From positions 496,001 to 560,000 of the forward strand of contig NZ_CP134876.1 in assembly GCF_032108445.1 (NCBI RefSeq): a DNA stretch of 64,000 nucleotides. The letters are read 5' to 3'. The notes under the pieces were generated by a model. The model saw only the letters and a program-made list of their open reading frames with translations, searched no databases and was not told where the DNA came from. The stretch's first letter is position 1. Each line of letters starts with the position of its first letter. A program made the translations under genes and the position numbers. Source of the stretch: Micromonospora halotolerans (GTDB lineage: Bacteria; Actinomycetota; Actinomycetes; Mycobacteriales; Micromonosporaceae). This document shows, piece by piece, positions 1 to 64,000 of the stretch.

Positions 1-1696
1 GCACGTGCACCACGGTGGTCCGGGTGACCGCCTTCGCCGTCGCCAGCGCCGCGCGGAGCTGCGCCATGGTGGACACCCGGATCAGGTCGGCGCCGAGGCT
101 CGCCGCGTTGGCGCCGAGGTCGATCGGCAGCGGCTCCCCGGACCGGTCGGCGTAGGCGGTGCCGAGCCGGTGCGCGCCGACGCTCTCCGAGAGCCGGCCG
201 ATCGAGGCGAAGCCGGAGTTGTCGACCAGCACCACGACCAGCTTGACGCCCTCGGCGACCGCGGTGGCCAGCTCGCTGGGCAGCATGAGGTAGGAGCCGT
301 CGCCGACCAGCACGAACACCTCGCGCTCCGGCGCGGCCAGCTTCACCCCGATCCCGCCGGCGATCTCGTAGCCCATGCAGGAGTAGCCGTACTCGACGTG
401 GTAGCTCTTGGGGTCCTCGCTGCGCCACAGCCGGTGCAGGTCGCCGGGCATCGACCCGGCGGCGCACACCACCACGCCGCGCGGGCCGGCGGCGTCGTTG
501 ACGGCGCCGATCACCGCGGTCTGGGTGGGCGGCGCGTCCGGGTCGGCGTGCCGGGCGCGGTCCGCGACGGCCGTCCACCGCTCGCGCAGCCGGGTCACCG
601 ACTCCCGGTACGCCGGCTCGGTGGCCCAGCCGGCGCAGGCCTCGCCGAGGACCGTGAGGCTCTCCCGCGCGTCGCCGACGACCTGCGTGCCGGACAGTTT
701 CGCCGCGTCGAAGCGGGTGACGTTGAGGTTGACGAACCGCGTGCCGTCGCCGAACAGGGTGCCGGAGGCGGTGGTGAAGTCGCTGTAGCGGGTGCCCACC
801 CCGATCACCACGTCCGCGCCGGCCGCGATCTCGTTGGCGGCGGTGGTGCCGGTGACGCCGACCGCGCCGAGGGCGAGCGGATGGTCGTGCCGCAGCGCGC
901 CGGTGCCGGCCTGGGACTCGGCGACCGGCACGCCGTGCTCCTCGGCGAACCGGCGCAGCGCCTCGGTCGCCCCGCTGTAGATCACCCCGCCGCCGGCCAC
1001 CAGCAGCGGCCGGCGGGCCGCCCGCACGATCCCGGCCGCGCGGGCCAGCGCCGCCTCGTCGGCGCGGGGCCGCGGCACGTGCCAGACCCGTTCGGCGAAC
1101 AGCTCGTCCGGCCAGTCGTACGCCTCGGCCTGCACGTCCTGCGGCAGGGCGAGGGTGACCGCGCCGGTCTCCGCCGGGTCGGTGAGCACCCGCATGGCGG
1201 CGAGCAGCGCCACGGGCAGCTGCTCGGGCCGGTTGATCCGGTCCCAGTAGCGGGAGACCGGCCGCAGCGCGTCGGTGACGCTCACGTCGTAGGAGCGCGG
1301 GTCCTCCAGCTCCTGGAGCACCGGGTTGGCGACCCGGGTGGCGAAGATGTCGCCGGGCAGGAGCAGCACCGGCAGCCGGTTGATGGTGGCGCCGGCGGCG
1401 CCGGTGACCAGGTTCGTGGCGCCGGGGCCGATCGAGGTGGTGCAGGCCAGGGTGCTGAGCCGGTCGGTCATCCGGGCGTACGCCGCGGCCGTGTGCACCA
1501 TGCCCTGCTCGGTGCGGCAGAGGTGGTACGGCAGGTCGGCGCCGGCGGTGGCCAGGGCCTCGCCGAGCCCGGCGACGTTGCCGTGGCCGAAGATGCCGAA
1601 GCAGGCCGGGACGAGCCGCTGCCGCCGCCCGTCGCGCTCGGAGAACTGCCGGGCCAGGAACGTCACGACCGCCTGCGCCACCGTCAACCTGGGCAT
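1..1696 (-). CDS. iolD: IolD, trihydroxycyclohexanedione hydrolase (C-terminus off the window)
   Basis: Thiamine-diphosphate enzyme that opens the ring of 3D-trihydroxycyclohexane-1,2-dione in myo-inositol breakdown. About 565 of the usual ~620-640 residues are present; the C-terminus lies beyond base 1. It starts MPRLTVAQAVVTFLA and carries the ThDP-family blocks: the N-terminal 'FGIFGHGN' and 'TSIGPGATN' segments, a central domain with 'LVAGGGVIYSGA', and the ThDP/Mg motif region 'LVGDGSYLM' followed by the Asn of 'VDNSG'. The ATG overlaps the iolB stop (TGATG), so the two are translationally coupled and IolD is the fourth gene of the leftward operon. The name rests on both the sequence and the iolC/iolB neighbours. 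Confidence 0.93.
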   Translation of the reverse strand, partial: MPRLTVAQAVVTFLARQFSERDGRRQRLVPACFGIFGHGNVAGLGEALATAGADLPYHLCRTEQGMVHTAAAYARMTDRLSTLACTTSIGPGATNLVTGAAGATINRLPVLLLPGDIFATRVANPVLQELEDPRSYDVSVTDALRPVSRYWDRINRPEQLPVALLAAMRVLTDPAETGAVTLALPQDVQAEAYDWPDELFAERVWHVPRPRADEAALARAAGIVRAARRPLLVAGGGVIYSGATEALRRFAEEHGVPVAESQAGTGALRHDHPLALGAVGVTGTTAANEIAAGADVVIGVGTRYSDFTTASGTLFGDGTRFVNLNVTRFDAAKLSGTQVVGDARESLTVLGEACAGWATEPAYRESVTRLRERWTAVADRARHADPDAPPTQTAVIGAVNDAAGPRGVVVCAAGSMPGDLHRLWRSEDPKSYHVEYGYSCMGYEIAGGIGVKLAAPEREVFVLVGDGSYLMLPSELATAVAEGVKLVVVLVDNSGFASIGRLSESVGAHRLGTAYADRSGEPLPIDLGANAASLGADLIRVSTMAQLRAALATAKAVTRTTVVHV

Positions 1697-2592
1697 CACG
1701 CCTCCTTCGTCCCGGGCCGGGTCAGCGGCAGCCGCGGGTCCACCGGTTGGCCGACCCAGCTGCCCCGGATCCAGCCGTGCCGGGGATCGTCCACACAGGC
1801 CATGGTCCGGGCGGCGCCGGGTCCGGCCAGCACGTTCAGGTAGTAGAGGTCGTAGCCCGGGGCGGCCATCGACGGCCCGTGGTAGCCGTAGGGGACGAGC
1901 ACCACGTCGCCGGTGCGCACCTCGGCCAGCACGTCGATGGGCCGGTCGGCGGTGCCGTAGACCCGCTGGTAGCCCACCGGCCCCTCGCCGGGCGCACCGC
2001 CGGCCACCTCGAAGTAGTAGACCTCCTCCAGCGCGGCCTCGACCCGCCCGTCGTCGTACGCCCGCTCCTGCTCGTGCTTGTGCGGCGGGTACGACGACCA
2101 GTTGCCGCCGGGCGTGAGCACCTCCACGGCGACCAGCCGGTCGCAGTCGAAGGCGTCCGGCGCGCAGAAGTTGTTGACCTGCCGGCTGGCCGGGCCGGCG
2201 CCGCGCAGTTCCACCGGCACGTCGCGGGCCGCGCCGTAGCGGGGCGACAGCCGGCGGGTGGCCCGCGCCGACGGCAGCGCGAAGCGTCCCGCGCCGCGGA
2301 TCGTCACGTCGGCGTCCCGAGGCAGGTAGGCGAAGTCGGTGACCGCGGCGAACACCGACTCGCGCCCGGTCAGCGCGAGCCGTAGCCCGTCGCAGTGCAC
2401 GGTGGCGGCGCCGGCCAGCGGCAGGACCAGCATCTCCTCGTCGCCGGTGGTGAAGCTGACCTCGCCGCCGGCGGGCAGGGTGAGCACCCGCAGCCCGGCG
2501 TAGGTCCAGCCGGCTCGCTCGGGGGTGACCTCCAGCGCCCACGGCGCGCGGGCCGTGCCGCCCCAGGGCAGGTGCGCGTCGGGGGTCCTCAC
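1696..2592 (-). CDS. iolB: IolB, 5-deoxy-glucuronate isomerase
   Basis: Cupin isomerase that turns 5-deoxy-D-glucuronate into 2-deoxy-5-keto-gluconate, the step after IolD. The product is 298 residues, the normal IolB length. Two cupin halves are visible. The second has the family signature 'SSYPPHKHEQ' with its metal histidines, then 'EEVYYFE' and 'VPYGYHGPSMAAPGY'. The GTG start is chosen because it overlaps the stop of the upstream aldolase (GTGA) and gives the usual N-terminus; a longer frame reaching 2943 only runs through the aldolase gene. The stop overlaps the iolD start. Confidence 0.93.
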   Translation of the reverse strand: MRTPDAHLPWGGTARAPWALEVTPERAGWTYAGLRVLTLPAGGEVSFTTGDEEMLVLPLAGAATVHCDGLRLALTGRESVFAAVTDFAYLPRDADVTIRGAGRFALPSARATRRLSPRYGAARDVPVELRGAGPASRQVNNFCAPDAFDCDRLVAVEVLTPGGNWSSYPPHKHEQERAYDDGRVEAALEEVYYFEVAGGAPGEGPVGYQRVYGTADRPIDVLAEVRTGDVVLVPYGYHGPSMAAPGYDLYYLNVLAGPGAARTMACVDDPRHGWIRGSWVGQPVDPRLPLTRPGTKEA

Positions 2593-3476
2593 GCGTCCTG
2601 CCCGGTGGGCAGCAGCGACCCGGCCAGGTCCACGGCGGCGGCCACGTCGTCGGCGGGCGGGTAGAGCAGCGCCCGGCCGACCACCAGGCCGCGCACGCCG
2701 GGCAGCCGCAACGCCCGCGCCCACCGGGCGTACACGACGTCCGGCGCCTCCACCGGGTCGCCGCCGAGGAGCAGGACCGGCAGCGTGGTCGCGGCCATCA
2801 CCCGCTCCATCTCGTCGACGGCCGGCAGCTTCAACCAGGTGTACGCGCTGGTCGCGCCGAGCGCCTGCCCGACGCTGACACCCTTGATGACCGCCTCCGG
2901 GCGCAGGTCGGCGCTGACCCGGCCGCCGTCGCGGGCCACCCACAGCGGTTCGACGAGCGCCACGGTGCGGTGCGCGGCGAGGGCGGTGACCGCCTGGGCG
3001 CAGGCCTGGAGGGTGGAGGCGGTGGCCGGGTCGTCCGGGTCGATCCGGCAGAGCATCTTGCCGCCGTCGTAGCGCATCGCGGCGATGCTGTCGGCGTCGT
3101 AGGCGGTGAACCGGTCGTCGAGTTCGAAGGTGGCGCCGGAGAGGCCGCCGCGGTTCATCGAGCCGATGGCCAGGCGGTTCTCCAGCGCCCCGAGCAGCAG
3201 CAGGTCCTCCAGGATGTCCGGGGTGCCGAGCACGCCGTCGACGCCGGGCCGGGACAGCGCCACGCGCAACCGGTCGAGCAGGTCCACCCGCCCGGCCATG
3301 GCCATCGGCCGATCGCGTACGCCGAGGGCGCCGCGGGCCGGGTGGTCGGCGGCGATGATGAACAGCGGCCGGCCGGGTTCGGGCCAGGGCCGGCGGGTAC
3401 GGCGGGCGGCGGCTTCGGCGATCGCCTGCGGCCGGTGCGCGCGGGTGCGGGTCAGCGCGTCGTACTCGGTGCTCAC
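2589..3476 (-). CDS. class I aldolase-like (beta/alpha)8 protein, candidate IolJ replacement
   Basis: A 295-residue TIM-barrel protein between iolC and iolB. It resembles the DeoC/LacD-like aldolases that databases group with corynebacterial Cgl0158. Visible segments are 'LFIIAADHPARGALG' near the N-terminus, 'VDGVLGTPDILEDLL', 'VALVEPLW' and 'ATSAYTWLKLP', the last holding a Lys in the position of a Schiff-base lysine. By position it is the best candidate for cleaving 2-deoxy-5-keto-gluconate-6-phosphate, the IolC product, because no classical fructose-bisphosphate-aldolase-type IolJ is seen. GTG start overlaps the iolC stop (GTGA). The substrate is inferred from context, not shown by the sequence. 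Confidence 0.75.
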   Translation of the reverse strand: MSTEYDALTRTRAHRPQAIAEAAARRTRRPWPEPGRPLFIIAADHPARGALGVRDRPMAMAGRVDLLDRLRVALSRPGVDGVLGTPDILEDLLLLGALENRLAIGSMNRGGLSGATFELDDRFTAYDADSIAAMRYDGGKMLCRIDPDDPATASTLQACAQAVTALAAHRTVALVEPLWVARDGGRVSADLRPEAVIKGVSVGQALGATSAYTWLKLPAVDEMERVMAATTLPVLLLGGDPVEAPDVVYARWARALRLPGVRGLVVGRALLYPPADDVAAAVDLAGSLLPTGQDA

Positions 3477-4456
3477 CGGTCTTCTCCTGTCAGGGCGGCG
3501 GTCGACGGCGCCGGACGCGGTGTGGCGTCCCCGGCCAGCGCCGCCGTCTCGGCGTAGTCGGGCATGGCGGCGGAGCAGGCCAGTCGGGAGGCGACGATCG
3601 CGCCGGCGGCGTTGGCGAAGCGCATGGTCCGCTCCAGCGGCCAGCCGCGCAGCAGCCCCAGGCAGAGCGCGCCGCCGAAGGCGTCGCCGGCGCCCAGCCC
3701 GTTGACCACGTCCACCGGCACCGGCGGCACCCGTACGCTCTGCTCGGCGGTGCGGGCCAGCACGCCCTCCGGGCCGAGCTTGACCACGGCGAGCCGGGGC
3801 CCGCGTTCGAGCAGCAGCGCGGCGGCCCGGTCCGGGTCGCGGGTGCCGACCGCGATCTCCACCTCGTCGAGGTTGCCGACGGCGACGGTGACCCGGGGCA
3901 GCGCCTCGGCGACGGCCGCGGTCGCGGCCGCCGGGTCGGGCCAGAACATCGGCCGGTAGTCGAGGTCCAGCACGGTGTGCGGGCGACCGGCGCGGGCGGC
4001 GAGCGCGGCGGTGTGCGCGTCCCGGCTGGGCTGCTGGCACAGGCCGGTGCCGGTGAGCCAGAAGACGCGGGCCGAGGTGACGGCGTCGAGGTCCAGCTCC
4101 TCGGGCCGGATCTGGAGGTCGGGGGCCGTGGGCGTGCGGTAGAACCACAGCGGGAAGTGGTCCGGCGGGAAGATCTCGCAGAAGGTGATCGGGGTGGGCA
4201 GCCCGTCGACCGGGCGGACCTGGCTGTCGTCCACACCGAACTCGCGCAGCGCCCGGTGCACGTAGCCGGCGAAGGCGTCGGCGCCGGTGCGGGTGATCAA
4301 CCCGGCGCGCAGGCCCTGCCGGCTGGCCGCGACCGCCACGTTGGTGGGGCTGCCGCCGAGGAACCTGCCGAACGTCTCGACCTCGGCCAGCGGCGTGGCG
4401 ACCTGCAACGGATAGATGTCCACCCCGACCCGGCCGATGGTGAGCACATCGAGCAT
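3473..4456 (-). CDS. iolC: IolC, 5-dehydro-2-deoxygluconokinase
   Basis: PfkB/ribokinase-family sugar kinase, 327 residues, phosphorylating 2-deoxy-5-keto-gluconate. The first PfkB signature lies in 'GRFLGGSPTNVAVAASR' near residue 30 and the second in 'NGLGAGDAFGGAL' near residue 250, where the Asp of GAGD is the catalytic base. ATG 4456 is preferred over the longer frame (to 4609), since it has a GGAGG ribosome site eight bases upstream and gives the normal family N-terminus, MLDVLTIGRVGVDIYP. First gene of the leftward iol operon; the promoter lies in the divergent gap before the GntR gene. Confidence 0.93.
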   Translation of the reverse strand: MLDVLTIGRVGVDIYPLQVATPLAEVETFGRFLGGSPTNVAVAASRQGLRAGLITRTGADAFAGYVHRALREFGVDDSQVRPVDGLPTPITFCEIFPPDHFPLWFYRTPTAPDLQIRPEELDLDAVTSARVFWLTGTGLCQQPSRDAHTAALAARAGRPHTVLDLDYRPMFWPDPAAATAAVAEALPRVTVAVGNLDEVEIAVGTRDPDRAAALLLERGPRLAVVKLGPEGVLARTAEQSVRVPPVPVDVVNGLGAGDAFGGALCLGLLRGWPLERTMRFANAAGAIVASRLACSAAMPDYAETAALAGDATPRPAPSTAALTGEDR

Positions 4457-4514
4457 GCGGCGCCCTCCGTCCCGGCCGGCGTCGGCGTGTCCGCCAGCTC
4501 GATTCCGTCCCTGA

Positions 4515-4559
4515 TTGGTAACAGTGCCTACGAGTTGTGTCAATGTGTTGTCATGACAA
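4515..4559 (-). promoter_or_regulatory. iol operon promoter with IolR-type operator
   Basis: Read on the minus strand, TTGACA (4543-4538), a 17-base spacer and TACCAA (4520-4515) form a plausible sigma-70-type promoter for iolC. A perfect 12-bp palindrome, TTGTCATGACAA (4548-4559), lies just upstream of the -35. Its core TGTCATGACA satisfies the IolR motif KGWCHTRACA reported for Corynebacterium glutamicum (recalled, not looked up). The same core occurs before the ABC operon at 5432. The promoter call is by eye. Confidence 0.65.
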
Positions 4560-4643
4560 CCGTGCTCTGCGCTCCGTGATCGCTTCGGTACAGTGACGCG
4601 CATCAGCACGCCGATCCCGCGCAGCCGCAGCGAGGAGGATTCC

Positions 4644-5381
4644 GTGACCGGCCCCGAGATCGCGGTCGACCGCAGCAGCCCGGTCCCGCTCTACTTCCAG
4701 GTCGCGCAGCAGTTCGCCGCGGCGATCCAGCGCGGTGAGCTGGCCCCGGGTGACCGCCTGGACAGCGAGTTGCAGCTGGCCGACCGGCTGGGCCTGTCCC
4801 GGCCCACCGTGCGGCAGGCCATCCAGCACCTGGTCGACAAGGGACTGATCGTCCGCCGGCGGGGCGTGGGCACCCAGGTGGTGCGGGGCGAGGTCCGCCG
4901 GGCCGTCGAGCTGACCAGCCTGCACGACGACCTGGTCCGCGCCGGCCAACGGCCGTCCACCTCGGTGCTGGAGCTGGCCACCGTGGCCTGCCCGCCGGCG
5001 GTCGCCGCCGCCCTCGGCGTGCCACCCGGCGGCGAGGTGCAGCACCTGCGCCGGCTGCGGTTCTCCGACGGGGAACCGCTCGCGCTCATGGAGAACTGGC
5101 TGCCGGTCGACCAGCCGCGGCTCACCATGGCGGCCCTGCAGGCCGACGGCCTCTACGCGATCCTGCGTGCCGGCGGGCGGCGGATCCGCGGCGCCCAGCA
5201 GCGGATCGGGGCGCGGGCCGCCACGGCCGCCGAGGCACAGATGCTGGGCGAGCGGCGTGGCGCGCCCGTGCTCACCATGACCCGCACCGCGTACGACGAC
5301 CAGGGCCGCTACGTCGAGCACGGCGCCCACATCTACCGCGCCAGCCGCTACTCCCTCGAGGTGACCGTCGCCGAGCGGTGA
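4644..5381 (+). CDS. GntR/HutC-family regulator, IolR-like
   Basis: A 245-residue transcription factor. The N-terminal winged helix (about 10-75) has the GntR pattern 'VPLYFQVAQQFAAAIQRG', 'LPDSE'-type 'LDSELQLADRLGLSRPTVR' and 'RRRGVGTQV'. The C-terminal UTRA effector domain (about 90-240) marks the HutC subfamily, whose ligands are often sugars or sugar phosphates. GTG 4644 is chosen because GAGGAGG precedes it by eight bases; the frame remains open to 4593. It lies divergent from iolC and just before the ABC operon, and both promoters carry the same palindrome, so it probably represses both and responds to an inositol-pathway metabolite. The effector is inferred. Confidence 0.85.
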   Translation: MTGPEIAVDRSSPVPLYFQVAQQFAAAIQRGELAPGDRLDSELQLADRLGLSRPTVRQAIQHLVDKGLIVRRRGVGTQVVRGEVRRAVELTSLHDDLVRAGQRPSTSVLELATVACPPAVAAALGVPPGGEVQHLRRLRFSDGEPLALMENWLPVDQPRLTMAALQADGLYAILRAGGRRIRGAQQRIGARAATAAEAQMLGERRGAPVLTMTRTAYDDQGRYVEHGAHIYRASRYSLEVTVAER

Positions 5382-5431
5382 CGGTGGATGTTTCGCGCTC
5401 ATTTCACTGACAGGTATTTACGTCGTCAGGC

Positions 5432-5441
5432 TGTCATGACA
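5432..5441. promoter_or_regulatory. second IolR-type operator, ABC operon
   Basis: Perfect palindrome TGTCATGACA, about 95 bases before the lipoprotein start codon. It is identical to the core found in front of iolC and is the main sign that the two operons share one regulator. Confidence 0.6.
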
Positions 5442-5535
5442 TTGTGGCCGCAAGCACCGCCGGCGGCGGACGTGCGGCCGGTGGGGCGACCCCGCGAGTC
5501 TCTTCGAAGTTCCTCCTTGCGAAGGGAAACAGCCC

Positions 5536-6933
5536 ATGTCAGCCAAGCCGAGACGCGCCGCCGGCGTGCTCGCCGCCTTCACCGCCGTCGCCCTCGCCGC
5601 CACGGCCTGCGGCGGCTCGGACGAGCCCGCCGGTAAGGACGCCAAGAACATCACCCTCACCATCTCCGCCAATTCCATCGTCGGCGGCAAGAACTCCGCC
5701 GGCGCGGAGTGGATCGAGAAGTGGGTCATCCCCAAGTTCGTCGAGGCGCAGAAGGCCAAGGGCGTCACCGCCAAGGTGACGTTCGTGCCCAGTGGCGTCG
5801 ACGACGAGCAGTACAAGACCAAGCTGGCCCTGGACCTGCGCTCCAAGGGCGGCGCCGACGTGATCGCCGTGGACGGCATCTGGGTCGGCGAGTTCGTCCA
5901 GGCCGGCTACCTCAAGCCGCTGTCCGAGGTGGCCGGTGACCAGGTCGAATCCTGGGAGGGCTGGTCCCAGATCCCGGAGACCGTGCAGGGCCTCGGCTCG
6001 TTCGAGAACAAGCGCTACGCCATCCCGCTCGGCACCGACGGCCGGGTCCTCTACTACAACAAGAAGCTCTTCGCCCGGGCCGGCCTGCCCGCCGACTGGC
6101 AGCCGAAGAGCTGGCAGGAGATCCTCGACGCCGGCGCCAAGCTCAAGGCGCTGCCCGGGGTGACGCCGATCCAGATCAACGCCGGCACCGCGATGGGCGA
6201 GGCCACCTCCATGCAGGGCGCACTGCCGCTCCTGGTCGGCGCGGGCGGCGAGATCTACAAGGACGGCAAGTGGTCCGGCGCCACCCAGCCGGTCAAGGAC
6301 ATGCTCGACTTCTACGGCAAGGTCTACGGCGGCGGCCTGGGCGACCCGAAGCTCCAGCAGGAGGCCAAGGGCCGCGACAAGTCGTTCGCCGAGTTCGCCG
6401 CCGGCAAGATCGGCATCCTCGCCGAGGGCGACTACTTCTGGCGCAGCGTCGTCAACCCGAAAACCGGCATCGCCAAGATGGCCGACCGGGACACCACCGT
6501 CGGCTACGCGATGATCCCGGCCAAGCAGCCCGGCGCCGGCATCCGGGGCCAGGACTTCGTCAGCATGTCCGGTGGCGGTGTGCGGACGCTCAACCCCAAC
6601 TCGAAGTTCCCCTCGCAGGCGTGGGAGCTGCTGTCGTTCATGCACTCGGCCGAGGCGGTCAAGGCCGAACTCGCCGGCGAGGCCCGCATCACCGCGCGGC
6701 AGGACGTCAACAAGGAGGTCCTCGCGGGCGACCCGATGCTGAGCTTCGTGACCGAGAAGGTGCTGCCGGTGACCGCGTACCGGCCGCCGCTGGCGGTGTA
6801 CCCGCAGGTGTCGGTGGCGCTGCAGGAGGCCACCGCCGCCGCCACGGCCGGCAAGAGCGCCGACGAGGCGGCCGCCGAGTACCAGAAGAAGGTCGAAGGG
6901 TTCGTCGGTGGTCCAGGTAACGTCACCTCCTGA
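5536..6933 (+). CDS. sugar ABC transporter substrate-binding lipoprotein
   Basis: A 465-residue solute-binding protein of the CUT1 (family 1) type. The N-terminus is basic, then hydrophobic, ending at a lipobox-like AATAC with Cys25 as the likely lipidated residue, so the mature protein is anchored outside the membrane. The body has the usual two-lobe SBP features, such as 'IPLGTDGRVLYYNKKLF', 'PKSWQEILDAGAKLK' and 'FAAGKIGILAEGDYFW'. ATG 5536 follows a GAAGGGAAA ribosome site. It opens the rightward operon and overlaps the first permease by 26 bases. The ligand cannot be read from sequence; context suggests an inositol-containing or alpha-mannosyl sugar. Confidence 0.93.
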   Translation: MSAKPRRAAGVLAAFTAVALAATACGGSDEPAGKDAKNITLTISANSIVGGKNSAGAEWIEKWVIPKFVEAQKAKGVTAKVTFVPSGVDDEQYKTKLALDLRSKGGADVIAVDGIWVGEFVQAGYLKPLSEVAGDQVESWEGWSQIPETVQGLGSFENKRYAIPLGTDGRVLYYNKKLFARAGLPADWQPKSWQEILDAGAKLKALPGVTPIQINAGTAMGEATSMQGALPLLVGAGGEIYKDGKWSGATQPVKDMLDFYGKVYGGGLGDPKLQQEAKGRDKSFAEFAAGKIGILAEGDYFWRSVVNPKTGIAKMADRDTTVGYAMIPAKQPGAGIRGQDFVSMSGGGVRTLNPNSKFPSQAWELLSFMHSAEAVKAELAGEARITARQDVNKEVLAGDPMLSFVTEKVLPVTAYRPPLAVYPQVSVALQEATAAATAGKSADEAAAEYQKKVEGFVGGPGNVTS

Positions 6934-7855
6934 CGAGGTGGTCGAGGGAGTGCGCCCGGTCACGGGCGCCTCCCCGGCCCCCGACGCCGCCGGGCTCGGC
7001 CGGGCCCGGGCCACCGGGTTCCTCGTCCCGGCCATGGTGCTCATCCTGGTCTTCCTCGTGGTGCCAGCCGCCTGGACGATCTACCTGGGCGTGACCAACT
7101 ACCGGCTCACCGGCCTGGCCGCCGCCCACCCCGAGGTCGTCGGCCTGGACAACTACACCCAGGCCCTCGGTGACGAGCGGTTCCGCACCTCCCTGCTGCT
7201 GACCCTGCAGTTCGTCCTCGGCTCGGCGGTGATCGGCCAGGCCGGTCTCGGCTTCGCCATCGCGTTCGCGCTGCGCGACCGCCGCGGCCCGCTGCGCCGG
7301 GTGGTCGAAGGGTTCGTGCTGCTCTCCTGGATCCTGCCCAGCTCGGTGGTCGCCTTCCTCTGGATCGCCCTGCTCGACCGGGACGCCGGCACGCTCAACG
7401 CGCTGCTCGGCATCCCCGGGACGGCCTGGCTGCTGGACCACCCGATGCTGTCGATCATCGTTTTCAACACCTGGCGCGGCACCGCCTTCTCGATGATGCT
7501 CTACGCCGCCGCGCTGGAGAACGTCCCCCGCTCGCACCTGGAGACCGCCCGGCTGGCCGGCGCCTCGACCTGGCAGCAGCTGCGCGACGTGGTCTTCCCC
7601 CGCATCCGCGGGCACGTGCTGACCAACCTGCTGCTGATCAGCCTCTGGACGTTCAACGACTTCGCGCCGTTCCTGATCACCGCCGGCGGGCCCGAGCAGC
7701 GCTCGGAGATCCTGCCGGTCTACGTCTACAAGGTGGCGCTCTCCGGCGGCGAACTCGGCTTCGGCGCGGCCATCTCGTTCATCATGCTGCTGATCAACCT
7801 GGTCATCGCGCTGGTCTACCTGCGGATGCTGGGCCGGCGGAAGGAGGCGGCGTGA
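6908..7855 (+). CDS. sugar ABC permease (MalF type)
   Basis: Inner-membrane permease with about six membrane segments and the EAA loop 'LETARLAGASTWQQLRDVVFPRI', the ATPase docking site, near residue 215. Length up to 315 residues. The annotated GTG at 6908 overlaps the lipoprotein gene; in-frame GTGs at 6938 and 6950 are equally possible because no ribosome site decides between them and the first ~30 residues are unstructured. It is coupled to the next permease by a GTGA overlap. Confidence 0.92.
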   Translation: MVQVTSPPDEVVEGVRPVTGASPAPDAAGLGRARATGFLVPAMVLILVFLVVPAAWTIYLGVTNYRLTGLAAAHPEVVGLDNYTQALGDERFRTSLLLTLQFVLGSAVIGQAGLGFAIAFALRDRRGPLRRVVEGFVLLSWILPSSVVAFLWIALLDRDAGTLNALLGIPGTAWLLDHPMLSIIVFNTWRGTAFSMMLYAAALENVPRSHLETARLAGASTWQQLRDVVFPRIRGHVLTNLLLISLWTFNDFAPFLITAGGPEQRSEILPVYVYKVALSGGELGFGAAISFIMLLINLVIALVYLRMLGRRKEAA

Positions 7856-8724
7856 CCACCGACACGGCGACCGCGCCCACCACCGAGTCGACCCGGCCCA
7901 CGGTCGCGGTACGCCACCTGCTCGCCCAGATCGGCCGCTACACGTTCCTCTGCGCCGTGCTGGGCTTCTTCGCGCTGCCGCTGCTGTGGCTGGCCACCGC
8001 CCCGTTCGACGACACCCCGACCGTCACCGCCTCGCTGCCGCGGTTCACCCTGGACAACTTCCGCGCCCTGCTGGACAACCCGTACGCGCTGAGCTCGCTG
8101 CTCAACTCGGTCTACCTGGCCGCCGGCACGGCGGCGCTGGTGGTGACCTTCGCGGCCCTCGCCGCGTACGCGCTGAGCCGGGTCCGGGTGCCCGGCCGCG
8201 ACGCCCTGCTCTACGGCCTGCTGCTGCTGTCCTCGATCGTCACCGGCACCGCCACCATGGTGCCGCTGTTCGAGCTGGCCTTCCGGCTCAACCTGATCGA
8301 CTCCCGGCTCGGCGTCATCCTGATCCTCAGCGGCGGGCTGCTGCCCGCGGCCATCTTCATCCTCAAGGACTTCATGGACTCCACCCCGACGTCCTACGAG
8401 GAGTCGGCCCGGGTCTTCGGCGCCAGCCCGTTGCAGATCATGCGGCACATCGTGGTGCCGCTGGTCCGTCCCGGCCTGGCCACCGTCGGTGTGTGGGCGG
8501 TGGCCAACGTCTGGGGCAACTTCCTGGTGCCGTTCCTGCTGCTGCGCGGGCCGGACAAGGCCCCCGCCGCGGTGATCATGTACACCCTCTACACCGAGGG
8601 CGGGCAGGCCGACCTGCGGCTGCTCTCCACCTTCTCGCTGCTCTACTCGCTGCCGGTGGCGCTCATGTTCGTCTTCGTCAGCAGCCGATACGGGTTCCGC
8701 TTCCACGGAGGGATCAAGCGCTGA
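7852..8724 (+). CDS. sugar ABC permease (MalG type)
   Basis: A 290-residue partner permease with six predicted membrane helices and the EAA loop 'YEESARVFGASPLQIMRHIVVPL' near residue 180. GTG start overlaps the previous stop (GTGA), and its own stop overlaps the next ATG (TGATG), so the two permeases and the ATPase are made together. As in MalG-type proteins the C-terminus ends in a basic tail, 'RYGFRFHGGIKR'. Confidence 0.93.
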   Translation: MTTDTATAPTTESTRPTVAVRHLLAQIGRYTFLCAVLGFFALPLLWLATAPFDDTPTVTASLPRFTLDNFRALLDNPYALSSLLNSVYLAAGTAALVVTFAALAAYALSRVRVPGRDALLYGLLLLSSIVTGTATMVPLFELAFRLNLIDSRLGVILILSGGLLPAAIFILKDFMDSTPTSYEESARVFGASPLQIMRHIVVPLVRPGLATVGVWAVANVWGNFLVPFLLLRGPDKAPAAVIMYTLYTEGGQADLRLLSTFSLLYSLPVALMFVFVSSRYGFRFHGGIKR

Positions 8725-9881
8725 TGTCCGCCATCACCATGCGCGAGCTGACCAAGGTCTACCCCGGTGGGGTACGTGCCCTGGACGCCCTCGACCTGGA
8801 GATCGCCGACGGGGAGTTCTTCGCCCTGCTCGGCCCGTCCGGCTGCGGCAAGACCACCCTGCTGCGCACGATCGCCGGCCTGGAGGTCGCCTCCGGCGGC
8901 AGCGTGCGGATCGGCGAGCGGGACGTCACCAACCTGCCGCCGGGCAAGCGCGACGTGGCCATGGTCTTCCAGGACTACGCGCTGTTCCCGCACATGACCG
9001 TGCGGGACAACATCGCCTACCCGCTGCGGATCAAGAAGGTCGACCGGCGCAGCCGCGGCAGCAAGGCCGCCGACACGGCCGACGAGCTCGGCCTGTCCGG
9101 GCTGCTGGAACGCCGCCCCGGGCAGCTCTCCGGCGGCCAGCAGCAGCGCGTCGCCCTGGCCCGGGCGATGGCCTGCCACCCGCAGGTGTTCCTGCTCGAC
9201 GAGCCGCTGTCCAACCTCGACGCCCGGCTGCGGCTGGAGGCCCGGACCTTCCTCAAGCGCCTCCAGCGGGAGCTGGGCGTCACCACCGTCTTCGTCACCC
9301 ACGACCAGGCCGAGGCACTGGCCCTGGCCGACCGGATCGCGGTGATGGAGGGCGGCCGGATCCGCCAGGTCGGCACCCCCACCGAGGTGTTCCGCCGCCC
9401 CGCCAACACCTTCGTCGCCGGCTTCATCGGCTCCACCCCCATGAATCTGATCGACGCGCGGGTGCGGGGCGACGAGCTGGCCGTGGCCCGCGCCCGGCTA
9501 CCGCTGCCCGACGACGCCCGCGACCGGGTCGCCGACGGCGAGCGGCTGGTCTACGGCATCCGCCCCGAATACCTCGACTACTCCCCCACCGCGGTCCCCG
9601 GCGCGCTGACCGGCGAGGTCGTCGTCGTGGAGAACCTCGGCAGCGTCTCCCTGGTCTCGCTGGACGTGCCCACCGACGACGCCGAGGCGGGCGACGCGGC
9701 CGGCGACCCGGGCCGGACCAGCGTGCAGGTCGTGGTGCCCGAGGGCGGCGAACCGGAACCGGGCGACACCGGCTGGGCCGTGCCCCGCCCCGGCCGGTCA
9801 CTGCTCTACCGGGACGGCAACCTGGTCACCGCCGCCGCCGGTGTGCCCGCCCCCCGGGCCGACGCGGCCGTCCGGAGCTGA
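8724..9881 (+). CDS. sugar ABC transporter ATPase (MsiK/UgpC type)
   Basis: A 385-residue ATP-binding subunit. Walker A 'GPSGCGKTT' lies near residue 37, the ABC signature 'LSGGQQQRVALARA' near 135, Walker B 'VFLLDEPLSNLDA' near 155, and the switch His in 'VTHDQAEA' near 190. A C-terminal TOBE/MalK-like regulatory domain follows. Many actinobacterial CUT1 systems lack an ATPase and share MsiK; this one has its own, and its linker region around 'DDAEAGDAAGDPGRTS' is unusual. ATG overlaps the preceding TGA. Confidence 0.93.
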   Translation: MSAITMRELTKVYPGGVRALDALDLEIADGEFFALLGPSGCGKTTLLRTIAGLEVASGGSVRIGERDVTNLPPGKRDVAMVFQDYALFPHMTVRDNIAYPLRIKKVDRRSRGSKAADTADELGLSGLLERRPGQLSGGQQQRVALARAMACHPQVFLLDEPLSNLDARLRLEARTFLKRLQRELGVTTVFVTHDQAEALALADRIAVMEGGRIRQVGTPTEVFRRPANTFVAGFIGSTPMNLIDARVRGDELAVARARLPLPDDARDRVADGERLVYGIRPEYLDYSPTAVPGALTGEVVVVENLGSVSLVSLDVPTDDAEAGDAAGDPGRTSVQVVVPEGGEPEPGDTGWAVPRPGRSLLYRDGNLVTAAAGVPAPRADAAVRS

Positions 9882-9883
9882 CC

Positions 9884-11092
9884 GTGGTCGTGCACCGCGG
9901 CAGGTGGACCCTGCAGGACCGGGCCGACGACGTGCTGCGCGCCCTGCCGGTCACCGTCGCACCCGGCACCGCCGCGCTCACCGTCCGGCTGGACTATCCC
10001 CGCGAGGCCGGGGTGCTCGACCTGGGCTGCGTCGGTCCGGACGGCTTCCGCGGCTGGTCCGGCGGCGCCCGCGACGGCTACACCGTGGCCGCCGACTGGG
10101 CCACCCCCGGCTACCTGCCGGGCGAGCTGGAACCCGGCGAGTGGCAGGTGCTGCTGCGGTTGCACCGCATCCCACCGGACGGGCTGGACTACGAGGTCAC
10201 CGCCACCACCACCAGCACGCCGCCGCCGGCGCCGCCCGCACCGGCGGCGCCACCGCGCCCCGACCGCCCGCCCCGCCGCGACCTGCCCACCGTCGACGGC
10301 CGGCGGTGGCTCGCCGGTGACCTGCACGCGCACACCGTGCACAGCGACGGCAGCCAGACCATCGACGAGCTGGCCGCGCTGGCCGCCGCCCGCGGCCTGG
10401 ACTTCCTCGCCGTCACCGACCACAACACCGTCAGCCACCACCCGTGGCTGCCGGACGCCTCCGCCCGCTACGGCATCAGCCTGCTGCCCGGCCAGGAGGT
10501 GACCACCGACCGGGGGCACGCCAACGTGTTCGGGCCGGTGGGCTGGATCGACTTCCGCCGCCCGCCGGACGAGTGGCTCGCCGCCGCCCGGCGCGGCGGC
10601 GGGCTCATGTCGGTCAACCACCCCCTGGGCGGCGACTGCGCCTGGCGCCAACCCCTGGCCGACCGCACCCAGCTGGTCGAGGTGTGGCACTCCGGCTGGT
10701 GGGACCGCACCTGGGGCGCCCCCCTCGCCTGGGCGCGGGCCTGGCGGCCGGACGTCGTGGCGGTGGGCGGCAGCGACTTCCACCGCCCGGGCGACGACGC
10801 GCCGCCCGGCTCCCCCACCACCTGGGTGCTCGCCGACCCCGACCGCGCACCCGGCGACGCCGTGCTGGACGCGCTGCGCGGCGGCCGTACCGCCGTCTCC
10901 GCCGACCCAGGCGGGCCGCTGCTGCTGCGCCTCGGCGACGAGCTGCTGGCGCTCGACGCCGACGGCGCGCTGCTGGCCGACCCGGACGGCCGGCACCGGG
11001 TGGTCCGCGGCGACCGGTGCCTGCTGCCGGCCGGCGACGGGCTGCACGTCCTGGAGTCCCACCGCATGGAGGTGATCGCACTGTGCAGCTGA
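9884..11092 (+). CDS. CehA/McbA-type PHP-domain metallohydrolase
   Basis: A 402-residue protein with an N-terminal beta-rich region (1-110), a Pro/Ala linker, and a PHP metallohydrolase domain. Metal ligands are visible in 'GDLHAHTVHSDG' (HAH at 148-150), 'AVTDHNT', 'LLPGQEVTT', 'SVNHPLGGD' and the final 'GGSDFHRPG'. Members of this family hydrolyse phosphoesters or carbamates, so it may act on a phosphorylated sugar brought in by the transporter; the substrate is not known. GTG lies two bases after the ATPase stop. The end overlaps the next gene by ten bases and contains its ribosome site GGAGGTGA. Confidence 0.85.
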   Translation: MVVHRGRWTLQDRADDVLRALPVTVAPGTAALTVRLDYPREAGVLDLGCVGPDGFRGWSGGARDGYTVAADWATPGYLPGELEPGEWQVLLRLHRIPPDGLDYEVTATTTSTPPPAPPAPAAPPRPDRPPRRDLPTVDGRRWLAGDLHAHTVHSDGSQTIDELAALAAARGLDFLAVTDHNTVSHHPWLPDASARYGISLLPGQEVTTDRGHANVFGPVGWIDFRRPPDEWLAAARRGGGLMSVNHPLGGDCAWRQPLADRTQLVEVWHSGWWDRTWGAPLAWARAWRPDVVAVGGSDFHRPGDDAPPGSPTTWVLADPDRAPGDAVLDALRGGRTAVSADPGGPLLLRLGDELLALDADGALLADPDGRHRVVRGDRCLLPAGDGLHVLESHRMEVIALCS

Positions 11093-11994
11093 CCGCACGC
11101 ACGCGGGTGGCCGGCGCCCCCGTCAACTACGGCATCTACCAGCCCACCGGCGCACCCGTCGACCCCGAGGACCTGCTCGCGGCACTGGCCCGCGACGGCT
11201 ACACCGGGGTGGACTCCGGCCCGATCGGCTACCTCGGCACCGGCGAGACCCTGGCGCGCCGGCTGACCGCGGCCGGCATCGGGCTGGCCGGCGGCTGGGT
11301 CGACCTGCGGTTCGCCGACCCGGCCGGCTTCGCCGAGGACCTGACCCAGCTCGACGCCGCGCTCGACGTGTTCACCGCCGCGCCGGTCGACGACCCCCGG
11401 TTCGCGCCCCGGCCGACCCTGGCCTGCCCCGGCAACCCGGGCCGGATGGCCCGGCCGGGCGTCCCGACCGACCTGGCGTCGGCGCTGCCCGCCGCGGCCT
11501 GGCCCGACTTCGCCGCCCGGGTGCAGCAGGCCGCCGACCGGTGCCGCGACCGTGGCCTGGAGCCGGTGTTCCACTACCACCTCGGCACCGACGTGGAGAC
11601 CGAGGCGGAGGCCGACCGACTGCTCGAACTGACCGACATCGCCATCTGCCTGGACACCGGGCACCTGGCGCTGGCCGGGGGCGACCCGGTGGCCGCCGCG
11701 CGCCGCTGGGCCGGCCGGATCGGCCAGGTGCACCTGAAGGACGCCGACCTCGCCGCCCACGCCCGGGCCCGGGCGGCCGGCGGGGGCCTCATGGACGTGG
11801 TCGCGGCCGGCGGGTTCTGCGCCCTGGGCCGCGGCGACGTCGACCTCGCCGGGGTGTTCGCGGCGCTCGACGACACCGGCTACACGGGCTGGCTGGTGGT
11901 CGAGCAGGACGCCCCCGAGGACGGCCGGGACCTCGACCGGATCCGCGCCGACCAGCACGCCAACCGGCGGTGGCTCGAGGAGGCGCTGCGATGA
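11083..11994 (+). CDS. sugar isomerase/epimerase TIM barrel, IolE-like
   Basis: A 303-residue xylose-isomerase-like TIM barrel. Metal-site segments typical of IolE and related enzymes are 'EPVFHYHLGTDVET', 'ICLDTGHLALAGGDPV', 'IGQVHLKDA' and 'FCALGRGDVDLAGV', ending with 'GWLVVEQD'. IolE proteins dehydrate inososes; others in the fold epimerise sugars. GTG 11083 is chosen for the GGAGGTGA ribosome site eight bases upstream inside the previous gene. It is coupled to the next gene by a four-base ATGA overlap. With the Gfo/Idh gene beside it, an inositol-type oxidation and dehydration pair is plausible. Confidence 0.82.
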   Translation: MQLTARTRVAGAPVNYGIYQPTGAPVDPEDLLAALARDGYTGVDSGPIGYLGTGETLARRLTAAGIGLAGGWVDLRFADPAGFAEDLTQLDAALDVFTAAPVDDPRFAPRPTLACPGNPGRMARPGVPTDLASALPAAAWPDFAARVQQAADRCRDRGLEPVFHYHLGTDVETEAEADRLLELTDIAICLDTGHLALAGGDPVAAARRWAGRIGQVHLKDADLAAHARARAAGGGLMDVVAAGGFCALGRGDVDLAGVFAALDDTGYTGWLVVEQDAPEDGRDLDRIRADQHANRRWLEEALR

Positions 11995-13136
11995 CCGAGC
12001 CCGGCAAGCGGATCCGGATCGCGGTGGCCGGGCTGGGCGTCATCGCCCGCACCGTGCACCTGCCGCTGCTGCAACGCCGCGCCGACCTGTTCGAGATCGT
12101 CGCGCTGGCCGACCTGTCCCCGTCCCGGCTGACCGAGCTGGGTGAGCGGTACGGCGTCGAGCCCGCCCGCCGCTACACCGACGCGGCCCGCATGGTCACC
12201 GACGGCGGCTGCGACGCCGTGCTGCTGGCCACCTCCGGCTCGCACGGCGACCTGGCCGCGCTGGCGCTGCGCGCCGGCCTGCCCGTGCTGTGCGAGAAGC
12301 CGCTGGCCTACACCCTGCGCGAGACGGCCCGGCTGGCCGAGCTGGGCGCCGGCAGCCCGGCGCTGATGGTCGGCTACATGAAGCAGTACGACCCGGCGGT
12401 GGCCGAGGCCGCGCGGCTGCTGGCGGACCTCGGCGGCGCGGAGCGGGTGCATGCCGTGGAGGTGACCGTGCTGCACGCCGGCGGCGACCGGCAGCTGCGC
12501 TTCGCCAACCTGCCGCCGGCCGCCGGCGACGTGCCGGCCGAGGAGGTGGCCCGGCTGTCCGCCGCCGACCGGGCGCTGCTCGACACCGCCGTCGGCGCCG
12601 ACCCGGGCGCCCGCGCCCTCTACCAGATCCTGATCAACAGCATCTCGCACGACCTGTCCCTGCTGCGCCTGTTCACCGGGGCGCCGGCCACCGTGGAGCA
12701 GGTCGCCACCTGGCCGCTGCGCCCCGACGGCCCCGTGGAGCCGTCGGTGGAGATCAGCGGGCGGCTGCCGGGCGGGGCACGCTACGGCATCCGGTGGCTC
12801 AACCTGCCGGACTACCCCGCCTACCGGGAGACGGTCACCCTGCACCACGCCCGCGGCTCGCTGGAGCTGGTGTTCCCCTCGCCGTACCTGCTGAACGCGC
12901 CGACCACGCTGACCGTGGTGGACGAGCACGGCGGCGGCGAGCGGCGGGCCGCGTACCGGTCGGTGACCGAGGCGTTCGAGCAGGAACTGGTCGCGTTCCA
13001 CGCGATGGTCACGGCGGGTGCCGCGCCGCTGACCGGCATCGCCGAGGGCGCGGCCGACGTACGGACCAGCCAGCAGGTGGTACGCCGCTACGGGGAGCTG
13101 ACCGGGGCGGCGATCGGCGGAGAGGCGGCGAGCTGA
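11991..13136 (+). CDS. Gfo/Idh/MocA-family oxidoreductase
   Basis: NAD(P)-dependent sugar or inositol dehydrogenase, 381 residues. The Rossmann motif 'VAGLGVIARTVHLPLL' is at 12-27 and the family's catalytic-lysine motif 'CEKPLAY' near residue 100. The C-terminal alpha/beta substrate domain has the His of 'SISHDLSLLRLF'. Its ATG overlaps the stop before it (ATGA) and its own stop overlaps the mannosidase start (TGATG). It may serve as the operon's inositol dehydrogenase (IolG-like), but the family is broad and the substrate is inferred. Confidence 0.88.
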   Translation: MTEPGKRIRIAVAGLGVIARTVHLPLLQRRADLFEIVALADLSPSRLTELGERYGVEPARRYTDAARMVTDGGCDAVLLATSGSHGDLAALALRAGLPVLCEKPLAYTLRETARLAELGAGSPALMVGYMKQYDPAVAEAARLLADLGGAERVHAVEVTVLHAGGDRQLRFANLPPAAGDVPAEEVARLSAADRALLDTAVGADPGARALYQILINSISHDLSLLRLFTGAPATVEQVATWPLRPDGPVEPSVEISGRLPGGARYGIRWLNLPDYPAYRETVTLHHARGSLELVFPSPYLLNAPTTLTVVDEHGGGERRAAYRSVTEAFEQELVAFHAMVTAGAAPLTGIAEGAADVRTSQQVVRRYGELTGAAIGGEAAS

Positions 13137-15883
13137 TGACGCGACCGACCGAGATCATCGTGGTCCCGCACACCCACTGGGACCGGGAGTGGTACGAGCC
13201 GTTCCAGCGGTTCCGGCTGCGGCTGGTGGCGCTGCTGGACGACGTGTTCGACCGGATGGAGCGCGACCCGCGGCAGCGGTTCACGCTCGACGGGCAGCTC
13301 GCCGCGGTCGACGACTACCTGGAGGTGCGCCCCGAGCGGCGGGAGCAGGTGATCGACCTGGTCCGGGCCGGCCGGCTGTCGGTGGGCCCCTGGCAGATCC
13401 TGCTCGACGAGTTCCTCTGCTCCGGGGAGAACATCGTCCGCAACCTGGAACGCGGGCTGGCGCGCAGCGCCGACCTGGGCGGCGCCATGCCGGTCGGCTA
13501 CCTGCCCGACATGTTCGGCCACATCGCCCAGATGCCGCAGATCCTGGCCGGCGCCGGGCTGGCGCACGCCTGCGTGTTCCGGGGTGTGCCCGAGCGGGTG
13601 CACACTCACGCCTTCGCCTGGCAGGCGCCCGACGGCACCACGGTCCGCACCCAGTACCTGCCCGGCGGCTACGGCAGCGCGGCCGGTCTCATGGAGGACG
13701 CCGCGCAGGTCACCCGCCGGGCCGGCGACCTGGCCGACCGGCTCGCCGGGTGGCGCCCGGCCGGCGACGACACCCCGGTGCTGGCCATGTACGGCACCGA
13801 CCACGCGGCGCCGGCGCCGGACGCCCCCGACCTGCTGGCCACCGCCGACGTCGCGGGCACCCGGCTGCGGCTGGGCACCCTCGCCGAGTACTTCGCCACC
13901 CAGCCGGCCACGGTCGACGGCCTGCCCGTGGTGCGCGGCGAGCTGCGCTCGCACGCCCGGGCCAACATCCTGCCCGGCGTGATCTCCGTCCGGGCGCACC
14001 TGAAGCAGGCGATGAACCGCGCCGAGCGGCGCGTCGAACGGTACGCCGAACCGCTCGCCGCGCTCACCCACGACGGGTCCGTGCAGCGCTTCCTCGACAT
14101 GGCCTGGACCCGGCTGATCGACGCGAGCTGCCACGACTCGGTGACCGGCTGCGGCTGCGACGAGACCGCCGAGCAGGTCGCCGCCCGGCTCGCCGAGGCC
14201 GACCAGCTCGGCCGGGCGGTCTGCGACCTGGTCGGCACGCGGCTGTCGACCGCCGTGCCCCGGGACGGCTACCTGCTGTTCAATCCCACTCCGGCGGCGC
14301 GTACCGCGCTGGTGTGCCTGGACGTGGAGACGCCGGCCGACGGCGCCGTGGCGCTCGCCGACGCCGCCGGCCGCCGCGTGGCCACCCAGGTGCTCGACCG
14401 CAACCGCACGCTGCTCGCCGACGACGTCGTGCCGGCGGCCGACCTGCCGGCCGTGCTCACCCGGGTGCACGGTCGGGAGCTGTACGGCCAGGAGGTCACG
14501 GCCTGGTCCGTCTCACCCGACGACGCCACCCTCACCTTCCAGGTGGCCCGCCACGGCGACCCGGCCTTCGACGTGGAGGACGTCCGCCTGGCGCTCGCCG
14601 CCGCCGCGCAGCCCGACCGGTGGCGGGTACGGATCCTCGCCGCTCCCCGGGCCACCGTGGCCGCCCTGGTCGACGTGCCCCCGCTGGGGCGCGCCGCGGT
14701 CCGGCCGGCGCCGCTGCCGGCGACCGCGACGCCCGCGTCCGACCCGGTCACGGTGGCCGGCCGCAGCCTCGACAACGGCCTGCTCCGGGTCGACGTCGCC
14801 GAGGACGGCACCCTGGCGCTGTCCACCCCGGACGGGGTGACCGTGGACGGGGTCGGCCGGATCGTCGACGGCGGCGACGTGGGCGACAGCTACAACTACG
14901 CCCCGCCGGCCGCCGACGAACTGGTCGACAAGCCGCGGGCCGTGCGGACCGTCGTGCGCCACGACGGTCCGCTGGTGGCCGTCCTGGAGGTGGTACGCGA
15001 GTACCGCTGGCCGGTGGCCGCGGACGTCGACGCCGGCTCCCGCGCCGTGGACCGGGAACCCGTCACCGTGACCACCCGGGTCGAGCTGCGGCGCGGCGAG
15101 GGCTTCGTCCGGCTGCGCGTCGAGTTCGACAACCGTTGCGACGACCACCGGGTGCGGCTGCACCTGCCACTGCCGTCACCGGCCGACACCTCGTACGCCG
15201 AGGGCCAGTTCGCCGTCGTGGCGCGCGGCCTGACGGCCGAGGGCGGTGGCGGCGAGGTGCCACTACCCACCTTCCCGGCCAACGGGTTCGTCGCGGCCGG
15301 CGGGCCGGACGGCGCGCTCGCCGTGCTGCTGACCCAACCCACCGAGTACGAGCTGACCGACGCGGGCCGCGAGCTGGCGGTCACCGTGCTGCGGTCGATC
15401 GGGATGCTGTCGCGCAACCGGCACGCGCTGCGCGACGAGCCCGCCGGGCCGCAGCTGCCCACACCTCAGGCGCAGTGCCGGGGCACCCGCACGGTCGAGC
15501 TGGCGGTGCTGCCGTACCGGGGCGCCTGGCACGAGGCGGGGGTGCTGGCGGCGGCCGAGGCGTACCGGCACGAGGTGCTGGCGTTCCCGGGCACCGCCGA
15601 CCCGGCCACCGCGCTGCCCGCGCCGACGGTCGGGCTCTCCGTCGACGGTCCGGGCGTCGCGGTGACCAGCGTCCGGGACCGGGCGGGCCGCACCGAGGTG
15701 CGCCTGGCGGCGCAGACCCCGGTCGACACCACCGCCGTGCTCGGCGGCGCGCCGGTCCGCGGGGCGTGGCGGGCGGACCTGCTCGGCCGGACCGGCGAGC
15801 CGCTCGCCGTCGGCGGGGACGGGCTGGTCCGGTTGCCGCTGCGGGCCTGGGAGATCGCCACGGTGCAGCTCGATCTGACCTGA
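13136..15883 (+). CDS. GH38 alpha-mannosidase
   Basis: A 915-residue zinc-dependent retaining alpha-mannosidase with no signal peptide, so cytoplasmic. The zinc site begins with 'HTHWD' at 12-16. The catalytic nucleophile is Asp125 in 'GYLPDMFGH', and further catalytic-domain residues lie in 'DASCHDSVTGCGCDE' around 335. The middle three-helix region and C-terminal beta domains fill the rest, which is the usual GH38 length. As last gene of the ABC operon it probably removes alpha-linked mannose from the imported sugar. Confidence 0.92.
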   Translation: MTRPTEIIVVPHTHWDREWYEPFQRFRLRLVALLDDVFDRMERDPRQRFTLDGQLAAVDDYLEVRPERREQVIDLVRAGRLSVGPWQILLDEFLCSGENIVRNLERGLARSADLGGAMPVGYLPDMFGHIAQMPQILAGAGLAHACVFRGVPERVHTHAFAWQAPDGTTVRTQYLPGGYGSAAGLMEDAAQVTRRAGDLADRLAGWRPAGDDTPVLAMYGTDHAAPAPDAPDLLATADVAGTRLRLGTLAEYFATQPATVDGLPVVRGELRSHARANILPGVISVRAHLKQAMNRAERRVERYAEPLAALTHDGSVQRFLDMAWTRLIDASCHDSVTGCGCDETAEQVAARLAEADQLGRAVCDLVGTRLSTAVPRDGYLLFNPTPAARTALVCLDVETPADGAVALADAAGRRVATQVLDRNRTLLADDVVPAADLPAVLTRVHGRELYGQEVTAWSVSPDDATLTFQVARHGDPAFDVEDVRLALAAAAQPDRWRVRILAAPRATVAALVDVPPLGRAAVRPAPLPATATPASDPVTVAGRSLDNGLLRVDVAEDGTLALSTPDGVTVDGVGRIVDGGDVGDSYNYAPPAADELVDKPRAVRTVVRHDGPLVAVLEVVREYRWPVAADVDAGSRAVDREPVTVTTRVELRRGEGFVRLRVEFDNRCDDHRVRLHLPLPSPADTSYAEGQFAVVARGLTAEGGGGEVPLPTFPANGFVAAGGPDGALAVLLTQPTEYELTDAGRELAVTVLRSIGMLSRNRHALRDEPAGPQLPTPQAQCRGTRTVELAVLPYRGAWHEAGVLAAAEAYRHEVLAFPGTADPATALPAPTVGLSVDGPGVAVTSVRDRAGRTEVRLAAQTPVDTTAVLGGAPVRGAWRADLLGRTGEPLAVGGDGLVRLPLRAWEIATVQLDLT

Positions 15884-15910
15884 CGCCGCCGGGGCGTGGC
15901 CGCGCCGGGC

Positions 15911-16822
15911 TCAGTCTCGGCGCGGCACGGCGTTGTCGACATCGAGCAGTCCGGCGGCGACCACGGCCCGGCTCAGCGGCCGGGTCAGCTCGGCGAGGCG
16001 GGCGCACCCGTCGGCGCCGAGCACCGCGTACGCGGGCGTGGCGAGCCGGTCGGTGGCCGCCTCGATCCACGCGCGCTGCGCCCGTCCGCTGTCGGTCAGC
16101 GCGGGCTCGTCGCCCTCGACCAGCCCGCGCCCGCGCAGCCGGTCGATGGCGTCCGCCCACTGCTCGCCGGTCCAGCCCCGCGTGCGGCGCAGGAAGCGGA
16201 CCGACACCTCGCCGGAGGCGGCGTGCAGCACCAGCGCCTCCAGCCCGGTCAGGCCGGCGAGCACCAGGGCGGCCACGTGCCCGTCGCCACGGAACTCCCG
16301 CAGGAGCGTCTGGGCCTGCCAGAGGATCAGGTGCGGCTGGTCCGGCCAGGGCAGCGCGGCGTGGGCGGCGAACAGCGGCCGCCCCTCGGGGTACGCGGTG
16401 GCGGACTCGGCGGCGCGCCGGGCCAGTTCGGCGGCCTCGACCAGCTCCGGGGACCGCACGGCGTCGTCCAGCGCCCGGGTGAGGGCCGCGTCGGCGGCGT
16501 CCCGCCGGGCGGCCAGCACGGCGGCCGGCGCCGCCCGCTCCCAGGCGGCCGGCAGCACTCGGGCCACGAGGTCCGGGTTGAAGTTGAAGAAGCTGGCCAC
16601 CACCGGGCCGGGCCCGACCGGCCCCAGGGCGGCCGCGCGGGAGGCGAAGTAGCCGGCCGGCGCGGGCAGGCCGAGGGCGGCGTACCGCTCGTGCGCCTCG
16701 GGCACGAAGTAGATCATCGCGTGCAGGGGCTCGGTCACCCGCCAGGCGCGGCGCACGGCGGCCGGGTCGAGGGCCGCCGGCTGCTGCCCGCCCGGATCCG
16801 TCAGCGCTGTCAGGTCCGCCAT
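15911..16822 (-). CDS. SCO6745-like protein
   Basis: A 303-residue actinobacterial protein of the SCO6745 group, of unknown function. An N-terminal helical region ('AWRVTEPLHAMIYFVPEA') is typical of the family, and the C-terminal half contains a winged-helix-like segment, 'GWTGEQWADAIDRLRGRGLVE'. ATG 16822 is preferred to the longer frame (16867) because GGAAGG lies eight bases upstream. Convergent with the mannosidase operon, with only 27 bases between the stops. Confidence 0.8.
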   Translation of the reverse strand: MADLTALTDPGGQQPAALDPAAVRRAWRVTEPLHAMIYFVPEAHERYAALGLPAPAGYFASRAAALGPVGPGPVVASFFNFNPDLVARVLPAAWERAAPAAVLAARRDAADAALTRALDDAVRSPELVEAAELARRAAESATAYPEGRPLFAAHAALPWPDQPHLILWQAQTLLREFRGDGHVAALVLAGLTGLEALVLHAASGEVSVRFLRRTRGWTGEQWADAIDRLRGRGLVEGDEPALTDSGRAQRAWIEAATDRLATPAYAVLGADGCARLAELTRPLSRAVVAAGLLDVDNAVPRRD

Positions 16823-17024
16823 CTCACTGCCTTCCGCCGGGAACGTTACCGACCGGTAGGTTCCCATGCCGGCGGCGGCGTGTCACCCGCCGGGTGCGCA
16901 GGCGGCCCGATGGGGCCTTTTGCTCAGGTCAGCGGCGTGTTCTCATACCGGAACGACGACAACCTGCTGGCGGCCGCGTCCGTCCATCCAGGTCGGTGAC
17001 ACCATCCCGGCGAAAGGTGCAACG

Positions 17025-17984
17025 ATGCACAGAAGACCAACCTTCCAGCTGGCGGTCCTGACCGCCACCGCGGCGACATTCCTGGGGGCCGGCGGAGCAT
17101 CCGCGGCGGCGGGCACGGCAGTGTCCGCGACCGCCTCCGCGGGCGTGACGGCGTGCGCCCCGGGCGACGGGCACGGCGCGGCGCGGGTGAGCGAGGGCGC
17201 CACCGCCCAGGAGCCCGAGCTGTATTCCAAGAACGAGGCGAACGCCTACGGCGTGATCAAGGATTCGCCGCGCCTGCCCAACGGCAGCGTCACCGTGCCC
17301 ACGGTCTTCCACATGGTCTCCGACCACGCCCTCAGCGCGGCGGAGACCACCAGGTGGAAGACCCTGATCGCGGCGCAGATGACCGTGCTCAACGACTCGT
17401 ACGCCGGCCGCACCGCGGCGGACGCCTCCGACACCCCGTTCCGGTTCTCGCTCGTCGGGACGACGTGGACGGTGAACAGCGACTGGTACACGGTCGTGCC
17501 CGGCAAGAACGAGCGCGACATGAAGAAGGCGCTGTACACGGGCGACGCCCGCACGTTGAACGTGTACGCGGCCAACATCGGCGGCGGCCTGCTCGGCTGG
17601 GCGTACTTCCCCAAGGGCTACAACAACGGCCGGGACTACATCGACGGCGTGGTGATGCTCGACGAGTCGATGCCCGGCGGGACGGCGGGCAAGTACGCCC
17701 TGGGTGACACGCTGACGCACGAGGTCGGGCACTGGCTGATGCTGGAGCACACCTTCGCGCACGGGTGCTCGGCCTCGGGCGACTTCGTGGCGGACACCCC
17801 GCGGGAGGCGGCGCCGCAGTTCAACTGCCCGATCGGCGCGGACACCTGCACCGCACCCGGGCTGGACCCGATCCACAACTTCATGGACTACACGCAGGAC
17901 TCCTGCATGAACATGTTCACCGCCGGACAGGCGGACCGGATGAGTGACGCCTGGGTGGCGTTCCGGTCCGGCGGCGTCAAGTAG
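17025..17984 (+). CDS. secreted M43-family zinc metalloprotease
   Basis: A 319-residue exported protease of the cytophagalysin/pappalysin (M43) type. The signal peptide covers about residues 1-28 and ends in ASAAA. A prodomain-like stretch runs to about residue 75. The active site is 'HEVGHWLMLEH' (three His ligands and catalytic Glu), with the Met-turn downstream in 'HNFMDYTQDSCMNMFT'. Several Cys probably form disulphides. ATG 17025 gives a clean signal peptide; the frame is open further upstream without one. A hairpin terminator follows. Confidence 0.9.
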   Translation: MHRRPTFQLAVLTATAATFLGAGGASAAAGTAVSATASAGVTACAPGDGHGAARVSEGATAQEPELYSKNEANAYGVIKDSPRLPNGSVTVPTVFHMVSDHALSAAETTRWKTLIAAQMTVLNDSYAGRTAADASDTPFRFSLVGTTWTVNSDWYTVVPGKNERDMKKALYTGDARTLNVYAANIGGGLLGWAYFPKGYNNGRDYIDGVVMLDESMPGGTAGKYALGDTLTHEVGHWLMLEHTFAHGCSASGDFVADTPREAAPQFNCPIGADTCTAPGLDPIHNFMDYTQDSCMNMFTAGQADRMSDAWVAFRSGGVK

Positions 17985-17996
17985 CACCAGGTAGCG

Positions 17997-18033
17997 GGGG
18001 TCGACGGACCGCTTGTCGCGGCCCGTCGACCCC
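17997..18033 (+). terminator. hairpin terminator after the metalloprotease
   Basis: Perfect 11-bp inverted repeat GGGGTCGACGG / CCGTCGACCCC with a 15-base loop, 13 bases past the stop. No T-run, as is usual in this GC range. Confidence 0.6.
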
Positions 18034-18105
18034 TTCCGGGTACGACACCGCGAATTGCCGCCCGGCGTGCGTGTCCCGCCGGGGTCGGTGCCGGATGCTG
18101 GGACC

Positions 18106-18783
18106 GTGCCAGAACCCGCCCGCACGCCGGGAACCTCGTCACCGTTCGGCATCGAGCGGAATCCGTCCCGGGTCGTCGCGTTCACCGACGCGGTCCTCGC
18201 CATCGCCGTCACGCTGCTCGTCCTGGAGATCCGCCCGCCGCAGGACAGCCGGCACCTGCTGCACGGCCTCGTCACGCTCTGGCCGTCCTACCTGGCCTAC
18301 GCCGTCACGTTCATGTTGATCGGGCAGGTGTGGGCCAATCACCACGTCATGTTCGACCAGATCCGCACCGCCGACCGGACGGTGCTGTTCCTCAACACCG
18401 TGCTGCTCATGGACATCGCATTCCTGCCCTTCGCCGCCTCGGTGCTGGCCCAGGCGTTCCGCGAGGGGCACGGTGAGCGCGTCGCCGTCGTCCTCCACGG
18501 CCTCACGTTCGAACTGGCGGCGGTCCTGTTCAACGCCATCTGGGCGTACGCGCGCCGCCGTCCCCGGCTGCTCGTGGCCACCCTCGACGCCGCCGGCGCC
18601 AGGGCCATCGGCGGGCGCTTCCGGCTCGCCCTCACCTGGATCGCCGCCGGCACCCTGCTGGGCGCCCTCGTTCCCGCCCTCGGCGTCACGGTGATCGCCG
18701 CGTTCATTCCCTTCTACTGGCTGCCGATCCGGGGCGAGAACCGCCCGGCGGGCGCCCGCCGTGGTCGGGCCGATCCGGTGTGA
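18106..18783 (+). CDS. TMEM175-like (DUF1211) membrane channel protein
   Basis: A 225-residue membrane protein related to TMEM175 potassium channels. The family signature 'RVVAFTDAVLAIAVTLLVLEI' lies near the N-terminus in helix 1, followed by about five more membrane helices, including 'YAVTFMLIGQVWANHHVMF'. Bacterial homologues are K+ channels of six helices, but the role here is unknown. GTG 18106 is the likely start; the frame stays open to 18013, where the extra residues look like translated noncoding DNA. Confidence 0.8.
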   Translation: MPEPARTPGTSSPFGIERNPSRVVAFTDAVLAIAVTLLVLEIRPPQDSRHLLHGLVTLWPSYLAYAVTFMLIGQVWANHHVMFDQIRTADRTVLFLNTVLLMDIAFLPFAASVLAQAFREGHGERVAVVLHGLTFELAAVLFNAIWAYARRRPRLLVATLDAAGARAIGGRFRLALTWIAAGTLLGALVPALGVTVIAAFIPFYWLPIRGENRPAGARRGRADPV

Positions 18784-18914
18784 CCGCGGGGGCCGGAACG
18801 GCAACCGGACGGACTCACCCGGGCGGTGGCGAAGTTCCCGAAACGTCCCGATCGGCCGGTCTGGCGCCCTCATCATGACAACGAGACAGAACGCGAGCGT
18901 CAGGAGGCAAGGAC

Positions 18915-19136
18915 ATGAAGCGTCGACGGAGCAGGCGGCGGTCACTGCTGCAGGCAGCGATGATCACAGTGACGGCGATGGTGGCGGCGGCAGCGGTGGT
19001 CCGCGCCGGGCGCCGGCACGCCGCGGGAGACACCCCGGCGGGCATCCTTCCGGTCCGCGGCGGTGACGGCACGGAAGCGAAGATCCCCGCGGCGCCGCTC
19101 GGCGCGTCGCCGCTCCTCACCCGCTCAGCGGACTGA
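18915..19136 (+). CDS. small single-pass membrane protein, unknown
   Basis: A 73-residue product preceded by a good ribosome site (AGGAGG, eight bases from ATG). A very basic start, 'MKRRRSRRRS', is followed by a hydrophobic segment at about 11-29, so a one-helix membrane protein with cytoplasmic N-terminus is likely. No family recognised. It is convergent with the GNAT gene, eight bases away. Confidence 0.55.
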   Translation: MKRRRSRRRSLLQAAMITVTAMVAAAAVVRAGRRHAAGDTPAGILPVRGGDGTEAKIPAAPLGASPLLTRSAD

Positions 19137-19144
19137 GGGAGCCG

Positions 19145-19447
19145 CTACTTCACCTTGCGGGTCGAGCGGGCCACGATGTCGTCGTACTCGGGGTGCTTCT
19201 CCAGCCAGCCGGCCAGGAAGGGGCAGATGGGCACCACGGTCCGTCCGTTGGCCCGCGCGTCGTCCATGACCGCCCGGGCCAGGAGCGAGCCGACGCCGTG
19301 CCCCTCGAACTCCGGGACGACCTCGGTGTGGGTGTAGGCGATGATGTTGCCGGTCAGCTGATAGGTGACCAGCCCGGCCATCGTGCCCGTCTCGTCCCGC
19401 GCCTCGAACCGGTCCCGCTCGGGCACGTCCGTCACCGTGAAACCCAT
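19145..19447 (-). CDS. GNAT-like N-acetyltransferase, short type
   Basis: A 100-residue YjdJ-type acetyltransferase fold: 'GLVTYQLTGNIIAYTHTEV', the acetyl-CoA loop 'FEGHGVGSLLARAVMDDAR' and 'VPICPFLAGWLEKHPEY'. These small proteins (GCN5-related, COG2388) are widespread, with substrate usually unknown. ATG 19447 gives exactly the family length. The much longer antisense frame through the chitinase gene is spurious. Confidence 0.88.
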   Translation of the reverse strand: MGFTVTDVPERDRFEARDETGTMAGLVTYQLTGNIIAYTHTEVVPEFEGHGVGSLLARAVMDDARANGRTVVPICPFLAGWLEKHPEYDDIVARSTRKVK

Positions 19448-19591
19448 CCCGCCATCCAACCACGGTGCGCCGGGATCCACCGCCGGAAGTGACCGCCGCG
19501 ACACGGCGTCCTGGACAGTTACAGTTAACAAACCTAATAATTGTGCATCCGTCGATGTCTCCGACGGCCCACCCCGTATCGGGAGGACCGG

Positions 19592-21142
19592 ATGCACCGC
19601 ACCGCCCGTACCCCGTTCCTGGCCGCTCTCGCGGCACTCGCCACCGCTGCCGCGACCGTGGTGCTCGCCGCCCCGGCGCTGGCCGCCGGGCCCACCGCCG
19701 CCTTCACCAAGACCTCCGACTGGGGCACCGGTTGGGAGGGCAGGTACACGATCACCAACGGCGGCGCCAGCACCATCACCGGCTGGCAGGTGGCCTTCAC
19801 CCTGCCGGCGGGCACCACCCTCGGCTCGTACTGGGACGCCACGGTCAGCAGCGTCGGCCAGCGGCACACGTTCACGAACCGGTCCTGGAACGGCACCATC
19901 GCGCCCGGCGCCTCGGTGTCGTTCGGCTTCCTCGCCACCGGATCCGGCTCGCCCACCGACTGCACCCTCAACGGCGCCCCGTGCGGCGGCGGCACCCCGA
20001 CCAGCCCGCCGACGACCACCGCGCCGCCGACGACCAGCCCGCCGCCCACCACGACCCCGCCGACCACCACGCCACCGACCACCACGCCACCGCCGACGGA
20101 CCCGCCGGCCGGCGGGCTGCCGAAGCACGCGTTGATCGGCTACCTGCACGCCAGCTTCGCCAACGGCTCCGGCTACCTGCGGATGGCCGACGTCCCCCCC
20201 GACTGGGACATCGTGAACCTGGCCTTCGGCGAGCCCACCTCGGTGACCTCCGGGGACATCCGCTTCCAGCTCTGCCCCGTCGCCGAGTGCCCCAACATCG
20301 AGACCGAGGCGGAGTTCACCGCCGCCGTCCGGGCCAAGCAGCAGCAGGGCAAGAAGGTGCTGCTGTCCATCGGCGGCCAGAACGGGCAGGTCCAGCTCAC
20401 CACGCCCGCCGCCCGGGACACCTTCGTCCGGTCGGTGTCCGCGATCATCGACCGGTACGGCCTCGACGGCCTGGACATCGACTTCGAGGGCCACTCCCTC
20501 TACCTGAACCCGGGCGACACCGACTTCCGCAACCCCACCACCCCGGTGGTCGTCAACCTGATCGCGGCGATCCGGGCCCTGAAGCAGCGCTACGGCGCCG
20601 GGTTCGTCCTCACGATGGCTCCGGAGACGTTCTTCGTCCAGCTCGGCTACCAGTTCTACGGACCGGGCCCGTGGGGCGGGCAGGATCCCCGCGCCGGCTC
20701 GTACCTGCCCGTGATCCACGCCCTGCGCGACATCCTCACGGTGCTGCACGTGCAGGACTACAACTCCGGCCCGATCGTCGGGCTGGACAACCAGTACCAC
20801 ACCATGGGCGGAGCGGACTTCCACATCACGATGACCGACATGCTGCTCGCCGGCTTCCCGGTCGCCGGGAACGCCACCGCCGTGTTCCCGGCGCTACGGG
20901 AGGACCAGGTGGCCTTCGGCGCACCGTCGTCGACCAGCGCCGGCAACGGCTACGTCGCTCCGGCGGGCGTGCAGCAGGCGGTCACCTGCCTGGTCAAGGG
21001 GCAGAGCTGCGGCGGCTACACGCCGCGCAGCGGCACCAACCCGGGCTTCCGCGGCCTGATGACGTGGTCGATCAACTGGGACCGGTACTACGGCGGAGAG
21101 TTCCGGCTCCAGCACGGCCCGTTCCTGAAGGCGCTGCCCTGA
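19592..21142 (+). CDS. secreted GH18 chitinase with N-terminal CBM2
   Basis: A 516-residue exported enzyme. Signal peptide 1-32 (APALAA end); CBM2-type carbohydrate-binding module about 34-131 with paired Cys and exposed Trp; a Pro/Thr linker about 135-172; and a GH18 catalytic domain from about 177. The GH18 motif 'DGLDIDFE' places the catalytic Glu at 299, and 'LLSIGGQNG' is the second conserved strand. It resembles the bacterial ChiC/ChiD-type chitinases that release chitobiose. ATG 19592 has GGGAGGA upstream. The promoter region holds an unusually AT-rich patch and the direct repeat ACAGTT-ACAGTT at 19515-19526. Confidence 0.93.
   Translation: MHRTARTPFLAALAALATAAATVVLAAPALAAGPTAAFTKTSDWGTGWEGRYTITNGGASTITGWQVAFTLPAGTTLGSYWDATVSSVGQRHTFTNRSWNGTIAPGASVSFGFLATGSGSPTDCTLNGAPCGGGTPTSPPTTTAPPTTSPPPTTTPPTTTPPTTTPPPTDPPAGGLPKHALIGYLHASFANGSGYLRMADVPPDWDIVNLAFGEPTSVTSGDIRFQLCPVAECPNIETEAEFTAAVRAKQQQGKKVLLSIGGQNGQVQLTTPAARDTFVRSVSAIIDRYGLDGLDIDFEGHSLYLNPGDTDFRNPTTPVVVNLIAAIRALKQRYGAGFVLTMAPETFFVQLGYQFYGPGPWGGQDPRAGSYLPVIHALRDILTVLHVQDYNSGPIVGLDNQYHTMGGADFHITMTDMLLAGFPVAGNATAVFPALREDQVAFGAPSSTSAGNGYVAPAGVQQAVTCLVKGQSCGGYTPRSGTNPGFRGLMTWSINWDRYYGGEFRLQHGPFLKALP
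19994..20107 (+). repeat. Pro/Thr linker-coding repeat in the chitinase
   Basis: Imperfect tandem units coding for PPTT(T/A)-type sequence between CBM2 and the catalytic domain. Such linkers keep the modules apart and are often glycosylated in actinomycetes. A similar linker is found in the GH6 gene. Confidence 0.85.
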
Positions 21143-21153
21143 CCCCGCGCCGG

Positions 21154-21185
21154 CGCCCCGGGTCGCACCGACCGGGCCCGGGGCG
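21154..21185 (+). terminator. terminator after the chitinase gene
   Basis: Perfect 9-bp stem CGCCCCGGG / CCCGGGGCG, loop of 14, starting 12 bases past the stop. Confidence 0.65.
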
Positions 21186-21218
21186 TCCGGCCGGCGGTCG
21201 TCCGTGGACACGAAAAAA

Positions 21219-21234
21219 GGGAGCATCTGCTCCC
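21219..21234. terminator. short hairpin with adjacent A-run
   Basis: GGGAGCA-TC-TGCTCCC, preceded by six As. On the minus strand this reads as a stem followed by a T-run, so it could stop leftward antisense transcription. On the plus strand it may simply be a second chitinase terminator. Confidence 0.4.
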
Positions 21235-21260
21235 TGCCACTTTCAACATATATCGCACCG

Positions 21261-21281
21261 GGGGGCTTGCGGCAAGACCCC
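21261..21281. promoter_or_regulatory. rifamycin-associated element (RAE) before helR
   Basis: Inverted repeat GGGGGCTTGC-G-GCAAGACCCC (9 of 10 arm positions match). It fits the rifamycin-associated element described upstream of rifamycin-inducible resistance genes in actinomycetes, including helR. An AT-rich patch, CATATAT, lies a few bases before it and could be part of the promoter. Confidence 0.75.
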
Positions 21282-21391
21282 GGTGGTGCCGCAGAATCAC
21301 CGGCCGAAGCCAGCTACCTGCGGAAACGGGGTGGCGGAACGGCGCCGGTGACCCCGTGGCGCCGCCGCGGCCCCAGATCGGAAACGGTGCG

Positions 21392-23569
21392 TTGAATCCC
21401 CAGACCAGCAGCGTGTTCGACCTTCCCGACCGCCTCTCGCTCAAGGCCGACCCGACCCTGATCGCCCGCGACGAGGAGCACTTCGCGGCCATGGCGGAGA
21501 GCCTCGAGCGGCTGTCCGCCGACCTGTCCGACCGCCTGGACGCCGCGCGCCGCGCGCCCGGCGGCAAGGGCCGGCAGGCGTCGGACCGGGACGAGGAGGT
21601 CCGCCGCCTGACCGCCCGGCTGCGCAGCCTGCACCGGTACGGCGTGGACCTGTGCCTCGGGCGCATGGTCGGCGCCGACGGCAGCGAGCCCGTGTACGTC
21701 GGCCGGCGTGGCCTCACGGACAGCGCGGGCCGCCGGCTGCTGCTCGACTGGCGCTCCCCCGCGGCCGAGCCGTTCTTCGGCGCGACCCACGCCAACCCCA
21801 TGGGTCTGGCGAGCCGCCGCCGGTACCGCTGGACGCAGGGCCGGATCACCGACTACTGGGACGAGGTGTTCACCTCCGACGGCTGGGAAGGGCACGCCGC
21901 GCTCGACGACCAGTCGGCCTTCATCGCCAGCCTGGGCGGCAGCCGGTCGAACCGGATGCGGGACGTGCTCGGCACCATCCAGGCCGACCAGGACGCCATC
22001 ATCCGGGCGGGATCCCGCGGCGCTCTCGTCGTGGACGGCGGTCCGGGCACCGGGAAGACCGTCGTGGCCCTGCACCGCACCGCGTACCTCCTCTACGCCG
22101 ACCCGCACCTCGGTCACCGCCGGGGCGGCGTGCTGTTCGTCGGTCCGCACCAGCCCTACCTCGCGTACGTCGGCGACGTCCTTCCCAGCCTCGGCGAGGA
22201 GGAGGTGCAGACCTGCACCCTGCGCGACCTCGTCCCCGAGGGCGCCACGGCAACCGTCGAGGCCGACCGGGACGTGGCGCTGCTGAAGTCGTCCGCGAGG
22301 CTCGTCACGGCGATCGACGCGGCCGTCCGGTTCTACGAGGAGCCGCCGGTCAGGGGGATGACGGTCGCGACCGACGAGTCCGAGATCTGGCTGAGCGCCG
22401 ACGACTGGGCCGCCGCGTTCGACGCGCCGGATCCCGGCACCCCGCACAACGAGGCACGCGACCAGGTCTGGGAGGAGCTGCTCACGATCCTGACCGACAG
22501 GCACGACGGCGACGAGCCGGCCGACCAGCTCCGCCGGTCCCTGCTGCGCAACCGGGAGCTGCGGACGGCCTTCCACCGCGCGTGGCCGCTGCTCGAAGCG
22601 ACCGACCTCGTCGGGGACCTGTGGTCGGTCCCCGCCTACCTGCGCAGGTGCGCCCCCTGGCTCAGCCCCGACGAGGTCCGGCGGTTGCAGCGTGCCGACG
22701 CCCGGGCCTGGACGGTATCCGACCTGCCGTTCCTGGACGCGGCACGGCAGCGTCTCGGCGACCCCGGGGCGTCCGGGCGCCGGCGCCGGCACGACGCCAC
22801 GGTGGCGGCCGAACGCGCGCGCATGGCCACGGTCGTCGACGAACTGATCGAGGCCCACGCCTATGACGACGGTGAGGGTGTGCTGTCGAGCCTGCGTCAA
22901 CTCGATCTCCAGGATGCCCTGGTCGACGAGGCCGGTCTGCCCGGCGCCGACCCGGACCTGCTCGCCGGCCCGTTCGCGCACATCGTCGTGGACGAGGCGC
23001 AGGAACTGACCGACGCGGAGTGGCAGATGCTCCTGCTCCGCTGCCCGTCCCGGAGCTTCACCATCGTCGGGGACCGCGCCCAGGCCCGGCACGGGTTCAC
23101 CGAGTCGTGGCAGGAACGGCTCGAACGGATCGGTCTCGACAAGATCCGCCTGGCCACCCTGAGCATCAACTACCGGACACCGAAGGAGGTCATGGCGGAA
23201 GCCGAGCCGGTCATCCGGGCCGTGCTCCCGGACGCCAACGTGCCGACCTCCATCCGCGGCGGCGTCCCCGTCGTACACGGATCCGCTTCCGATCTCGGCT
23301 CGATCCTCGACACCTGGCTCGCCGCGCACGCCGAGGGGGTCGCCTGCGTCATCGGCGACCCCACGTTCCGGGAGACGTCCCGGGTCCGGTCGCTGACCCC
23401 GGAGCTGTCGAAGGGCCTCGAGTTCGACCTGGTCGTCCTCGTCGACCCGGGGGCGTTCGGCGACGGCATCGAGGGCGCGGTGGACCGCTACGTCGCGATG
23501 ACCCGGGCGACCCAGCAGCTCGTCATCCTCACCAGCACCGGACCGGCGGTCGCCACGCGACGATCATGA
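21392..23569 (+). CDS. helR: HelR, RNA polymerase-recycling helicase-like ATPase (rifamycin protection)
   Basis: A UvrD/HelD-like superfamily 1 ATPase, 725 residues, that dislodges rifamycin from or recycles stalled RNA polymerase. Walker A 'GGPGTGKT' is at 216-223, Walker B 'HIVVDEAQEL' near 535, and helicase motifs 'SINYRTPKE' and 'ELSKGLEFDLVVLVD' near the C-terminus. The N-terminal coiled-coil arm region (about 20-85) precedes the ATPase. Typical HelR proteins begin at MNPxTSxVFDLPDRL, which here needs a TTG start at 21392; a GTG at 21356 is the alternative. The rifamycin-associated element upstream supports the name. Confidence 0.9.
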   Translation: MNPQTSSVFDLPDRLSLKADPTLIARDEEHFAAMAESLERLSADLSDRLDAARRAPGGKGRQASDRDEEVRRLTARLRSLHRYGVDLCLGRMVGADGSEPVYVGRRGLTDSAGRRLLLDWRSPAAEPFFGATHANPMGLASRRRYRWTQGRITDYWDEVFTSDGWEGHAALDDQSAFIASLGGSRSNRMRDVLGTIQADQDAIIRAGSRGALVVDGGPGTGKTVVALHRTAYLLYADPHLGHRRGGVLFVGPHQPYLAYVGDVLPSLGEEEVQTCTLRDLVPEGATATVEADRDVALLKSSARLVTAIDAAVRFYEEPPVRGMTVATDESEIWLSADDWAAAFDAPDPGTPHNEARDQVWEELLTILTDRHDGDEPADQLRRSLLRNRELRTAFHRAWPLLEATDLVGDLWSVPAYLRRCAPWLSPDEVRRLQRADARAWTVSDLPFLDAARQRLGDPGASGRRRRHDATVAAERARMATVVDELIEAHAYDDGEGVLSSLRQLDLQDALVDEAGLPGADPDLLAGPFAHIVVDEAQELTDAEWQMLLLRCPSRSFTIVGDRAQARHGFTESWQERLERIGLDKIRLATLSINYRTPKEVMAEAEPVIRAVLPDANVPTSIRGGVPVVHGSASDLGSILDTWLAAHAEGVACVIGDPTFRETSRVRSLTPELSKGLEFDLVVLVDPGAFGDGIEGAVDRYVAMTRATQQLVILTSTGPAVATRRS

Positions 23570-23644
23570 GCGCCGCGGGAGATGTCACCGCACGGCCCGC
23601 TCGCCGGTCGTACCGGGTGAAGTGATGACACGGGAGGGGACGAT

Positions 23645-24202
23645 GTGGACCCACAGCAACAGATCAGACAGGTGTACGCCACCTCGGCGGCCCGCCTCGT
23701 CGCGCAGGTGTACGCGATGACCGGCGACTACGCCGAGGCGCAGGACGTGGTGCAGGAGGCGTTCGTCCGGGCGCTGGCCCGGCCGGGGCGCTTCCGCGAG
23801 GTGACCAACCCGGAGGCCTGGCTGCGGACGGTGGCGTTGAACGTCGCCCGGTCCCGGCACCGCCGCCGGGTGCTGCTGCACGGGCTGGTCCGCTCCGGTC
23901 GCCTCGACCCGGCGCGGCCCAGCGCTCCGGCGCTGTCCCCGGATCACGTCGCGCTGGTGGCGGCGTTGCAGAAGCTGCCGCGGACGGCCCGGGAGACCGT
24001 CGTGCTGCATCACCTCGCGGACCTGCCCGTCACCGAGGTGGCGTCCACCATGGGCTGCTCGGTGGAGGCGGTGAAGACCCGGCTGGTCCGGGCCCGCCGC
24101 GCCCTTGCCGAGCATCTCGGCGAGGACGACCCGGCCCCGCTGGTGCCGGCGGCCTCCCACGGTGTCCCGACCCGCCCCGACCGGAAGGCCCGCCATGCCT
24201 GA
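23645..24202 (+). CDS. SigE-type ECF RNA polymerase sigma factor
   Basis: A 185-residue ECF sigma factor. Region 2 is visible in 'VYAMTGDYAEAQDVVQEAFVRAL' and 'NPEAWLRTVALNVARSRHRRR'; region 4 in 'LPRTARETVVLHHLADLPVTEVASTMGCSVEAVKTRLVRAR'-type helix-turn-helix (about 118-160). The GTG start follows GGGAGGGGAC. The last eight bases overlap the start of the membrane protein gene that follows, the usual sigma/anti-sigma arrangement. Confidence 0.9.
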   Translation: MDPQQQIRQVYATSAARLVAQVYAMTGDYAEAQDVVQEAFVRALARPGRFREVTNPEAWLRTVALNVARSRHRRRVLLHGLVRSGRLDPARPSAPALSPDHVALVAALQKLPRTARETVVLHHLADLPVTEVASTMGCSVEAVKTRLVRARRALAEHLGEDDPAPLVPAASHGVPTRPDRKARHA

Positions 24203-25457
24203 GCTGAACTTCGCCAGCCTCAACGCCGCCGCCCAGGCCGGGTTCAAGCCGCACTTCGAGCAGGTCGTCGCCTCGGCGCGCCGGCGCCGTCGCCGGCGTC
24301 AGGTGGTGACCGTCGCCACGGTCGCGCTGCTGCTCGCCGGCTCCGGGGCCTCCGTGGCGGCCCGGTCCGGCGACTCGGGCCCGCCGGTGGGCCGGTTCGC
24401 CACCGACCGTACGCCGGAGTTCATCCCCACCCCGGGTGGCACACCGACCCCGGGCGCCGGCCCGCAGATCGCCACCGGCCGGCCTGCCGCCGGCGACCTG
24501 ACCCACGTCTACCTGCGCTGGACCGAGTGCCGGGGCTGTCCCCCGAAGTGGGCGGGCACCGACGACGGCGGCCGGCACTGGCGCACCGGTCCGCTACCCG
24601 TGCCGGCCGACGCCATGGTGGACCTGCGGGCGGCCGGACCGCGCACCGTGGTGGCCCACTACGTGCCGCGGTCGGCCCCGGACAGCAGGTCCGGCCGGTG
24701 GATCGCCAGCGCCGACGGCGGGACCACCTGGCGCGAGGTGACCGTGCGGCCGGTGGATGCCCTACCGGCCGGCTGGCGGGTCCTCGGCCGCCAGCCCGGC
24801 CCCACGCAGGACCCGATCATCGCCGCCGACCCGGCCACCGGCGACCTGGCGCAGCTCACCCGGCCGTCGACCCTGCGCAATGCGGCGGTGGTCGAGACCG
24901 TGCCCGCCGGGGCCGGGCTGTGGGTCAGCGGGTTCACCGGTGAGCGCATCGCGCACGACGACCGGATCATCGGCACCGGCGGTGCCGTCGAGGTGAGCCG
25001 CGACGGCGGTCGGACCTGGTCCCGGCACGAGTTCCCGGACGACCTCGCGGCCTCCGACGACGTCGGTGGCCCGGCGGTCGCCACCCGGGACGGCCGCACC
25101 GTCTACGCGCTCGGCCGGGTGCGCGGCTCCCTGGTGGTCTGGCGCAGCACGGACGGCGGCGGCACCTGGACGCGGACCGCCGCGACGGCCCGGGTCGGCG
25201 ACCGCACCATCCGCGCCGCGGTGCGGCCCGACGGTGTCCTGGCGGTGCAGGCCGGCATCTCCGCCCGGGAGGACCCGCTGATGTTCGCCAGCTCCGACGC
25301 CGGCGCGACGCTGCGCCCGGCGCCGCTGGGGCCCGGCGCCGACGCCCGCCCCGTGCCGGACGGGTACGTGCAGACCGGCTGGCCGGACAGCAAGGGCGCC
25401 TGGCTCTCCACCGACGGCGTCACCTGGACGTGGCTCGACCCGCCCGAGCTGCCTTGA
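24195..25457 (+). CDS. membrane-anchored Asp-box (BNR) repeat protein, sigma partner
   Basis: A 420-residue protein with a short cytoplasmic N-terminus (1-37, rich in Arg), one membrane helix at about 38-55, a Pro/Thr-rich stretch and an outer beta-propeller-like domain. At least five Asp-box units are visible, e.g. 'GTDDGGRHW', 'SADGGTTW', 'SRDGGRTW', 'STDGGGTW'. In actinobacteria such genes follow SigE-type sigma genes, and the N-terminal tail may act as anti-sigma. No zinc-binding ASD motif is seen. Enzyme activity is not expected, because no sialidase catalytic set is evident. Confidence 0.75.
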   Translation: MPELNFASLNAAAQAGFKPHFEQVVASARRRRRRRQVVTVATVALLLAGSGASVAARSGDSGPPVGRFATDRTPEFIPTPGGTPTPGAGPQIATGRPAAGDLTHVYLRWTECRGCPPKWAGTDDGGRHWRTGPLPVPADAMVDLRAAGPRTVVAHYVPRSAPDSRSGRWIASADGGTTWREVTVRPVDALPAGWRVLGRQPGPTQDPIIAADPATGDLAQLTRPSTLRNAAVVETVPAGAGLWVSGFTGERIAHDDRIIGTGGAVEVSRDGGRTWSRHEFPDDLAASDDVGGPAVATRDGRTVYALGRVRGSLVVWRSTDGGGTWTRTAATARVGDRTIRAAVRPDGVLAVQAGISAREDPLMFASSDAGATLRPAPLGPGADARPVPDGYVQTGWPDSKGAWLSTDGVTWTWLDPPELP

Positions 25458-25463
25458 GCGGAG

Positions 25464-25500
25464 CGGGTGCTCCCGGCGGTCCGACCGCCGGGAGCACCCG
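25464..25500 (+). terminator. strong hairpin terminator after the sigma operon
   Basis: Perfect 17-bp stem with a 3-base loop (25481-25483), starting seven bases past the stop. Confidence 0.85.
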
Positions 25501-25571
25501 CCGGGTGTACGCCGGCGCAGAACGGGTAATCCCGGGCGCTCAACCGCCGTGTCGATGCGCCAGGGGGACGT

Positions 25572-26996
25572 GTGTTCGCCAATCCCGAGGAACTGCTGCG
25601 CTACCTCACCAACGAGGACGTGAAGTTCGTCGACGTACGTTTCTGTGACCTGCCCGGCGTGATGCAGCACTTCAACCTGCCGGTCGAGTCCGTCGACGAC
25701 AGCCTGTTCACCGACGGCCTCGCGTTCGACGGTTCGTCGATCCGCGGCTTCCAGACGATCCACGAGTCGGACATGCTGCTGCTGCCCGACGTCGCGTCGG
25801 CGTTCATCGACCCGTTCCGGGCGCAGAAGACCCTCGCGTTGAACTTCTTCATCCACGACCCGTTCACCCGCGAGGCCTACTCCCGGGACCCGCGCAACGT
25901 GGCCAAGAAGGCCGAGGCGTTCCTCGCCGCCAGCGGCATCGCCGACACCGCCTACTTCGGCGCCGAAGCCGAGTTCTACATCTTCGACTCCATCCGCCAC
26001 GAGACCTCCGCCCACCAGTCGTTCTACTACATCGACTCGATCGAGGGCGCCTGGAACTCCGGCCGGGAGGAGGAAGGCGGCAACCGCGGCTACAAGACCG
26101 CGTACAAGGGTGGCTACTTCCCCGTCCCGCCGGTGGATCACTACGCCGACCTGCGCGACAGCATCGTGCGCCGCCTGGTCGACACCGGCTTCACCGTGGA
26201 GCGTTCGCACCACGAGGTCGGCACCGCCGGCCAATCGGAGATCAACTACAAGTTCTCCACCCTGCTGCACTCCGCCGACCAACTGCAGCTGTTCAAGTAC
26301 ATCGTGAAGAACGAGGCCTGGGCCAACGGCAAGACCGCCACCTTCATGCCCAAACCCCTGTTCGGCGACAACGGCTCCGGCATGCACACCCACCAGAGCC
26401 TGTGGCTGAACGGCGAACCCCTGTTCTACGACGAGACCGGCTACGCCGGCCTGTCCGACACCGCCCGCTGGTACATCGGCGGCCTGCTGCACCACGCCCC
26501 GTCGCTGCTGGCCTTCACCAACCCCACGATCAACTCCTACCGGCGGCTCGTGCCCGGCTTCGAAGCGCCGGTCAACCTCGTCTACTCGCAGCGCAACCGC
26601 TCCGCCTGCACCCGGATCCCGGTCACGGGTAGCAACCCGAAGGCCAAGCGGGTCGAGTTCCGGGTGCCCGACCCGTCCAGCAACCCCTACCTGGCGTTCT
26701 CGGCGATGATGATGGCCGGTCTCGACGGCATCAAGAACAAGACCGAACCGCCGGCGCCGATCGACAAGGACCTGTACGACCTGCCCCCGGAGGAGTGGGG
26801 CGACGTCAAGCAGGTGCCGGGCTCGCTGCCGGAGGTGCTCGACGCCCTCGAGGCCGACCACGACTACCTCCTCGACGGCGGCGTGTTCACCCCCGACCTC
26901 ATCTCCACCTGGGTGTCCTACAAGCGGGCCAACGAGGTCGACCCGGTGCGCCTGCGCCCCACCCCGCACGAGTTCGCCCTGTACTTCGACTGCTGA
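25572..26996 (+). CDS. glnA: glutamine synthetase type I
   Basis: Dodecameric GSI-beta that makes glutamine from glutamate, ammonia and ATP; 474 residues, full length. Signatures: '[17 protein letters not shown]', the metal Glu residues in '[12 protein letters not shown]', the ATP-site '[18 protein letters not shown]', and the glutamate-binding '[10 protein letters not shown]'. The adenylylation loop '[11 protein letters not shown]' keeps its Tyr, so GlnE control is expected. GTG start with AGGGGGAC upstream. It is convergent with the amidotransferase gene, 15 bases away. Confidence 0.95.
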
Positions 26997-27011
26997 CGGC
27001 GCCCGCCCGGG

Positions 27012-28796
27012 TCAACGGATGCCGTGGGACTGGAGCCAGAGTTCCAGCAGACCGAGCTGCCAGAGCTTGTTACTGCCGGCGGCCGCCTGCGCCCGGTCCG
27101 GTTCGGCGAGCAGCTCGGCGACGTATTCCGGCCGGAACAGGCGGCGTTCACGGGCGGCCGGGGCGGCGAGGGCCTCCGTGACGAGGTGCCGCACCGGCCC
27201 GTCGACGTTGCGCAGGGCGGGCACCGGAAAGTAGCCCTTCGGCCGGTCGATCACCTCCGCGGGCAGCGTCTCCCGGGCCACCTCCTTGAGGATCCCCTTG
27301 CCGCCCTGCGCCACCTTGTGCTCCGGTGGGCAGGCGGCCGCGAGGGCGACGAGGTCCTGGTCCAGGAACGGGGTACGCACCTCCAGCCCCCACGCCATGC
27401 TCATGTTGTCCACCCGCTTCACCGGGTCGTCGGGCAGCATCAGGTGCGTGTCCAGGCGCAGCACCGCGTCGAGCGCGGTGTGCGCCCTGGGCGCGGCCAA
27501 ATGCGCGGCGAGCAGCTCGCGGCTGGCGTCGTGGTCGCAGGCGTACGCGGGGTCGACCACCAGGTCCAGCTCCGCGTGGCTCCGGTCGAAGAAGGCGTCG
27601 GCGAACGCCTCGGCGGCGTCCTCCCGGGGCACCTCCGTGAGCGGCTGGTGGTAGCCGTAGCCGGCGAACACCTCGTCGGCGCCCTGGCCGGACTGCGCCA
27701 CCTTGACGTGCCGGGCCACCTGCTCGGAGAGCAGGTGGAAGGCGACGACGTCGTGGCTGCCCATCGGCTCGCTCATCGCCACGATCGTCCGCCGGACCGC
27801 GGGCTCCAGGTCGTCGTTGCTCAGCTGGATGCGGTGGTGGTCGGTGCCGAAGGTACGGGCGACCAGGTCCGAGTAGTGGAACTCGTCGCCGCTCTCGCCG
27901 CCCCGGCTGTCGAAGCCGATGCTGAACGTCTGCAGGTGGTGCTGCCCGGCCTCGGCGAGCAGGGCCACGATCATGCTGGAGTCCAGCCCGCCGGAGAGCA
28001 GCACCCCGACCGGCACGTCGGCCACGAGCCGCCGCCGCACCGCCGTGCGCAGCGCGTCGCCGATCGCGGCCCGCCAGTCCCGCGCCGCCGTGCCGACGTG
28101 CGCCGGGTCCCGCTGGTAGTCGGGTCGCCAGTAGACACGCTCGCGGCTGCGCCCGTCGGCCTCCACCACCCGCACGGTGGCCGGCGGCAGTTTGCGTATC
28201 CCCCGCAGGACGGTCCGGGGCGCGGGCACGATCGAGTGCCAGGACAGGTAGTGGTGCAGCGCCACCGGGTCGATGCCCGTGTCGACGTCGCCGGCCGCCA
28301 GCAGCGCCGGCAGGGTGGAGGCGAACCGCAACCGCCCCGGGGACTCGGCGAGGTAGAGGGGCTTGATGCCGAGCCGGTCCCGCGCGAGCACCAGCCGGCG
28401 CCGCTGCCGGTCGACCAGCACGACCGCGAACATCCCGACGAGGTGGTGGACGAAGTCCTCACCCCACTGGGCGTACGCCACGAGGATGACCTCGGTGTCG
28501 CTGGTCGAGCGGAAGGTGTGCCCGGCCTGCCGCAGCTCGTCCCGCAGCTGCGGGTAGTTGTAGATGCAACCGTTGAACACCAGCGCCAGACCCAGGTCCT
28601 CGCGGACCATCGGCTGCGCTCCGGCGTCGGAGAGATCGATGATGGTCAGCCGGCGGTGGCCGAGGGTGATCCATCCGTCGTTCCACAGGCCCTCCCCGTC
28701 GGGACCCCGGGACCGCATCGCCTCGCTCATCCGGGTCACCGCGCGGCCGTCCGGCACCGAGCCGTCGAACCGGGCCTCCCCGCTGATCCCACACAT
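27012..28796 (-). CDS. asparagine-synthase-family amidotransferase, possibly N-acetylglutaminylglutamine amidotransferase
   Basis: A 594-residue glutamine-hydrolysing amidotransferase. The Ntn glutaminase domain starts MCGISGEARFDG, with Cys2 the nucleophile after Met removal, followed by 'SRGPDGEGLW' and 'LVFNGCIYNY'. The synthetase domain has the PP-loop 'LLSGGLDSSM' and 'SGQGADEVFAGYGYH'. The start and overall pattern resemble the enzyme that makes the osmolyte N-acetylglutaminylglutamine amide, but its usual partner ligase is not adjacent, so plain AsnB remains possible. Convergent with glnA, which supplies its nitrogen donor. Confidence 0.85.
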   Translation of the reverse strand: MCGISGEARFDGSVPDGRAVTRMSEAMRSRGPDGEGLWNDGWITLGHRRLTIIDLSDAGAQPMVREDLGLALVFNGCIYNYPQLRDELRQAGHTFRSTSDTEVILVAYAQWGEDFVHHLVGMFAVVLVDRQRRRLVLARDRLGIKPLYLAESPGRLRFASTLPALLAAGDVDTGIDPVALHHYLSWHSIVPAPRTVLRGIRKLPPATVRVVEADGRSRERVYWRPDYQRDPAHVGTAARDWRAAIGDALRTAVRRRLVADVPVGVLLSGGLDSSMIVALLAEAGQHHLQTFSIGFDSRGGESGDEFHYSDLVARTFGTDHHRIQLSNDDLEPAVRRTIVAMSEPMGSHDVVAFHLLSEQVARHVKVAQSGQGADEVFAGYGYHQPLTEVPREDAAEAFADAFFDRSHAELDLVVDPAYACDHDASRELLAAHLAAPRAHTALDAVLRLDTHLMLPDDPVKRVDNMSMAWGLEVRTPFLDQDLVALAAACPPEHKVAQGGKGILKEVARETLPAEVIDRPKGYFPVPALRNVDGPVRHLVTEALAAPAARERRLFRPEYVAELLAEPDRAQAAAGSNKLWQLGLLELWLQSHGIR

Positions 28797-28973
28797 CCTC
28801 GGGGCACCTCCTCTGGCCTGCCGGTAGACACGAACATCGCTTGCCCGTCACCGCCGGACCGGTGGCACGGCCCATGAGAGGCCGCGACTACCCGTTGGGC
28901 GGGTGGCGAAACCGGCGGGGCGGGTGGGGGCACACCCGCCCGATCAATTCCGGAGCTGGGATATCATCGCCCT

Positions 28974-29333
28974 GTGGCGATCGATTCCTGTGCGGCATCA
29001 GCCCCGGCCGTGGCGCTGTTCCGCTCCCTCGGTGACCCGACCCGGCTGGCCATCCTGCGCCGGATCGCGACCGGCGAGGCGCGCGTGGTGGACCTGACCG
29101 GCGAGCTGGGCCTGGCGCAGTCGAGCGTGTCGAAGCACCTGGCCTGTCTCCGGGACTGCGGCCTCGTCGACTACCGGGTCGACGGCCGCCAGTCGTTCTA
29201 CTTCCTGACCCGGCCGGAGCTGCTCGACCTGCTGCGTTCCGCCGAGCAACTCCTGGCCGCCACGGGCGAGGCCGTGGCGTTGTGCCCGGTCTACGGGTCG
29301 GCGGCCGAGTCGCGGGCGGCGGTGACGCGGTGA
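28974..29333 (+). CDS. ArsR/SmtB-family metal sensor, CmtR-like
   Basis: A 119-residue winged-helix repressor. The sensing Cys of Mycobacterium tuberculosis CmtR (two in helix alpha4, one in the C-terminal tail) are matched here by Cys58 and Cys62 in 'HLACLRDCGLVDYRV' and Cys104 in 'VALCPVYG'. It should therefore bind Cd(II) or Pb(II) and release DNA. GTG lies seven bases after a TATCAT hexamer (28962-28967), suggesting a leaderless mRNA. The stop overlaps the exporter start (GTGA). Confidence 0.87.
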   Translation: MAIDSCAASAPAVALFRSLGDPTRLAILRRIATGEARVVDLTGELGLAQSSVSKHLACLRDCGLVDYRVDGRQSFYFLTRPELLDLLRSAEQLLAATGEAVALCPVYGSAAESRAAVTR

Positions 29334-30025
29334 ACGTGTCGCTGCTGCCCCCGGAGCGCCGGGCGGCGCTGTCCCGGCGCAGCCTGTGGCTGGCCTACGC
29401 CACCGCCGGCTACAACCTCCTGGAAGGCCTGGTCGCCCTCGCGGCCGGCACGGCGGCCTCCTCCACGGCGCTGATCGGGTTCGGCCTGGACTCCTTCGTC
29501 GAGGTGTCCAGCGCCGCCGTCGTCATCTGGCAGTTCCGCTCGCGGGTCCCCGAGGAGCGGGAACGCGTCGCGCTGCGGCTCATCGGCGTGTCCTTCTTCG
29601 CCCTGGCCGCGTGGGTGACCGTCGACGCCGCGCGCTCGCTGCTGGCCGGAGGCGACGCGGACGCCAGCCCGGTCGGCATCGGCCTGGCCGTCGCGTCGCT
29701 GGTCGTGATGCCGCTGCTCGTCGCGGCCAAGCGGCACACCGGCCGGGAACTCGGCTCGGCGACGGTCCTGGCCGACTCCACGCAGACCATGCTGTGCACC
29801 TACCTGTCCGCGGTGCTGCTCGCCGGCCTGGTTCTCAACGCCCTGTGGGGCTGGTCGTGGGCCGACCCGATCGCCGCGCTCGTCATCGCCGGGGTGGCGG
29901 TCAAGGAGGGTGTGGCGGCCTGGCGCGGCGAGCACTGTGACGACTGCGCGTCCCTGCCCGTGTCCGACGCCCCCGGCGGGCGCGGGAGCTGCGCGGACGG
30001 TTGCTGCGCCGACGAGACGGTGTGA
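29330..30025 (+). CDS. cation diffusion facilitator-like heavy-metal exporter with Cys-rich tail
   Basis: A 231-residue membrane transporter with five or six helices related to CDF proteins. The helix with 'GFGLDSFVEVSSAAVVIW' carries the conserved Asp of the transport site, and 'LADSTQTMLCTYLS' holds a second Asp. The C-terminal tail has clustered thiols: 'HCDDCAS' and 'CADGCCADE'. Coupled to the CmtR-like gene, it is most likely a Cd/Pb efflux pump. GTG 29330 is set by the overlap. Confidence 0.83.
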   Translation: MNVSLLPPERRAALSRRSLWLAYATAGYNLLEGLVALAAGTAASSTALIGFGLDSFVEVSSAAVVIWQFRSRVPEERERVALRLIGVSFFALAAWVTVDAARSLLAGGDADASPVGIGLAVASLVVMPLLVAAKRHTGRELGSATVLADSTQTMLCTYLSAVLLAGLVLNALWGWSWADPIAALVIAGVAVKEGVAAWRGEHCDDCASLPVSDAPGGRGSCADGCCADETV

Positions 30026-30180
30026 AGCGGCGCGCCGTGACCTTCCCGGAGGCCGCCGCTGGCGCTCTCATCGTGGCTCGCCGCTGACTTTCCCGCTCCG
30101 GCATCCCCACGGCTACGTGCGCAAACGGCAGTTCTCGCAGGTGGTGGGGCCGTAGGCTGCAATCGGGCGGGGGCAGGGGC

Positions 30181-30597
30181 ATGAGCGATGGCATCGAGGC
30201 GTTCTTCGTGGCACTACCGGCGCGGAGGCGGGCCATGCTGCCACCGCGCGTTCGCGGGACGCTGCGCGTGGACCTGGTGACCCACGGCTCGACCGACCAC
30301 TGGTACGTCGACCTCCGCGCGACGGATCAGGTGGTGGTGAACCGGAACGCCGGGACGGCCGACGCGGTGCTGACGACGACGCCCGCGGTGTTCGCCCAGC
30401 TCGTGCGGGGCGAGTCCCCCGCCACGGCCGTGCTGCTGCGCAACGACGCCACCCTGGTCGGCGACTCCCGGCTGGTCCTGGCCTTCCGGCGGTACTTCCC
30501 GCCCCCGGGCGGCACCGGCGATCCCCGGGAGGGCGCGCAGCGGCGGGCTCCCCACGGGCAGGCGTGGCGCGAGCGCCTGCGAGCCGGGATGGGTTGA
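30181..30597 (+). CDS. SCP2 sterol-transfer-domain protein
   Basis: A 138-residue protein with an SCP2-like fold: 'WYVDLRATDQVVVNRNAGTADAVLTT' type strands, then 'FAQLVRGESPATAVLLRNDATLVGDSRLVL', the lipid-pocket helices. SCP2 domains bind lipids or serve as regulatory modules. ATG follows GGGGGCAGGGGC. It ends four bases before the debranching-like gene, so the two should share an mRNA; the functional link is unclear. The 155 bases before it hold no gene. Confidence 0.75.
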   Translation: MSDGIEAFFVALPARRRAMLPPRVRGTLRVDLVTHGSTDHWYVDLRATDQVVVNRNAGTADAVLTTTPAVFAQLVRGESPATAVLLRNDATLVGDSRLVLAFRRYFPPPGGTGDPREGAQRRAPHGQAWRERLRAGMG

Positions 30598-30601
30598 CGG
30601 C

Positions 30602-32692
30602 ATGCCGATGCGGAAGTCGATCAGCATCCTGGACGGGAACACCTTCCTGGTCTGCGACGACCGTGGCGACGTGGATCCGTCGCCCAGCGTGCCGACCGGG
30701 CTGTTCTCCTACGACACCCGATTCCTGTCCACCTGGCGGTTGAGCGTGAACGGGGAACGGCTGCACGCGTTGTCGGTGGACGACATCCGGTACTTCGAGA
30801 GCCGCTTCTTCCTCGTGCCGGGCGAACCGACCCACTACGTCGACGCGACGGTGTCGGTGATCCGCGACCGCAGCATCGGCGGCAGCTTCACCGAGAACCT
30901 CGCGGTGCTCAACCACACCGACACGGAGACGACCCTGACGGTACGCGTCGACATGGCCTCCGACTTCGCCGACATCTTCGAGGTCAAGAACCCGCAGGGC
31001 AAGAAGGCGCCGGTACAGGCGATCGTGGAGGAGGGGCAGCTGCGGCTGCGCTACCGCCGGGACAGCTTCCACCGGGAGACCGTCATCTCCAGCTCCGCAC
31101 CCGCCCGCGTCGACCCGGAGGGCATGACGTTCGAGGTGCGCGTACCGGCGCAGTCGGAGTGGCAGACCCGGTTGCACGTACGCACGCTGGTCCTGGGCGC
31201 CCACGAGCGCGACTTCCGCGACAGCCTTGAGCTGCGCCAGGCCCGGTCCCCGGCCGAGCTGGACGAGCAGCTGCGGCAGTGGACGGCGACCGCGCCGCGG
31301 CTGAAGTGCGACAGCTCGTCCATCACCACCGCCTACCGCCGCAGCCTCGTGGACCTGGCCGCGCTGCGCTACACCTCCATCACGATGGCGGAGGAACTGG
31401 TCGCCGCCGGGCTGCCGTGGTTCATGACCGTGTTCGGCCGGGACAGCATTTTCACCTGCCTGCAGGCCCTGCCGTTCACCCCGCAGCTCGTGCCCGCCAC
31501 CCTGGGCACGCTGGCCTACGGGCAGGGCAGCCGCCTCGACGACTTCCGGGACGAGGAGCCCGGCAAGATCCTGCACGAGCTGCGCTACGGCGAGTCCGCC
31601 GGATTCGAGGAACAACCCCACTCGCCGTACTACGGCGCCGCCGACACCACTCCCCTGTTCGTCGTCCTGCTCGACGAGTACGAACGCTGGACCGGCGACG
31701 GCGCGGTGGTGCGGGCCTACGAGTTCGAGGCCCGCGCCGCTCTCGACTGGATCGACACCTACGGCGACCTGCTCGGCACCGGCTACGTCTGGTACGAGAC
31801 CCGCAACCGCGACAACGGCCTGGTCAACCAGTGCTGGAAGGACTCTCCGGACTCGATCTGCCACCGCGACGGGCGCCTGCCCCCGTTTCCCCGCGCGACC
31901 TGCGAACAACAGGGCTACGCCTACGACGCCAAGATCCGGGGCGCGCGTCTGGCGCGCCTGTTCTGGAACGATCCCGCCTACGCCGACCGCCTCGAACGGG
32001 AGGCCGCGGAGCTGAAGGCCCGGTTCAACGAGGAGTTCTGGATCGCCGACGGCGAGTACTACGCCCTCGCGCTGGACGCGGAGGGAAACCAGGTCGACGC
32101 GCTGTCCTCGAACATCGGGCACCTGCTGTGGAGCGGCATCGTCGAGGAGTCCCGGGCCGGTCGGGTCGCCGAGCTGCTGCTCGGCGACCGGCTCTTCTCC
32201 GGCTGGGGCGTGCGCACCCTGGCCACCGACTGCGCCCGCTACAACCCGCTCGGCTACCACGTGGGCACCGTGTGGCCGTTCGACAACTCGATCATCGCCT
32301 GGGGTCTCTGGCGCTACGGCTACCGCCGCGAGGCGGCCACCATCTGCCAGGCCATGTTCGACGCCGCCGACTACTTCCAGGGCCGGCTGCCCGAGGCCTT
32401 CGCCGGATACCCCCGGGCCCGCACCACCTACCCCGTGGAGTACCCGACCGCGTGCAGCCCGCAGGCCTGGTCGGCGGGAACCCCGCTGCTCCTGCTGCGG
32501 GTGATCCTCGGCCTGCAACCCCACGACGAGCACCTCATCATCGACCCGGTGCTCCCACCGGGGCTGGGCCGGCTGGAACTGCTCGACATCCCCGGACGGT
32601 GGGGCCGGATCGACGCCCTGGGGCGCAGCCGCACGGCGGCCGACGGGGTCCCGCCGGGCTCGGGTGGCCAGCCGGCCCCCGGGGTGTGGTGA
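30602..32692 (+). CDS. glycogen-debranching-enzyme-like glycosidase (amylo-alpha-1,6-glucosidase family)
   Basis: A 696-residue cytoplasmic protein. The N-terminal beta domain (about 5-210) is the bacterial GDE N-terminal type ('GLFSYDTRFLSTWRL'). The (alpha/alpha)6 catalytic barrel has 'GLPWFMTVFGRDSIFTCLQ', 'YYGAADTTPLFVVLLDEYERW', 'GYAYDAKIRGARLARLFW' and 'HVGTVWPFDNSIIAWGLW'. Family members hydrolyse alpha-glucosidic bonds, but many are known only by sequence. ATG 30602 or the ATG six bases later could be the start. Confidence 0.85.
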   Translation: MPMRKSISILDGNTFLVCDDRGDVDPSPSVPTGLFSYDTRFLSTWRLSVNGERLHALSVDDIRYFESRFFLVPGEPTHYVDATVSVIRDRSIGGSFTENLAVLNHTDTETTLTVRVDMASDFADIFEVKNPQGKKAPVQAIVEEGQLRLRYRRDSFHRETVISSSAPARVDPEGMTFEVRVPAQSEWQTRLHVRTLVLGAHERDFRDSLELRQARSPAELDEQLRQWTATAPRLKCDSSSITTAYRRSLVDLAALRYTSITMAEELVAAGLPWFMTVFGRDSIFTCLQALPFTPQLVPATLGTLAYGQGSRLDDFRDEEPGKILHELRYGESAGFEEQPHSPYYGAADTTPLFVVLLDEYERWTGDGAVVRAYEFEARAALDWIDTYGDLLGTGYVWYETRNRDNGLVNQCWKDSPDSICHRDGRLPPFPRATCEQQGYAYDAKIRGARLARLFWNDPAYADRLEREAAELKARFNEEFWIADGEYYALALDAEGNQVDALSSNIGHLLWSGIVEESRAGRVAELLLGDRLFSGWGVRTLATDCARYNPLGYHVGTVWPFDNSIIAWGLWRYGYRREAATICQAMFDAADYFQGRLPEAFAGYPRARTTYPVEYPTACSPQAWSAGTPLLLLRVILGLQPHDEHLIIDPVLPPGLGRLELLDIPGRWGRIDALGRSRTAADGVPPGSGGQPAPGVW

Positions 32693-32708
32693 GGCCGGCG
32701 CTCCGCGG

Positions 32709-33578
32709 TCAGGGGTGGTCGGAGAGGACCGCGCCCACCGCCCGCTGGGCGAGCGCGTACATGGCGGGGTTGGTCTCCCGGTAGTAGGTCAGCGCGCTGA
32801 TGAAGGTCAACGCCCAGCCCTTGCCGCGCGCCCAGGTCGCGTCGTCGAACCCCGCCGTCTCGCGGAAGACGTCGCGCGCGTCGGGGTCGAGGAGGGTCCA
32901 CGCCGCCATCGCGTCGCAGGCCGGGTCGCCGACGCCCGCCGCGCCGAAATCGATCAGGCCGCGGAGGCGGCCGTCGCGGACGAGCACGTTGCCGGGGAGC
33001 AGGTCGCCGTGGGTCCAGACCGGCGGACCGTGCCAGACCGGCGCAGCCAGCGCCTCCTCCCAGATCGCCAGGACCGCGTCGACATCGACCATGCCGCGGG
33101 CGGCCTCGGTCCACTCCCGCAGGTACGCGTCACGGCCGCGCAGCGGACCGCTGCGGTATCCGGCACGGGCGCCGGCGGTGTCCGCCCGCCGCAGGCCCGC
33201 CACCAGATCGCCGAGGTCGGCGGCGAAGCCCCGCGGGTCGGTGTTGCCCTCGGTCGGGTGGTCGCCGTCGACCCAGCGGTGGACCGCCCACGGCCACGGG
33301 TACCCGTCGGCCGGCCGGCCGACGGCGCACGGCTGCGGCACGGCCACCGGCAGGTGCTTCGCGAGGACCGGTAGCCACTCGTGTTCGAACGCGACCTGCT
33401 TGACCGCGCTTTCGATGCGCGGCAGCCGGACCGTGAGCGCGTCGCCGAGCCGGTAGATCGCGTTGTCCGTGCCGCCGGAGGGCACCGGCGTGACCGGTCG
33501 GTCCGCCCACTGCGGGAACTGTCCGGCGATCAGCCGTCGGACCAGGGCGGCGTCCGTGCGTACCTCGTCCTTGTGCAT
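32709..33578 (-). CDS. aminoglycoside phosphotransferase (APH)-family kinase
   Basis: A 289-residue kinase fold of the APH/ChoK type. The ATP region 'VPSGGTDNAIYRLGDALTVRLPR' is near the N-terminus, the catalytic loop is 'VWTHGDLLPGNVLVRDG' and the metal loop 'GLIDFGAAGVGDPACD'. Such genes phosphorylate small molecules, and most chromosomal copies are not proven resistance genes. ATG 33578 gives the usual length; the frame stays open to 33707 without family similarity. Convergent with the debranching-like gene. Confidence 0.85.
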   Translation of the reverse strand: MHKDEVRTDAALVRRLIAGQFPQWADRPVTPVPSGGTDNAIYRLGDALTVRLPRIESAVKQVAFEHEWLPVLAKHLPVAVPQPCAVGRPADGYPWPWAVHRWVDGDHPTEGNTDPRGFAADLGDLVAGLRRADTAGARAGYRSGPLRGRDAYLREWTEAARGMVDVDAVLAIWEEALAAPVWHGPPVWTHGDLLPGNVLVRDGRLRGLIDFGAAGVGDPACDAMAAWTLLDPDARDVFRETAGFDDATWARGKGWALTFISALTYYRETNPAMYALAQRAVGAVLSDHP

Positions 33579-33699
33579 CTGGCCGCCGGCCAATTCGAAC
33601 CCTCCCCGTACGCGGTGTCCGTGGAGGTTAACCGCCCGCGCCGTCGGTGTCCCCGGGATTTCGGCAGCGCCGCCGCCGGTCGCGGTAGGTTGCTCAGTC

Positions 33700-34416
33700 A
33701 TGGCCACGACCGCCGACGTCCGTCACGATCTCGCCAGCCTCGCCGACCCACGACGGGTGGCGGCACTGAGCCGGTTCCTCCAGATCACCCCGGGCGGGTA
33801 CGGCGAGGGCGACCGGACCATCGGCGTGCCGGTGCCGGAGCAGCGCAGGGTGGCCGCCCGGTACTGGCGCGACCTCTCCCTGGCCGAGACGGCGGAACTG
33901 CTGGCCAGCGGCGTTCACGAGGAGAGGCTGACGTCGCTGTTCATCCTGGTGCGCAAGTTCGCCAGGGCCGACGAGGAGGAACGGGGCCGGATCTTCCGCC
34001 TCGTCCTGGCCAACACGGCCCGCATCAACAACTGGGACCTGGTGGACTCGTCCGCTCCGTACATCGTCGGGCCCTGGTTGGTCGACAAGGACCGCGGCGT
34101 CCTGGACCGGCTGGCCGGGTCGAGCCTGGTGTGGGACCGGCGCATCGCCGTCATGGCGACCTTCGCCTTCATCCGGGCCGGCGACTTCCACTGGACCTTC
34201 CGCCTCGGTGATCGGCTCCTGGCCGACCCGCATGAGCTGGTGCAGAAGGCGGTGGGCTGGATGCTGCGCGAGGTGGGCAACCGGGACCGGGCGGCGGAGG
34301 AGGAGTTCCTGGCCGGACGGTACCGGGCCATGCCCCGGGTCATGCTGCGGTACGCGATCGAGAAGTTCGAACCGCAGCGACGTCGGGAGTACCTGTCCGG
34401 CACGGCCCGTCAGTGA
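33700..34416 (+). CDS. AlkD-like HEAT-repeat DNA alkylation repair protein
   Basis: A 238-residue all-helical protein like AlkD glycosylases: 'VPVPEQRRVAARYWRDLS', 'LTSLFILVRKF', 'NNWDLVDSSAPYIVGPWL', 'DRRIAVMATFAFIRAGDF' and 'VQKAVGWMLREVGNRD'. AlkD enzymes remove N3/N7-alkyl purines, and the conserved Trp/Asp residues of 'NNWDLVD' and 'VGWMLREVG' are present. No ribosome site is seen; a TAGGTT hexamer ends seven bases before ATG, which suits a leaderless mRNA. Confidence 0.87.
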   Translation: MATTADVRHDLASLADPRRVAALSRFLQITPGGYGEGDRTIGVPVPEQRRVAARYWRDLSLAETAELLASGVHEERLTSLFILVRKFARADEEERGRIFRLVLANTARINNWDLVDSSAPYIVGPWLVDKDRGVLDRLAGSSLVWDRRIAVMATFAFIRAGDFHWTFRLGDRLLADPHELVQKAVGWMLREVGNRDRAAEEEFLAGRYRAMPRVMLRYAIEKFEPQRRREYLSGTARQ

Positions 34417-34482
34417 GCGCGCCAGCCGGAGGCGAAGGTCCTCCTGGTCGGACTGGCGGTCATCGATCGGGAGGACACGGAC

Positions 34483-34578
34483 ATGCACGATCTTTCTCGT
34501 CGCAAGCTGCTCAAGGCGAAGTACGACCCCCACAACGTCTTCCAGTACGAGCAGAGCATCCCGCCCGCGGCATGCTGA
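34483..34578 (+). pseudogene. C-terminal remnant of a berberine-bridge (BBE)-type FAD oxidoreductase
   Basis: A 31-residue reading frame whose sequence 'LLKAKYDPHNVFQYEQSIP' is the hallmark end of BBE/FAD-linked oxidases (x-K-x-x-YDPxNVFxxxQSIPP). The rest of that ~450-residue enzyme is missing. A ribosome-like GGGAGGA sits seven bases before its ATG, perhaps by chance. It is squeezed between the AlkD-like gene and a convergent LysR gene. Confidence 0.65.
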
Positions 34579-34579
34579 C

Positions 34580-35521
34580 CTACGAGGCCGTCCGTACCCA
34601 GGTCGGCGTCCAGACCTCGCTGTCGGGTGTCTCCGCCCGCCTGGAGGCCAGGTGATCGCGAAGTGTGGTGAGCGCGGGATGCCGGTTGTCGTCGCGCCAG
34701 ATCAGTGACATCGGGTACACCGGTGCGGGGCCCCGCACCGGTATACGCCGCAGGTCATAGCTGTCCGGCCACAGGTATCGCGTGCGCTCCCCGGCCAGCG
34801 TCGCCAGTTCCGGGGAGTCGGCGAGCTCGGCCAGCAGCGCCTCGTTTCCGAAGGCCGGCCCGGCCCGGTCGATGGTGAGGCCGAACGCGGCGGCGAGCTC
34901 GTCGTAATAGTCGGCCCATTCGGTACCGGCGGCCATTCCCGGCATCCAGATGCGGTGCTCGGCGAGCTGGGCGGGCGTGACGGCGCGGGCGTCGGCGAGC
35001 GCGTGGCGGGGCCCGACGAGAAGCTCGTGGTGCTCGTCGATCACGCGGGCGGCCCGGATCGCGCCGGGCAGGTGGCGCGCGGCGACGGTGACGGCGTGGA
35101 AGGTGGCGTCGACCGTCCCCGCCTCGACCGCGGCGATCGCGGCGTGGACGTCGGCGTCCAGGGTCACGACATCCAGCTCGATCCGCGGATGGGTGCGGTG
35201 GAAGTCCTGGAGGAGCACGGCCGGCGCGGTCCGCCGGCTGTGCACGTCGACGCGGAGGGCGCGCCGGCCGGGACGCACCGACGCGTCGGCCCGGTCCGCC
35301 ACCCGGAGGAGCTCCCGGGCGTGCGGCAGGAACGCCTGGCCGTCGACCGTGAGCCGCACCCCCCGGGGCGTACGGGTGAACAGGCGCACGGCCAGGTCCC
35401 GCTCCAACCCGGCGACCCGCTTGGAGACGGCCTGCTGCGTGATCGACAGCGCGGTGGCCGCCACCTGGAACTGGCCGGCGTCGGCGGCGGCGACGAAGGT
35501 GCGCACGGCGTCGAGATCCAC
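34580..35521 (-). CDS. LysR-family transcriptional regulator
   Basis: A 313-residue LTTR. The N-terminal helix-turn-helix is clear ('FQVAATALSITQQAVSKRVAGLERDLAVRLFTR' region, about 18-50). The C-terminal periplasmic-binding-like effector domain follows from about 90. GTG start 35521. It is divergent from an MFS exporter 130 bases away, the usual LysR-target layout, so it probably controls that gene. Confidence 0.88.
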   Translation of the reverse strand: MDLDAVRTFVAAADAGQFQVAATALSITQQAVSKRVAGLERDLAVRLFTRTPRGVRLTVDGQAFLPHARELLRVADRADASVRPGRRALRVDVHSRRTAPAVLLQDFHRTHPRIELDVVTLDADVHAAIAAVEAGTVDATFHAVTVAARHLPGAIRAARVIDEHHELLVGPRHALADARAVTPAQLAEHRIWMPGMAAGTEWADYYDELAAAFGLTIDRAGPAFGNEALLAELADSPELATLAGERTRYLWPDSYDLRRIPVRGPAPVYPMSLIWRDDNRHPALTTLRDHLASRRAETPDSEVWTPTWVRTAS

Positions 35522-35650
35522 CCGCCGACCCTAGTCGCACAACGAACCGTTGTGGCTCGCCGCCGGCCCGGTTGTTTGATCCCGCCTCCCCGACCCTGCT
35601 GTGATCACGGCCGTCAACGGCACGGGGCCGAGGCGGGAGGTGCGAGCCTG

Positions 35651-36979
35651 GTGGTCAGACGATCCCTCGGCCGGCAGTTCGGCTGGCTCTGGGCGGCCTA
35701 CGCGGTGAGCGCCTACGGCTCGGCGCTGGGTTTCGGTGCGATGCCGCTGATCGCCCTGCTGGCGCTGGACGCCAGCCCCGCTCAGGTGTCCGCGCTGTCC
35801 GCGGTGGGGCCGGCCGTCGGCGCCCTGATCGCCGTGCCGCTCGGACCCTGGGTGGAGTTCCGCCGCAAGCGACCCGTGATGATCGGGATGGACCTGGCCC
35901 GCTTCGCGGTCCTCATGACGATCCCGGTCGCCTACGCCGCCGGCCGGCTCAGTTTCGTCCAGTTGCTGATCGTCTCGGCCGTGGTCGCCGCCGCCAAGAT
36001 CACCTTCCAGGCGGCCGGCGGCGCCTGTCTCAAGGCCCTCGTCCGGCCGGACGACCTGCTCGTGGCCAACGCGAGGTTCGAGTCGACCACGTGGAGCGCC
36101 ATCGCCGTCGGGCCACCGCTCGGCGGCGCGGCCGTCGGCCTCTTCGGGCCGGTGACCACCGTGGTGGCCGACGCGCTCAGCTACCTGTTGTCCGCGCTGG
36201 GCATCACGGCGATTCGCGGCCGGGAGGACCACCGGCGGCGAGCCGACCGGCAGCCGGTCCGGGCCGGCGAGCTGCTCGACGGCTGGCGCCACCTCCTGAC
36301 CCACCCCGGCCTGCGCGCGCTCTACCTCAACCAACTGCTCGTCGGCGGGCTGATCATGGCCACCGAGCCGCTGCTCGCCGTGCTCCTGCTCGGCCAGCTC
36401 GGGTTCCCGCCCTGGCAGTACGGCCTCGCCTTCGCCGCCCCGTGCGTCGGCGGCCTCATCGGCTCACGGCTCGCTCGCCAGGTCGTGGCGCGGTACGGCC
36501 AGCACCGGGTGATCCGGACGGTCGGCACGCTGCGCGCCGTCTGGCTGATCGGCCTCGCGTTCGTCCAGCCCGGCATCGCCGGCCTCGCGACGGTGATCGC
36601 CGTCGAGCTGGCGATCATCATCAGCATGAGCCTGTACAACCCGGTGCTCGCCACCTACCGGCTCGAACACACACCCGGCGACCGCACCGCCCGCACCCTG
36701 TCGGCCTGGTCGATCAGCAGCAGCGCCTCGATCGCCATCCTCAGCGCGCTCGGCGGACTGCTCGCCAACGCCACCAGCCCCCGCGCGGCGATCGCGATCG
36801 CGGGCCTGCTGATCCTCGCCAGCCCGCTGCTGCTGCCCCGCCGCCAGGACCCTCCGGTCGTGCCCGAGCGTGAGCCGGCGACGGCGCACGCCGGATCGTC
36901 GGCGGCCCCGTCGCGCGGGGCCGACGCCCCCGGTGCCCTCAGGCCAGGAGCGTCTCCCGCATCGTCGCCCCCGGGTTGA
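35651..36979 (+). CDS. MFS transporter, DHA-type exporter
   Basis: A 442-residue protein with 12 predicted helices. The helix 2-3 loop 'PWVEFRRKRPVMIGMDLARF' corresponds to the MFS motif A region. The sequence resembles the actinobacterial macrolide/multidrug efflux family. GTG 35651 follows GGGAGGTG. The C-terminal 40 residues are Pro/Ala/Ser-rich and look unstructured; the last 41 bases overlap the convergent gene. Confidence 0.86.
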   Translation: MVRRSLGRQFGWLWAAYAVSAYGSALGFGAMPLIALLALDASPAQVSALSAVGPAVGALIAVPLGPWVEFRRKRPVMIGMDLARFAVLMTIPVAYAAGRLSFVQLLIVSAVVAAAKITFQAAGGACLKALVRPDDLLVANARFESTTWSAIAVGPPLGGAAVGLFGPVTTVVADALSYLLSALGITAIRGREDHRRRADRQPVRAGELLDGWRHLLTHPGLRALYLNQLLVGGLIMATEPLLAVLLLGQLGFPPWQYGLAFAAPCVGGLIGSRLARQVVARYGQHRVIRTVGTLRAVWLIGLAFVQPGIAGLATVIAVELAIIISMSLYNPVLATYRLEHTPGDRTARTLSAWSISSSASIAILSALGGLLANATSPRAAIAIAGLLILASPLLLPRRQDPPVVPEREPATAHAGSSAAPSRGADAPGALRPGASPASSPPG

Positions 36980-37652
36980 TCCGGCCGACGACCCGGGGGC
37001 CGTTCGGGTCGTACACGTCCAGGGTGTTGTTGCGGCGCATCAGCTCGCGAACGGCGGGCGGCAGCCGGGGCGGGTCGTCCATGGCCGCGAGGACCTGCCC
37101 GGCGGTCGAGATGAGTCGAGCGGCCAGGGCCGCGGAGTCGGCGTCGATCCGCACCCGGCCGTACTCCCAGCCGGCGGTGGTGAGGTCGAGCAGCTCGAAC
37201 ACGCGGGTCACGACCGGGGTCGGGTCGGTCACCCGGTCGAGCCGGGTCGCCCCGCCGCCGACCACCGCGACGGCGGCGGCCACCTGCGCGTACGGGTGGA
37301 AGCCGCACGGGAGCGCGTACAGCGGCCACCGCAACCCGCGGCCGGCCTCCTTCCACAGCGGCCGGTAGTTCCGGCGGTGCACCAGGAGCCGCCGGCCCGT
37401 CCGACGGTGGACGTCGTGAGCCTGGGCCCGCAGGTCGTCGTGGGCCTCGTCGGCGACCTCGCCCACGATCCGGGCCGCCACCACGAGGCCGTCGTCACCG
37501 TCCAGCATCCGGGTGACGGCGTCCACCTGGTCGGCGAACCGGATCTGCGCGTGTGCACCGTACCGGTGCCGGACCTCGGCCAGCAGCGTCTGCTGCCGCT
37601 CCGGATCGAGCTGGACCCGCCCGCCACCCAGCAACCGCCGGAGCCACCGCAT
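36939..37652 (-). CDS. conserved actinobacterial protein, unknown function
   Basis: A 237-residue soluble protein that I cannot place. It is rich in Arg, Val and Ala with several His ('AHDDLRAQAHDVHRRTG'), a central 'WPLYALPCGFHPYAQVAAA' and a C-terminal 'LMRRNNTLDVYDPNGPRVVGRINPGAT'. No signal peptide or membrane helix. ATG 37652 has a GAGGCGAC ribosome-like site; an upstream in-frame start at 37691 would add 13 residues. Divergent from the PIG-L gene. Confidence 0.6.
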   Translation of the reverse strand: MRWLRRLLGGGRVQLDPERQQTLLAEVRHRYGAHAQIRFADQVDAVTRMLDGDDGLVVAARIVGEVADEAHDDLRAQAHDVHRRTGRRLLVHRRNYRPLWKEAGRGLRWPLYALPCGFHPYAQVAAAVAVVGGGATRLDRVTDPTPVVTRVFELLDLTTAGWEYGRVRIDADSAALAARLISTAGQVLAAMDDPPRLPPAVRELMRRNNTLDVYDPNGPRVVGRINPGATMRETLLA

Positions 37653-37726
37653 GTCGCCTCGTTTCAGCAGAGCCGTCCCGGACCGCGGCAATGCTATGCG
37701 TCGGACCGCCCTCGTATGGTGATGGG

Positions 37727-38557
37727 GTGGCAGACAGATCCCTGACCTTGATGGCGGTGCACGCGCACCCCGACGACGAGGCGACGAGCACCGGCGGCAT
37801 CCTCGCCCGCTACGCGGCCGAGGGGGTCACGACGGTCCTCGTGACCTGCACCGACGGGGGGTGCGGCGACGGCCCCGGTGGCAGCAAGCCGGGCGACCCG
37901 GGGCACGACCCGGCGGCCGTGGCGGCGATGCGCCGGGCCGAGCTGGAGGCCAGCTGCGAGGCGTTGAAGGTCACGCACCTGGAGACGCTCGGCTACGCCG
38001 ACTCCGGGATGATGGGCTGGGCGACCAACGACCTGCCCGACGCGTTCTGGAACACGCCGGTGGCGGAGGCGGCCGACCGGCTGGCCGAGTTGATCCGGCG
38101 CTACCGGCCCGACGTCGTGGTCACCTACGACGAGAACGGCTTCTACGGCCACCCGGACCACATCCAGGCGCACCGCATCACGATGGCCGCCGTCGAGCGG
38201 ACGGGCATCCCCGCGAAGGTCTACTGGACGACCGTGCCGCGCAGCGCCTTCCAGGAGTTCGGCCGCGTCATGAAGGAGATCGGCGTCGAGTTCCCCGAGC
38301 CGGACGGGCCGGCGGAGGAGATGCCGCAGCTCGGCCTGCCCGACGACGAGATCACCACGTGGGTGGACACGAGCGCCTACGGCGCGCAGAAGTTCGCGTC
38401 GTTGGCCGCGCACGCCAGCCAGGCCGAGAACATCTTCTTCCTGCAACTGGGGCAGGACCGGTTCACCGAGCTGATGGGCGTGGAGACGTTCGTCCGGGTT
38501 CACGACACCACCGGCGCGCCGGCACGCGAGGACGACCTGTTCGCCGGGCTGCGCTGA
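37727..38557 (+). CDS. PIG-L/LmbE-family deacetylase
   Basis: A 276-residue zinc deacetylase of the MshB/Mca superfamily. Zinc ligands lie in 'AVHAHPDDEATS' (N-terminus) and the His of 'GHPDHIQAHR'. MshB (mycothiol synthesis) and Mca (mycothiol conjugate amidase) share this fold; the sequence after the first motif, 'TCTDGGCGDGPGG', does not clearly match either, so only the family is assigned. A TATGGT hexamer ends six bases before GTG, so translation may be leaderless. Confidence 0.85.
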   Translation: MADRSLTLMAVHAHPDDEATSTGGILARYAAEGVTTVLVTCTDGGCGDGPGGSKPGDPGHDPAAVAAMRRAELEASCEALKVTHLETLGYADSGMMGWATNDLPDAFWNTPVAEAADRLAELIRRYRPDVVVTYDENGFYGHPDHIQAHRITMAAVERTGIPAKVYWTTVPRSAFQEFGRVMKEIGVEFPEPDGPAEEMPQLGLPDDEITTWVDTSAYGAQKFASLAAHASQAENIFFLQLGQDRFTELMGVETFVRVHDTTGAPAREDDLFAGLR

Positions 38558-38602
38558 GCACACCGGCGGCCCTGGCCGGTCCCAGCGGCGGCTCCCGCCG
38601 TG

Positions 38603-39904
38603 TCACAGTTCGCCGCGGGCCAGCCGGATCAGCCGGTCGAGGACCCGGCCGCCGCTGACCCGCAGACCGTCGTGCTCGTACTCGTTGGTGACCCAGGTGC
38701 GCAGGCCGCGCACCGCGCGGGCGGTGGCGAGCGAGTCGTCGGCGTCGACGTACATGTCGTCGTGGTAGACGGCCGCGGCCACGGGGACCTCGTTGCGCGC
38801 CAGTTGCCCGGGGTCGTACAGGTCGGGCCAGTCCTCCCGCTGGGCGAGCAGGTCCGCCACCTCGTCCAGCGGGGCCAGCGCCGGGTCGGTGGCGAACATC
38901 CAGGGATAGATCATCTCGCCGGTCAGCAGCACCGGCACGCCGTCGGCCAGGGCCCGGTCGACGTCGAACCGCGGGAACTCCGGGCGTACCGACTGGGCCG
39001 CCCATCCGGTGCCGCACGGCGACACCGACCGCTGTCCGTAGATCGACTCGTGCAGGACGGCGTAGAGCGGCCGGCCGGCGAACGACAGGTGGCCCTCGAC
39101 CTGGGCGAGGAACGGGTCGGAGAGCCGGCGATCGAGCGGGACAGCGTCCTCGAGCAGGTAGTGCAGCGTGTGTGAGCCGCTGCCGGTGCCCAGCATGATG
39201 CCGAGCGCCTGGAACGCCTCGGCGGTCAGCAGCCCGCCACCGGGCAGCCGTACCTCCTGCTCCCGCAGGTGCCGCACGAGGGCGCGGACGGTTTCGACGT
39301 CCTCCGGGTAGCGGGCGTAGTGCGCCTCGACCTTGCGCCGCACCCGGGGGTAGGCGGCCCGGTAGACGGCCTCGGGCGCGCTGCGCAGGCCCGGGAGACC
39401 TCCGGTCACGAAGGCCTCGCGGACGCCCTCCGGCGCGTACGACAGGTAGGTGAGGGTGCAGAAGCCGCCGTAGCTCTGGCCCAGGAGGCTCCACCGCCCG
39501 GCCTCGCCGAGGAGTTCCCGGCGGATCAGTTCGCAGTCCCGGACGATCGAGTCGGCCCGGAAGTGCGCCAGATACCGGGCCTGCGCGGCCACGTCACCCC
39601 GCAGCGGCAGCGTGTGCCGGTCGGCGGGCGTGGAGCGGCCGGTGCCACGCTGGTCCAGCAGCAGCACCCGGTAGTCGTCCAACGCCCGGTCCAGCCAGCT
39701 GTCGCGGCCCACCGGGCGCGGTGACCGGCCACCCGGCCCGCCCTGCAGGAACAGCAGCCACGGCAGTGACTCCCGTTCCCGGCCGGCGGCGACGACCTCG
39801 CGGGCGTACACCTCGATCCGCTCGCCGGCCGGATCCGCGTGGTCGAGTGGGACCCGGAAGGTGTGGTCGGTGATGACGGTGCCCGGCTGGCGGTAGGTCG
39901 GCAC
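38603..39904 (-). CDS. alpha/beta hydrolase, S33 proline iminopeptidase type
   Basis: A 433-residue hydrolase. The oxyanion region 'LFLQGGPGGRSPRP' and 'LLDQRGTGRSTP', nucleophile elbow 'LLGQSYGGFCTLTYL' (catalytic Ser) and late His in 'VTNEYEHDGLRVSGG' fit the proline-iminopeptidase (S33) family. It removes N-terminal residues, typically Pro, from peptides. GTG start with a GGGAGGGAGA ribosome site. Confidence 0.88.
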   Translation of the reverse strand: MPTYRQPGTVITDHTFRVPLDHADPAGERIEVYAREVVAAGRERESLPWLLFLQGGPGGRSPRPVGRDSWLDRALDDYRVLLLDQRGTGRSTPADRHTLPLRGDVAAQARYLAHFRADSIVRDCELIRRELLGEAGRWSLLGQSYGGFCTLTYLSYAPEGVREAFVTGGLPGLRSAPEAVYRAAYPRVRRKVEAHYARYPEDVETVRALVRHLREQEVRLPGGGLLTAEAFQALGIMLGTGSGSHTLHYLLEDAVPLDRRLSDPFLAQVEGHLSFAGRPLYAVLHESIYGQRSVSPCGTGWAAQSVRPEFPRFDVDRALADGVPVLLTGEMIYPWMFATDPALAPLDEVADLLAQREDWPDLYDPGQLARNEVPVAAAVYHDDMYVDADDSLATARAVRGLRTWVTNEYEHDGLRVSGGRVLDRLIRLARGEL

Positions 39905-40032
39905 GCGGTTCTCCCTCCCACGCCGGGCGGCGCACTCGTCGACTCTAGTGGCGGACGCGGCATCGATGCGGTCAGAGTGGGCATAGCGGGAGGAAGCCGG
40001 GACGCGGTTCGCGACAGTGTTTCCCGGTGAGG

Positions 40033-40120
40033 CCCCGGGCGGTAAGAAAATTCCGCCCGGGGTCGACCGAGCGCAGGAAGGGCCCTCCGCACCCCACGAG
40101 GGGTGCGGAGGGCCCTTCCT
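40033..40120. terminator. double hairpin terminator before the DUF3618 operon end
   Basis: Two stems in tandem. CCCCGGGCGG / CCGCCCGGGG (40033-40062) has a 10-base A-rich loop. A perfect 21-bp stem follows (arms 40075-40095 and 40100-40120, loop ACGA). It lies just after the leftward DUF3618 operon and probably isolates it from the S33 peptidase gene. Confidence 0.8.
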
Positions 40121-40143
40121 TCTTGGCTGTGCCGCCGCGAGAC

Positions 40144-40740
40144 CTAGCGGTGCCGCATCTCCCCGGCGGCCTCCCGCGTCTCGTCCTGCATCTGGTGTGC
40201 GGTCGATCGGCCCTGGTCACGGACCGCCGATGCGCCCTGCGCGGCGGTGGACCGCACCGACTGGGCCGCCTGCTGCGCGGGCTCGCGCATCTGGTCCCGG
40301 AGCTGGTTACCGACCTGGCTGGCCTGCTGGCGCAGCCCGGCGGAGTGCTCCCCGACCATGCCCCGGGCCTGGCCGGCCCATTGCCGCTCGGGGCGGCTGG
40401 GCGGGATCAGGGAGGAGACCAGCAGCCCGGCGCCGAAGGCGATCAGGCCGGCCGCGAGCGGGTTGCCCTGCGTCTGTGCCCGGGACTGCTGCCCGAGCGA
40501 CCGCGCCTCGTCCCGGACCGAACCGGCAGTCTGCGACATCCGCTGGCCGGCGCCGTGCCCGTCCATCTGCGCGCCCATCACCTTCTCCTTGACTCGGGTC
40601 AGCGCGCCGCGAGCCTGCCCGACACGCTCACCGGCGATCCGACGCGGGTTCATCTTGTCGGTCAGAGCATCCACGTCGCTGCTCAACTCGCTCCGGGTGC
40701 TCTCGATCTCTGATCGGATCCGATCCGGATCGGTGGACAT
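40144..40740 (-). CDS. DUF3618-domain membrane-associated protein
   Basis: A 198-residue protein. The DUF3618 signature 'DPDRIRSEIESTRSELSSDVDALTDKMNPRR' region is at 4-36. One hydrophobic segment ('NPLAAGLIAFGAGLLVSSLIPPS') lies near residue 105, with Gln/Ala-rich helical stretches on both sides. These proteins co-occur with holin-like and DUF-type envelope proteins in actinobacteria. ATG 40740 follows AGGAGGGAG. Last of three leftward genes. Confidence 0.85.
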   Translation of the reverse strand: MSTDPDRIRSEIESTRSELSSDVDALTDKMNPRRIAGERVGQARGALTRVKEKVMGAQMDGHGAGQRMSQTAGSVRDEARSLGQQSRAQTQGNPLAAGLIAFGAGLLVSSLIPPSRPERQWAGQARGMVGEHSAGLRQQASQVGNQLRDQMREPAQQAAQSVRSTAAQGASAVRDQGRSTAHQMQDETREAAGEMRHR

Positions 40741-40762
40741 GATCCGCTCCCTCCTGGCGCGG

Positions 40763-41158
40763 TCACCGGCCTCGCATGGCGTGCGGCATCTCCCGCGCGG
40801 TCTGTTTCGTCCGCGGCAGGACCTCACGGAGCTGCCGCATCTTGGTCCGGGCGTTGGCGAGCAGGATGGCGGCGACGACCGCCCAGATGACCGCCACGAT
40901 CAGTGCGGCCCATCCCTCGTCCATCACGTTCGACAGGCCCCACCACACCGCGTACGACACGAACAGCACGGCCAGGAAACCGGCCAGCGCCGCCCCGCCG
41001 AACATGCCACCGGCCTTTCCGGCCTGGCTCGCCTCCTCGCGCAGCTCGGCCTTGGCCAGCTCGACCTCCTTGCGGACCAGCGTGGAGAGATCCCGGGTCA
41101 CGTCGCCCAGCAGCTCACCGACTGAGGACTGCGTCCGCTCCTTCTCCGGGGCGCTCAC
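40763..41158 (-). CDS. phage-holin-like family membrane protein (holin-X/DUF1469 type)
   Basis: A 131-residue protein: a charged amphipathic N-terminal helix ('SVGELLGDVTRDLSTLVRKEVELAKAELREEA' region), then two membrane helices at about 50-75 and 82-103. It is a chromosomal envelope protein rather than a phage lysis gene, since no other phage genes are near. GTG start overlaps the stop before it (GTGA). Confidence 0.85.
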   Translation of the reverse strand: MSAPEKERTQSSVGELLGDVTRDLSTLVRKEVELAKAELREEASQAGKAGGMFGGAALAGFLAVLFVSYAVWWGLSNVMDEGWAALIVAVIWAVVAAILLANARTKMRQLREVLPRTKQTAREMPHAMRGR

Positions 41159-41820
41159 GGCGCCACCCCGCCCGGGATGTCCGGCTCCGGCCGGCCGGCC
41201 GGCGACACGTTCTGCACCCGGGCCACCCCGGTGTAGGGCTGCTCTCCGGTGTACGGCGCCTCGACCGGCCGCTCGGACGACGGCGCCACCGGCTGCGCGG
41301 GCTGGGCCGGCGCGGCGCCGGAGCCCGACCAGTCGGAGGCGGTCAGGTTCCGGGTGAGCCGGCCGACGAGCAGGCCCGCCACCACGGCACCGGCGAGGAA
41401 CGTCCCGGGATGCTGCCGGGCGTACCCTCGCACCTCGTCCAGAACGTCGCCCGGCTCCCGCTGGTCGAGCCACCCGGCGGCGCGCTGCGCCGCGTCGGCC
41501 GCCCGGCGGACCGCCTCGCCGGCCATCCCCGACTCCCCGCTCTGCTCGGCCATGGAGCCGAGCCCACGGCCCAGGTCGCGCAGCCCTTCGGCGGCCCTGT
41601 GCTGCTGCGTCCGCGCCTGGTCCCGCAGTTGCGTGGTGGCCTGGCCGGTCAGGTTCCGTGCCTGCTGCGCCGCCTCCGCGGCCACCTGCCCGCCCTGCTC
41701 GGTCGCGGCGTGCGCGACCTGTCCACCCGTCTGCATCGCGTGTTGCCCGACCCGGGACGCCTGCTGCCGGGCCTGCTCCCCCGTGCCGCCGGGGGGCCGG
41801 CTCTGGTTGGTTGCCGTCAT
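41155..41820 (-). CDS. Gln/Ala-rich helical envelope protein
   Basis: A 221-residue protein, first of the holin/DUF3618 operon. Residues 1-130 are Gln/Ala/Arg-rich amphipathic helix, followed by a single hydrophobic segment ('HPGTFLAGAVVAGLLVGRLTRN', about 140-160) and a Pro-rich disordered tail. Homologues accompany DUF3618 and holin-like genes; function unknown. The 300 bases upstream (41821-42125) hold no gene I can support. Confidence 0.75.
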   Translation of the reverse strand: MTATNQSRPPGGTGEQARQQASRVGQHAMQTGGQVAHAATEQGGQVAAEAAQQARNLTGQATTQLRDQARTQQHRAAEGLRDLGRGLGSMAEQSGESGMAGEAVRRAADAAQRAAGWLDQREPGDVLDEVRGYARQHPGTFLAGAVVAGLLVGRLTRNLTASDWSGSGAAPAQPAQPVAPSSERPVEAPYTGEQPYTGVARVQNVSPAGRPEPDIPGGVAP

Positions 41821-42125
41821 GGCCCTACTTCCTCCCTCGCGACGGGCCGGCGAAGCTTCTGCTCCGCCCGCCCGGTCACAGCAGATCGGCCGCCAATTGC
41901 GGGAGCGCCATCCGGATGAACCGCGAAACCAGCTGTCTTTCGTCGAGATGCGCCTTGCAGTGCGGCCGTGGACTACTGCACGCTTCGGCCTCTCCCGTCT
42001 CCGGCAGGTGAGTGCCCACCGGACCTGCCGTTATGCCCGCCCACCCGAACCCAGGTGAACGGCCGGGACCACGTCGGTCAGACCGGCTGAGGCGGCGAGA
42101 CCCGACTGTCCGTTCCGACCCGCGC

Positions 42126-42280
42126 TCAGCCCACCCCGGCGGTCGCGACGGGTTCGAACGGTTTGTCCGCGGGCGTGATGGACCGCGCCATCCGAGGGTC
42201 GCGGGGCGGGTTGCGTGCTGTGCGCGTGCCGGGACCGGTGAAGAAGACGATCGGGTCGCCGTGCGTGCCGACCGAGGTCA
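42126..42280 (-). pseudogene. fragment of a PPOX-type (F420-dependent) oxidoreductase gene
   Basis: Just after the DHFR-like stop, a reading frame reads 'GTHGDPIVFFTGPGTRTARN', then 'PRDPRMARSITPADKPFEPV', the N-terminal core of PPOX-class flavin or F420 enzymes. It stops at 42126 after about 50 residues instead of ~140 and has no start. It is either a decayed gene or the scar of a deletion. Confidence 0.6.
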
Positions 42281-42874
42281 CCGGACCACCTCGTAGTGGA
42301 GGTGGGTCACGCCGGGGGCCGGGACGGCCTCGACGAGGCGGAGCCGCACGTGCGCGGGAAGCGACTGGAAGTAGGGCCGGCCGCCGCCGAGCAGGACCGG
42401 CACCTGGTGCAGGATCACCTCGTCGACCAGTCCCGCGGCGAGGGCCGCCGTCGCGACGCCGCCGCCCATGAGGGCGACATCCTTGTCGCCGGCGGCCTCC
42501 CGCGCGACCGCGACCGCGTCCTCGATCCCGGTGGTGACCAGCGTCTGACGGTCGTCGCTCATACCCGGCACCGGCCGGTTGCTGAGCACGATCAGCGGCG
42601 CCGTCGGGTGCGGCGTCCCGCCGTGCACCCACCCGGAGTAGTCGTACGTGTTGCGGCCGGCCAGGCTCGCGCCGACGCGCCCGGCCACGGCGTCGAGCAC
42701 CCGGGCACTGGGCTCGCTCAGGTGGAACCCGTCGAACACCTGGCTGGGGGTGTCACCGTCGAAGAACCAGTCGAACAGCATCGTCCCGTCGCCCAGCCCT
42801 CGCCCGGCGCCGGGGTCGCGTCCGGTGATGTATCCGTCGACCGAGACCGACAACGCGATGAACACCTTGCTCAT
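42278..42874 (-). CDS. dihydrofolate reductase-like (RibD C-terminal domain) protein
   Basis: A 198-residue protein of the RibD_C/DHFR-like family that is common in actinobacteria: 'MSKVFIALSVSVDGYITGRDP', 'VGASLAGRNTYDYSGWV', 'PLIVLSNRPVPG' and 'KDVALMGGGVATAALAAGLVDE'. It is an NADPH-binding reductase of unknown substrate, not the housekeeping FolA. ATG 42874 has the strong site GAGGAGGGGG. Divergent from an HxlR regulator, with a shared operator region. Confidence 0.88.
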   Translation of the reverse strand: MSKVFIALSVSVDGYITGRDPGAGRGLGDGTMLFDWFFDGDTPSQVFDGFHLSEPSARVLDAVAGRVGASLAGRNTYDYSGWVHGGTPHPTAPLIVLSNRPVPGMSDDRQTLVTTGIEDAVAVAREAAGDKDVALMGGGVATAALAAGLVDEVILHQVPVLLGGGRPYFQSLPAHVRLRLVEAVPAPGVTHLHYEVVR

Positions 42875-42890
42875 GCCGTACCCCCTCCTC

Positions 42891-42943
42891 AGTTCCTTCA
42901 AGAGACTCCGCGACCGTAACAGCTCAAGTTCCTTAAGGGAACT
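42891..42943. promoter_or_regulatory. two HxlR operator copies between the DHFR-like and hxlR genes
   Basis: Near-perfect palindrome AGTTCCTTAAGGGAACT (42927-42943) and a weaker copy AGTTCCTTCAAGAGACT (42891-42907), 36 bases apart. One lies next to each gene, so the regulator probably represses both itself and the reductase. Confidence 0.65.
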
Positions 42944-42963
42944 CAAATTGCTACACTGGCCCC

Positions 42964-43416
42964 ATGCAGCGCACGAACTTCGGCGAGATGGCCTGCTCGA
43001 TCGCCCGCACGCTCGACGTGATCGGCGAGCCCTGGTCGCCGCTGGTCCTGCGTGACGTGTACGCCGGGCTCACCCGGTTCGAGCAGATCCAGGCGGACCT
43101 CGGCATCTCGCGCAAGGTCCTGACCGAGCGGCTGAACCACCTCGTCGACCAGGGGGTGCTCGAGCGCCGGCCCTACGACCAGCGACCCCGGTTCGAGTAC
43201 GTCCTCACCGAGAAGGGCACCGAGCTGGTCGACCTACTCATGGTCATGGTCCGCTGGGGCGACAAGTGGCTCGCCGGTCCGGCCGGCCCGCCGGTCCTGT
43301 ACCGCCACCACGCGTGTGGCGAGGTCAGCAGCGTCGACCTGCGCTGTGCACACTGCGGCGAGCCGATGCACGCCGGCGACGTCGACCTGCTTCCCGGCCC
43401 CGGTGCGGCGAACTGA
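42964..43416 (+). CDS. HxlR-family winged-helix regulator
   Basis: A 150-residue regulator. The typical start is 'FGEMACSIARTLDVIGEPWSPLVLRDVYAG', with the redox-type Cys11 of the family; the helix-turn-helix is 'LGISRKVLTERLNHLVDQGVLERRPYD'. The C-terminus has an extra Cys pair motif ('CAHCGEPM'). A TACACT hexamer lies seven bases before the ATG, consistent with a leaderless mRNA. It faces the reductase across the operator pair. Confidence 0.9.
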   Translation: MQRTNFGEMACSIARTLDVIGEPWSPLVLRDVYAGLTRFEQIQADLGISRKVLTERLNHLVDQGVLERRPYDQRPRFEYVLTEKGTELVDLLMVMVRWGDKWLAGPAGPPVLYRHHACGEVSSVDLRCAHCGEPMHAGDVDLLPGPGAAN

Positions 43417-43438
43417 CGCCGTCCCGGCCACCGCCCCG

Positions 43439-43642
43439 TCACTGACCGGCGTGCCACGGGCCGCTCAGCGCCCCGCCGCCGGAGCCGGTCGAGGGGCTGA
43501 CGACGCGCTGGCCGTGGCCCGCCACCAGCGCGGCCAGCCCGGCGCCGGTGGTGTTGAGCAGCACGTCGTGGATGGAGGACACCCGGTCCAGCCGCAGCAC
43601 ATACTGCGCGACCTCGACCAGGACCGAGCAGCCCGCCCAAAT
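43439..43642 (-). pseudogene. C-terminal fragment of a VanZ-like gene
   Basis: A minus-strand frame reads 'SVLVEVAQYVLRLDRVSSIH', then 'DVLLNTTGAGLAALVAGHGQR', matching the last conserved part of VanZ proteins (E-x-x-Q-x-x-x-x-R-x-x-x-x-D-x-x-x-N-x-x-G). It is preceded by an in-frame TAG at about 43640, so about 65 residues remain. In 43643-43824 another short frame, 'VSDDRLSIIAAGGLSPCEAA', may be a further gene tail; nothing else is seen there. Confidence 0.6.
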
Positions 43643-43824
43643 CTACCGGGCCCTGGGCCGGGCAGGAGGCGGGCGAATTCACCGTGCGGCGCCCGGCTCC
43701 GGCCGAGCGCCGCCGTCGTACTCCGCCGCCTCGCACGGCGAGAGGCCGCCGGCGGCGATGATCGACAGGCGGTCGTCGGAGACCTGGCCCACGCGCCACC
43801 GAACTCGGTGCCGCGGCCCGGGCA

Positions 43825-44802
43825 CTAACCCGTACCGGTGCGGCGCGTCGTGCTGAACCGACGCTGGTACGCGGCGGGGCTGATCGACAGTTTCCGGGCG
43901 AAGACCCGTCGCATGCTCTCGTAGCTGGGGAACCCGGCCAGGGTCGCGGCCTGCGTCGCGCTGTGCCCCTGGTCGAGCAGTGCCCGGGCCATGTCGAATC
44001 GGATGTTCTCCACGTAGCGGGCCGGTGTGGTGGACAGCTCGTCATGGAAGAGCCGGGTGAGGTGCCGGGTGCTCACGTTGAGGTGTTTCGCGAGCTCACC
44101 GAGCGAGTGGTCCCCGCGCGGGTTCGCCGTCACCAGGTCGGTGATCGTGCGCAGAGCCGGCGACCGGGGCGGCGGTCCCTGCAGCGGCGCCGAGAACTGG
44201 GACTGGCCGCCCGCGCGCTGCATGTACACCACCAGGGCGCGGGCGACCTCGCGCGCCACGTCGGGCCCGTGATCCTCCTCGACGAGCGCGAGCGCCAGGT
44301 CGATCCCGGCCGTGACCCCTGCCGACGTGTACGTCGTGCCGTCGCGAACGTAGATCGCGTCGGGCTCGACGCGGGACGTCGGATGCCGCGCGGCCAGCTC
44401 GTGCGCGACCTTCCAGTGCGTGGTCGCGCGCTTGCCGTCGAGGAGGCCGGCGGCGGCGAGGACGAACGCCCCGGTGCAGATCGACGCGACCCGACCGGCC
44501 GCGGCCGCCGGTGTGCGTACGGCGTCGGCCAGGTCGGCGGGGACACGGTCGCGCGGAAAGCGGTCGGACCCGGCCACCAGCAGCGTGTCGAAAGCCGGCT
44601 CCGACGAGACGGCGCCGTCGACCGCGATCCGGACGCCGAGGTTCGTCGTGACGTCCGCACCGGTCGGCGACAGCAACACGATGCGGTAGTCGGCGCCGAA
44701 CCGGTTCGCCTCCTTGAACACCTCCGCGGGACCGGCGACGTCCAGCAACGTCACCCCGTCGTAGACGAGCATCGCGACGCGATGGGTGCCGCCGGTCACC
44801 AC
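43825..44802 (-). CDS. GlxA-family AraC regulator (DJ-1/PfpI domain + HTH)
   Basis: A 325-residue regulator. The N-terminal DJ-1/PfpI-like domain (about 10-180) has 'VTLLDVAGPAEVFKEANRFG' and the elbow 'ASICTGAFVLAAAGLLDGK' with its Cys. The C-terminal AraC domain (about 215-320) has 'HLNVSTRHLTRLFHDEL' and 'AATLAGFPSYESMRRVFARK'. GTG 44802, in a GTG-GTG pair after GGAAGGGAC, is preferred; the frame is open to 45090. Divergent from an HD/oxidoreductase pair, its likely target. Confidence 0.9.
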   Translation of the reverse strand: MVTGGTHRVAMLVYDGVTLLDVAGPAEVFKEANRFGADYRIVLLSPTGADVTTNLGVRIAVDGAVSSEPAFDTLLVAGSDRFPRDRVPADLADAVRTPAAAAGRVASICTGAFVLAAAGLLDGKRATTHWKVAHELAARHPTSRVEPDAIYVRDGTTYTSAGVTAGIDLALALVEEDHGPDVAREVARALVVYMQRAGGQSQFSAPLQGPPPRSPALRTITDLVTANPRGDHSLGELAKHLNVSTRHLTRLFHDELSTTPARYVENIRFDMARALLDQGHSATQAATLAGFPSYESMRRVFARKLSISPAAYQRRFSTTRRTGTG

Positions 44803-44941
44803 TGCGGTCCCTTCCCGGCCGGAGCCGCGTCGGGTCGGCCGGACGCCGGCGGCACCGACCGCCGTCGGGTCGGCGCAGCGGGAGGCTCGGACACCGCTCA
44901 TTGGTAGCACGCCGGCACCGGAGACGGCGGGCTCTTCGTGG

Positions 44942-44994
44942 TCAAGATCGCTCACGGTGTGACGTCCAGGTAGCCGATCTCTCCGTGATCTTGA
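44942..44994. promoter_or_regulatory. inverted repeat, candidate GlxA-regulator operator
   Basis: TCAAGATC (44942-44949) and GATCTTGA (44987-44994), with further matching ACGG/CCGT bases inside, separated by 37 bases. It lies between the divergent regulator and the HD gene. Confidence 0.45.
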
Positions 44995-45119
44995 GCCGCT
45001 CACACGCTGTCCGGATATGAGGGATTCCTGGCCGGACGAAGGCGGCGCCGTACGACGATCGGTGGGCAGCATGGAGGCCGGAGACAGCAAGCGCGAACAT
45101 TTCCGGAAGGTCAGAGATC

Positions 45120-45758
45120 ATGCCAGAGGTCATCGCGGGGTTGGAGATTCCGGAGACAGCGGCGGTCGCCGAGGCGACCAGGCGCATCCAGGAGACGACC
45201 AGCCCGCTCATCTACCACCATTCCCGACGGGTCTTCTTCTTCGGCCTGATCCACGCGGACCGGCTCGGCATGAAACCGGACCCGGAGCTGCTCTACCTGG
45301 CGGCCATGTTCCACGACACCGGCCTCCTGACCCCCTTCTCCGACGTCGAGCAGCGCTTCGAAGTCGACGGGGCCGACCACGCGCGCAAGTTCCTCCTGGA
45401 CCGGGGTTTCCCGACCGCCGCCGCGGAGACCGTCTGGACGGCGATCGCGCTGCACACCACCCCGGGCATCCCGGACCGGATGGCCCCGGAGATCGCGACC
45501 ACGTACCTCGGTGTCCTGACCGACGTGCTCGGCCTCGGCCTGGACGGACTGGTACGCGATCAGCTGGACGAGATCCTCGCCGTCCATCCGCGAGGCGACT
45601 TCAAGAACGAGTTTCTGCGGACCTACGTCGACGGTCTGAAGGACCGGCCCGAGACCACGAACGGCACCGTGAACTCCGACGTGCTCGAACACTTCATCCC
45701 AGGCTTCCGCCGGGTGACGACGGTCGAGCGCATGCTCGGTTCGCCCTGGCCGAGCTGA
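45120..45758 (+). CDS. HD-domain hydrolase, cyanamide-hydratase-like
   Basis: A 212-residue HD-superfamily metal protein. Motifs: 'YHHSRRVFFFGLIHADRLG' (first His), 'AAMFHDTGLLTPF' (HD), 'ADHARKFLLDRGF' and 'TAIALHTTPGIPD', giving the usual H...HD...H...H pattern. The family includes fungal cyanamide hydratase and similar small-nitrile enzymes, but the substrate here is unknown. Followed 51 bases later by an oxidoreductase in the same direction. Confidence 0.82.
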   Translation: MPEVIAGLEIPETAAVAEATRRIQETTSPLIYHHSRRVFFFGLIHADRLGMKPDPELLYLAAMFHDTGLLTPFSDVEQRFEVDGADHARKFLLDRGFPTAAAETVWTAIALHTTPGIPDRMAPEIATTYLGVLTDVLGLGLDGLVRDQLDEILAVHPRGDFKNEFLRTYVDGLKDRPETTNGTVNSDVLEHFIPGFRRVTTVERMLGSPWPS

Positions 45759-45809
45759 TCGGGCACACGACCACCCCGCACCGACGAACATCCTGGAGAG
45801 GATTCGAGC

Positions 45810-46748
45810 ATGCGAGCGATCACCGTACGCGACCGTGAGGCGGGTGTCGGCGGGCTCACCCTGACCGACATGCCCTACCCGCACGCCGCAGAGAACGACG
45901 TCATCGTGCGCGTACACGCCGCGGGCTTCACCCCCGGCGAGCTCGACTGGCCGGCAACGTGGACCGATCGCGCCGGTCGCGACCGGACACCCAGCATCCC
46001 CGGGCACGAGGTGTCCGGAGTGGTGGTCGAGCTCGGCTACGGAACGACCGGCCTCACCGTCGGCCAGCGGGTGTTCGGGCTGACCGACTGGGCCCGCAAC
46101 GGCTCCCTGGCCGAATACACCGCGGTGGAGGCCCGCAACCTCGCTCCCCTCGCGGCCGACATCGACCACACCGTGGCCGCCGCGTTGCCCATCTCCGGGC
46201 TGACCGCATGGCAGGGGCTGTTCGACCACGGCCACCTCACGACCGGCCAGACCGTCCTCATCCACGGCGCGGCGGGCGGTGTCGGCTCGCTCGCCGTCCA
46301 GCTCGCGCGGGAGGTGGGCGCCCGCGTGATCGGGACCGGCCGGGCCGGGGACCGCGATGTCGCGCTCGGCCTCGGTGCGCACACCTTCCTCGACCTGGAC
46401 GCCGACGAGCTGCCGCACGCCGGCGAGGTGGACCTGGTGCTGGACGTCATCGGCGGCGACATCCTCGCCCGATCGACCGAACTGGTTCGGCCGGGCGGCA
46501 CCGTCGTCACCATCGCCGCGCCGCCCACCGTGCAGCCGAAGGGCGGGCGAGCCGTCTTCTTCGTCGTCGAGCCTGATCGCGTCCGGCTGGCCGACCTCGC
46601 CCAACGCGTGCGGACCGGGCGGCTCAACCCCATCGTCGGCGCCGTGCGCCCGCTCTCCGAGGCGACCTCCGCGTTCGCCCGCCGCCGCCGCACGCCGGGC
46701 AGGACGATCATCCAGGTCGCGGACGACCAGGGCACGCCGCAGTCGTGA
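45810..46748 (+). CDS. NADP-dependent zinc-free alcohol dehydrogenase/quinone oxidoreductase
   Basis: A 312-residue MDR-superfamily protein. It has the GroES-like N-terminal half ('AGFTPGELDWPATW', 'PGHEVSGVVVELG') and a nucleotide-binding motif 'LIHGAAGGVGSLAVQLARE' near 150. No structural zinc Cys cluster is present, so it is of the QOR type. ATG follows GGAGAGG. It appears to form an operon with the HD gene under the GlxA-type regulator. Confidence 0.88.
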   Translation: MRAITVRDREAGVGGLTLTDMPYPHAAENDVIVRVHAAGFTPGELDWPATWTDRAGRDRTPSIPGHEVSGVVVELGYGTTGLTVGQRVFGLTDWARNGSLAEYTAVEARNLAPLAADIDHTVAAALPISGLTAWQGLFDHGHLTTGQTVLIHGAAGGVGSLAVQLAREVGARVIGTGRAGDRDVALGLGAHTFLDLDADELPHAGEVDLVLDVIGGDILARSTELVRPGGTVVTIAAPPTVQPKGGRAVFFVVEPDRVRLADLAQRVRTGRLNPIVGAVRPLSEATSAFARRRRTPGRTIIQVADDQGTPQS

Positions 46749-47131
46749 TCAGTGCGCGGATGCCAGCGGCTCGCCGGCGCAGCTTCGGCGAATCGCGACG
46801 GTGGGCGCCCTCGCCACCGGTGGGGTGCTGACGTTCGTCGCGCCGGCCCCGGCTTCCGCGCCGTCGATGCGGCCGGCGGCAAGCCCGCCGTCCGTCCGTC
46901 GCGAACTACGACGGGCGAGTGAGGCGTCACCGAGCTCCCGGACCATGGCACACCGCTCGGCGTCCTGACCTGATGATTCTCCGCGACCAGGGACGACATG
47001 AGGCCGGCAGCCGTCGCACGGCGGAGGTCCCGTCAAAAAGTCTTCTGGCATAGCGTCGGATCCGGAGCGAGTCGTTCGTAGAACAGGTGAGAGGCGGCCG
47101 GAGGAGGCCGCCGGGACAAGGGAGTCATGGG
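46749..47131. other. gap without a supported gene
   Basis: The stretch codes in one frame for a signal-peptide-like 'GALATGGVLTFVAPAPASAP' and then a short basic tail ending at 46968. This could be a remnant of an exported protein, but no full gene is seen. Confidence 0.4.
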
Positions 47132-47506
47132 ATGACGCGGTACTTGATCTCGTTCAATGCCGGCGCGATGGACCACATCCCCGACGAGGAGATTCCCGAC
47201 GTGGCCAAGGCCTCGCACGCGGTGGTCCAGGAGGCCGTGAACGCCGGCGTGTGGGTGTTCGGCGCCGGACTGCAGAGCCAGCAGGCGAGCGTCGTTGCCA
47301 CGGACGGGATGGTCACCGACGGCCCTTACCCCGAGACCAAGGAGGTCATCGGCGGGTTCTCGATCGTGGAGGTGGACTCACGCGAGGAGGCGCTGGCGTG
47401 GGCTGCCAAGATCGCCGCCTCGTGCCGCTGCGCGCAGGAGGTCCGGCAGCTCATGCCCGACCCCGAACAGGACGCGATGCTCCGCCAGGCCGACAGGCGA
47501 TGGTGA
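47132..47506 (+). CDS. YCII-related protein
   Basis: A 124-residue YCII/DGPF-domain protein: 'TRYLISFNAGAMDHIPDEE', 'GVWVFGAGLQSQ', the hallmark 'VTDGPYPETKEVIGGFSIVEV' segment and 'EALAWAAKI'. Homologues sit beside ECF sigma factors or act as small dimeric proteins of unknown chemistry. ATG 47132 follows AAGGGAG. No sigma gene is adjacent. Confidence 0.87.
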   Translation: MTRYLISFNAGAMDHIPDEEIPDVAKASHAVVQEAVNAGVWVFGAGLQSQQASVVATDGMVTDGPYPETKEVIGGFSIVEVDSREEALAWAAKIAASCRCAQEVRQLMPDPEQDAMLRQADRRW

Positions 47507-47672
47507 GGTGCGTGGCCGCGGACCTGAGCCGGCAACAATGATCACCCAGGCATGAGCAGCCGGCCTTCAGCTGTTGTCTGCGCTGCTGGCCGGTAGGTCG
47601 AGATAGGCCAGCAACCGCAGAACGCCGGGGAGGTGTTGGAGGACGACAGGGCTTTGCCGCGTCATCGACATC

Positions 47673-48155
47673 TCACGCTGTCTTGTGCCCCATCTGCCGT
47701 TTTGCCAGGGTGGCAGCGAGATAGGCGTTGCGACGTGCGATGAGGCGTTGCAGGTACGGCCGCAGGATGAGGCTCGCCACCAGGCGGCCGACGGGTCCCA
47801 TCGGCGCGGTGAAATCGATGACATCGCGCATGACGGTCGCCGAGGAGTCGGCCAGGTGTGGCGTGAAGCTGTGCTCGTGGTGCCATCGGCCGAACGGACC
47901 GCTGATCTGCTCATCCGTGAAGCCGTGCGGCCGCCGGTAGTCGGTGATCCGAACGGTCATCCTCCAGGGGAGGCCGAAGTGTCTGGCTTCCCACGTGACG
48001 GCGTCGCCGGCCTTCAACCGGCCGGCCGTCACGCCGCCGACCGCCCGTTCGGCGCTGGTTCCCATGGACTCGGTGTGCATACCGACGTCGAGGCAGGCAT
48101 CGAAGACAGCCTCCGGGACTGCCCGGACGTCCGTGGTCAGCTCGATGCGTGGCAC
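47673..48155 (-). CDS. SRPBCC-family (START/Bet v1-like) protein
   Basis: A 160-residue single-domain SRPBCC protein: start 'MPRIELTTDVRAVPEAVFDACLDVG', central 'TYEARHFG'-like 'VTWEARHFGLPWRMTVRITDY', 'RWHHEHSFTPHLADSSATVMRDVIDF' type strands, and a C-terminal helix with 'PYLQRLIARRNAYLAATL'. Such proteins bind hydrophobic small molecules. In the 166 bases downstream (convergent gap) no gene is seen. Confidence 0.85.
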   Translation of the reverse strand: MPRIELTTDVRAVPEAVFDACLDVGMHTESMGTSAERAVGGVTAGRLKAGDAVTWEARHFGLPWRMTVRITDYRRPHGFTDEQISGPFGRWHHEHSFTPHLADSSATVMRDVIDFTAPMGPVGRLVASLILRPYLQRLIARRNAYLAATLAKRQMGHKTA

Positions 48156-48252
48156 CCCGTCACCGTAGGCGCTGGTCGCGCCGCGTACGGCAGCAGGACG
48201 ACCGCCCCCCGAAGTACCGCTCCCGCTGCCACCCGGCCGCCGATCGCAACCG

Positions 48253-49092
48253 TCAGGGGCGGGCGACCTCGATCTGGAACTCGTGCACCCAGTTCACCGG
48301 GTTCTCCGGGTCGAACTCGAGGCAGACCTCGCGGGCGTACCCGACCGGCGTGTAGCCGTTGTCGTCGATCCACCGGGCCAGGATCTGCATGCTGCGGAAC
48401 GCCTCGTCCATCGGGCCCCGGTGCACGATCGTGGCGGCGGACCGGAGCCCGGGCAGGTTGAGGATGTCGAGCGTGCCATCGCCGGTAGGCGTGTCAGCGG
48501 CCACCTCGACGGCCGCGTGCACCCGAACCTCCTGGCCGTCGCCGTCCCCGCCGGGTTCCGGCACGTAGTAGGCGATCGGCGGACCGGTCACCGTCGCGCC
48601 GGTCTGATTCAGCCGCCGCCACACCTCCTGGTACAGCGGCCCGATCACCGGCCCGATGTCCGGCCCTTCGTAGCTGGCGGCCACCGCCGAAAGCTCGGCG
48701 ACGCGCGCCTGCGGGATGCGCTTCAACACGACGTCTTCGGTGCTCATGTGCCCCTCCTGTTCGATCATGCGCAGCCGCGCCTCGATGCCGGCCAGTCGGG
48801 CGGCATCGGCGCTGAGCTGCTCCTCCAGTTGTGCGCGCCGCAGCCGGAGCATGCCGTGCAGCTCCTCGACGGTGACCTTGTCGTCGAGGATGTCGGCAAC
48901 CTGCGCGAGCGTGAGTCCCAGGTCCTTCAGCGCGATGATCCGGTTGAGCCGGCGCAGCTGGTCGGCGCGGTAGTAGCGGTACCCGCTGACCGGATCCGTC
49001 GCGGCGGGCCGCAGGAGGCCGATCGCGTCGTAGTGGCGCAGCATGCGCACCGACACGCGGCCGAGTGCGGCGAAGTCTCCGATGCTGAACAC
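48253..49092 (-). CDS. MerR-family regulator with GyrI-like effector domain
   Basis: A 279-residue regulator. MerR helix-turn-helix 'FSIGDFAALGRVSVRMLRHYDAIGLLRPA', then a coiled coil (about 70-110) and a GyrI-like ligand domain (about 120-279) ending 'VNWVHEFQIEVARP'. This layout matches BmrR/TipA-type sensors of hydrophobic drugs. GTG start lies exactly at the expected transcription start of a 19-bp-spacer promoter. No obvious pump is next to it. Confidence 0.9.
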   Translation of the reverse strand: MFSIGDFAALGRVSVRMLRHYDAIGLLRPAATDPVSGYRYYRADQLRRLNRIIALKDLGLTLAQVADILDDKVTVEELHGMLRLRRAQLEEQLSADAARLAGIEARLRMIEQEGHMSTEDVVLKRIPQARVAELSAVAASYEGPDIGPVIGPLYQEVWRRLNQTGATVTGPPIAYYVPEPGGDGDGQEVRVHAAVEVAADTPTGDGTLDILNLPGLRSAATIVHRGPMDEAFRSMQILARWIDDNGYTPVGYAREVCLEFDPENPVNWVHEFQIEVARP

Positions 49093-49098
49093 CGCCTC

Positions 49099-49129
49099 AT
49101 CCTGCGGCCTGACACGGTGTCAGGGTCAA
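49099..49129 (-). promoter_or_regulatory. MerR-type promoter with central palindrome
   Basis: On the minus strand: TTGACC (49129-49124), 19-base spacer, CAGGAT (49104-49099), then six bases to GTG. The palindrome CTGACAC-C-GTGTCAG (49109-49123) fills the spacer, the standard MerR operator geometry. Confidence 0.75.
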
Positions 49130-49370
49130 CACCGGACACGAGGGAGCGCCGGCAGCGGGTACGCGGTGAACCGGCGGTTGACCATCACAGCCCGCGCTCG
49201 CAGACGTCGGTCCGAGCCGCCGTCACCACCCGGATGGCCGGAAGTGCCGCCCACGTCTTGAGACTGATCCGGCACGGACGTCCTGAGACCCGACGTTCGC
49301 CGGCAGCCGGCTGTCCTGCCGGGTGAGGGTCGCCGCGTCGTGGAACAGGGCGTGGTCGAGAATCACGCCC

Positions 49371-49838
49371 GTGAGCGACTTCTACGTCTCCCTCATCCCT
49401 ACCGACGTCAACTGGCAGCCAACGAAGGAGGCCGCGACCGAGGTTGAAACGTACGTCCGGCGGGTGTTTCCCGACCCGGACGGCGTCCAGCAGGACGTGA
49501 CGGTCGAGTTCTACGACCGGATCACCGTCGTCGACGCCGGCGAGAACATCCGGCAGATCACGTGCCCACGCTGCGACCAGAACATCCCGCTGGACTGGTA
49601 CGGGGACCTCGTCGAGGAGACCGAGGGCGAGTTCGACAGCCTGATCGTGACGGTTCCATGCTGCGAGACGGCGGTCGCGCTGGACACCCTGACGTTCGAC
49701 TGGCCCAGCGGCTTCGCCCGCTTCGAGATCGCCGTCGCCAACCCGGCTCGCACGGAGTACACGTTCACCCGCGACGAAATCAGCGCGGTCGAGGCGATCC
49801 TTGGCCATCAACTCCGGCAGATCGTCGCGCACATCTAG
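49371..49838 (+). CDS. unknown protein with zinc-ribbon-like Cys motifs
   Basis: A 155-residue soluble protein, no family recognised. 'ITCPRCDQNIPLDWYGDL' followed by 'VTVPCCETAVALDTL' gives a CxxC...CC arrangement that could hold zinc. The N-terminus 'SDFYVSLIPTDVNWQP' and C-terminus 'EISAVEAILGHQLRQIVAHI' look globular. A GAGAAT hexamer seven bases before GTG 49371 suggests leaderless translation; the ORF is open to 49323. Confidence 0.7.
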   Translation: MSDFYVSLIPTDVNWQPTKEAATEVETYVRRVFPDPDGVQQDVTVEFYDRITVVDAGENIRQITCPRCDQNIPLDWYGDLVEETEGEFDSLIVTVPCCETAVALDTLTFDWPSGFARFEIAVANPARTEYTFTRDEISAVEAILGHQLRQIVAHI

Positions 49839-49915
49839 CCGGCGTGCGGCAGCCGCCTGCCAACTGGCCCACAACGCCCGACCTCGTCGTCCTGGCCACG
49901 TACGCGTCCTGCTGC

Positions 49916-51007
49916 TCAGCGCCCGAGGACGTCCACCAGTTGCTGCCCCAGGCCGGTGCAGGCCTCCATGTCCAGCCGGTAGGTCACGTAGCGGCCGCGG
50001 CGCGCCGGGATCAGCAGCCCGGCCGCCTTCAGCACCGCGAGGTGCCTGGACACCTCCGGCGCCGTCACCCGCCACAAGTCGGCCAGCTCGCCGGTCGTGT
50101 GCGGGCCTCGGGCGAGCGTGCGACAGAAACGTAGCCGCAGCGGGTGCGCCAGCGCGGTCAGCCGAGCATCCAGCTCGTCCACCCGCAACACCGGGCGCGG
50201 GTCCCAGCCCGGTGCCGGGTACTGCAGCACGGGCAACCAGCCGGGCGCGTACACGACGGTCATATGCGGTGCGCCGTACGCGCTCGGGATAAGCGTCATC
50301 CCGCCGCCGCGACCGTCTGCCGTCTGGTCCTGCAGCTTGTCGATCGTCAGAATGCCGCGCTCGGTGTCGACCCCGATCGCGTGCGAGATCCGGCCGAGGG
50401 CGCCGATACCCTCGCGGGCCAGGTCGAAGCGTCGACGGTCGGCTTCCTCGGCGAGCGCTGGGCGGACGCGGTTCCAGACCGCGCCGAAGAAGGCGGACTC
50501 GCAGGCGAGCAGAAAGCGTCGTACCCGCTCGCGCTCGGCGGCCGGATCGGCGAGCACCCGCTCGGCCCACGCCGCCTGCCGCGGCCCTCGGGCGCGGGCC
50601 GCGGCCAGCGCCCGCTGCCGCACGATCGGGTCACGCAGCGGCGACCACACCCGCGGCGCCGGTGAGACGGCTCGATGCGCGGCGAGCGCCGCGGCGACCC
50701 ACCGCTCGTCGTCCAGGCGGTCGACGTCGTCCAGTTCCTCGCGCAGGCTCGGCCGTGGATCGGACGGGAACAGGAAGTCGGCCCGGCCGGAGTGCCAGAG
50801 CAGACCGAATTCCTCGAGGTCCGGCGCCAGCTCCGCGGGAAGGGCCGCCGCCATCATCGCCACCGCCGCGGCGGTGTCCGGATGATGCTGCGGCTCCGCG
50901 AGCACGTGCAGCACCGCGCCGAGCTCCGCGAGCGGCGACGGCGTTATCCGGATCCGATCGGCTGGTACGCCGGCGATGTCGACCGAGGTAACCACAGTAC
51001 CGATCAT
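49916..51007 (-). CDS. DUF5937 + ArsR-type winged-helix regulator
   Basis: A 363-residue regulator with a C-terminal ArsR helix-turn-helix ('ALAHPLRLRFCRTLARGPHTTGELADLW' and 'TAPEVSRHLAVLKAAGLL', about 275-345) and a long N-terminal effector region of DUF5937 type. ATG 51007 or a GTG three codons later may be the start; the frame runs to 51166 across the intergenic operator. Divergent from an MFS exporter. Confidence 0.85.
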   Translation of the reverse strand: MIGTVVTSVDIAGVPADRIRITPSPLAELGAVLHVLAEPQHHPDTAAAVAMMAAALPAELAPDLEEFGLLWHSGRADFLFPSDPRPSLREELDDVDRLDDERWVAAALAAHRAVSPAPRVWSPLRDPIVRQRALAAARARGPRQAAWAERVLADPAAERERVRRFLLACESAFFGAVWNRVRPALAEEADRRRFDLAREGIGALGRISHAIGVDTERGILTIDKLQDQTADGRGGGMTLIPSAYGAPHMTVVYAPGWLPVLQYPAPGWDPRPVLRVDELDARLTALAHPLRLRFCRTLARGPHTTGELADLWRVTAPEVSRHLAVLKAAGLLIPARRGRYVTYRLDMEACTGLGQQLVDVLGR

Positions 51008-51033
51008 GGCAGGGGTCCGCGCCCGGGCAGACC

Positions 51034-51054
51034 GATTGACGACGTTTGTCAATC
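51034..51054. promoter_or_regulatory. ArsR-type operator before the MFS gene
   Basis: Inverted repeat GATTGAC-(7)-GTCAATC, with a further half-site GATTGAC at 51065-51071, in the divergent gap between regulator and transporter. Confidence 0.6.
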
Positions 51055-51125
51055 GACGGGGCATGGATTGACGAGGCTGGGCAACCCGGGTCGCTTCGCC
51101 GCCGTACGGCCGGACGATCGGAGCC

Positions 51126-52490
51126 GTGACGACCACCCGTACGACGCTTCGTGAGCTGGTCCGCATCCCGGGCGGCGGCCGCTACGCGCTCAGCGCCACA
51201 GTCGAGGCAGCGACCTCCGGGATGCTGCGCCCGTTCATCGTGATCTACGCCGTGCTGATCGGGCTCGGCGCGCGGCAGGCCGGTATGACGCTGACCGTGG
51301 GCATGCTGGCCGGCCTCGGCGCCGTCCCGCTCGCCGGATGGTGGATCGACCGCGGAGCGCGGCGGGCCCCCGCCGTCGCCGCGCTACTGGTGCGGGCGGT
51401 GGGGTCGCTGCTGCTTGCCCTGGTGCCCGGCATCGCAGGATTCGCCATGGGTGCGGTGCTCATCGGCGTCGGCACGCAGATCGCTCCACCCACCAGTTCC
51501 GCGCTGATCGCGGCGCTCGCCGGCCCGGCCCAGCGTGCGGCGGCGCTGGCCGCGGGACGCTCACTGCGCAACGCCGGCCTGGGCGCCGGCGCCCTGCTCG
51601 GCACGGTTCTGGTCGCGACCGGGCCGGAGGTGCTCCGCTGGCTCGCGCTGGCGACGGCGCTCGGGTGCGCGTTCGGCGCGGCGGTGATCGCCCGGGTGCC
51701 GCTGCCCCGTCACGATGTTCCGGCCCCCGCCCCGACTACGGCAACGAAGGAAACGGGCGGTGCTGGCCTACGCACCGTCACCGTCCTGGCCCTGGCCGGC
51801 ATTCCGTACGCCTTCTACGCCGACATCCTCGAGATCGCCCTGCCGCTGCTGCTGGTGCAGGGCCTGCACGCGTCCCTGGCGTGGCCCTCGGGCATCTTCG
51901 TCGCCAACACCGTCATGGTGATTGCGCTGCAACTGGTCGTGGTGGTGCGCCTCGCGAAGTGGCCGCACCGTACCGTGCTCTTCTGGTCCGGCCTGTTGCT
52001 CGCCGCCTCCTACCTCGCCTTCTGGCTCGGCGGGGCGACGGGCGGCGGCCCCGGCACGGTGCTCGTCGCGCTGGTCATCGTGCCTTACACGCTGGGTGAA
52101 ATTCTCTACACCAGCAGCAGCGTGCCGCTGGTGATCGAGTCGGCACCGCCGCACCTGATGGGGCGCGCGCTCGCCCGCTGGCAGCTCAGCTTCGGCCTGG
52201 CCCGGGCCGTCGACCCCGTCATCATCACCGGTCTGCTCAGCCTGGGCGCGGCGGCGCTGTGGCTGCCGCTGGCCGCCGCGACCCTGGTGGGCGCAGCGAC
52301 GGTGCGCCTGGGCACGCGACGGCGTCGTCTGCACCGTTCGCCTGGGCAGTCGATGAGTCATGCCGCAGATGCCGGGAGCCCGGCCGTCGGTGGCCGGCCC
52401 GGTTGGACCCACCCGTTGCTCAACTCCGCTCAAATCGACTGGTCAGCTCGGTCACGATCTCTTCTGTTGCGCGGGCGGCGTCGACGTTGA
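51126..52490 (+). CDS. MFS transporter with extended C-terminus
   Basis: A 454-residue protein with about 12 helices ('GGRYALSATVEAATSGMLRPF' start, 'AGWWIDRGARRAPAVAALLV' motif-A loop). The last ~60 residues ('SPGQSMSHAADAGSPAVGG...') are basic and hydrophilic and overlap the convergent kinase gene by 71 bases, so an original stop may have been lost. Likely target of the ArsR-type gene next to it. Confidence 0.83.
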   Translation: MTTTRTTLRELVRIPGGGRYALSATVEAATSGMLRPFIVIYAVLIGLGARQAGMTLTVGMLAGLGAVPLAGWWIDRGARRAPAVAALLVRAVGSLLLALVPGIAGFAMGAVLIGVGTQIAPPTSSALIAALAGPAQRAAALAAGRSLRNAGLGAGALLGTVLVATGPEVLRWLALATALGCAFGAAVIARVPLPRHDVPAPAPTTATKETGGAGLRTVTVLALAGIPYAFYADILEIALPLLLVQGLHASLAWPSGIFVANTVMVIALQLVVVVRLAKWPHRTVLFWSGLLLAASYLAFWLGGATGGGPGTVLVALVIVPYTLGEILYTSSSVPLVIESAPPHLMGRALARWQLSFGLARAVDPVIITGLLSLGAAALWLPLAAATLVGAATVRLGTRRRRLHRSPGQSMSHAADAGSPAVGGRPGWTHPLLNSAQIDWSARSRSLLLRGRRRR

Positions 52491-53061
52491 TCAAGAGACC
52501 CGCGGCGCGGTAGTGGGCCAGGACGGGCGCGCTGTGCTCGTGGTAGACGCTCAATTGACGGGCGACGGCGGCCGGGGCGTCGTCGTCACGAAGGAACAGT
52601 TTGCTACCGCACCGGTCGCAGACACCGTGGACGAAAGTCGGTAGCGACTCGATGTGCCAGATCTTCCCGCAGCCCCGGCACGTGCGGCGTCCCGTCAAGC
52701 GCCGCGTTGCCTCGGCATCGACCAGGACCAGCTCGACCGCTTGAATCCCCAAGGTCTCCAGCGAACGCATCACCGACAGCGTCGGGAACTCCGTCCAGTA
52801 CACGAAGCCGTCGACCGCGTCGGGTTCGCCAAGCCGGCGCTGCACGATCGCGGCGATGAGCTCGGGCGGTGGCAGCTGCTCGGCGTTCATGAACCGACGC
52901 AGATCGTCGCCGAGCTCCGATCCCGCACGCACCGCTGACTGAATCGCGTCCCGAATGGAGATCGAGGGAAGTCCGAGCCGGGCGGCGAGATGATCGGCCA
53001 CCGCAGCCGTCTCCGCACCGGGTGACCCGATCAGGACCAGCCTGGCCCCCGCCAATGCCAC
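52420..53061 (-). CDS. diverged adenylate kinase-like protein
   Basis: A 213-residue protein of the adenylate kinase fold. The zinc-type LID is kept (Cys128, Cys131, Cys148, Cys151; 'CRGCGKIWH' and 'CDRCGS'), and so is 'RDDDAPAAVARQLSVYH' after it. However, the P-loop reads 'GSPGAETA' (12-19) instead of GxPGxGKGT, so the essential Lys is missing, and the NMP segment 'DGFVYWTEFPT' replaces DGFPR. It is unlikely to be a normal Adk and may have a binding or altered role. Confidence 0.75.
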   Translation of the reverse strand: MALAGARLVLIGSPGAETAAVADHLAARLGLPSISIRDAIQSAVRAGSELGDDLRRFMNAEQLPPPELIAAIVQRRLGEPDAVDGFVYWTEFPTLSVMRSLETLGIQAVELVLVDAEATRRLTGRRTCRGCGKIWHIESLPTFVHGVCDRCGSKLFLRDDDAPAAVARQLSVYHEHSAPVLAHYRAAGLLINVDAARATEEIVTELTSRFERS

Positions 53062-53152
53062 GACTCGATCCTATTCCGCTGGAGTCGATGGCACTCCGCC
53101 AGCTTGGCTACTCGCCAGGGTCGCGGACCTCTCGATGTCGCAGCCGGATCTG

Positions 53153-53506
53153 TCAGACCGCAACGGCGGCCATCTGGGTGCACGAGTCGGCGCATCGGCG
53201 GCACTGCTCGGCGCAGCGCATCATCTGGTCGTCCCCGCTGAACTGCGCGCAGTCGACCGCGCACGCCTGGCAGATCTGAGCACAGATACGCGAGATCTCC
53301 GCGTTGAACCGCGACCCACGCCCCATGAACGCGGCCGCCGTCCGGCATATCTCCGCGCAGTCCACCATCAGCTTGAGGTGCTCGGCCTCGACGTGCCGGC
53401 CACCTTGACGCAGGCAGTAGGCCAACGTCTCTTCACAGATCCGCGAACACTCCAACGCGTCGGTGATCGCCCGGTCCATCACGTCACTGCTCATGCCCTG
53501 CGCCGC
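53153..53506 (-). CDS. four-helix-bundle copper-storage (Csp/DUF326) protein
   Basis: A 117-residue all-helical protein with 13 Cys lined up along helices: 'ECSRICEETLAYC', 'DCAEICRTA', 'ICAQICQACAVDC' and 'CAEQCRRCADSC'. This is the pattern of Csp proteins that bind many Cu(I) ions inside a four-helix bundle. No signal peptide, so cytosolic (Csp3-like). ATG 53506 has GGAGG eleven bases upstream; a GTG at 53530 is the alternative. Confidence 0.85.
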   Translation of the reverse strand, partial: AAQGMSSDVMDRAITDALECSRICEETLAYCLRQGGRHVEAEHLKLMVDCAEICRTAAAFMGRGSRFNAEISRICAQICQACAVDCAQFSGDDQMMRCAEQCRRCADSCTQMAAVAV

Positions 53507-53680
53507 CATCTCGACACCAACCTCCCCCACACGTCTCGTCGGCGCTGCGGGTACCCGCCATGGCTCTGGCTAACCGGGACCGACGCCTACCGCCGCCATC
53601 CCGCGGAACTGGGCCGATGTGGTCGCCAGTAGTACCAGTCGGGCCAGCACCGTCGGACCCGCCGTACATAGGCTCCGACC

Positions 53681-54463
53681 GTGCATGGGTTCACCGACGT
53701 CGACCACCAGTCCGACCCGACCTCGTGGGTTGCCGTCCTGGACCGCCTCGGCGAGGAGCCGTTCTACCAGGCATACCAGCGGCGGGTACGCGAGTTGCTC
53801 AGTTCGTCGCCTGGTCGCCATTATCTCGAAGTAGGCGCCGGGACAGGGGCAAGCGCGGTCCGTCTGAGGGATGACCATGGCGTCAGCGTGGCCACGGTCG
53901 ACCACGCCCGGACGATGTCCGATGCGATGCGAACCCGCGGCTTGACCGAGTGCGTTGTTGCCGACGCCCATCACCTGCCGTTTCTCAGCCGCTCCTTCCA
54001 TGGCGCATGGGCCGATCGCACCCTGCAGCACGTTGCCGATCCCCACGCCGCGATCAGAGAGCTCGTCCGCGTCGTCCGGCCGGGTGGCCGCGTCGTTCTC
54101 GCAGACCCCGATTACGACACTCAGGTACTCGACATCGCCGACCAGAGCCTGGCTCGGAGCGTCCTGCGCTTCCGGGCTGATGCCCTCCTCCGCAACGGCA
54201 CCCTGGCTCATCAACAGGCCGGCCTCCTCGCCGCACAAGGCCTGGTCGACATCAACGTCGAAGCCCGAACCCTCGTGGTGCGCAGCCCGACCGCCGTCGA
54301 CAACGTGCTCGGCCTCCGAAGCTGGGCCGCCACAGCTGCCGAATGGGGCGCGCTCGACCCCGCCGAGGCGCGTGCCTTCACGGAGCAGTTCGACGATGCC
54401 GTCGCCGCGCACCGGTTCACCTACGCAGTCACGTTCTTCCTCACCGCCGCCACCGTCAACTGA
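53681..54463 (+). CDS. class I SAM-dependent methyltransferase
   Basis: A 260-residue methyltransferase. The SAM motif I is 'HYLEVGAGTGASAVRL' (about 47-62), then 'ADAHHLPFLSRSFHGAWADRTLQHV' (motif II/III) and 'ELVRVVRPGGRVVLADPDYD', typical of UbiE/small-molecule methyltransferases. A TAGGCT hexamer ends six bases before GTG, consistent with a leaderless mRNA. Substrate unknown. Confidence 0.88.
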   Translation: MHGFTDVDHQSDPTSWVAVLDRLGEEPFYQAYQRRVRELLSSSPGRHYLEVGAGTGASAVRLRDDHGVSVATVDHARTMSDAMRTRGLTECVVADAHHLPFLSRSFHGAWADRTLQHVADPHAAIRELVRVVRPGGRVVLADPDYDTQVLDIADQSLARSVLRFRADALLRNGTLAHQQAGLLAAQGLVDINVEARTLVVRSPTAVDNVLGLRSWAATAAEWGALDPAEARAFTEQFDDAVAAHRFTYAVTFFLTAATVN

Positions 54464-54565
54464 CCCGAGCACCCCGCCGGGCGCGAGCCTTGACACCCAG
54501 ACGCGGCCACTGCCGCACCGACGAGTCTTCACATCTTGGCAGCGGCGCGCGCCTCCGCTACCGTC

Positions 54566-54579
54566 CATGGGAACGCTCC
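54566..54579. promoter_or_regulatory. CebR-type operator before the GH6 cellulase
   Basis: TGGGAACGCTCCCA differs by one base from the streptomycete CebR box TGGGAGCGCTCCCA. It lies 43 bases before the cellulase start codon, in the right place to block transcription until cello-oligosaccharides appear. Confidence 0.75.
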
Positions 54580-54621
54580 CATACACTTAGACGCATCTAT
54601 GCGACCAGGAGGAAACACGTC

Positions 54622-56013
54622 GTGGCTATCCTCTCCCCCCGGCGCCGCAGATCGGCGGCCATCAGTGCGGCGGCAATCGCGGGCACGGCCGCCGCAGGCG
54701 TCTGCCTCGCCGTCGGCGGCGCGTCCGCCGGCACCGTGTCCGGATCGCTCTACCGCGACCCGAGTTCCGCCGTTGTCCGCTGGGTCGCCGCCAACTCCGG
54801 CGACTCGCGTGCCGCCATCATCCGGGACAAGATCGCGAGTCAGCCGCAGGCCCGCTGGTTCGCCAATTTCAACCCGTCGACCGTGCAGTCCGAGGTCTCC
54901 GGGCTCATCGGTGCCGCCAACGCGGCGCAGCAGATCCCGGTGCTGTCGGTGTACGAGATCACCAACCGGGACTGCGGCGGGGCCAGCGCAGGTGGGGCGC
55001 CGGACCTCAACCAGTACCAGACGTGGGTGTCCAACTTCGCCAGAGGACTCGGCAACCAGACGGTCATGATCATCCTGGAAACCGACTCGCTCGCCCTGCA
55101 GACGTGCCTGAGCAGCGGCGAGATCAGCGCGCGAAACCAGGCGATCACGGCGGCCACCCAGACCATCAAGTCGGCCAACCCCAACGCCAAGGTGTACCTC
55201 GACGGCGGCCACTCCACCTGGAACAGCGCGGGCGAGCAGGCCAACCGGCTCCGGGCGGCCGGCGTGCAGTACGCCGACGGCTTCTTCACCAACGTGTCGA
55301 ACTTCAACTCCACCTCCGGCGAGGCGAACTTCGGCCGGGCGATCATCTCCGCCCTCAACGGCATGGGCATCCCGGGCAAGCGGCAGGTCATCGACACCAG
55401 CCGCAACGGGGGTGCCAGCGGGGACTGGTGCGCCGACGACAACACCGACCGGCGCATCGGGCTGTACCCGACGACCGGCACCGGCGACGCCAACATCGAC
55501 GCGTACCTCTGGGTGAAGCCGCCGGGGGAGGCGGACGGCTGCCGCTACACGGCCGGTTCGTTCCAGCCCGACCTGGCCTACAGCCTGGCCAGCGGTGCGC
55601 CCAATCCGCCCACCACCGCGCCGCCGACGACCACGCCGCCGACCACCGCTCCCCCGACCACGACGCCGCCGACGACCGCGCCGCCGACCACGGCTCCCCC
55701 CACCAGCACGCCGCCGACCGGTAACGGCTGCTCCGCGTCGGTGACGGTCAACCAGTGGTCCGGCGGCTTCACCGCGAGCGTGACGGTCACCGCCGGCTCC
55801 GCGGACATCAACGGCTGGTCCGTGACCATCACGCTGCCCGGCGGCGCCGCGGTCACCGGCGCTTGGAACGCCCAGGCCAGCGGCACCAGCGGAACCGTCC
55901 GGTTCACCAACGCGAGCTACAACGGACACGTCGGCGCCCAGCAGTCGACCAACTTCGGCTTCCAGGGCACCGGCACCGGCCCGGGCGCGACGGCCACCTG
56001 CGCGGCCGGCTGA
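54622..56013 (+). CDS. secreted GH6 cellulase/cellobiohydrolase with C-terminal CBM2
   Basis: A 463-residue exported enzyme. Signal peptide 1-36 ('GGASAG' end). The GH6 domain (about 40-325) has 'VMIILETDSLALQTC' (catalytic acid Asp; the usual EPD reads ETD here), 'VYLDGGHSTWN', 'GFFTNVSNF', 'VIDTSRNG' and 'DAYLWVKPPGEADG'. A Pro/Thr linker then leads to a CBM2 of about 100 residues with terminal Cys. GTG 54622 follows CCAGGAGGAAA. It cuts beta-1,4-glucan outside the cell and is probably induced through CebR. Confidence 0.93.
   Translation: MAILSPRRRRSAAISAAAIAGTAAAGVCLAVGGASAGTVSGSLYRDPSSAVVRWVAANSGDSRAAIIRDKIASQPQARWFANFNPSTVQSEVSGLIGAANAAQQIPVLSVYEITNRDCGGASAGGAPDLNQYQTWVSNFARGLGNQTVMIILETDSLALQTCLSSGEISARNQAITAATQTIKSANPNAKVYLDGGHSTWNSAGEQANRLRAAGVQYADGFFTNVSNFNSTSGEANFGRAIISALNGMGIPGKRQVIDTSRNGGASGDWCADDNTDRRIGLYPTTGTGDANIDAYLWVKPPGEADGCRYTAGSFQPDLAYSLASGAPNPPTTAPPTTTPPTTAPPTTTPPTTAPPTTAPPTSTPPTGNGCSASVTVNQWSGGFTASVTVTAGSADINGWSVTITLPGGAAVTGAWNAQASGTSGTVRFTNASYNGHVGAQQSTNFGFQGTGTGPGATATCAAG
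55606..55720 (+). repeat. Pro/Thr linker-coding repeat in the GH6 gene
   Basis: Tandem units of about 12-15 bases coding for PPTT(A/T), joining the catalytic domain to CBM2. Similar to the linker in the chitinase gene. Confidence 0.85.
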
Positions 56014-56027
56014 CCCCACCCGATCCC

Positions 56028-56066
56028 CGGGCCCGGCGCGGAGGACCACTCTCCGCGCCGGGCCCG
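56028..56066 (+). terminator. terminator after the cellulase gene
   Basis: Perfect 16-bp stem with loop GACCACT, 15 bases past the stop. The following 500 bases (56067-56562) contain no gene I can support; a weak minus-strand frame 'RGSIAFPIGCVAAVVLAAV' looks like a membrane-helix remnant. Confidence 0.8.
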
Positions 56067-56562
56067 TCCCCGTCCTGCGGTACGGGCCGGACCGGCCGGC
56101 GCCGGAATGACGGTGAGCGAACGTCGCCGTACGGCGGCCAGGACGACGGCCGCGACGCACCCGATCGGGAAGGCGATGCTTCCTCGCACATCGTGCCCGG
56201 GGTATCTGCCGACGACGGCGGCACGCCGGCGTAGCCGCTCCTGCGGGACTGGGGTGGATGGTCACGGCAGTTGTTCCAGCGCCACCCGCCGCGGGCGCGT
56301 GACCAACGCCGTCGCGGGAAGGCCCGGGTCGCTCTCGATGTGTACGCCTCACCGGCCAGGAACCAGTCAGGCCCCGTCCTCAGACGGCCGGCCGACACAG
56401 GCGCAACGCGGATGCGGTCAGGACCGAGGTGAACTGCGGACTGTCACTGCGCACCCCCGACGGAGCGCTTCCCACGATAGATAAGTTAGCAACGATGTTG
56501 CCCGAGCGGTATCGGGCGGACGACCGACTGCGCAGGTCAGCGGGGATGGCTAAATTCGCCCG

Positions 56563-57429
56563 ATGCCCATCGACATGATCACTGCGGGGTCCGCAGGCAC
56601 CTGGATGCTCGGCGACCTGACCGTCAACCGGATCGGATTCGGCGCCATGCGCCTGACACACAACGGCAGCGCGGCAAGCGACCGCGACCGGGTCATCGGC
56701 GTGCTGCGCCGGGCGGTCGAGCTCGGCGTGAACCACATCGACACGGCCGCGTTCTACTTCTCGCCGCTCCGGTCGGCGAACGAGTTGATCAACACGGCCT
56801 TGTCGCCGTACGCCGACGACCTGGTCATCACCACGAAGGTCGGTCCGGGCCGCGACCCCTCGGGCGAGTGGCTGCCGCTGGCCCGGCCGGACCAGCTGCG
56901 CGGGCAGGTCGAGGAGAACCTGCGCCAACTCGGCCGCGACCACCTCGACGTCGTGAACCTGCGCCAGCACGGGCTGGACTCGGTCGCGGAGCACTTCGGC
57001 GCGCTGGCCGACCTGCGCGACGCCGGCCTTATCCGGCATCTGGGTCTGGCGAACATCCGCCCGCACCACCTCGCGCAGGCACAGGCGATCGCCCCGGTGG
57101 TGTGCGTGCAGAACCCGTACGGCGTCGACACCCGACGCATGCACGACCAGTTCGTGCGCACCTGCGGCGAGCAGGGCGTCGCGTTCGTGCCGTTCTTCGC
57201 GATCGCCGGCGACGGACGTGAGGCCGGCGGCGTGGCCACCAACGAGGCGGTGGAGGTGATCGCCCGCACACACGGCGTGACCCCAGCGCAGGTGCGGATC
57301 GCGTGGACCCTCAGCCGCGGGCCGCACCTGCTGGCCATCCCCGGCACCGGCAACCCCGATCACCTGGTCGAGAACGTCGCCGCCGGGGCGCTGCGCCTGT
57401 CTCCCGAGGAGTTGGCGACCCTCGAGTAG
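56563..57429 (+). CDS. aldo/keto reductase
   Basis: A 288-residue AKR-family NADPH-dependent reductase: 'RIGFGAMRLT', 'GVNHIDTAAFYFSPLRSANELI' (Asp and Tyr of the active site), 'LVITTKVGPG' (Lys), 'QLGRDHLDVVNLRQHG', 'GLIRHLGLAN' and 'LLAIPGTGNPDHLVEN'. It belongs to the AKR group in actinobacteria without a known substrate. TAAATT six bases before ATG suggests a leaderless mRNA. Confidence 0.9.
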   Translation: MPIDMITAGSAGTWMLGDLTVNRIGFGAMRLTHNGSAASDRDRVIGVLRRAVELGVNHIDTAAFYFSPLRSANELINTALSPYADDLVITTKVGPGRDPSGEWLPLARPDQLRGQVEENLRQLGRDHLDVVNLRQHGLDSVAEHFGALADLRDAGLIRHLGLANIRPHHLAQAQAIAPVVCVQNPYGVDTRRMHDQFVRTCGEQGVAFVPFFAIAGDGREAGGVATNEAVEVIARTHGVTPAQVRIAWTLSRGPHLLAIPGTGNPDHLVENVAAGALRLSPEELATLE

Positions 57430-57493
57430 CGGCGCCCGACAGGGCGCAGCCCTGCCACAAGTCCACCATCGTCGACGAGAGGCCCCCGTCACT

Positions 57494-58762
57494 TTGCAGG
57501 CAGCGACAACGTCCATTCCCATCCCGCCGCCGAACAGCTCATGGCTCGTTGCCCGAGGACTCATCCCCCCTCACGGCCCCCGGCGCGTCCTCGCCGTCGC
57601 CACCTTCGTCAACATGCTCGGAAGTGGCATCTTCATGGCCAGTGCCGTGCTCTTCTTCACCCGCTCCGTCGGGCTCCCCCTCACCCAGGTCGCTCTGGGC
57701 ATGGGCATCGCCGCACTCGTCGGGATGCTCGCCGGGATTCCGATCGGGCATCTCGCCGATCGGCGGGGCCCGCGCGAGATCTATCTGCTGACTCTGGTCA
57801 TCCGAGCCGCCACGATGGGGGCGCTGGCCTTCGTCCACACGTTCTGGCTGTTCGTCGTCCTGGTCTGCCTGACCCAGCTCGCTCACTCAGCCGGCGGGGC
57901 CTCCCGCGGCCCGCTGGTGCGTGGGTTCGGCGGCACAAACCTGGCCCGGTACCGTGCCTATCTTCGTTCGGTGGCCAACCTCGCCGGAGCTTGCGGTGCC
58001 CTCGTGGCCGGCGCCGCGGTGCAACTGGACACCCGCGCCGCCTACCTCGCCCTGGTCGTCGGCAACGCCACCAGCTTCGTGGCATGCGCCGCCATCATCA
58101 CCCGGCTGCCCTCACTGCCGCCGATCCCCGCACCCCAGACGACCGGGCGTTGGATCGCACTGAAGGACAAGCCCTATCTGGCCGTCACCGTGCTCGACGC
58201 CATCATGGGAATTCAGGGCCAGGTACTGGTCTTCGCACTTCCGGTGTGGATCATCTCGCAGACCAACGCGCCGCGCTGGTTCGTCGGGGTAGCCGTGCTG
58301 GTCAACACCGCCCTCGTCGCGGCGCTCCAGGTCAGAGCCAGCCGGGGCATCGACACCAGCCCAGCGGCAGGTCGAGCCATGCGCCGCTCCGGAATCGCGT
58401 TCCTGATCGGGATGGCCCTGATCGCCGCCACCTCGTCGATTCCCGGGTGGCTCGCCGTCACGGTGATGACGCTGGGGGTCGCCGCGCACACCGTCGGCGA
58501 GCTGTGGCACGCGGCCGGCTCACTCGAGCTGCAATTCCGACTCGCGCCTCCACACGCGCAGGGGCAGTACACGGGAGTCTCCGGGCTCGGCACAGGCCTG
58601 GCCAACGTCGCCGCCCCCTCCATCCTGGGCCTGCTCTGCATCGCCTGGGGAGCCCCCGGCTGGCTGCTGATGGGCGGCATCTTCGTCGCGGTCGGGCTCG
58701 CCGCCCCGGCAGTCGTCCGTTGGGGCGAGCGAACACGCCCAGATCCGGCGCACGCCGTCTAG
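57494..58762 (+). CDS. MFS transporter
   Basis: A 422-residue protein of about 12 membrane helices. Motif A follows helix 2 ('GIPIGHLADRRGPREIYLL'). It resembles drug/metabolite exporters of the actinobacterial MFS. The TTG at 57494 is the longest possible start; no good ribosome site decides it, and a start a little further in is possible. Same direction as the aldo/keto reductase, 64 bases away. Confidence 0.85.
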   Translation: MQAATTSIPIPPPNSSWLVARGLIPPHGPRRVLAVATFVNMLGSGIFMASAVLFFTRSVGLPLTQVALGMGIAALVGMLAGIPIGHLADRRGPREIYLLTLVIRAATMGALAFVHTFWLFVVLVCLTQLAHSAGGASRGPLVRGFGGTNLARYRAYLRSVANLAGACGALVAGAAVQLDTRAAYLALVVGNATSFVACAAIITRLPSLPPIPAPQTTGRWIALKDKPYLAVTVLDAIMGIQGQVLVFALPVWIISQTNAPRWFVGVAVLVNTALVAALQVRASRGIDTSPAAGRAMRRSGIAFLIGMALIAATSSIPGWLAVTVMTLGVAAHTVGELWHAAGSLELQFRLAPPHAQGQYTGVSGLGTGLANVAAPSILGLLCIAWGAPGWLLMGGIFVAVGLAAPAVVRWGERTRPDPAHAV

Positions 58763-59134
58763 CTCGGCGGTTTCGTCGCTGCGTCACCGCCAATCGTGCG
58801 CCACCGCCCGCCTCGACTTGCTCGCCAGTGACGCTTGAGGGGCTGCAGAAGACACCCGCACCAGGCGAGCCATGGTTCATTCGGCCGCCCGGTTCAGGTT
58901 GCCGAGTGGACCGGCGTGTGGGCGGCCCACCGGACCGACGGCCATCGCCACTGGGCCAAAACCCGGGGCCTCTCGTCAGGTGGGTGCCCGTAGCGGTACG
59001 TCCGACTCCTTGATCAGCCGGCAGGGCGGTGGGAGCCTGCCACCCAGTAGCAGCCGCCGGCCCGCCTACCGGGTCGGCCACCAAGGCCGAGCGCCCTGCT
59101 CCCAATCGGCTCCCAACTTAAGGGGCAAGACGGC

Positions 59135-59171
59135 AGAAGCCCGTTACCGGAGGTTCCGGTGACGGGCTTCT
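59135..59171. terminator. hairpin beside the tRNA-Val fragment
   Basis: 16-bp stem with one mismatch (arms 59135-59150 and 59156-59171), loop AGGTT. Read leftward it lies just after the tRNA 3' end, so it looks like the original tRNA terminator. The 370 bases to its left (58763-59134) hold no gene. Confidence 0.6.
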
Positions 59172-59184
59172 GACCTGTACATAC

Positions 59185-59220
59185 GGTGGGCGATTCTGGG
59201 ATCGAACCAGTGACCTCTTC
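59185..59220 (-). tRNA. 3' fragment of tRNA-Val (GAC type), likely att site
   Basis: On the minus strand these 36 bases match the end of an actinobacterial tRNA-Val as recalled: variable loop, T arm with GGTTCGATCCC, and acceptor ending CGCCCACC. The 5' half, with D arm and anticodon stem, is absent; the bases upstream do not fold into a tRNA. Integrating elements leave just such a fragment at one end. Confidence 0.6.
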
Positions 59221-59267
59221 GGCGCCTCTCTGTGTCAAGAGAAAGTCCCGAACGAGGTGTTGGCGTC

Positions 59268-60280
59268 CTAGAGCAGGGTTCGATAGACCACGTCGGCGAG
59301 GCGGCGCTTCAAGCAGCGTAGTGCTTCTCGGTGACTCTTCCCGGCTTGTCGTTTGCGCTGGTAGTAGGCCCTGCCTGCGGTGTCGCCGCGGATTTGGGTG
59401 ATGGCGATGACGTGCAGGGCACGGTTGAGTTGGCGGTCCCCTGCCCGGGAGAGTCGGTGGCGCACGACGTCGCCGGAAGAGACTTCGATCGGGGCGACGC
59501 CGGCGAAGGACGCGAAGTGCGCTGAGGAGGCGAACCGGCTGACCGAGCCGGTGCGCGCGAGCACGATGGCGGCGACGATGTCGCCGACGCCGTAGAGACG
59601 GGTCAGGGTGCTGCCGGCTGCGGCGACGGCAGCGGCGATGGCGTCACCGGCCGCGCTGATGCGCCGGTCGAGGCGTCGGATCTCGGCGACGAGGTCGACG
59701 GCGATCTGGCGCTGCGTGCGGGCCAGCAGCTCGCGGGGACGCACGGTTCGCAGCAGGGCCGCCGCGCCGTCGGCCGTGAGGTTGGCTGCGGCGCCGGCGG
59801 GCAGCAGCTGAGCGAGCAGGACGTGCAGCCGGTTGACGGTCTGGGTGCGGGTGCGCGCACCAGGTCCTCACGGTGCTCGGTCAACGCCCGCAGCGCCGCT
59901 GTGGTCTGGTCTGTCTCAACGCTACGCAGGCCTTGCGCGGTCAGCGCGGCGACCGCGACGGAGACGGCGTCCGCCTGATCGGTCTTCCGGTTGTGGCCGG
60001 TGGACAGCAGGCGCACCCGGGCGGCGAGCTTGGCTGGCACGTCGACGGCGCGTATGTCATCGGCTGCCAGCCGCGTCACCAGCGGCGCACCCAGTCCACC
60101 AGCACCCTCAATCGCCCACACCGAACGAGGGAATCGGCGGGCGAAGCGGCGCAGTTGCTGGTAGCCGTCGCGATTAACCTCTACACGCACCACAGCCAGC
60201 ACCCGCTGCGAGCTGTCGACCGCCGCCGCGGTCCAGCTCGCCTTGTGCGGATCGACGCCGATGACGACCTTGCCAGCCAT
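59268..60280 (-). pseudogene. IS110-family transposase, frameshifted
   Basis: A DEDD-type transposase/recombinase of about 335 residues if repaired. N-terminal part: 'KVVIGVDPHKASW' (Asp), 'VWAIEGAGGLGA' (Glu), 'HNRKTDQADAVSVA' (Asp-x-x-Asp). C-terminal Transposase_20 part: 'RLYGVGDIVAAIVLA' and 'APIEVSSGDVVRHRLSRAG', holding the catalytic Ser. A one-base loss near 59851-59860 shifts the frame between the two, so the protein is broken unless it is a sequencing error. IS110 elements have no inverted ends, so borders cannot be set from sequence alone. Confidence 0.85.
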
Positions 60281-60600
60281 CCGTATCCTCTCCTCGTCCG
60301 TAACCTGTGACGAGCGAGGAGGGCACACCGACTTTCAGCACCACAGGCCTCTCTCAAGCCACTCCCCGCCAGCGGCGATGGCCGGGACGCAGGCCGAAGA
60401 AAAGCCAGCCCACAGGCGGCAGGTGTGAAGCGAGCGACCCCGACCACCGCCTCGAAGATCCTGGCTGCAGACCGTGATCTCCGGCCACCATGAAACAAGT
60501 CGGTGTGAACTCTCGGCGAGCGGGCCGGATCGGGCTTGATACGAGGTCAGATGGCCTGCTGGGGCTCTTCTCGGCTCGGTTTGGCTGGCACGGTTGCTGT
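60281..60600 (-). mobile_element. noncoding end of the IS110 element, possible bridge-RNA region
   Basis: No gene is seen upstream of the transposase here. CACACCGACTT (60324-60334) is repeated inverted as AAGTCGGTGTG (60497-60507). IS110-type elements encode a guide (bridge) RNA in the noncoding end before the transposase, and this is where it would lie. The boundary at ~60600 is a guess. Confidence 0.4.
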
Positions 60601-60623
60601 ACTTCACTGCTGTACTGCTGGCA

Positions 60624-60797
60624 TCACACGAGGCGCTGAATGCGGACCTTCGGGCGCTCGTTCTTGAGGTGGCCTTGCTTGTGCTGGCGTACTTGCTCGT
60701 CCCAGACCTCCTGGTCGTAGTCGGGGTCCGGCGGGATCCACCTGTGGGAGCTGTCGCTGTAGTGGAACTTCTCGTCGCCGGGTCGCAGGATGCTCAT
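60624..60797 (-). CDS. tiny protein, third of three overlapping genes
   Basis: A 57-residue product, 'MSILRPGDEKFHYSDSSH', then 'RWIPPDPDYDQEVWDEQVRQ', strongly charged, no family recognised. Its ATG overlaps the stop of the gene before it (ATGA). The coupling and sensible composition favour a real gene. Confidence 0.5.
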   Translation of the reverse strand: MSILRPGDEKFHYSDSSHRWIPPDPDYDQEVWDEQVRQHKQGHLKNERPKVRIQRLV

Positions 60798-61012
60798 CGG
60801 GTCCAGCCGAGGAACCGCCGATGCAGCGTGCCGGCGGGTGCCCAGGTCAGGTCGGCGGTGGCGCGGACAAGCTGCGCCCCCATGTAGAGGGAGAGGGACA
60901 CCGGGGCGTCCTCGAACTCTGCTCGCAGTTCCCGGCGTCGGGTCACGCATGGCCATGGTGCGCCACAGCCACCGCAACTCCAGATCGGCAGCACCGGCCC
61001 GTGGGCGGTCAC
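60794..61012 (-). CDS. small zinc-finger-like protein
   Basis: A 72-residue product with 'WSCGGCGAPWPC' (three Cys in a knuckle-like spacing) and then 'EDAPVSLSLYMGAQLVRAT' and 'APAGTLHRRFLGWTR'. Similar small proteins accompany XRE regulators in Micromonosporaceae, as I recall; function unknown. GTG start overlaps the preceding stop (GTGA). Confidence 0.6.
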   Translation of the reverse strand: MTAHGPVLPIWSCGGCGAPWPCVTRRRELRAEFEDAPVSLSLYMGAQLVRATADLTWAPAGTLHRRFLGWTR

Positions 61013-61224
61013 TCGTCACGTCCCGCGAGCCGATCCCGGTCGTGGTCAAGCGGCCCACTGTCCGCCGTCGGTTGATGCTCCGCACCTCGCGCCTGATCCA
61101 GAAGCCGCCGCCGGGCCGCTTCCTGCTCCCCGGCCTGGGTGCGCTGACCGATTCCCGGCACAGCCGGCGTCGAGGGGAGGCACCGGCCGCTGATCAGTCT
61201 CAGAAGTCCGACAGTCACCGTCAC
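61009..61224 (-). CDS. small protein, first of three overlapping genes
   Basis: A 71-residue product, basic in the middle and acidic at the end ('EQEAARRRLLDQARG', 'DSGPLDHDRDRLAGRDE'). GTG 61224 has an excellent GGGAGGGG ribosome site. Followed by two more genes with four-base overlaps; XRE regulator 120 bases upstream on the same strand. Confidence 0.6.
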   Translation of the reverse strand: MTVTVGLLRLISGRCLPSTPAVPGIGQRTQAGEQEAARRRLLDQARGAEHQPTADSGPLDHDRDRLAGRDE

Positions 61225-61344
61225 GTCCGGCCCCTCCCTGTTAAGGGAGCGCAGGTCACCGGCCGATGTGCCGTGTCCGCGCTCCGATGCAGTGAGGACC
61301 AGAGTCGCGCCGCAAACGTCGTCGATCCAGACGGTGATCGTCCG

Positions 61345-62541
61345 CTAACCGGTTGTGCTGTCCGCTGATTGCCGGCGTCGGGGGGCGTACTCGGCGCACA
61401 GTTCACGTAAGGCCGCCGCCTCCGGCACCCCGGCCTGCTCCACCTTCGCCAGCAGTTCCGTCGCTCGCCACCAGTTCGACGGCACCACCCGCCCGGACAC
61501 GACAGCCTCCGTCCCGAGAGCGACCGCCTCGTCCGGCTGCCCGGAGGCAACCAGGGCAAGACCGAGGTCGAGACGCGCCGACGCAGAGCGGCGTGGCCGT
61601 GCACCTCCGTCGCCGTCGGGGTCCAGGTCGGCCAGCACCGCCCTTGCCACCTGCTCGGCGCCCGGGTCGCCCGCCCATGACAGGGTCGTTGCCGTGTACG
61701 CGGCAGCCTTGGCCGGGTCGTAGCGATAGTGGTGCTCGGCACGCTCTGGAACCGGCAGGTTGGCCGTCAGCTGCTCCACGCGGTCCAACGCTCGTCTGGT
61801 CTCACCGACGTCACCCATCCGCGCCCAGGCGCGCGCCTCCTGGGCAGTGGCCTGAATGTAGGCGGAGCTGCCTTGCGGGGCGATCCGTTGGGCCTGTCGG
61901 GAAAGGTCGAGCGCTGCCTGGTAGTCGCCCTGGGTCAGCACGTCCCAGGCGCGGGTCTCCAGGCACCATCCCCGGATCTCCGCATGCTCCGCGTGCTCGG
62001 CGAGGTCATGAGCAGCCCGCAGATGGGCAGCTGCCGCGGCCCGCTGTCTCAGGTCGATGTGCACGGTGGCCCGCAGCACCGCGAGCCACCCGCCGGCCAC
62101 CAGCAGCCGGCGTTGCTGCGCAAGCGTGACGCGTCCGTCCAGCAGCCGGCCCACATATGCCAGATGCCGCCGTACCAGCGGCAGGAGATCAGCCGGGGCC
62201 GTCGTCGGATAGGCACTGGCCAGATCATCGACGCCCTGCTCGATACGGTCGAGCACATCCTTGCCGACGTCGCTGGCCATGACCCTCGCACGCAGCTCGC
62301 CGGCCTCAGCAGCATGGTCGATCGGCGCATCGACCATGCCAGCGAGCACGCCTCCGGCATCGAGAACCCGATCCAGGTGGCGCGCGGTGTCGGCGGTCGG
62401 AGCCTTGACCCCCGTCTCCAGCTCGTGCAGGTGGCTCTTACTCCGATGGGCGAGCTGCCCGAGCGACCGAAGCGACAGACCCCGTCGCTCCCGAAACCCA
62501 CGCAGAGCTACGCCGAAGCGCGGGTCGACGAATGAAGCCAT
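61345..62541 (-). CDS. XRE-family regulator with TPR-like C-terminus
   Basis: A 398-residue protein. The N-terminal helix-turn-helix is 'ALRGFRERRGLSLRSLGQLAHRSKSHLHELETG' (about 12-45). The remainder is helical and TPR-like ('AAAAHLRAAHDLAEHAEHAEIRGWCLE', 'GDYQAALDLSRQAQRIAPQG'). This is the typical actinomycete XRE/TPR regulator, often paired with small proteins. ATG 62541 has GGAG eight bases upstream. The three small genes downstream are its probable partners. Confidence 0.85.
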   Translation of the reverse strand: MASFVDPRFGVALRGFRERRGLSLRSLGQLAHRSKSHLHELETGVKAPTADTARHLDRVLDAGGVLAGMVDAPIDHAAEAGELRARVMASDVGKDVLDRIEQGVDDLASAYPTTAPADLLPLVRRHLAYVGRLLDGRVTLAQQRRLLVAGGWLAVLRATVHIDLRQRAAAAAHLRAAHDLAEHAEHAEIRGWCLETRAWDVLTQGDYQAALDLSRQAQRIAPQGSSAYIQATAQEARAWARMGDVGETRRALDRVEQLTANLPVPERAEHHYRYDPAKAAAYTATTLSWAGDPGAEQVARAVLADLDPDGDGGARPRRSASARLDLGLALVASGQPDEAVALGTEAVVSGRVVPSNWWRATELLAKVEQAGVPEAAALRELCAEYAPRRRQSADSTTG

Positions 62542-63231
62542 ACGCCGCTCCAAGCTGAAGGGTCAGGCGGACTCACCCGGCCGCAATACGGCAAGCCACC
62601 GATGTCGACGGTACCCCGATAGCCAGCGCACCGATGACCCCTCGCTTGTAAGTTCTGGGCGCTCCGCCCGGCGGAGTCCGTACACGTCCGCGACCTCGGG
62701 CAAGTGTCCGCGCTCGGCAGCCGGCGACTGCCCTCGTCCCGGCCAGTTGCTGTCAGCACTGCTGTCGGCGCTGCTGCCGCACACGGCTCTATCTGGTCGC
62801 CGCCACACGGCCCAGGCGGCCTAGATTCGGTCCAGTGGGGGATTCCCGTGTCGGCCAGCGACCGTCGGCATGGAAGGTGCTTCGACCTTTGGATAGGTCC
62901 TTGCGGCGGTGTTAGGAGCCGCCTGAGTCCTCTCCGCCGAAGTGGGGGCGCCCGCTGATGCCGCCTGTCGTAGTCCCTCGTTGACTCGTCCAGCAAGCGC
63001 GCCTCAGCCCTGGCGTCGCGTCCGTCATCACTGGCGGCTCGTTCTATGATGAAGTGGGACTTAAGGCGGACTCCGCACGTCGCGGTGTCGGTCTCTGCCG
63101 ATGATCGCTGACCAGCGAATCTGCAGGTCGCTGACAGCGGTGACGGATCAAAGGTGCCCAGGGATGACCTAGACCGGGGAAGCGGAATCACCTATGATTC
63201 GAGCTTTAGACAAGCGGTCTTGGAGCTTTGG
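62542..63231. other. 690-base stretch without a supported gene
   Basis: GC falls toward the right end. Short frames exist (for example minus 62563-62808) but lack ribosome sites and family likeness. A TATGAT -10-like hexamer at 63193-63198 probably serves the gene that follows. Confidence 0.5.
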
Positions 63232-64000
63232 ATGACTCAGGTAGCCGCCGATGACTGGGAAGCTGAGTATCGCGCCGCACGCGGCACATACGAAGCATTC
63301 AGCTTACGCCTTCAATCTCTGATTATTGATCTACTTGAAGACGCTAAAATTGATGTTATTCAAGTCGAGGCTCGCGCCAAGGACGTGGATAGCTTCGTCG
63401 AGAAGATTGGACGGAAGGGTGCAAAGTACGAGAATCCAATTGAGGAAATTACGGATCTCGTCGGCCTGAGGATCATCACCTATTACCTTGAAGATGTTGT
63501 CCGAGTAGGTGAAATTCTTAAGGCCCAGTTTGTGATTGACGAGTCAAACTCGGTCGACAAGGCCGCAGGATTCGATCCCGACCGATTCGGCTACACCTCG
63601 GTACATTACGTGCTAGGACTTGCTCCTGCCCGTGGCGAGTTAGCTGAATGGCGACCGTTCAAGGGAATCCGTGCTGAGATTCAGGTTCGAACCGCGCTAC
63701 AGCACGCTTGGGCAGCCGTCAACCATAAGCTTGATTATAAATCGACAACCGAAGCCCCGGCAAAGCTTAGGCGGCGGCTGTTTCGCCTCAGTGCACTGTT
63801 TGAGCTTGCCGATGAGCAGTTTTCTGAGCTGCGCGATGAGCGCGAGCGGATTTCGTCTCAGTATGAGGGTGAGGTGCGCGAAGGGCACCTGGAGATTCCT
63901 CTCAATGAAGCATCCCTGCTCGCCTATCTAAGCGACAGTGATACTATTAGCGCGTTCACTGAACGGCTTCGTCAGCTAGAAGCAACCGTCAGGATGCATG
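63232..64000 (+). CDS. RelA/SpoT-domain nucleotide pyrophosphokinase (C-terminus off the window)
   Basis: At least 256 residues; the frame is still open at base 64000. The RelA/SpoT synthetase motifs are all present: 'VEARAKDVDSFVEKIGRK' (about 43-60), 'ITDLVGLRIITYYLEDV', the G-loop 'DRFGYTSVHYVL' with its Tyr, and 'AEIQVRTALQHAWAAVNHKL' with the catalytic Glu. The hydrolase HD domain of long RSH enzymes is absent, so it is a small synthetase type. A helical region with many Glu/Arg follows. GC is far below the rest of the window, and TTGGAG precedes ATG 63232. It may make an alarmone or be a toxSAS/CapRel-like toxin; the missing C-terminus would decide. Confidence 0.85.
   Translation, partial: MTQVAADDWEAEYRAARGTYEAFSLRLQSLIIDLLEDAKIDVIQVEARAKDVDSFVEKIGRKGAKYENPIEEITDLVGLRIITYYLEDVVRVGEILKAQFVIDESNSVDKAAGFDPDRFGYTSVHYVLGLAPARGELAEWRPFKGIRAEIQVRTALQHAWAAVNHKLDYKSTTEAPAKLRRRLFRLSALFELADEQFSELRDERERISSQYEGEVREGHLEIPLNEASLLAYLSDSDTISAFTERLRQLEATVRMH

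Follow-up and report, generated by a model that had tools for sequence, protein, structure and literature searches.

An actinobacterial importer and glycosidase operon tied to inositol catabolism, with an alpha-mannosyl-inositol compound as its probable substrate

Actinobacterial envelopes and fungal membranes are rich in mannose-capped inositol lipids, and no bacterial route consuming their head groups came up in searches of an open-licence paper library. The window analyzed here, a stretch of 64,000 nucleotides from the soil actinomycete Micromonospora halotolerans (positions 496,001 to 560,000 of NZ_CP134876.1), contains an operon that raises the question of whether such a route exists. A sequence-only reading had proposed that its sugar importer, PHP hydrolase, IolE-like barrel, Gfo/Idh dehydrogenase and GH38 alpha-mannosidase serve a substrate containing both alpha-mannose and inositol, which would explain every member. 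The conserved operon suggests what a GH38 subfamily, a type of PHP hydrolase and a clade of IolE may do, and its binding protein, several candidate enzymes and clear operator make the question directly testable.

Organization of the operon and the divergent iol genes

Pfam and NCBIfam profile searches confirmed the eight-gene operon at 5536-15883 with all of the proposed parts, in the order lipoprotein binding protein, two permeases, ATPase, PHP hydrolase, IolE-like barrel (IolE'), Gfo/Idh enzyme (Gfo) and GH38. Because the intergenic gaps amount to only -26 to +2 bases, the eight genes were read as one operon. It diverges from an iolC-aldolase-iolB-iolD unit, which starts at 4456 on the opposite strand and in which iolC, iolB and iolD all scored above the NCBIfam equivalog cut-offs. 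The GntR/UTRA repressor gene is an additional member of the unit, and the IolE-like and dehydrogenase proteins of the operon are not standard IolE and IolG. The features are as follows.

2-1699, minus strand: iolD, trihydroxycyclohexanedione hydrolase (TIGR04377, 845.6 bits, cut-off 715), extending past the window start; full gene at G000:C1:495873-497690
1696-2592, minus strand: iolB, 5-deoxy-glucuronate isomerase (TIGR04378, 299 bits, cut-off 205)
2589-3476, minus strand: aldolase-like gene of the iol cluster, presumptive name (NF005556, E 2e-4, below cut-off)
3473-4456, minus strand: iolC, 5-dehydro-2-deoxygluconokinase (TIGR04382, 370 bits, cut-off 300)
4549-4558, unstranded: operator TGTCATGACA, between iolC and gntR
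4644-5381, plus strand: GntR/UTRA repressor (Pfam GntR and UTRA), candidate IolR-type regulator of both units
5432-5441, unstranded: operator TGTCATGACA, upstream of the binding-protein gene and importer operon
5536-6933, plus strand: lipoprotein sugar-binding protein (SBP_bac_1, 99 bits)
6908-7855, plus strand: ABC permease 1 (BPD_transp_1); alternative start possible at 6938
7852-8724, plus strand: ABC permease 2 (BPD_transp_1)
8724-9881, plus strand: ABC ATPase, MalK/UgpC type (ABC_tran, OB_MalK; UgpC subfamily 387 bits, cut-off 432)
9884-11092, plus strand: PHP metallohydrolase, CehA/McbA type, with a beta domain at the N-terminus; candidate phospho- or ester hydrolase
11083-11994, plus strand: IolE' barrel, proposed inosose dehydratase in place of IolE (TIGR04379, 138 bits, cut-off 290)
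11991-13136, plus strand: Gfo/Idh/MocA dehydrogenase lacking the IolG catalytic Asp, proposed to oxidize the inositol part
13136-15883, plus strand: GH38 alpha-mannosidase, cytoplasmic (Glyco_hydro_38N, 115 bits)

In the relatives whose iol clusters have all three genes, the aldolase-like gene likewise lies between iolC and iolB. The importer shares with carbohydrate ABC importers having a MalK/UgpC-type ATPase its binding lipoprotein, two permeases and dedicated ATPase, but differs from them in its PHP hydrolase partner and its linkage to iol genes.

Linkage to inositol catabolism across genomes

A comparison of the gene set in other actinomycetes, suggested by the sequence-only reading, showed the association with inositol use in many of them. 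The binding protein was found in 37 of 296 genomes of the class, all 37 of which also contain iolD (E ≤ 1e-150; 36 above the curated cut-off), versus 95 of the 259 genomes without the binding protein. The association gave a p value of 4e-15, or 6e-6 when counted by genera, values that overstate independence since the genomes are related. Within the same genus, iolD was present in 4/4 genomes with the operon and in 1/12 without it, and all 30 searched named genomes with the PHP-GH38 pair possess iolD (29 above the cut-off).

Physical linkage was observed as well. In two Microbacterium loci (L154 and L158) the genes form a single run, IolE'-Gfo-importer-PHP-GH38-iolC-aldolase-iolA-iolB-iolD; a third (L192) keeps this order, but its PHP and GH38 frames are broken, and it was left out of the 30 named loci in which both genes are intact. 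The iol genes lie on the other strand in Agromyces (L159) and are divergent, as in the window, in Nonomuraea (L132-L134 and L136). Such multi-locus linkage, together with the iolD co-occurrence, led us to reject the idea that the iol and importer genes are neighbours by chance.

The proposal that the operon and the iol genes share an operator was also borne out. The exact TGTCATGACA occurs at four sites in the 6.96 Mb genome, two of which lie at this locus, one ahead of each unit, a shared operator that would place the operon in the iol regulon. The remaining two, at 3721787 (by a response-regulator-like gene) and 5857638 (overlapping the start of a short-chain-dehydrogenase-like gene; both names assigned by eye), were set aside. 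With one mismatch allowed, 15 of 100 shuffles of the window reached two sites, which is thus not rare by chance; the weight of the sites therefore comes from their place and conservation, not from their count within the window. Indeed, TGTCATGACA was located upstream of the binding-protein gene in all 12 family relatives for which the complete operon and upstream DNA were available. Exact TGTCNNGACA was found upstream of 25 of 55 binding-protein genes versus 52 of 6050 random windows, a count that leaves out one-mismatch matches (12 more of the 55), since these are frequent by chance. Among the 55 genes scanned, those of Actinomadura and Microbacterium had no exact operator upstream. Across 49 loci (1.0 Mb), 26 of the 27 exact TGTCNNGACA sites lay no more than 350 bases from the start of a gene for the importer, the iol pathway or the regulator, and regulators 54-61% identical to the GntR/UTRA protein adjoin the iol genes of six relatives (L110, L113, L114 and L117-L119). 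The IolR motif is reportedly KGWCHTRACA.

These results, together with the partial replacement of IolE described below, make the tie between the operon and inositol catabolism well supported. Meanwhile, the gene set was revealed to be modular rather than fixed, as shown by importer-PHP loci with no adjoining glycosidase and by two relatives that keep PHP-GH38 but are devoid of iolD. Of 16 neighbourhoods inspected across the class, 5 had no glycosidase next to the importer-PHP genes (one contig stops some 2 kb further along), and in L136, L137, L140 and L145 the importer genes are not adjacent to PHP-GH38. Of the two relatives, G113 lacks, among its available operon genes, only IolE' and Gfo, and G019 has the PHP-GH38 pair with neither iolB nor iolD, indicating that this pair can exist without inositol catabolism. 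In addition, a PHP-importer copy located among HAD and adenosine-deaminase genes (L250, L252) indicated that the importer-PHP family is not confined to inositol.

Candidate enzymes and alternative substrates

The GH38 protein scored above the Pfam cut-off (25 bits) and retains the metal, nucleophile and acid/base residues of the family; it has no hydrophobic N-terminal stretch. H14, D16, D125, R149, D222 and H333 are invariant across 11 aligned sequences including that of the window, and match residues of the bacterial alpha-mannosidase SpGH38 described in an excerpt of PMC2815779. The protein shares the GH38 domains, metal site, nucleophile and acid/base with SpGH38 and with the mannosylglycerate hydrolase MngB, but falls far below the MngB family cut-off (NF007331, 356 bits, cut-off 1138) and belongs to a subfamily tied to inositol genes.

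It is conceivable that an ordinary importer and alpha-mannosidase act here on manno-oligosaccharides or mannosylglycerate, with the iol genes as chance neighbours or sharing only a regulator. MngB is the sole curated NCBIfam match of GH38; in two small genomes (L243 and L244) a GH63 gene resembling mannosyl/glucosylglycerate hydrolases stands in its place; and the AlphaFold model of the binding protein (pLDDT 86.6) resembles maltose/trehalose-type as well as sulfoquinovosyl-glycerol binders, a fold comparison that did not separate ligand types. Plain mannosylglycerate use was rejected on the GH38 score relative to the MngB cut-off, and the explanation leaves unaccounted for the invariable iolD, the conserved operator and the presence of IolE' in the operon. 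Moreover, among 21 searched family genomes carrying GH38 proteins of other types, only four had iolB above the cut-off, one of which (G015) has a 64%-identical GH38 fragment. We therefore consider this explanation quite improbable. The GH38 family, its kept catalytic residues and the two GH63 substitutes point, at the level of family, to alpha-mannose as the sugar half; the GH63 genes could instead point to glucose.

The PHP protein, with 141.5 bits against the CehA/McbA profile (cut-off 80) and the PHP metal ligands present, belongs to the CehA/McbA metallohydrolases, with which it shares the domain and the conserved ligand set but from which it differs in its placement in a catabolic operon with GH38. 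Its active-site residues are conserved, and it would be the enzyme that removes phosphate. The match of its fold to phosphoesterases suits an inositol phosphodiester such as glycerophosphoinositol as core substrate of the importer and PHP, with GH38 or GH63 as accessories for glycosylated forms. Likewise, the binding protein and ATPase bear a weak likeness to UgpB and UgpC, and the importer-PHP genes of L242 (G390) adjoin an iol cluster with no glycosidase beside them. The likeness to UgpB is, however, common to many other sugar binders, and in all 30 named loci with both genes intact GH38 is next to PHP or one or two genes further along, which renders a phosphodiester core unlikely.

IolE' forms a clade of its own apart from ordinary IolE, and its best solved-structure matches are the IolE proteins 9zmu (E 4e-20) and 3cny (E 2e-18). 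Although it misses the TIGR04379 cut-off, so do the IolE proteins of actinobacterial iol clusters (1 of 27 genomes passes); we therefore dropped the claim that this genome has no IolE, based on the curated cut-off, and used identity to a cluster IolE instead. Defined as at least 48% identity to L060 IolE, ordinary IolE was detected in 6 of the 30 IolE'-bearing genomes, versus 15 of the 19 whose available operon has none, so that IolE' tends to replace it. One IolE' (L251) even lies within an iol cluster without GH38.

Gfo is not an IolG by profile (TIGR04380, 66 bits, cut-off 355). According to an excerpt of PMC9603128, the catalytic triad of IolG is Lys-Asp-His, and two Corynebacterium enzymes without the triad Asp, one of which has further defects, showed no inositol-dehydrogenase activity. 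In all nine aligned operon sequences this position, placed by the D-x-x-x-H spacing, is Asn or Gly. This counts against inositol oxidation by Gfo. The unlinked Gfo genes of this genome keep the D-x-x-x-H motif and hence remain candidates for the step.

The missing Asp, together with insertions in Gfo, its solved relatives, which include an aldose-aldose oxidoreductase and DgpA, and a match of IolE' to the 2-hydroxy-3-keto-glucal hydratase 8ro4 (E 1.3e-8), might instead indicate that the sugar or the intact glycoside, not free inositol, is what Gfo and IolE' work on, as in 3-keto-glycoside elimination pathways. We regard this as very unlikely, given the much better matches of IolE' to IolE, its tendency to replace IolE and location in the L251 iol cluster, and the joint absence of IolE', Gfo and iolD from G113.

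Proposed pathway

Taken together, we favour, with a probability of about 0.62, the reading that the operon imports a small alpha-hexosyl-inositol compound, most likely alpha-mannosyl, for breakdown inside the cell. The original idea is thereby strengthened, not proven: its inositol half is upheld by co-occurrence, linkage, operator and IolE/IolE' replacement, and its mannose half comes from family-level resemblance. We infer the activities, substrate, inducer and repression as follows. After uptake via the lipoprotein and ABC importer, PHP would remove the phospho- or ester group anticipated on a head group from phosphatidylinositol mannosides or fungal mannosyl-inositol-phosphoceramides, and GH38 would release mannose. 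An inositol dehydrogenase, either Gfo or an unlinked enzyme, would then produce inosose, which IolE' would dehydrate, and IolD, IolB, IolC and the aldolase would complete the degradation. The GntR/UTRA protein would repress both divergent units at TGTCATGACA until released by an inositol-pathway intermediate.

A bolder version, which we put forward as a speculation with rather low odds, holds that a widespread, undescribed actinobacterial pathway consumes the head groups of phosphatidylinositol mannosides or fungal glycosyl-inositol lipids, with Gfo oxidizing the still mannosylated or phosphorylated ring before IolE' acts. If true, the Gfo-IolE' pair would give the inositol pathway a second entry route, one specific to glycosides. 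With the known actinobacterial iol pathway under a GntR-type IolR, the locus shares iolC, iolB, iolD, the aldolase-like gene, the regulator, an IolE-type barrel and an operator over both units; it differs in the separate clade of its barrel, its dehydrogenase and the non-adjacent iolA, and adds the importer, PHP and GH38.

Organization of the operon and its operator

The Micromonospora halotolerans genome consists of a single contig of 6.96 Mb, and the features bearing on the importer operon in the window were the following.

5536–15883: eight genes with no real gaps between them, in the order lipoprotein binding protein, two permeases, ATPase, PHP hydrolase (CehA/McbA-type metallohydrolase; PHP), IolE-like barrel (IolE'), Gfo/Idh/MocA dehydrogenase (Gfo) and GH38
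15911–16867, opposite strand, directly after the GH38 gene: SCO6745-family HTH protein
19592–21142: protein weakly matching an exoglucanase C-terminal region and chitinase/endoglycosidase models

A putative GntR/UTRA repressor gene lies upstream of the operon, and the genes iolC, iolB and iolD, with an aldolase-like gene after iolC, point in the opposite direction to it. By-eye reading of the 16 kb preceding the window revealed none of iolG, iolE and iolA. The closest named relatives of the GH38 were from Asanoa and Micromonospora in a search that may omit very near records. Elsewhere in the genome (G000:C1:6108001-6128000; L063), another sugar-type ABC region includes an IolE-like barrel together with four genes resembling Gfo/Idh.

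The operator TGTCATGACA occurs four times genome-wide, including one site between iolC and the repressor gene and one upstream of the binding-protein gene. The observation of the sequence-only reading, an operon coupling a sugar importer, PHP hydrolase, IolE-like barrel, Gfo/Idh dehydrogenase and GH38 and sharing its operator with the iol genes, was confirmed. All 12 relatives in the family whose operon is complete had the exact site upstream of the binding-protein gene, and a site with at most one mismatch preceded the iol genes in 7 of the 14 iolD-bearing iol loci examined from the family. In 49 additional loci totalling 1.0 Mb, the exact TGTCNNGACA occurred 27 times, and 26 of these sites lay no more than 350 bases from where an importer, iol or regulator gene starts. 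An exact operator stood upstream of 25/55 binding-protein genes with upstream DNA available, as against 52/6050 random windows; none was found upstream of the Actinomadura and Microbacterium binding-protein genes, the Microbacterium gene being operon-internal. In Corynebacterium, inositol genes are repressed by the GntR-type IolR (PMC9603128).

Association with inositol catabolism

Comparison of the gene set in other actinomycetes, a check that the sequence-only reading had proposed, indicated that the link between the operon and inositol catabolism is much stronger than that reading could have known. When 150 family genomes were searched with the GH38 protein as query, 42 gave some GH38 match. 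All eight operon genes were present in 13 genomes, M. halotolerans included (the G094 contig stops inside GH38), and iolD accompanied them in 13/13. In a fourteenth operon genome, G113, whose contig stops inside the importer, IolE' and Gfo are missing and PHP and GH38 overlap directly (L048:1391-5466); a genome search of G113 did not find iolD. All 14 operon genomes had iolB above the cut-off, the G113 copy being just 33% identical and in a different setting, and G019 has the PHP–GH38 pair with both iolB and iolD absent. Within the same genus, iolD was present in 4/4 operon-bearing versus 1/12 operon-free genomes. As a control, 21 of the 23 family genomes carrying GH38 of other types were searched, and iolB exceeded the cut-off in 4 of the 21. 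A second GH38 type (~49% identical) stands next to a complete iol cluster in G018 (L060), and family genomes with this type had both iolB and iolD (4/4).

Within a class-wide sample of 296 genomes, 37 carried the binding protein (E up to 1e-60) and 132 carried iolD (E up to 1e-150). Every one of the 37 binding-protein genomes possessed iolD (36 above the curated cut-off), compared with 95/259 of the others (Fisher p 4e-15; 6e-6 by genera), both p values being too small because the genomes are related. Among the 16 of these 37 genomes whose neighbourhoods were read, PHP accompanied the importer in every case, with GH38 in 9 (one at 25% identity only), GH63 in 2 and no glycosidase in 5.

Beyond the family, 80 named loci were taken from 584 candidates, and 30 of the 80 had intact PHP and GH38: 14 with IolE' and Gfo, 6 with Gfo without IolE', and 10 with neither. 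The flanking DNA examined contained iol genes in 9/14 loci with IolE' versus 0/16 without. The Microbacterium loci L154 and L158 each combine IolE', Gfo, importer, PHP, GH38, iolC, aldolase, iolA, iolB and iolD in a single run; the iol genes of Agromyces L159 come after the operon on the opposite strand. Microbacterium L192 keeps the full gene order including the iol genes, yet its PHP and GH38 frames are broken (8788-12519), reflecting decay or sequencing errors. A search of 30 genomes, comprising those of 29 of the 30 intact loci (without L126) and that of L192, detected iolD in all 30, with 29 above the cut-off and the remaining one split in two pieces. Four loci (L136, L137, L140, L145) have PHP–GH38 without an adjoining importer; in Nonomuraea basaltis (L136:6629-8044), PHP, IolE', Gfo and GH38 are kept with no importer genes between iolC and PHP. 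A literature search at the level of result listings found no described pathway with this gene set.

IolE' as a candidate inosose dehydratase

IolE' retains the motifs common to IolE in alignment. Of the 27 genomes searched for IolE homologues, 8, M. halotolerans among them, had IolE' as their sole match scoring above 50 bits. When 49 genomes were searched with an iol-cluster IolE as query, a cluster-type IolE (at least 48% identity) was found in 6/30 IolE'-bearing genomes versus 15/19 without IolE' in the operon examined (p 6e-5), several of the 19 having weaker IolE homologues elsewhere. In the IolE' tree, 34 operon rows and L251, whose IolE' is located in an iol cluster without GH38, formed one clade (support 99/99), and one L244 row was a long branch outside it.

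Nature of the substrate

The operon had been proposed to import and degrade a compound containing alpha-mannose and inositol, with phosphate removal and with phosphatidylinositol mannoside head groups or fungal mannosyl-inositol-phosphate lipids as candidate sources. The alpha-mannosyl part is probable and the phosphate part possible. L243 and L244 come from small actinobacterial genomes that are low in GC and have iol genes. Their GH63 genes (L243:17899-19233 and L244:16603-17886) stand near PHP and Gfo at the usual place of GH38; they match a mannosylglycerate-hydrolase-like Pfam family, with the glucosylglycerate hydrolase match below the cut-off. GH63 covers mannosylglycerate hydrolase and glucosidases (PMC6608630). 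The occupation of one slot by the unrelated families GH38 and GH63 argues for a small alpha-hexosyl substrate.

Among the 57 Gfo/IolG rows collected, nine operon Gfo sequences were aligned: Lys and His are retained, and the catalytic Asp is replaced by Asn or Gly in 9/9. Two Corynebacterium enzymes without this Asp had no activity on inositols (PMC9603128). Gfo may have a different substrate, or inositol may be oxidised by an unlinked enzyme. The binding-protein model resembles maltose-type binders and singles out no ligand.

The metal ligands of PHP are conserved and its fold resembles PHP phosphoesterases; that the substrate carries a phosphate is a guess. A related, paralogous importer–PHP operon stands alongside HAD hydrolase and adenosine-deaminase genes at L250 (7955-15615) and L252 (2296-10292), and these neighbours suggest a nucleotide-like substrate for that copy.
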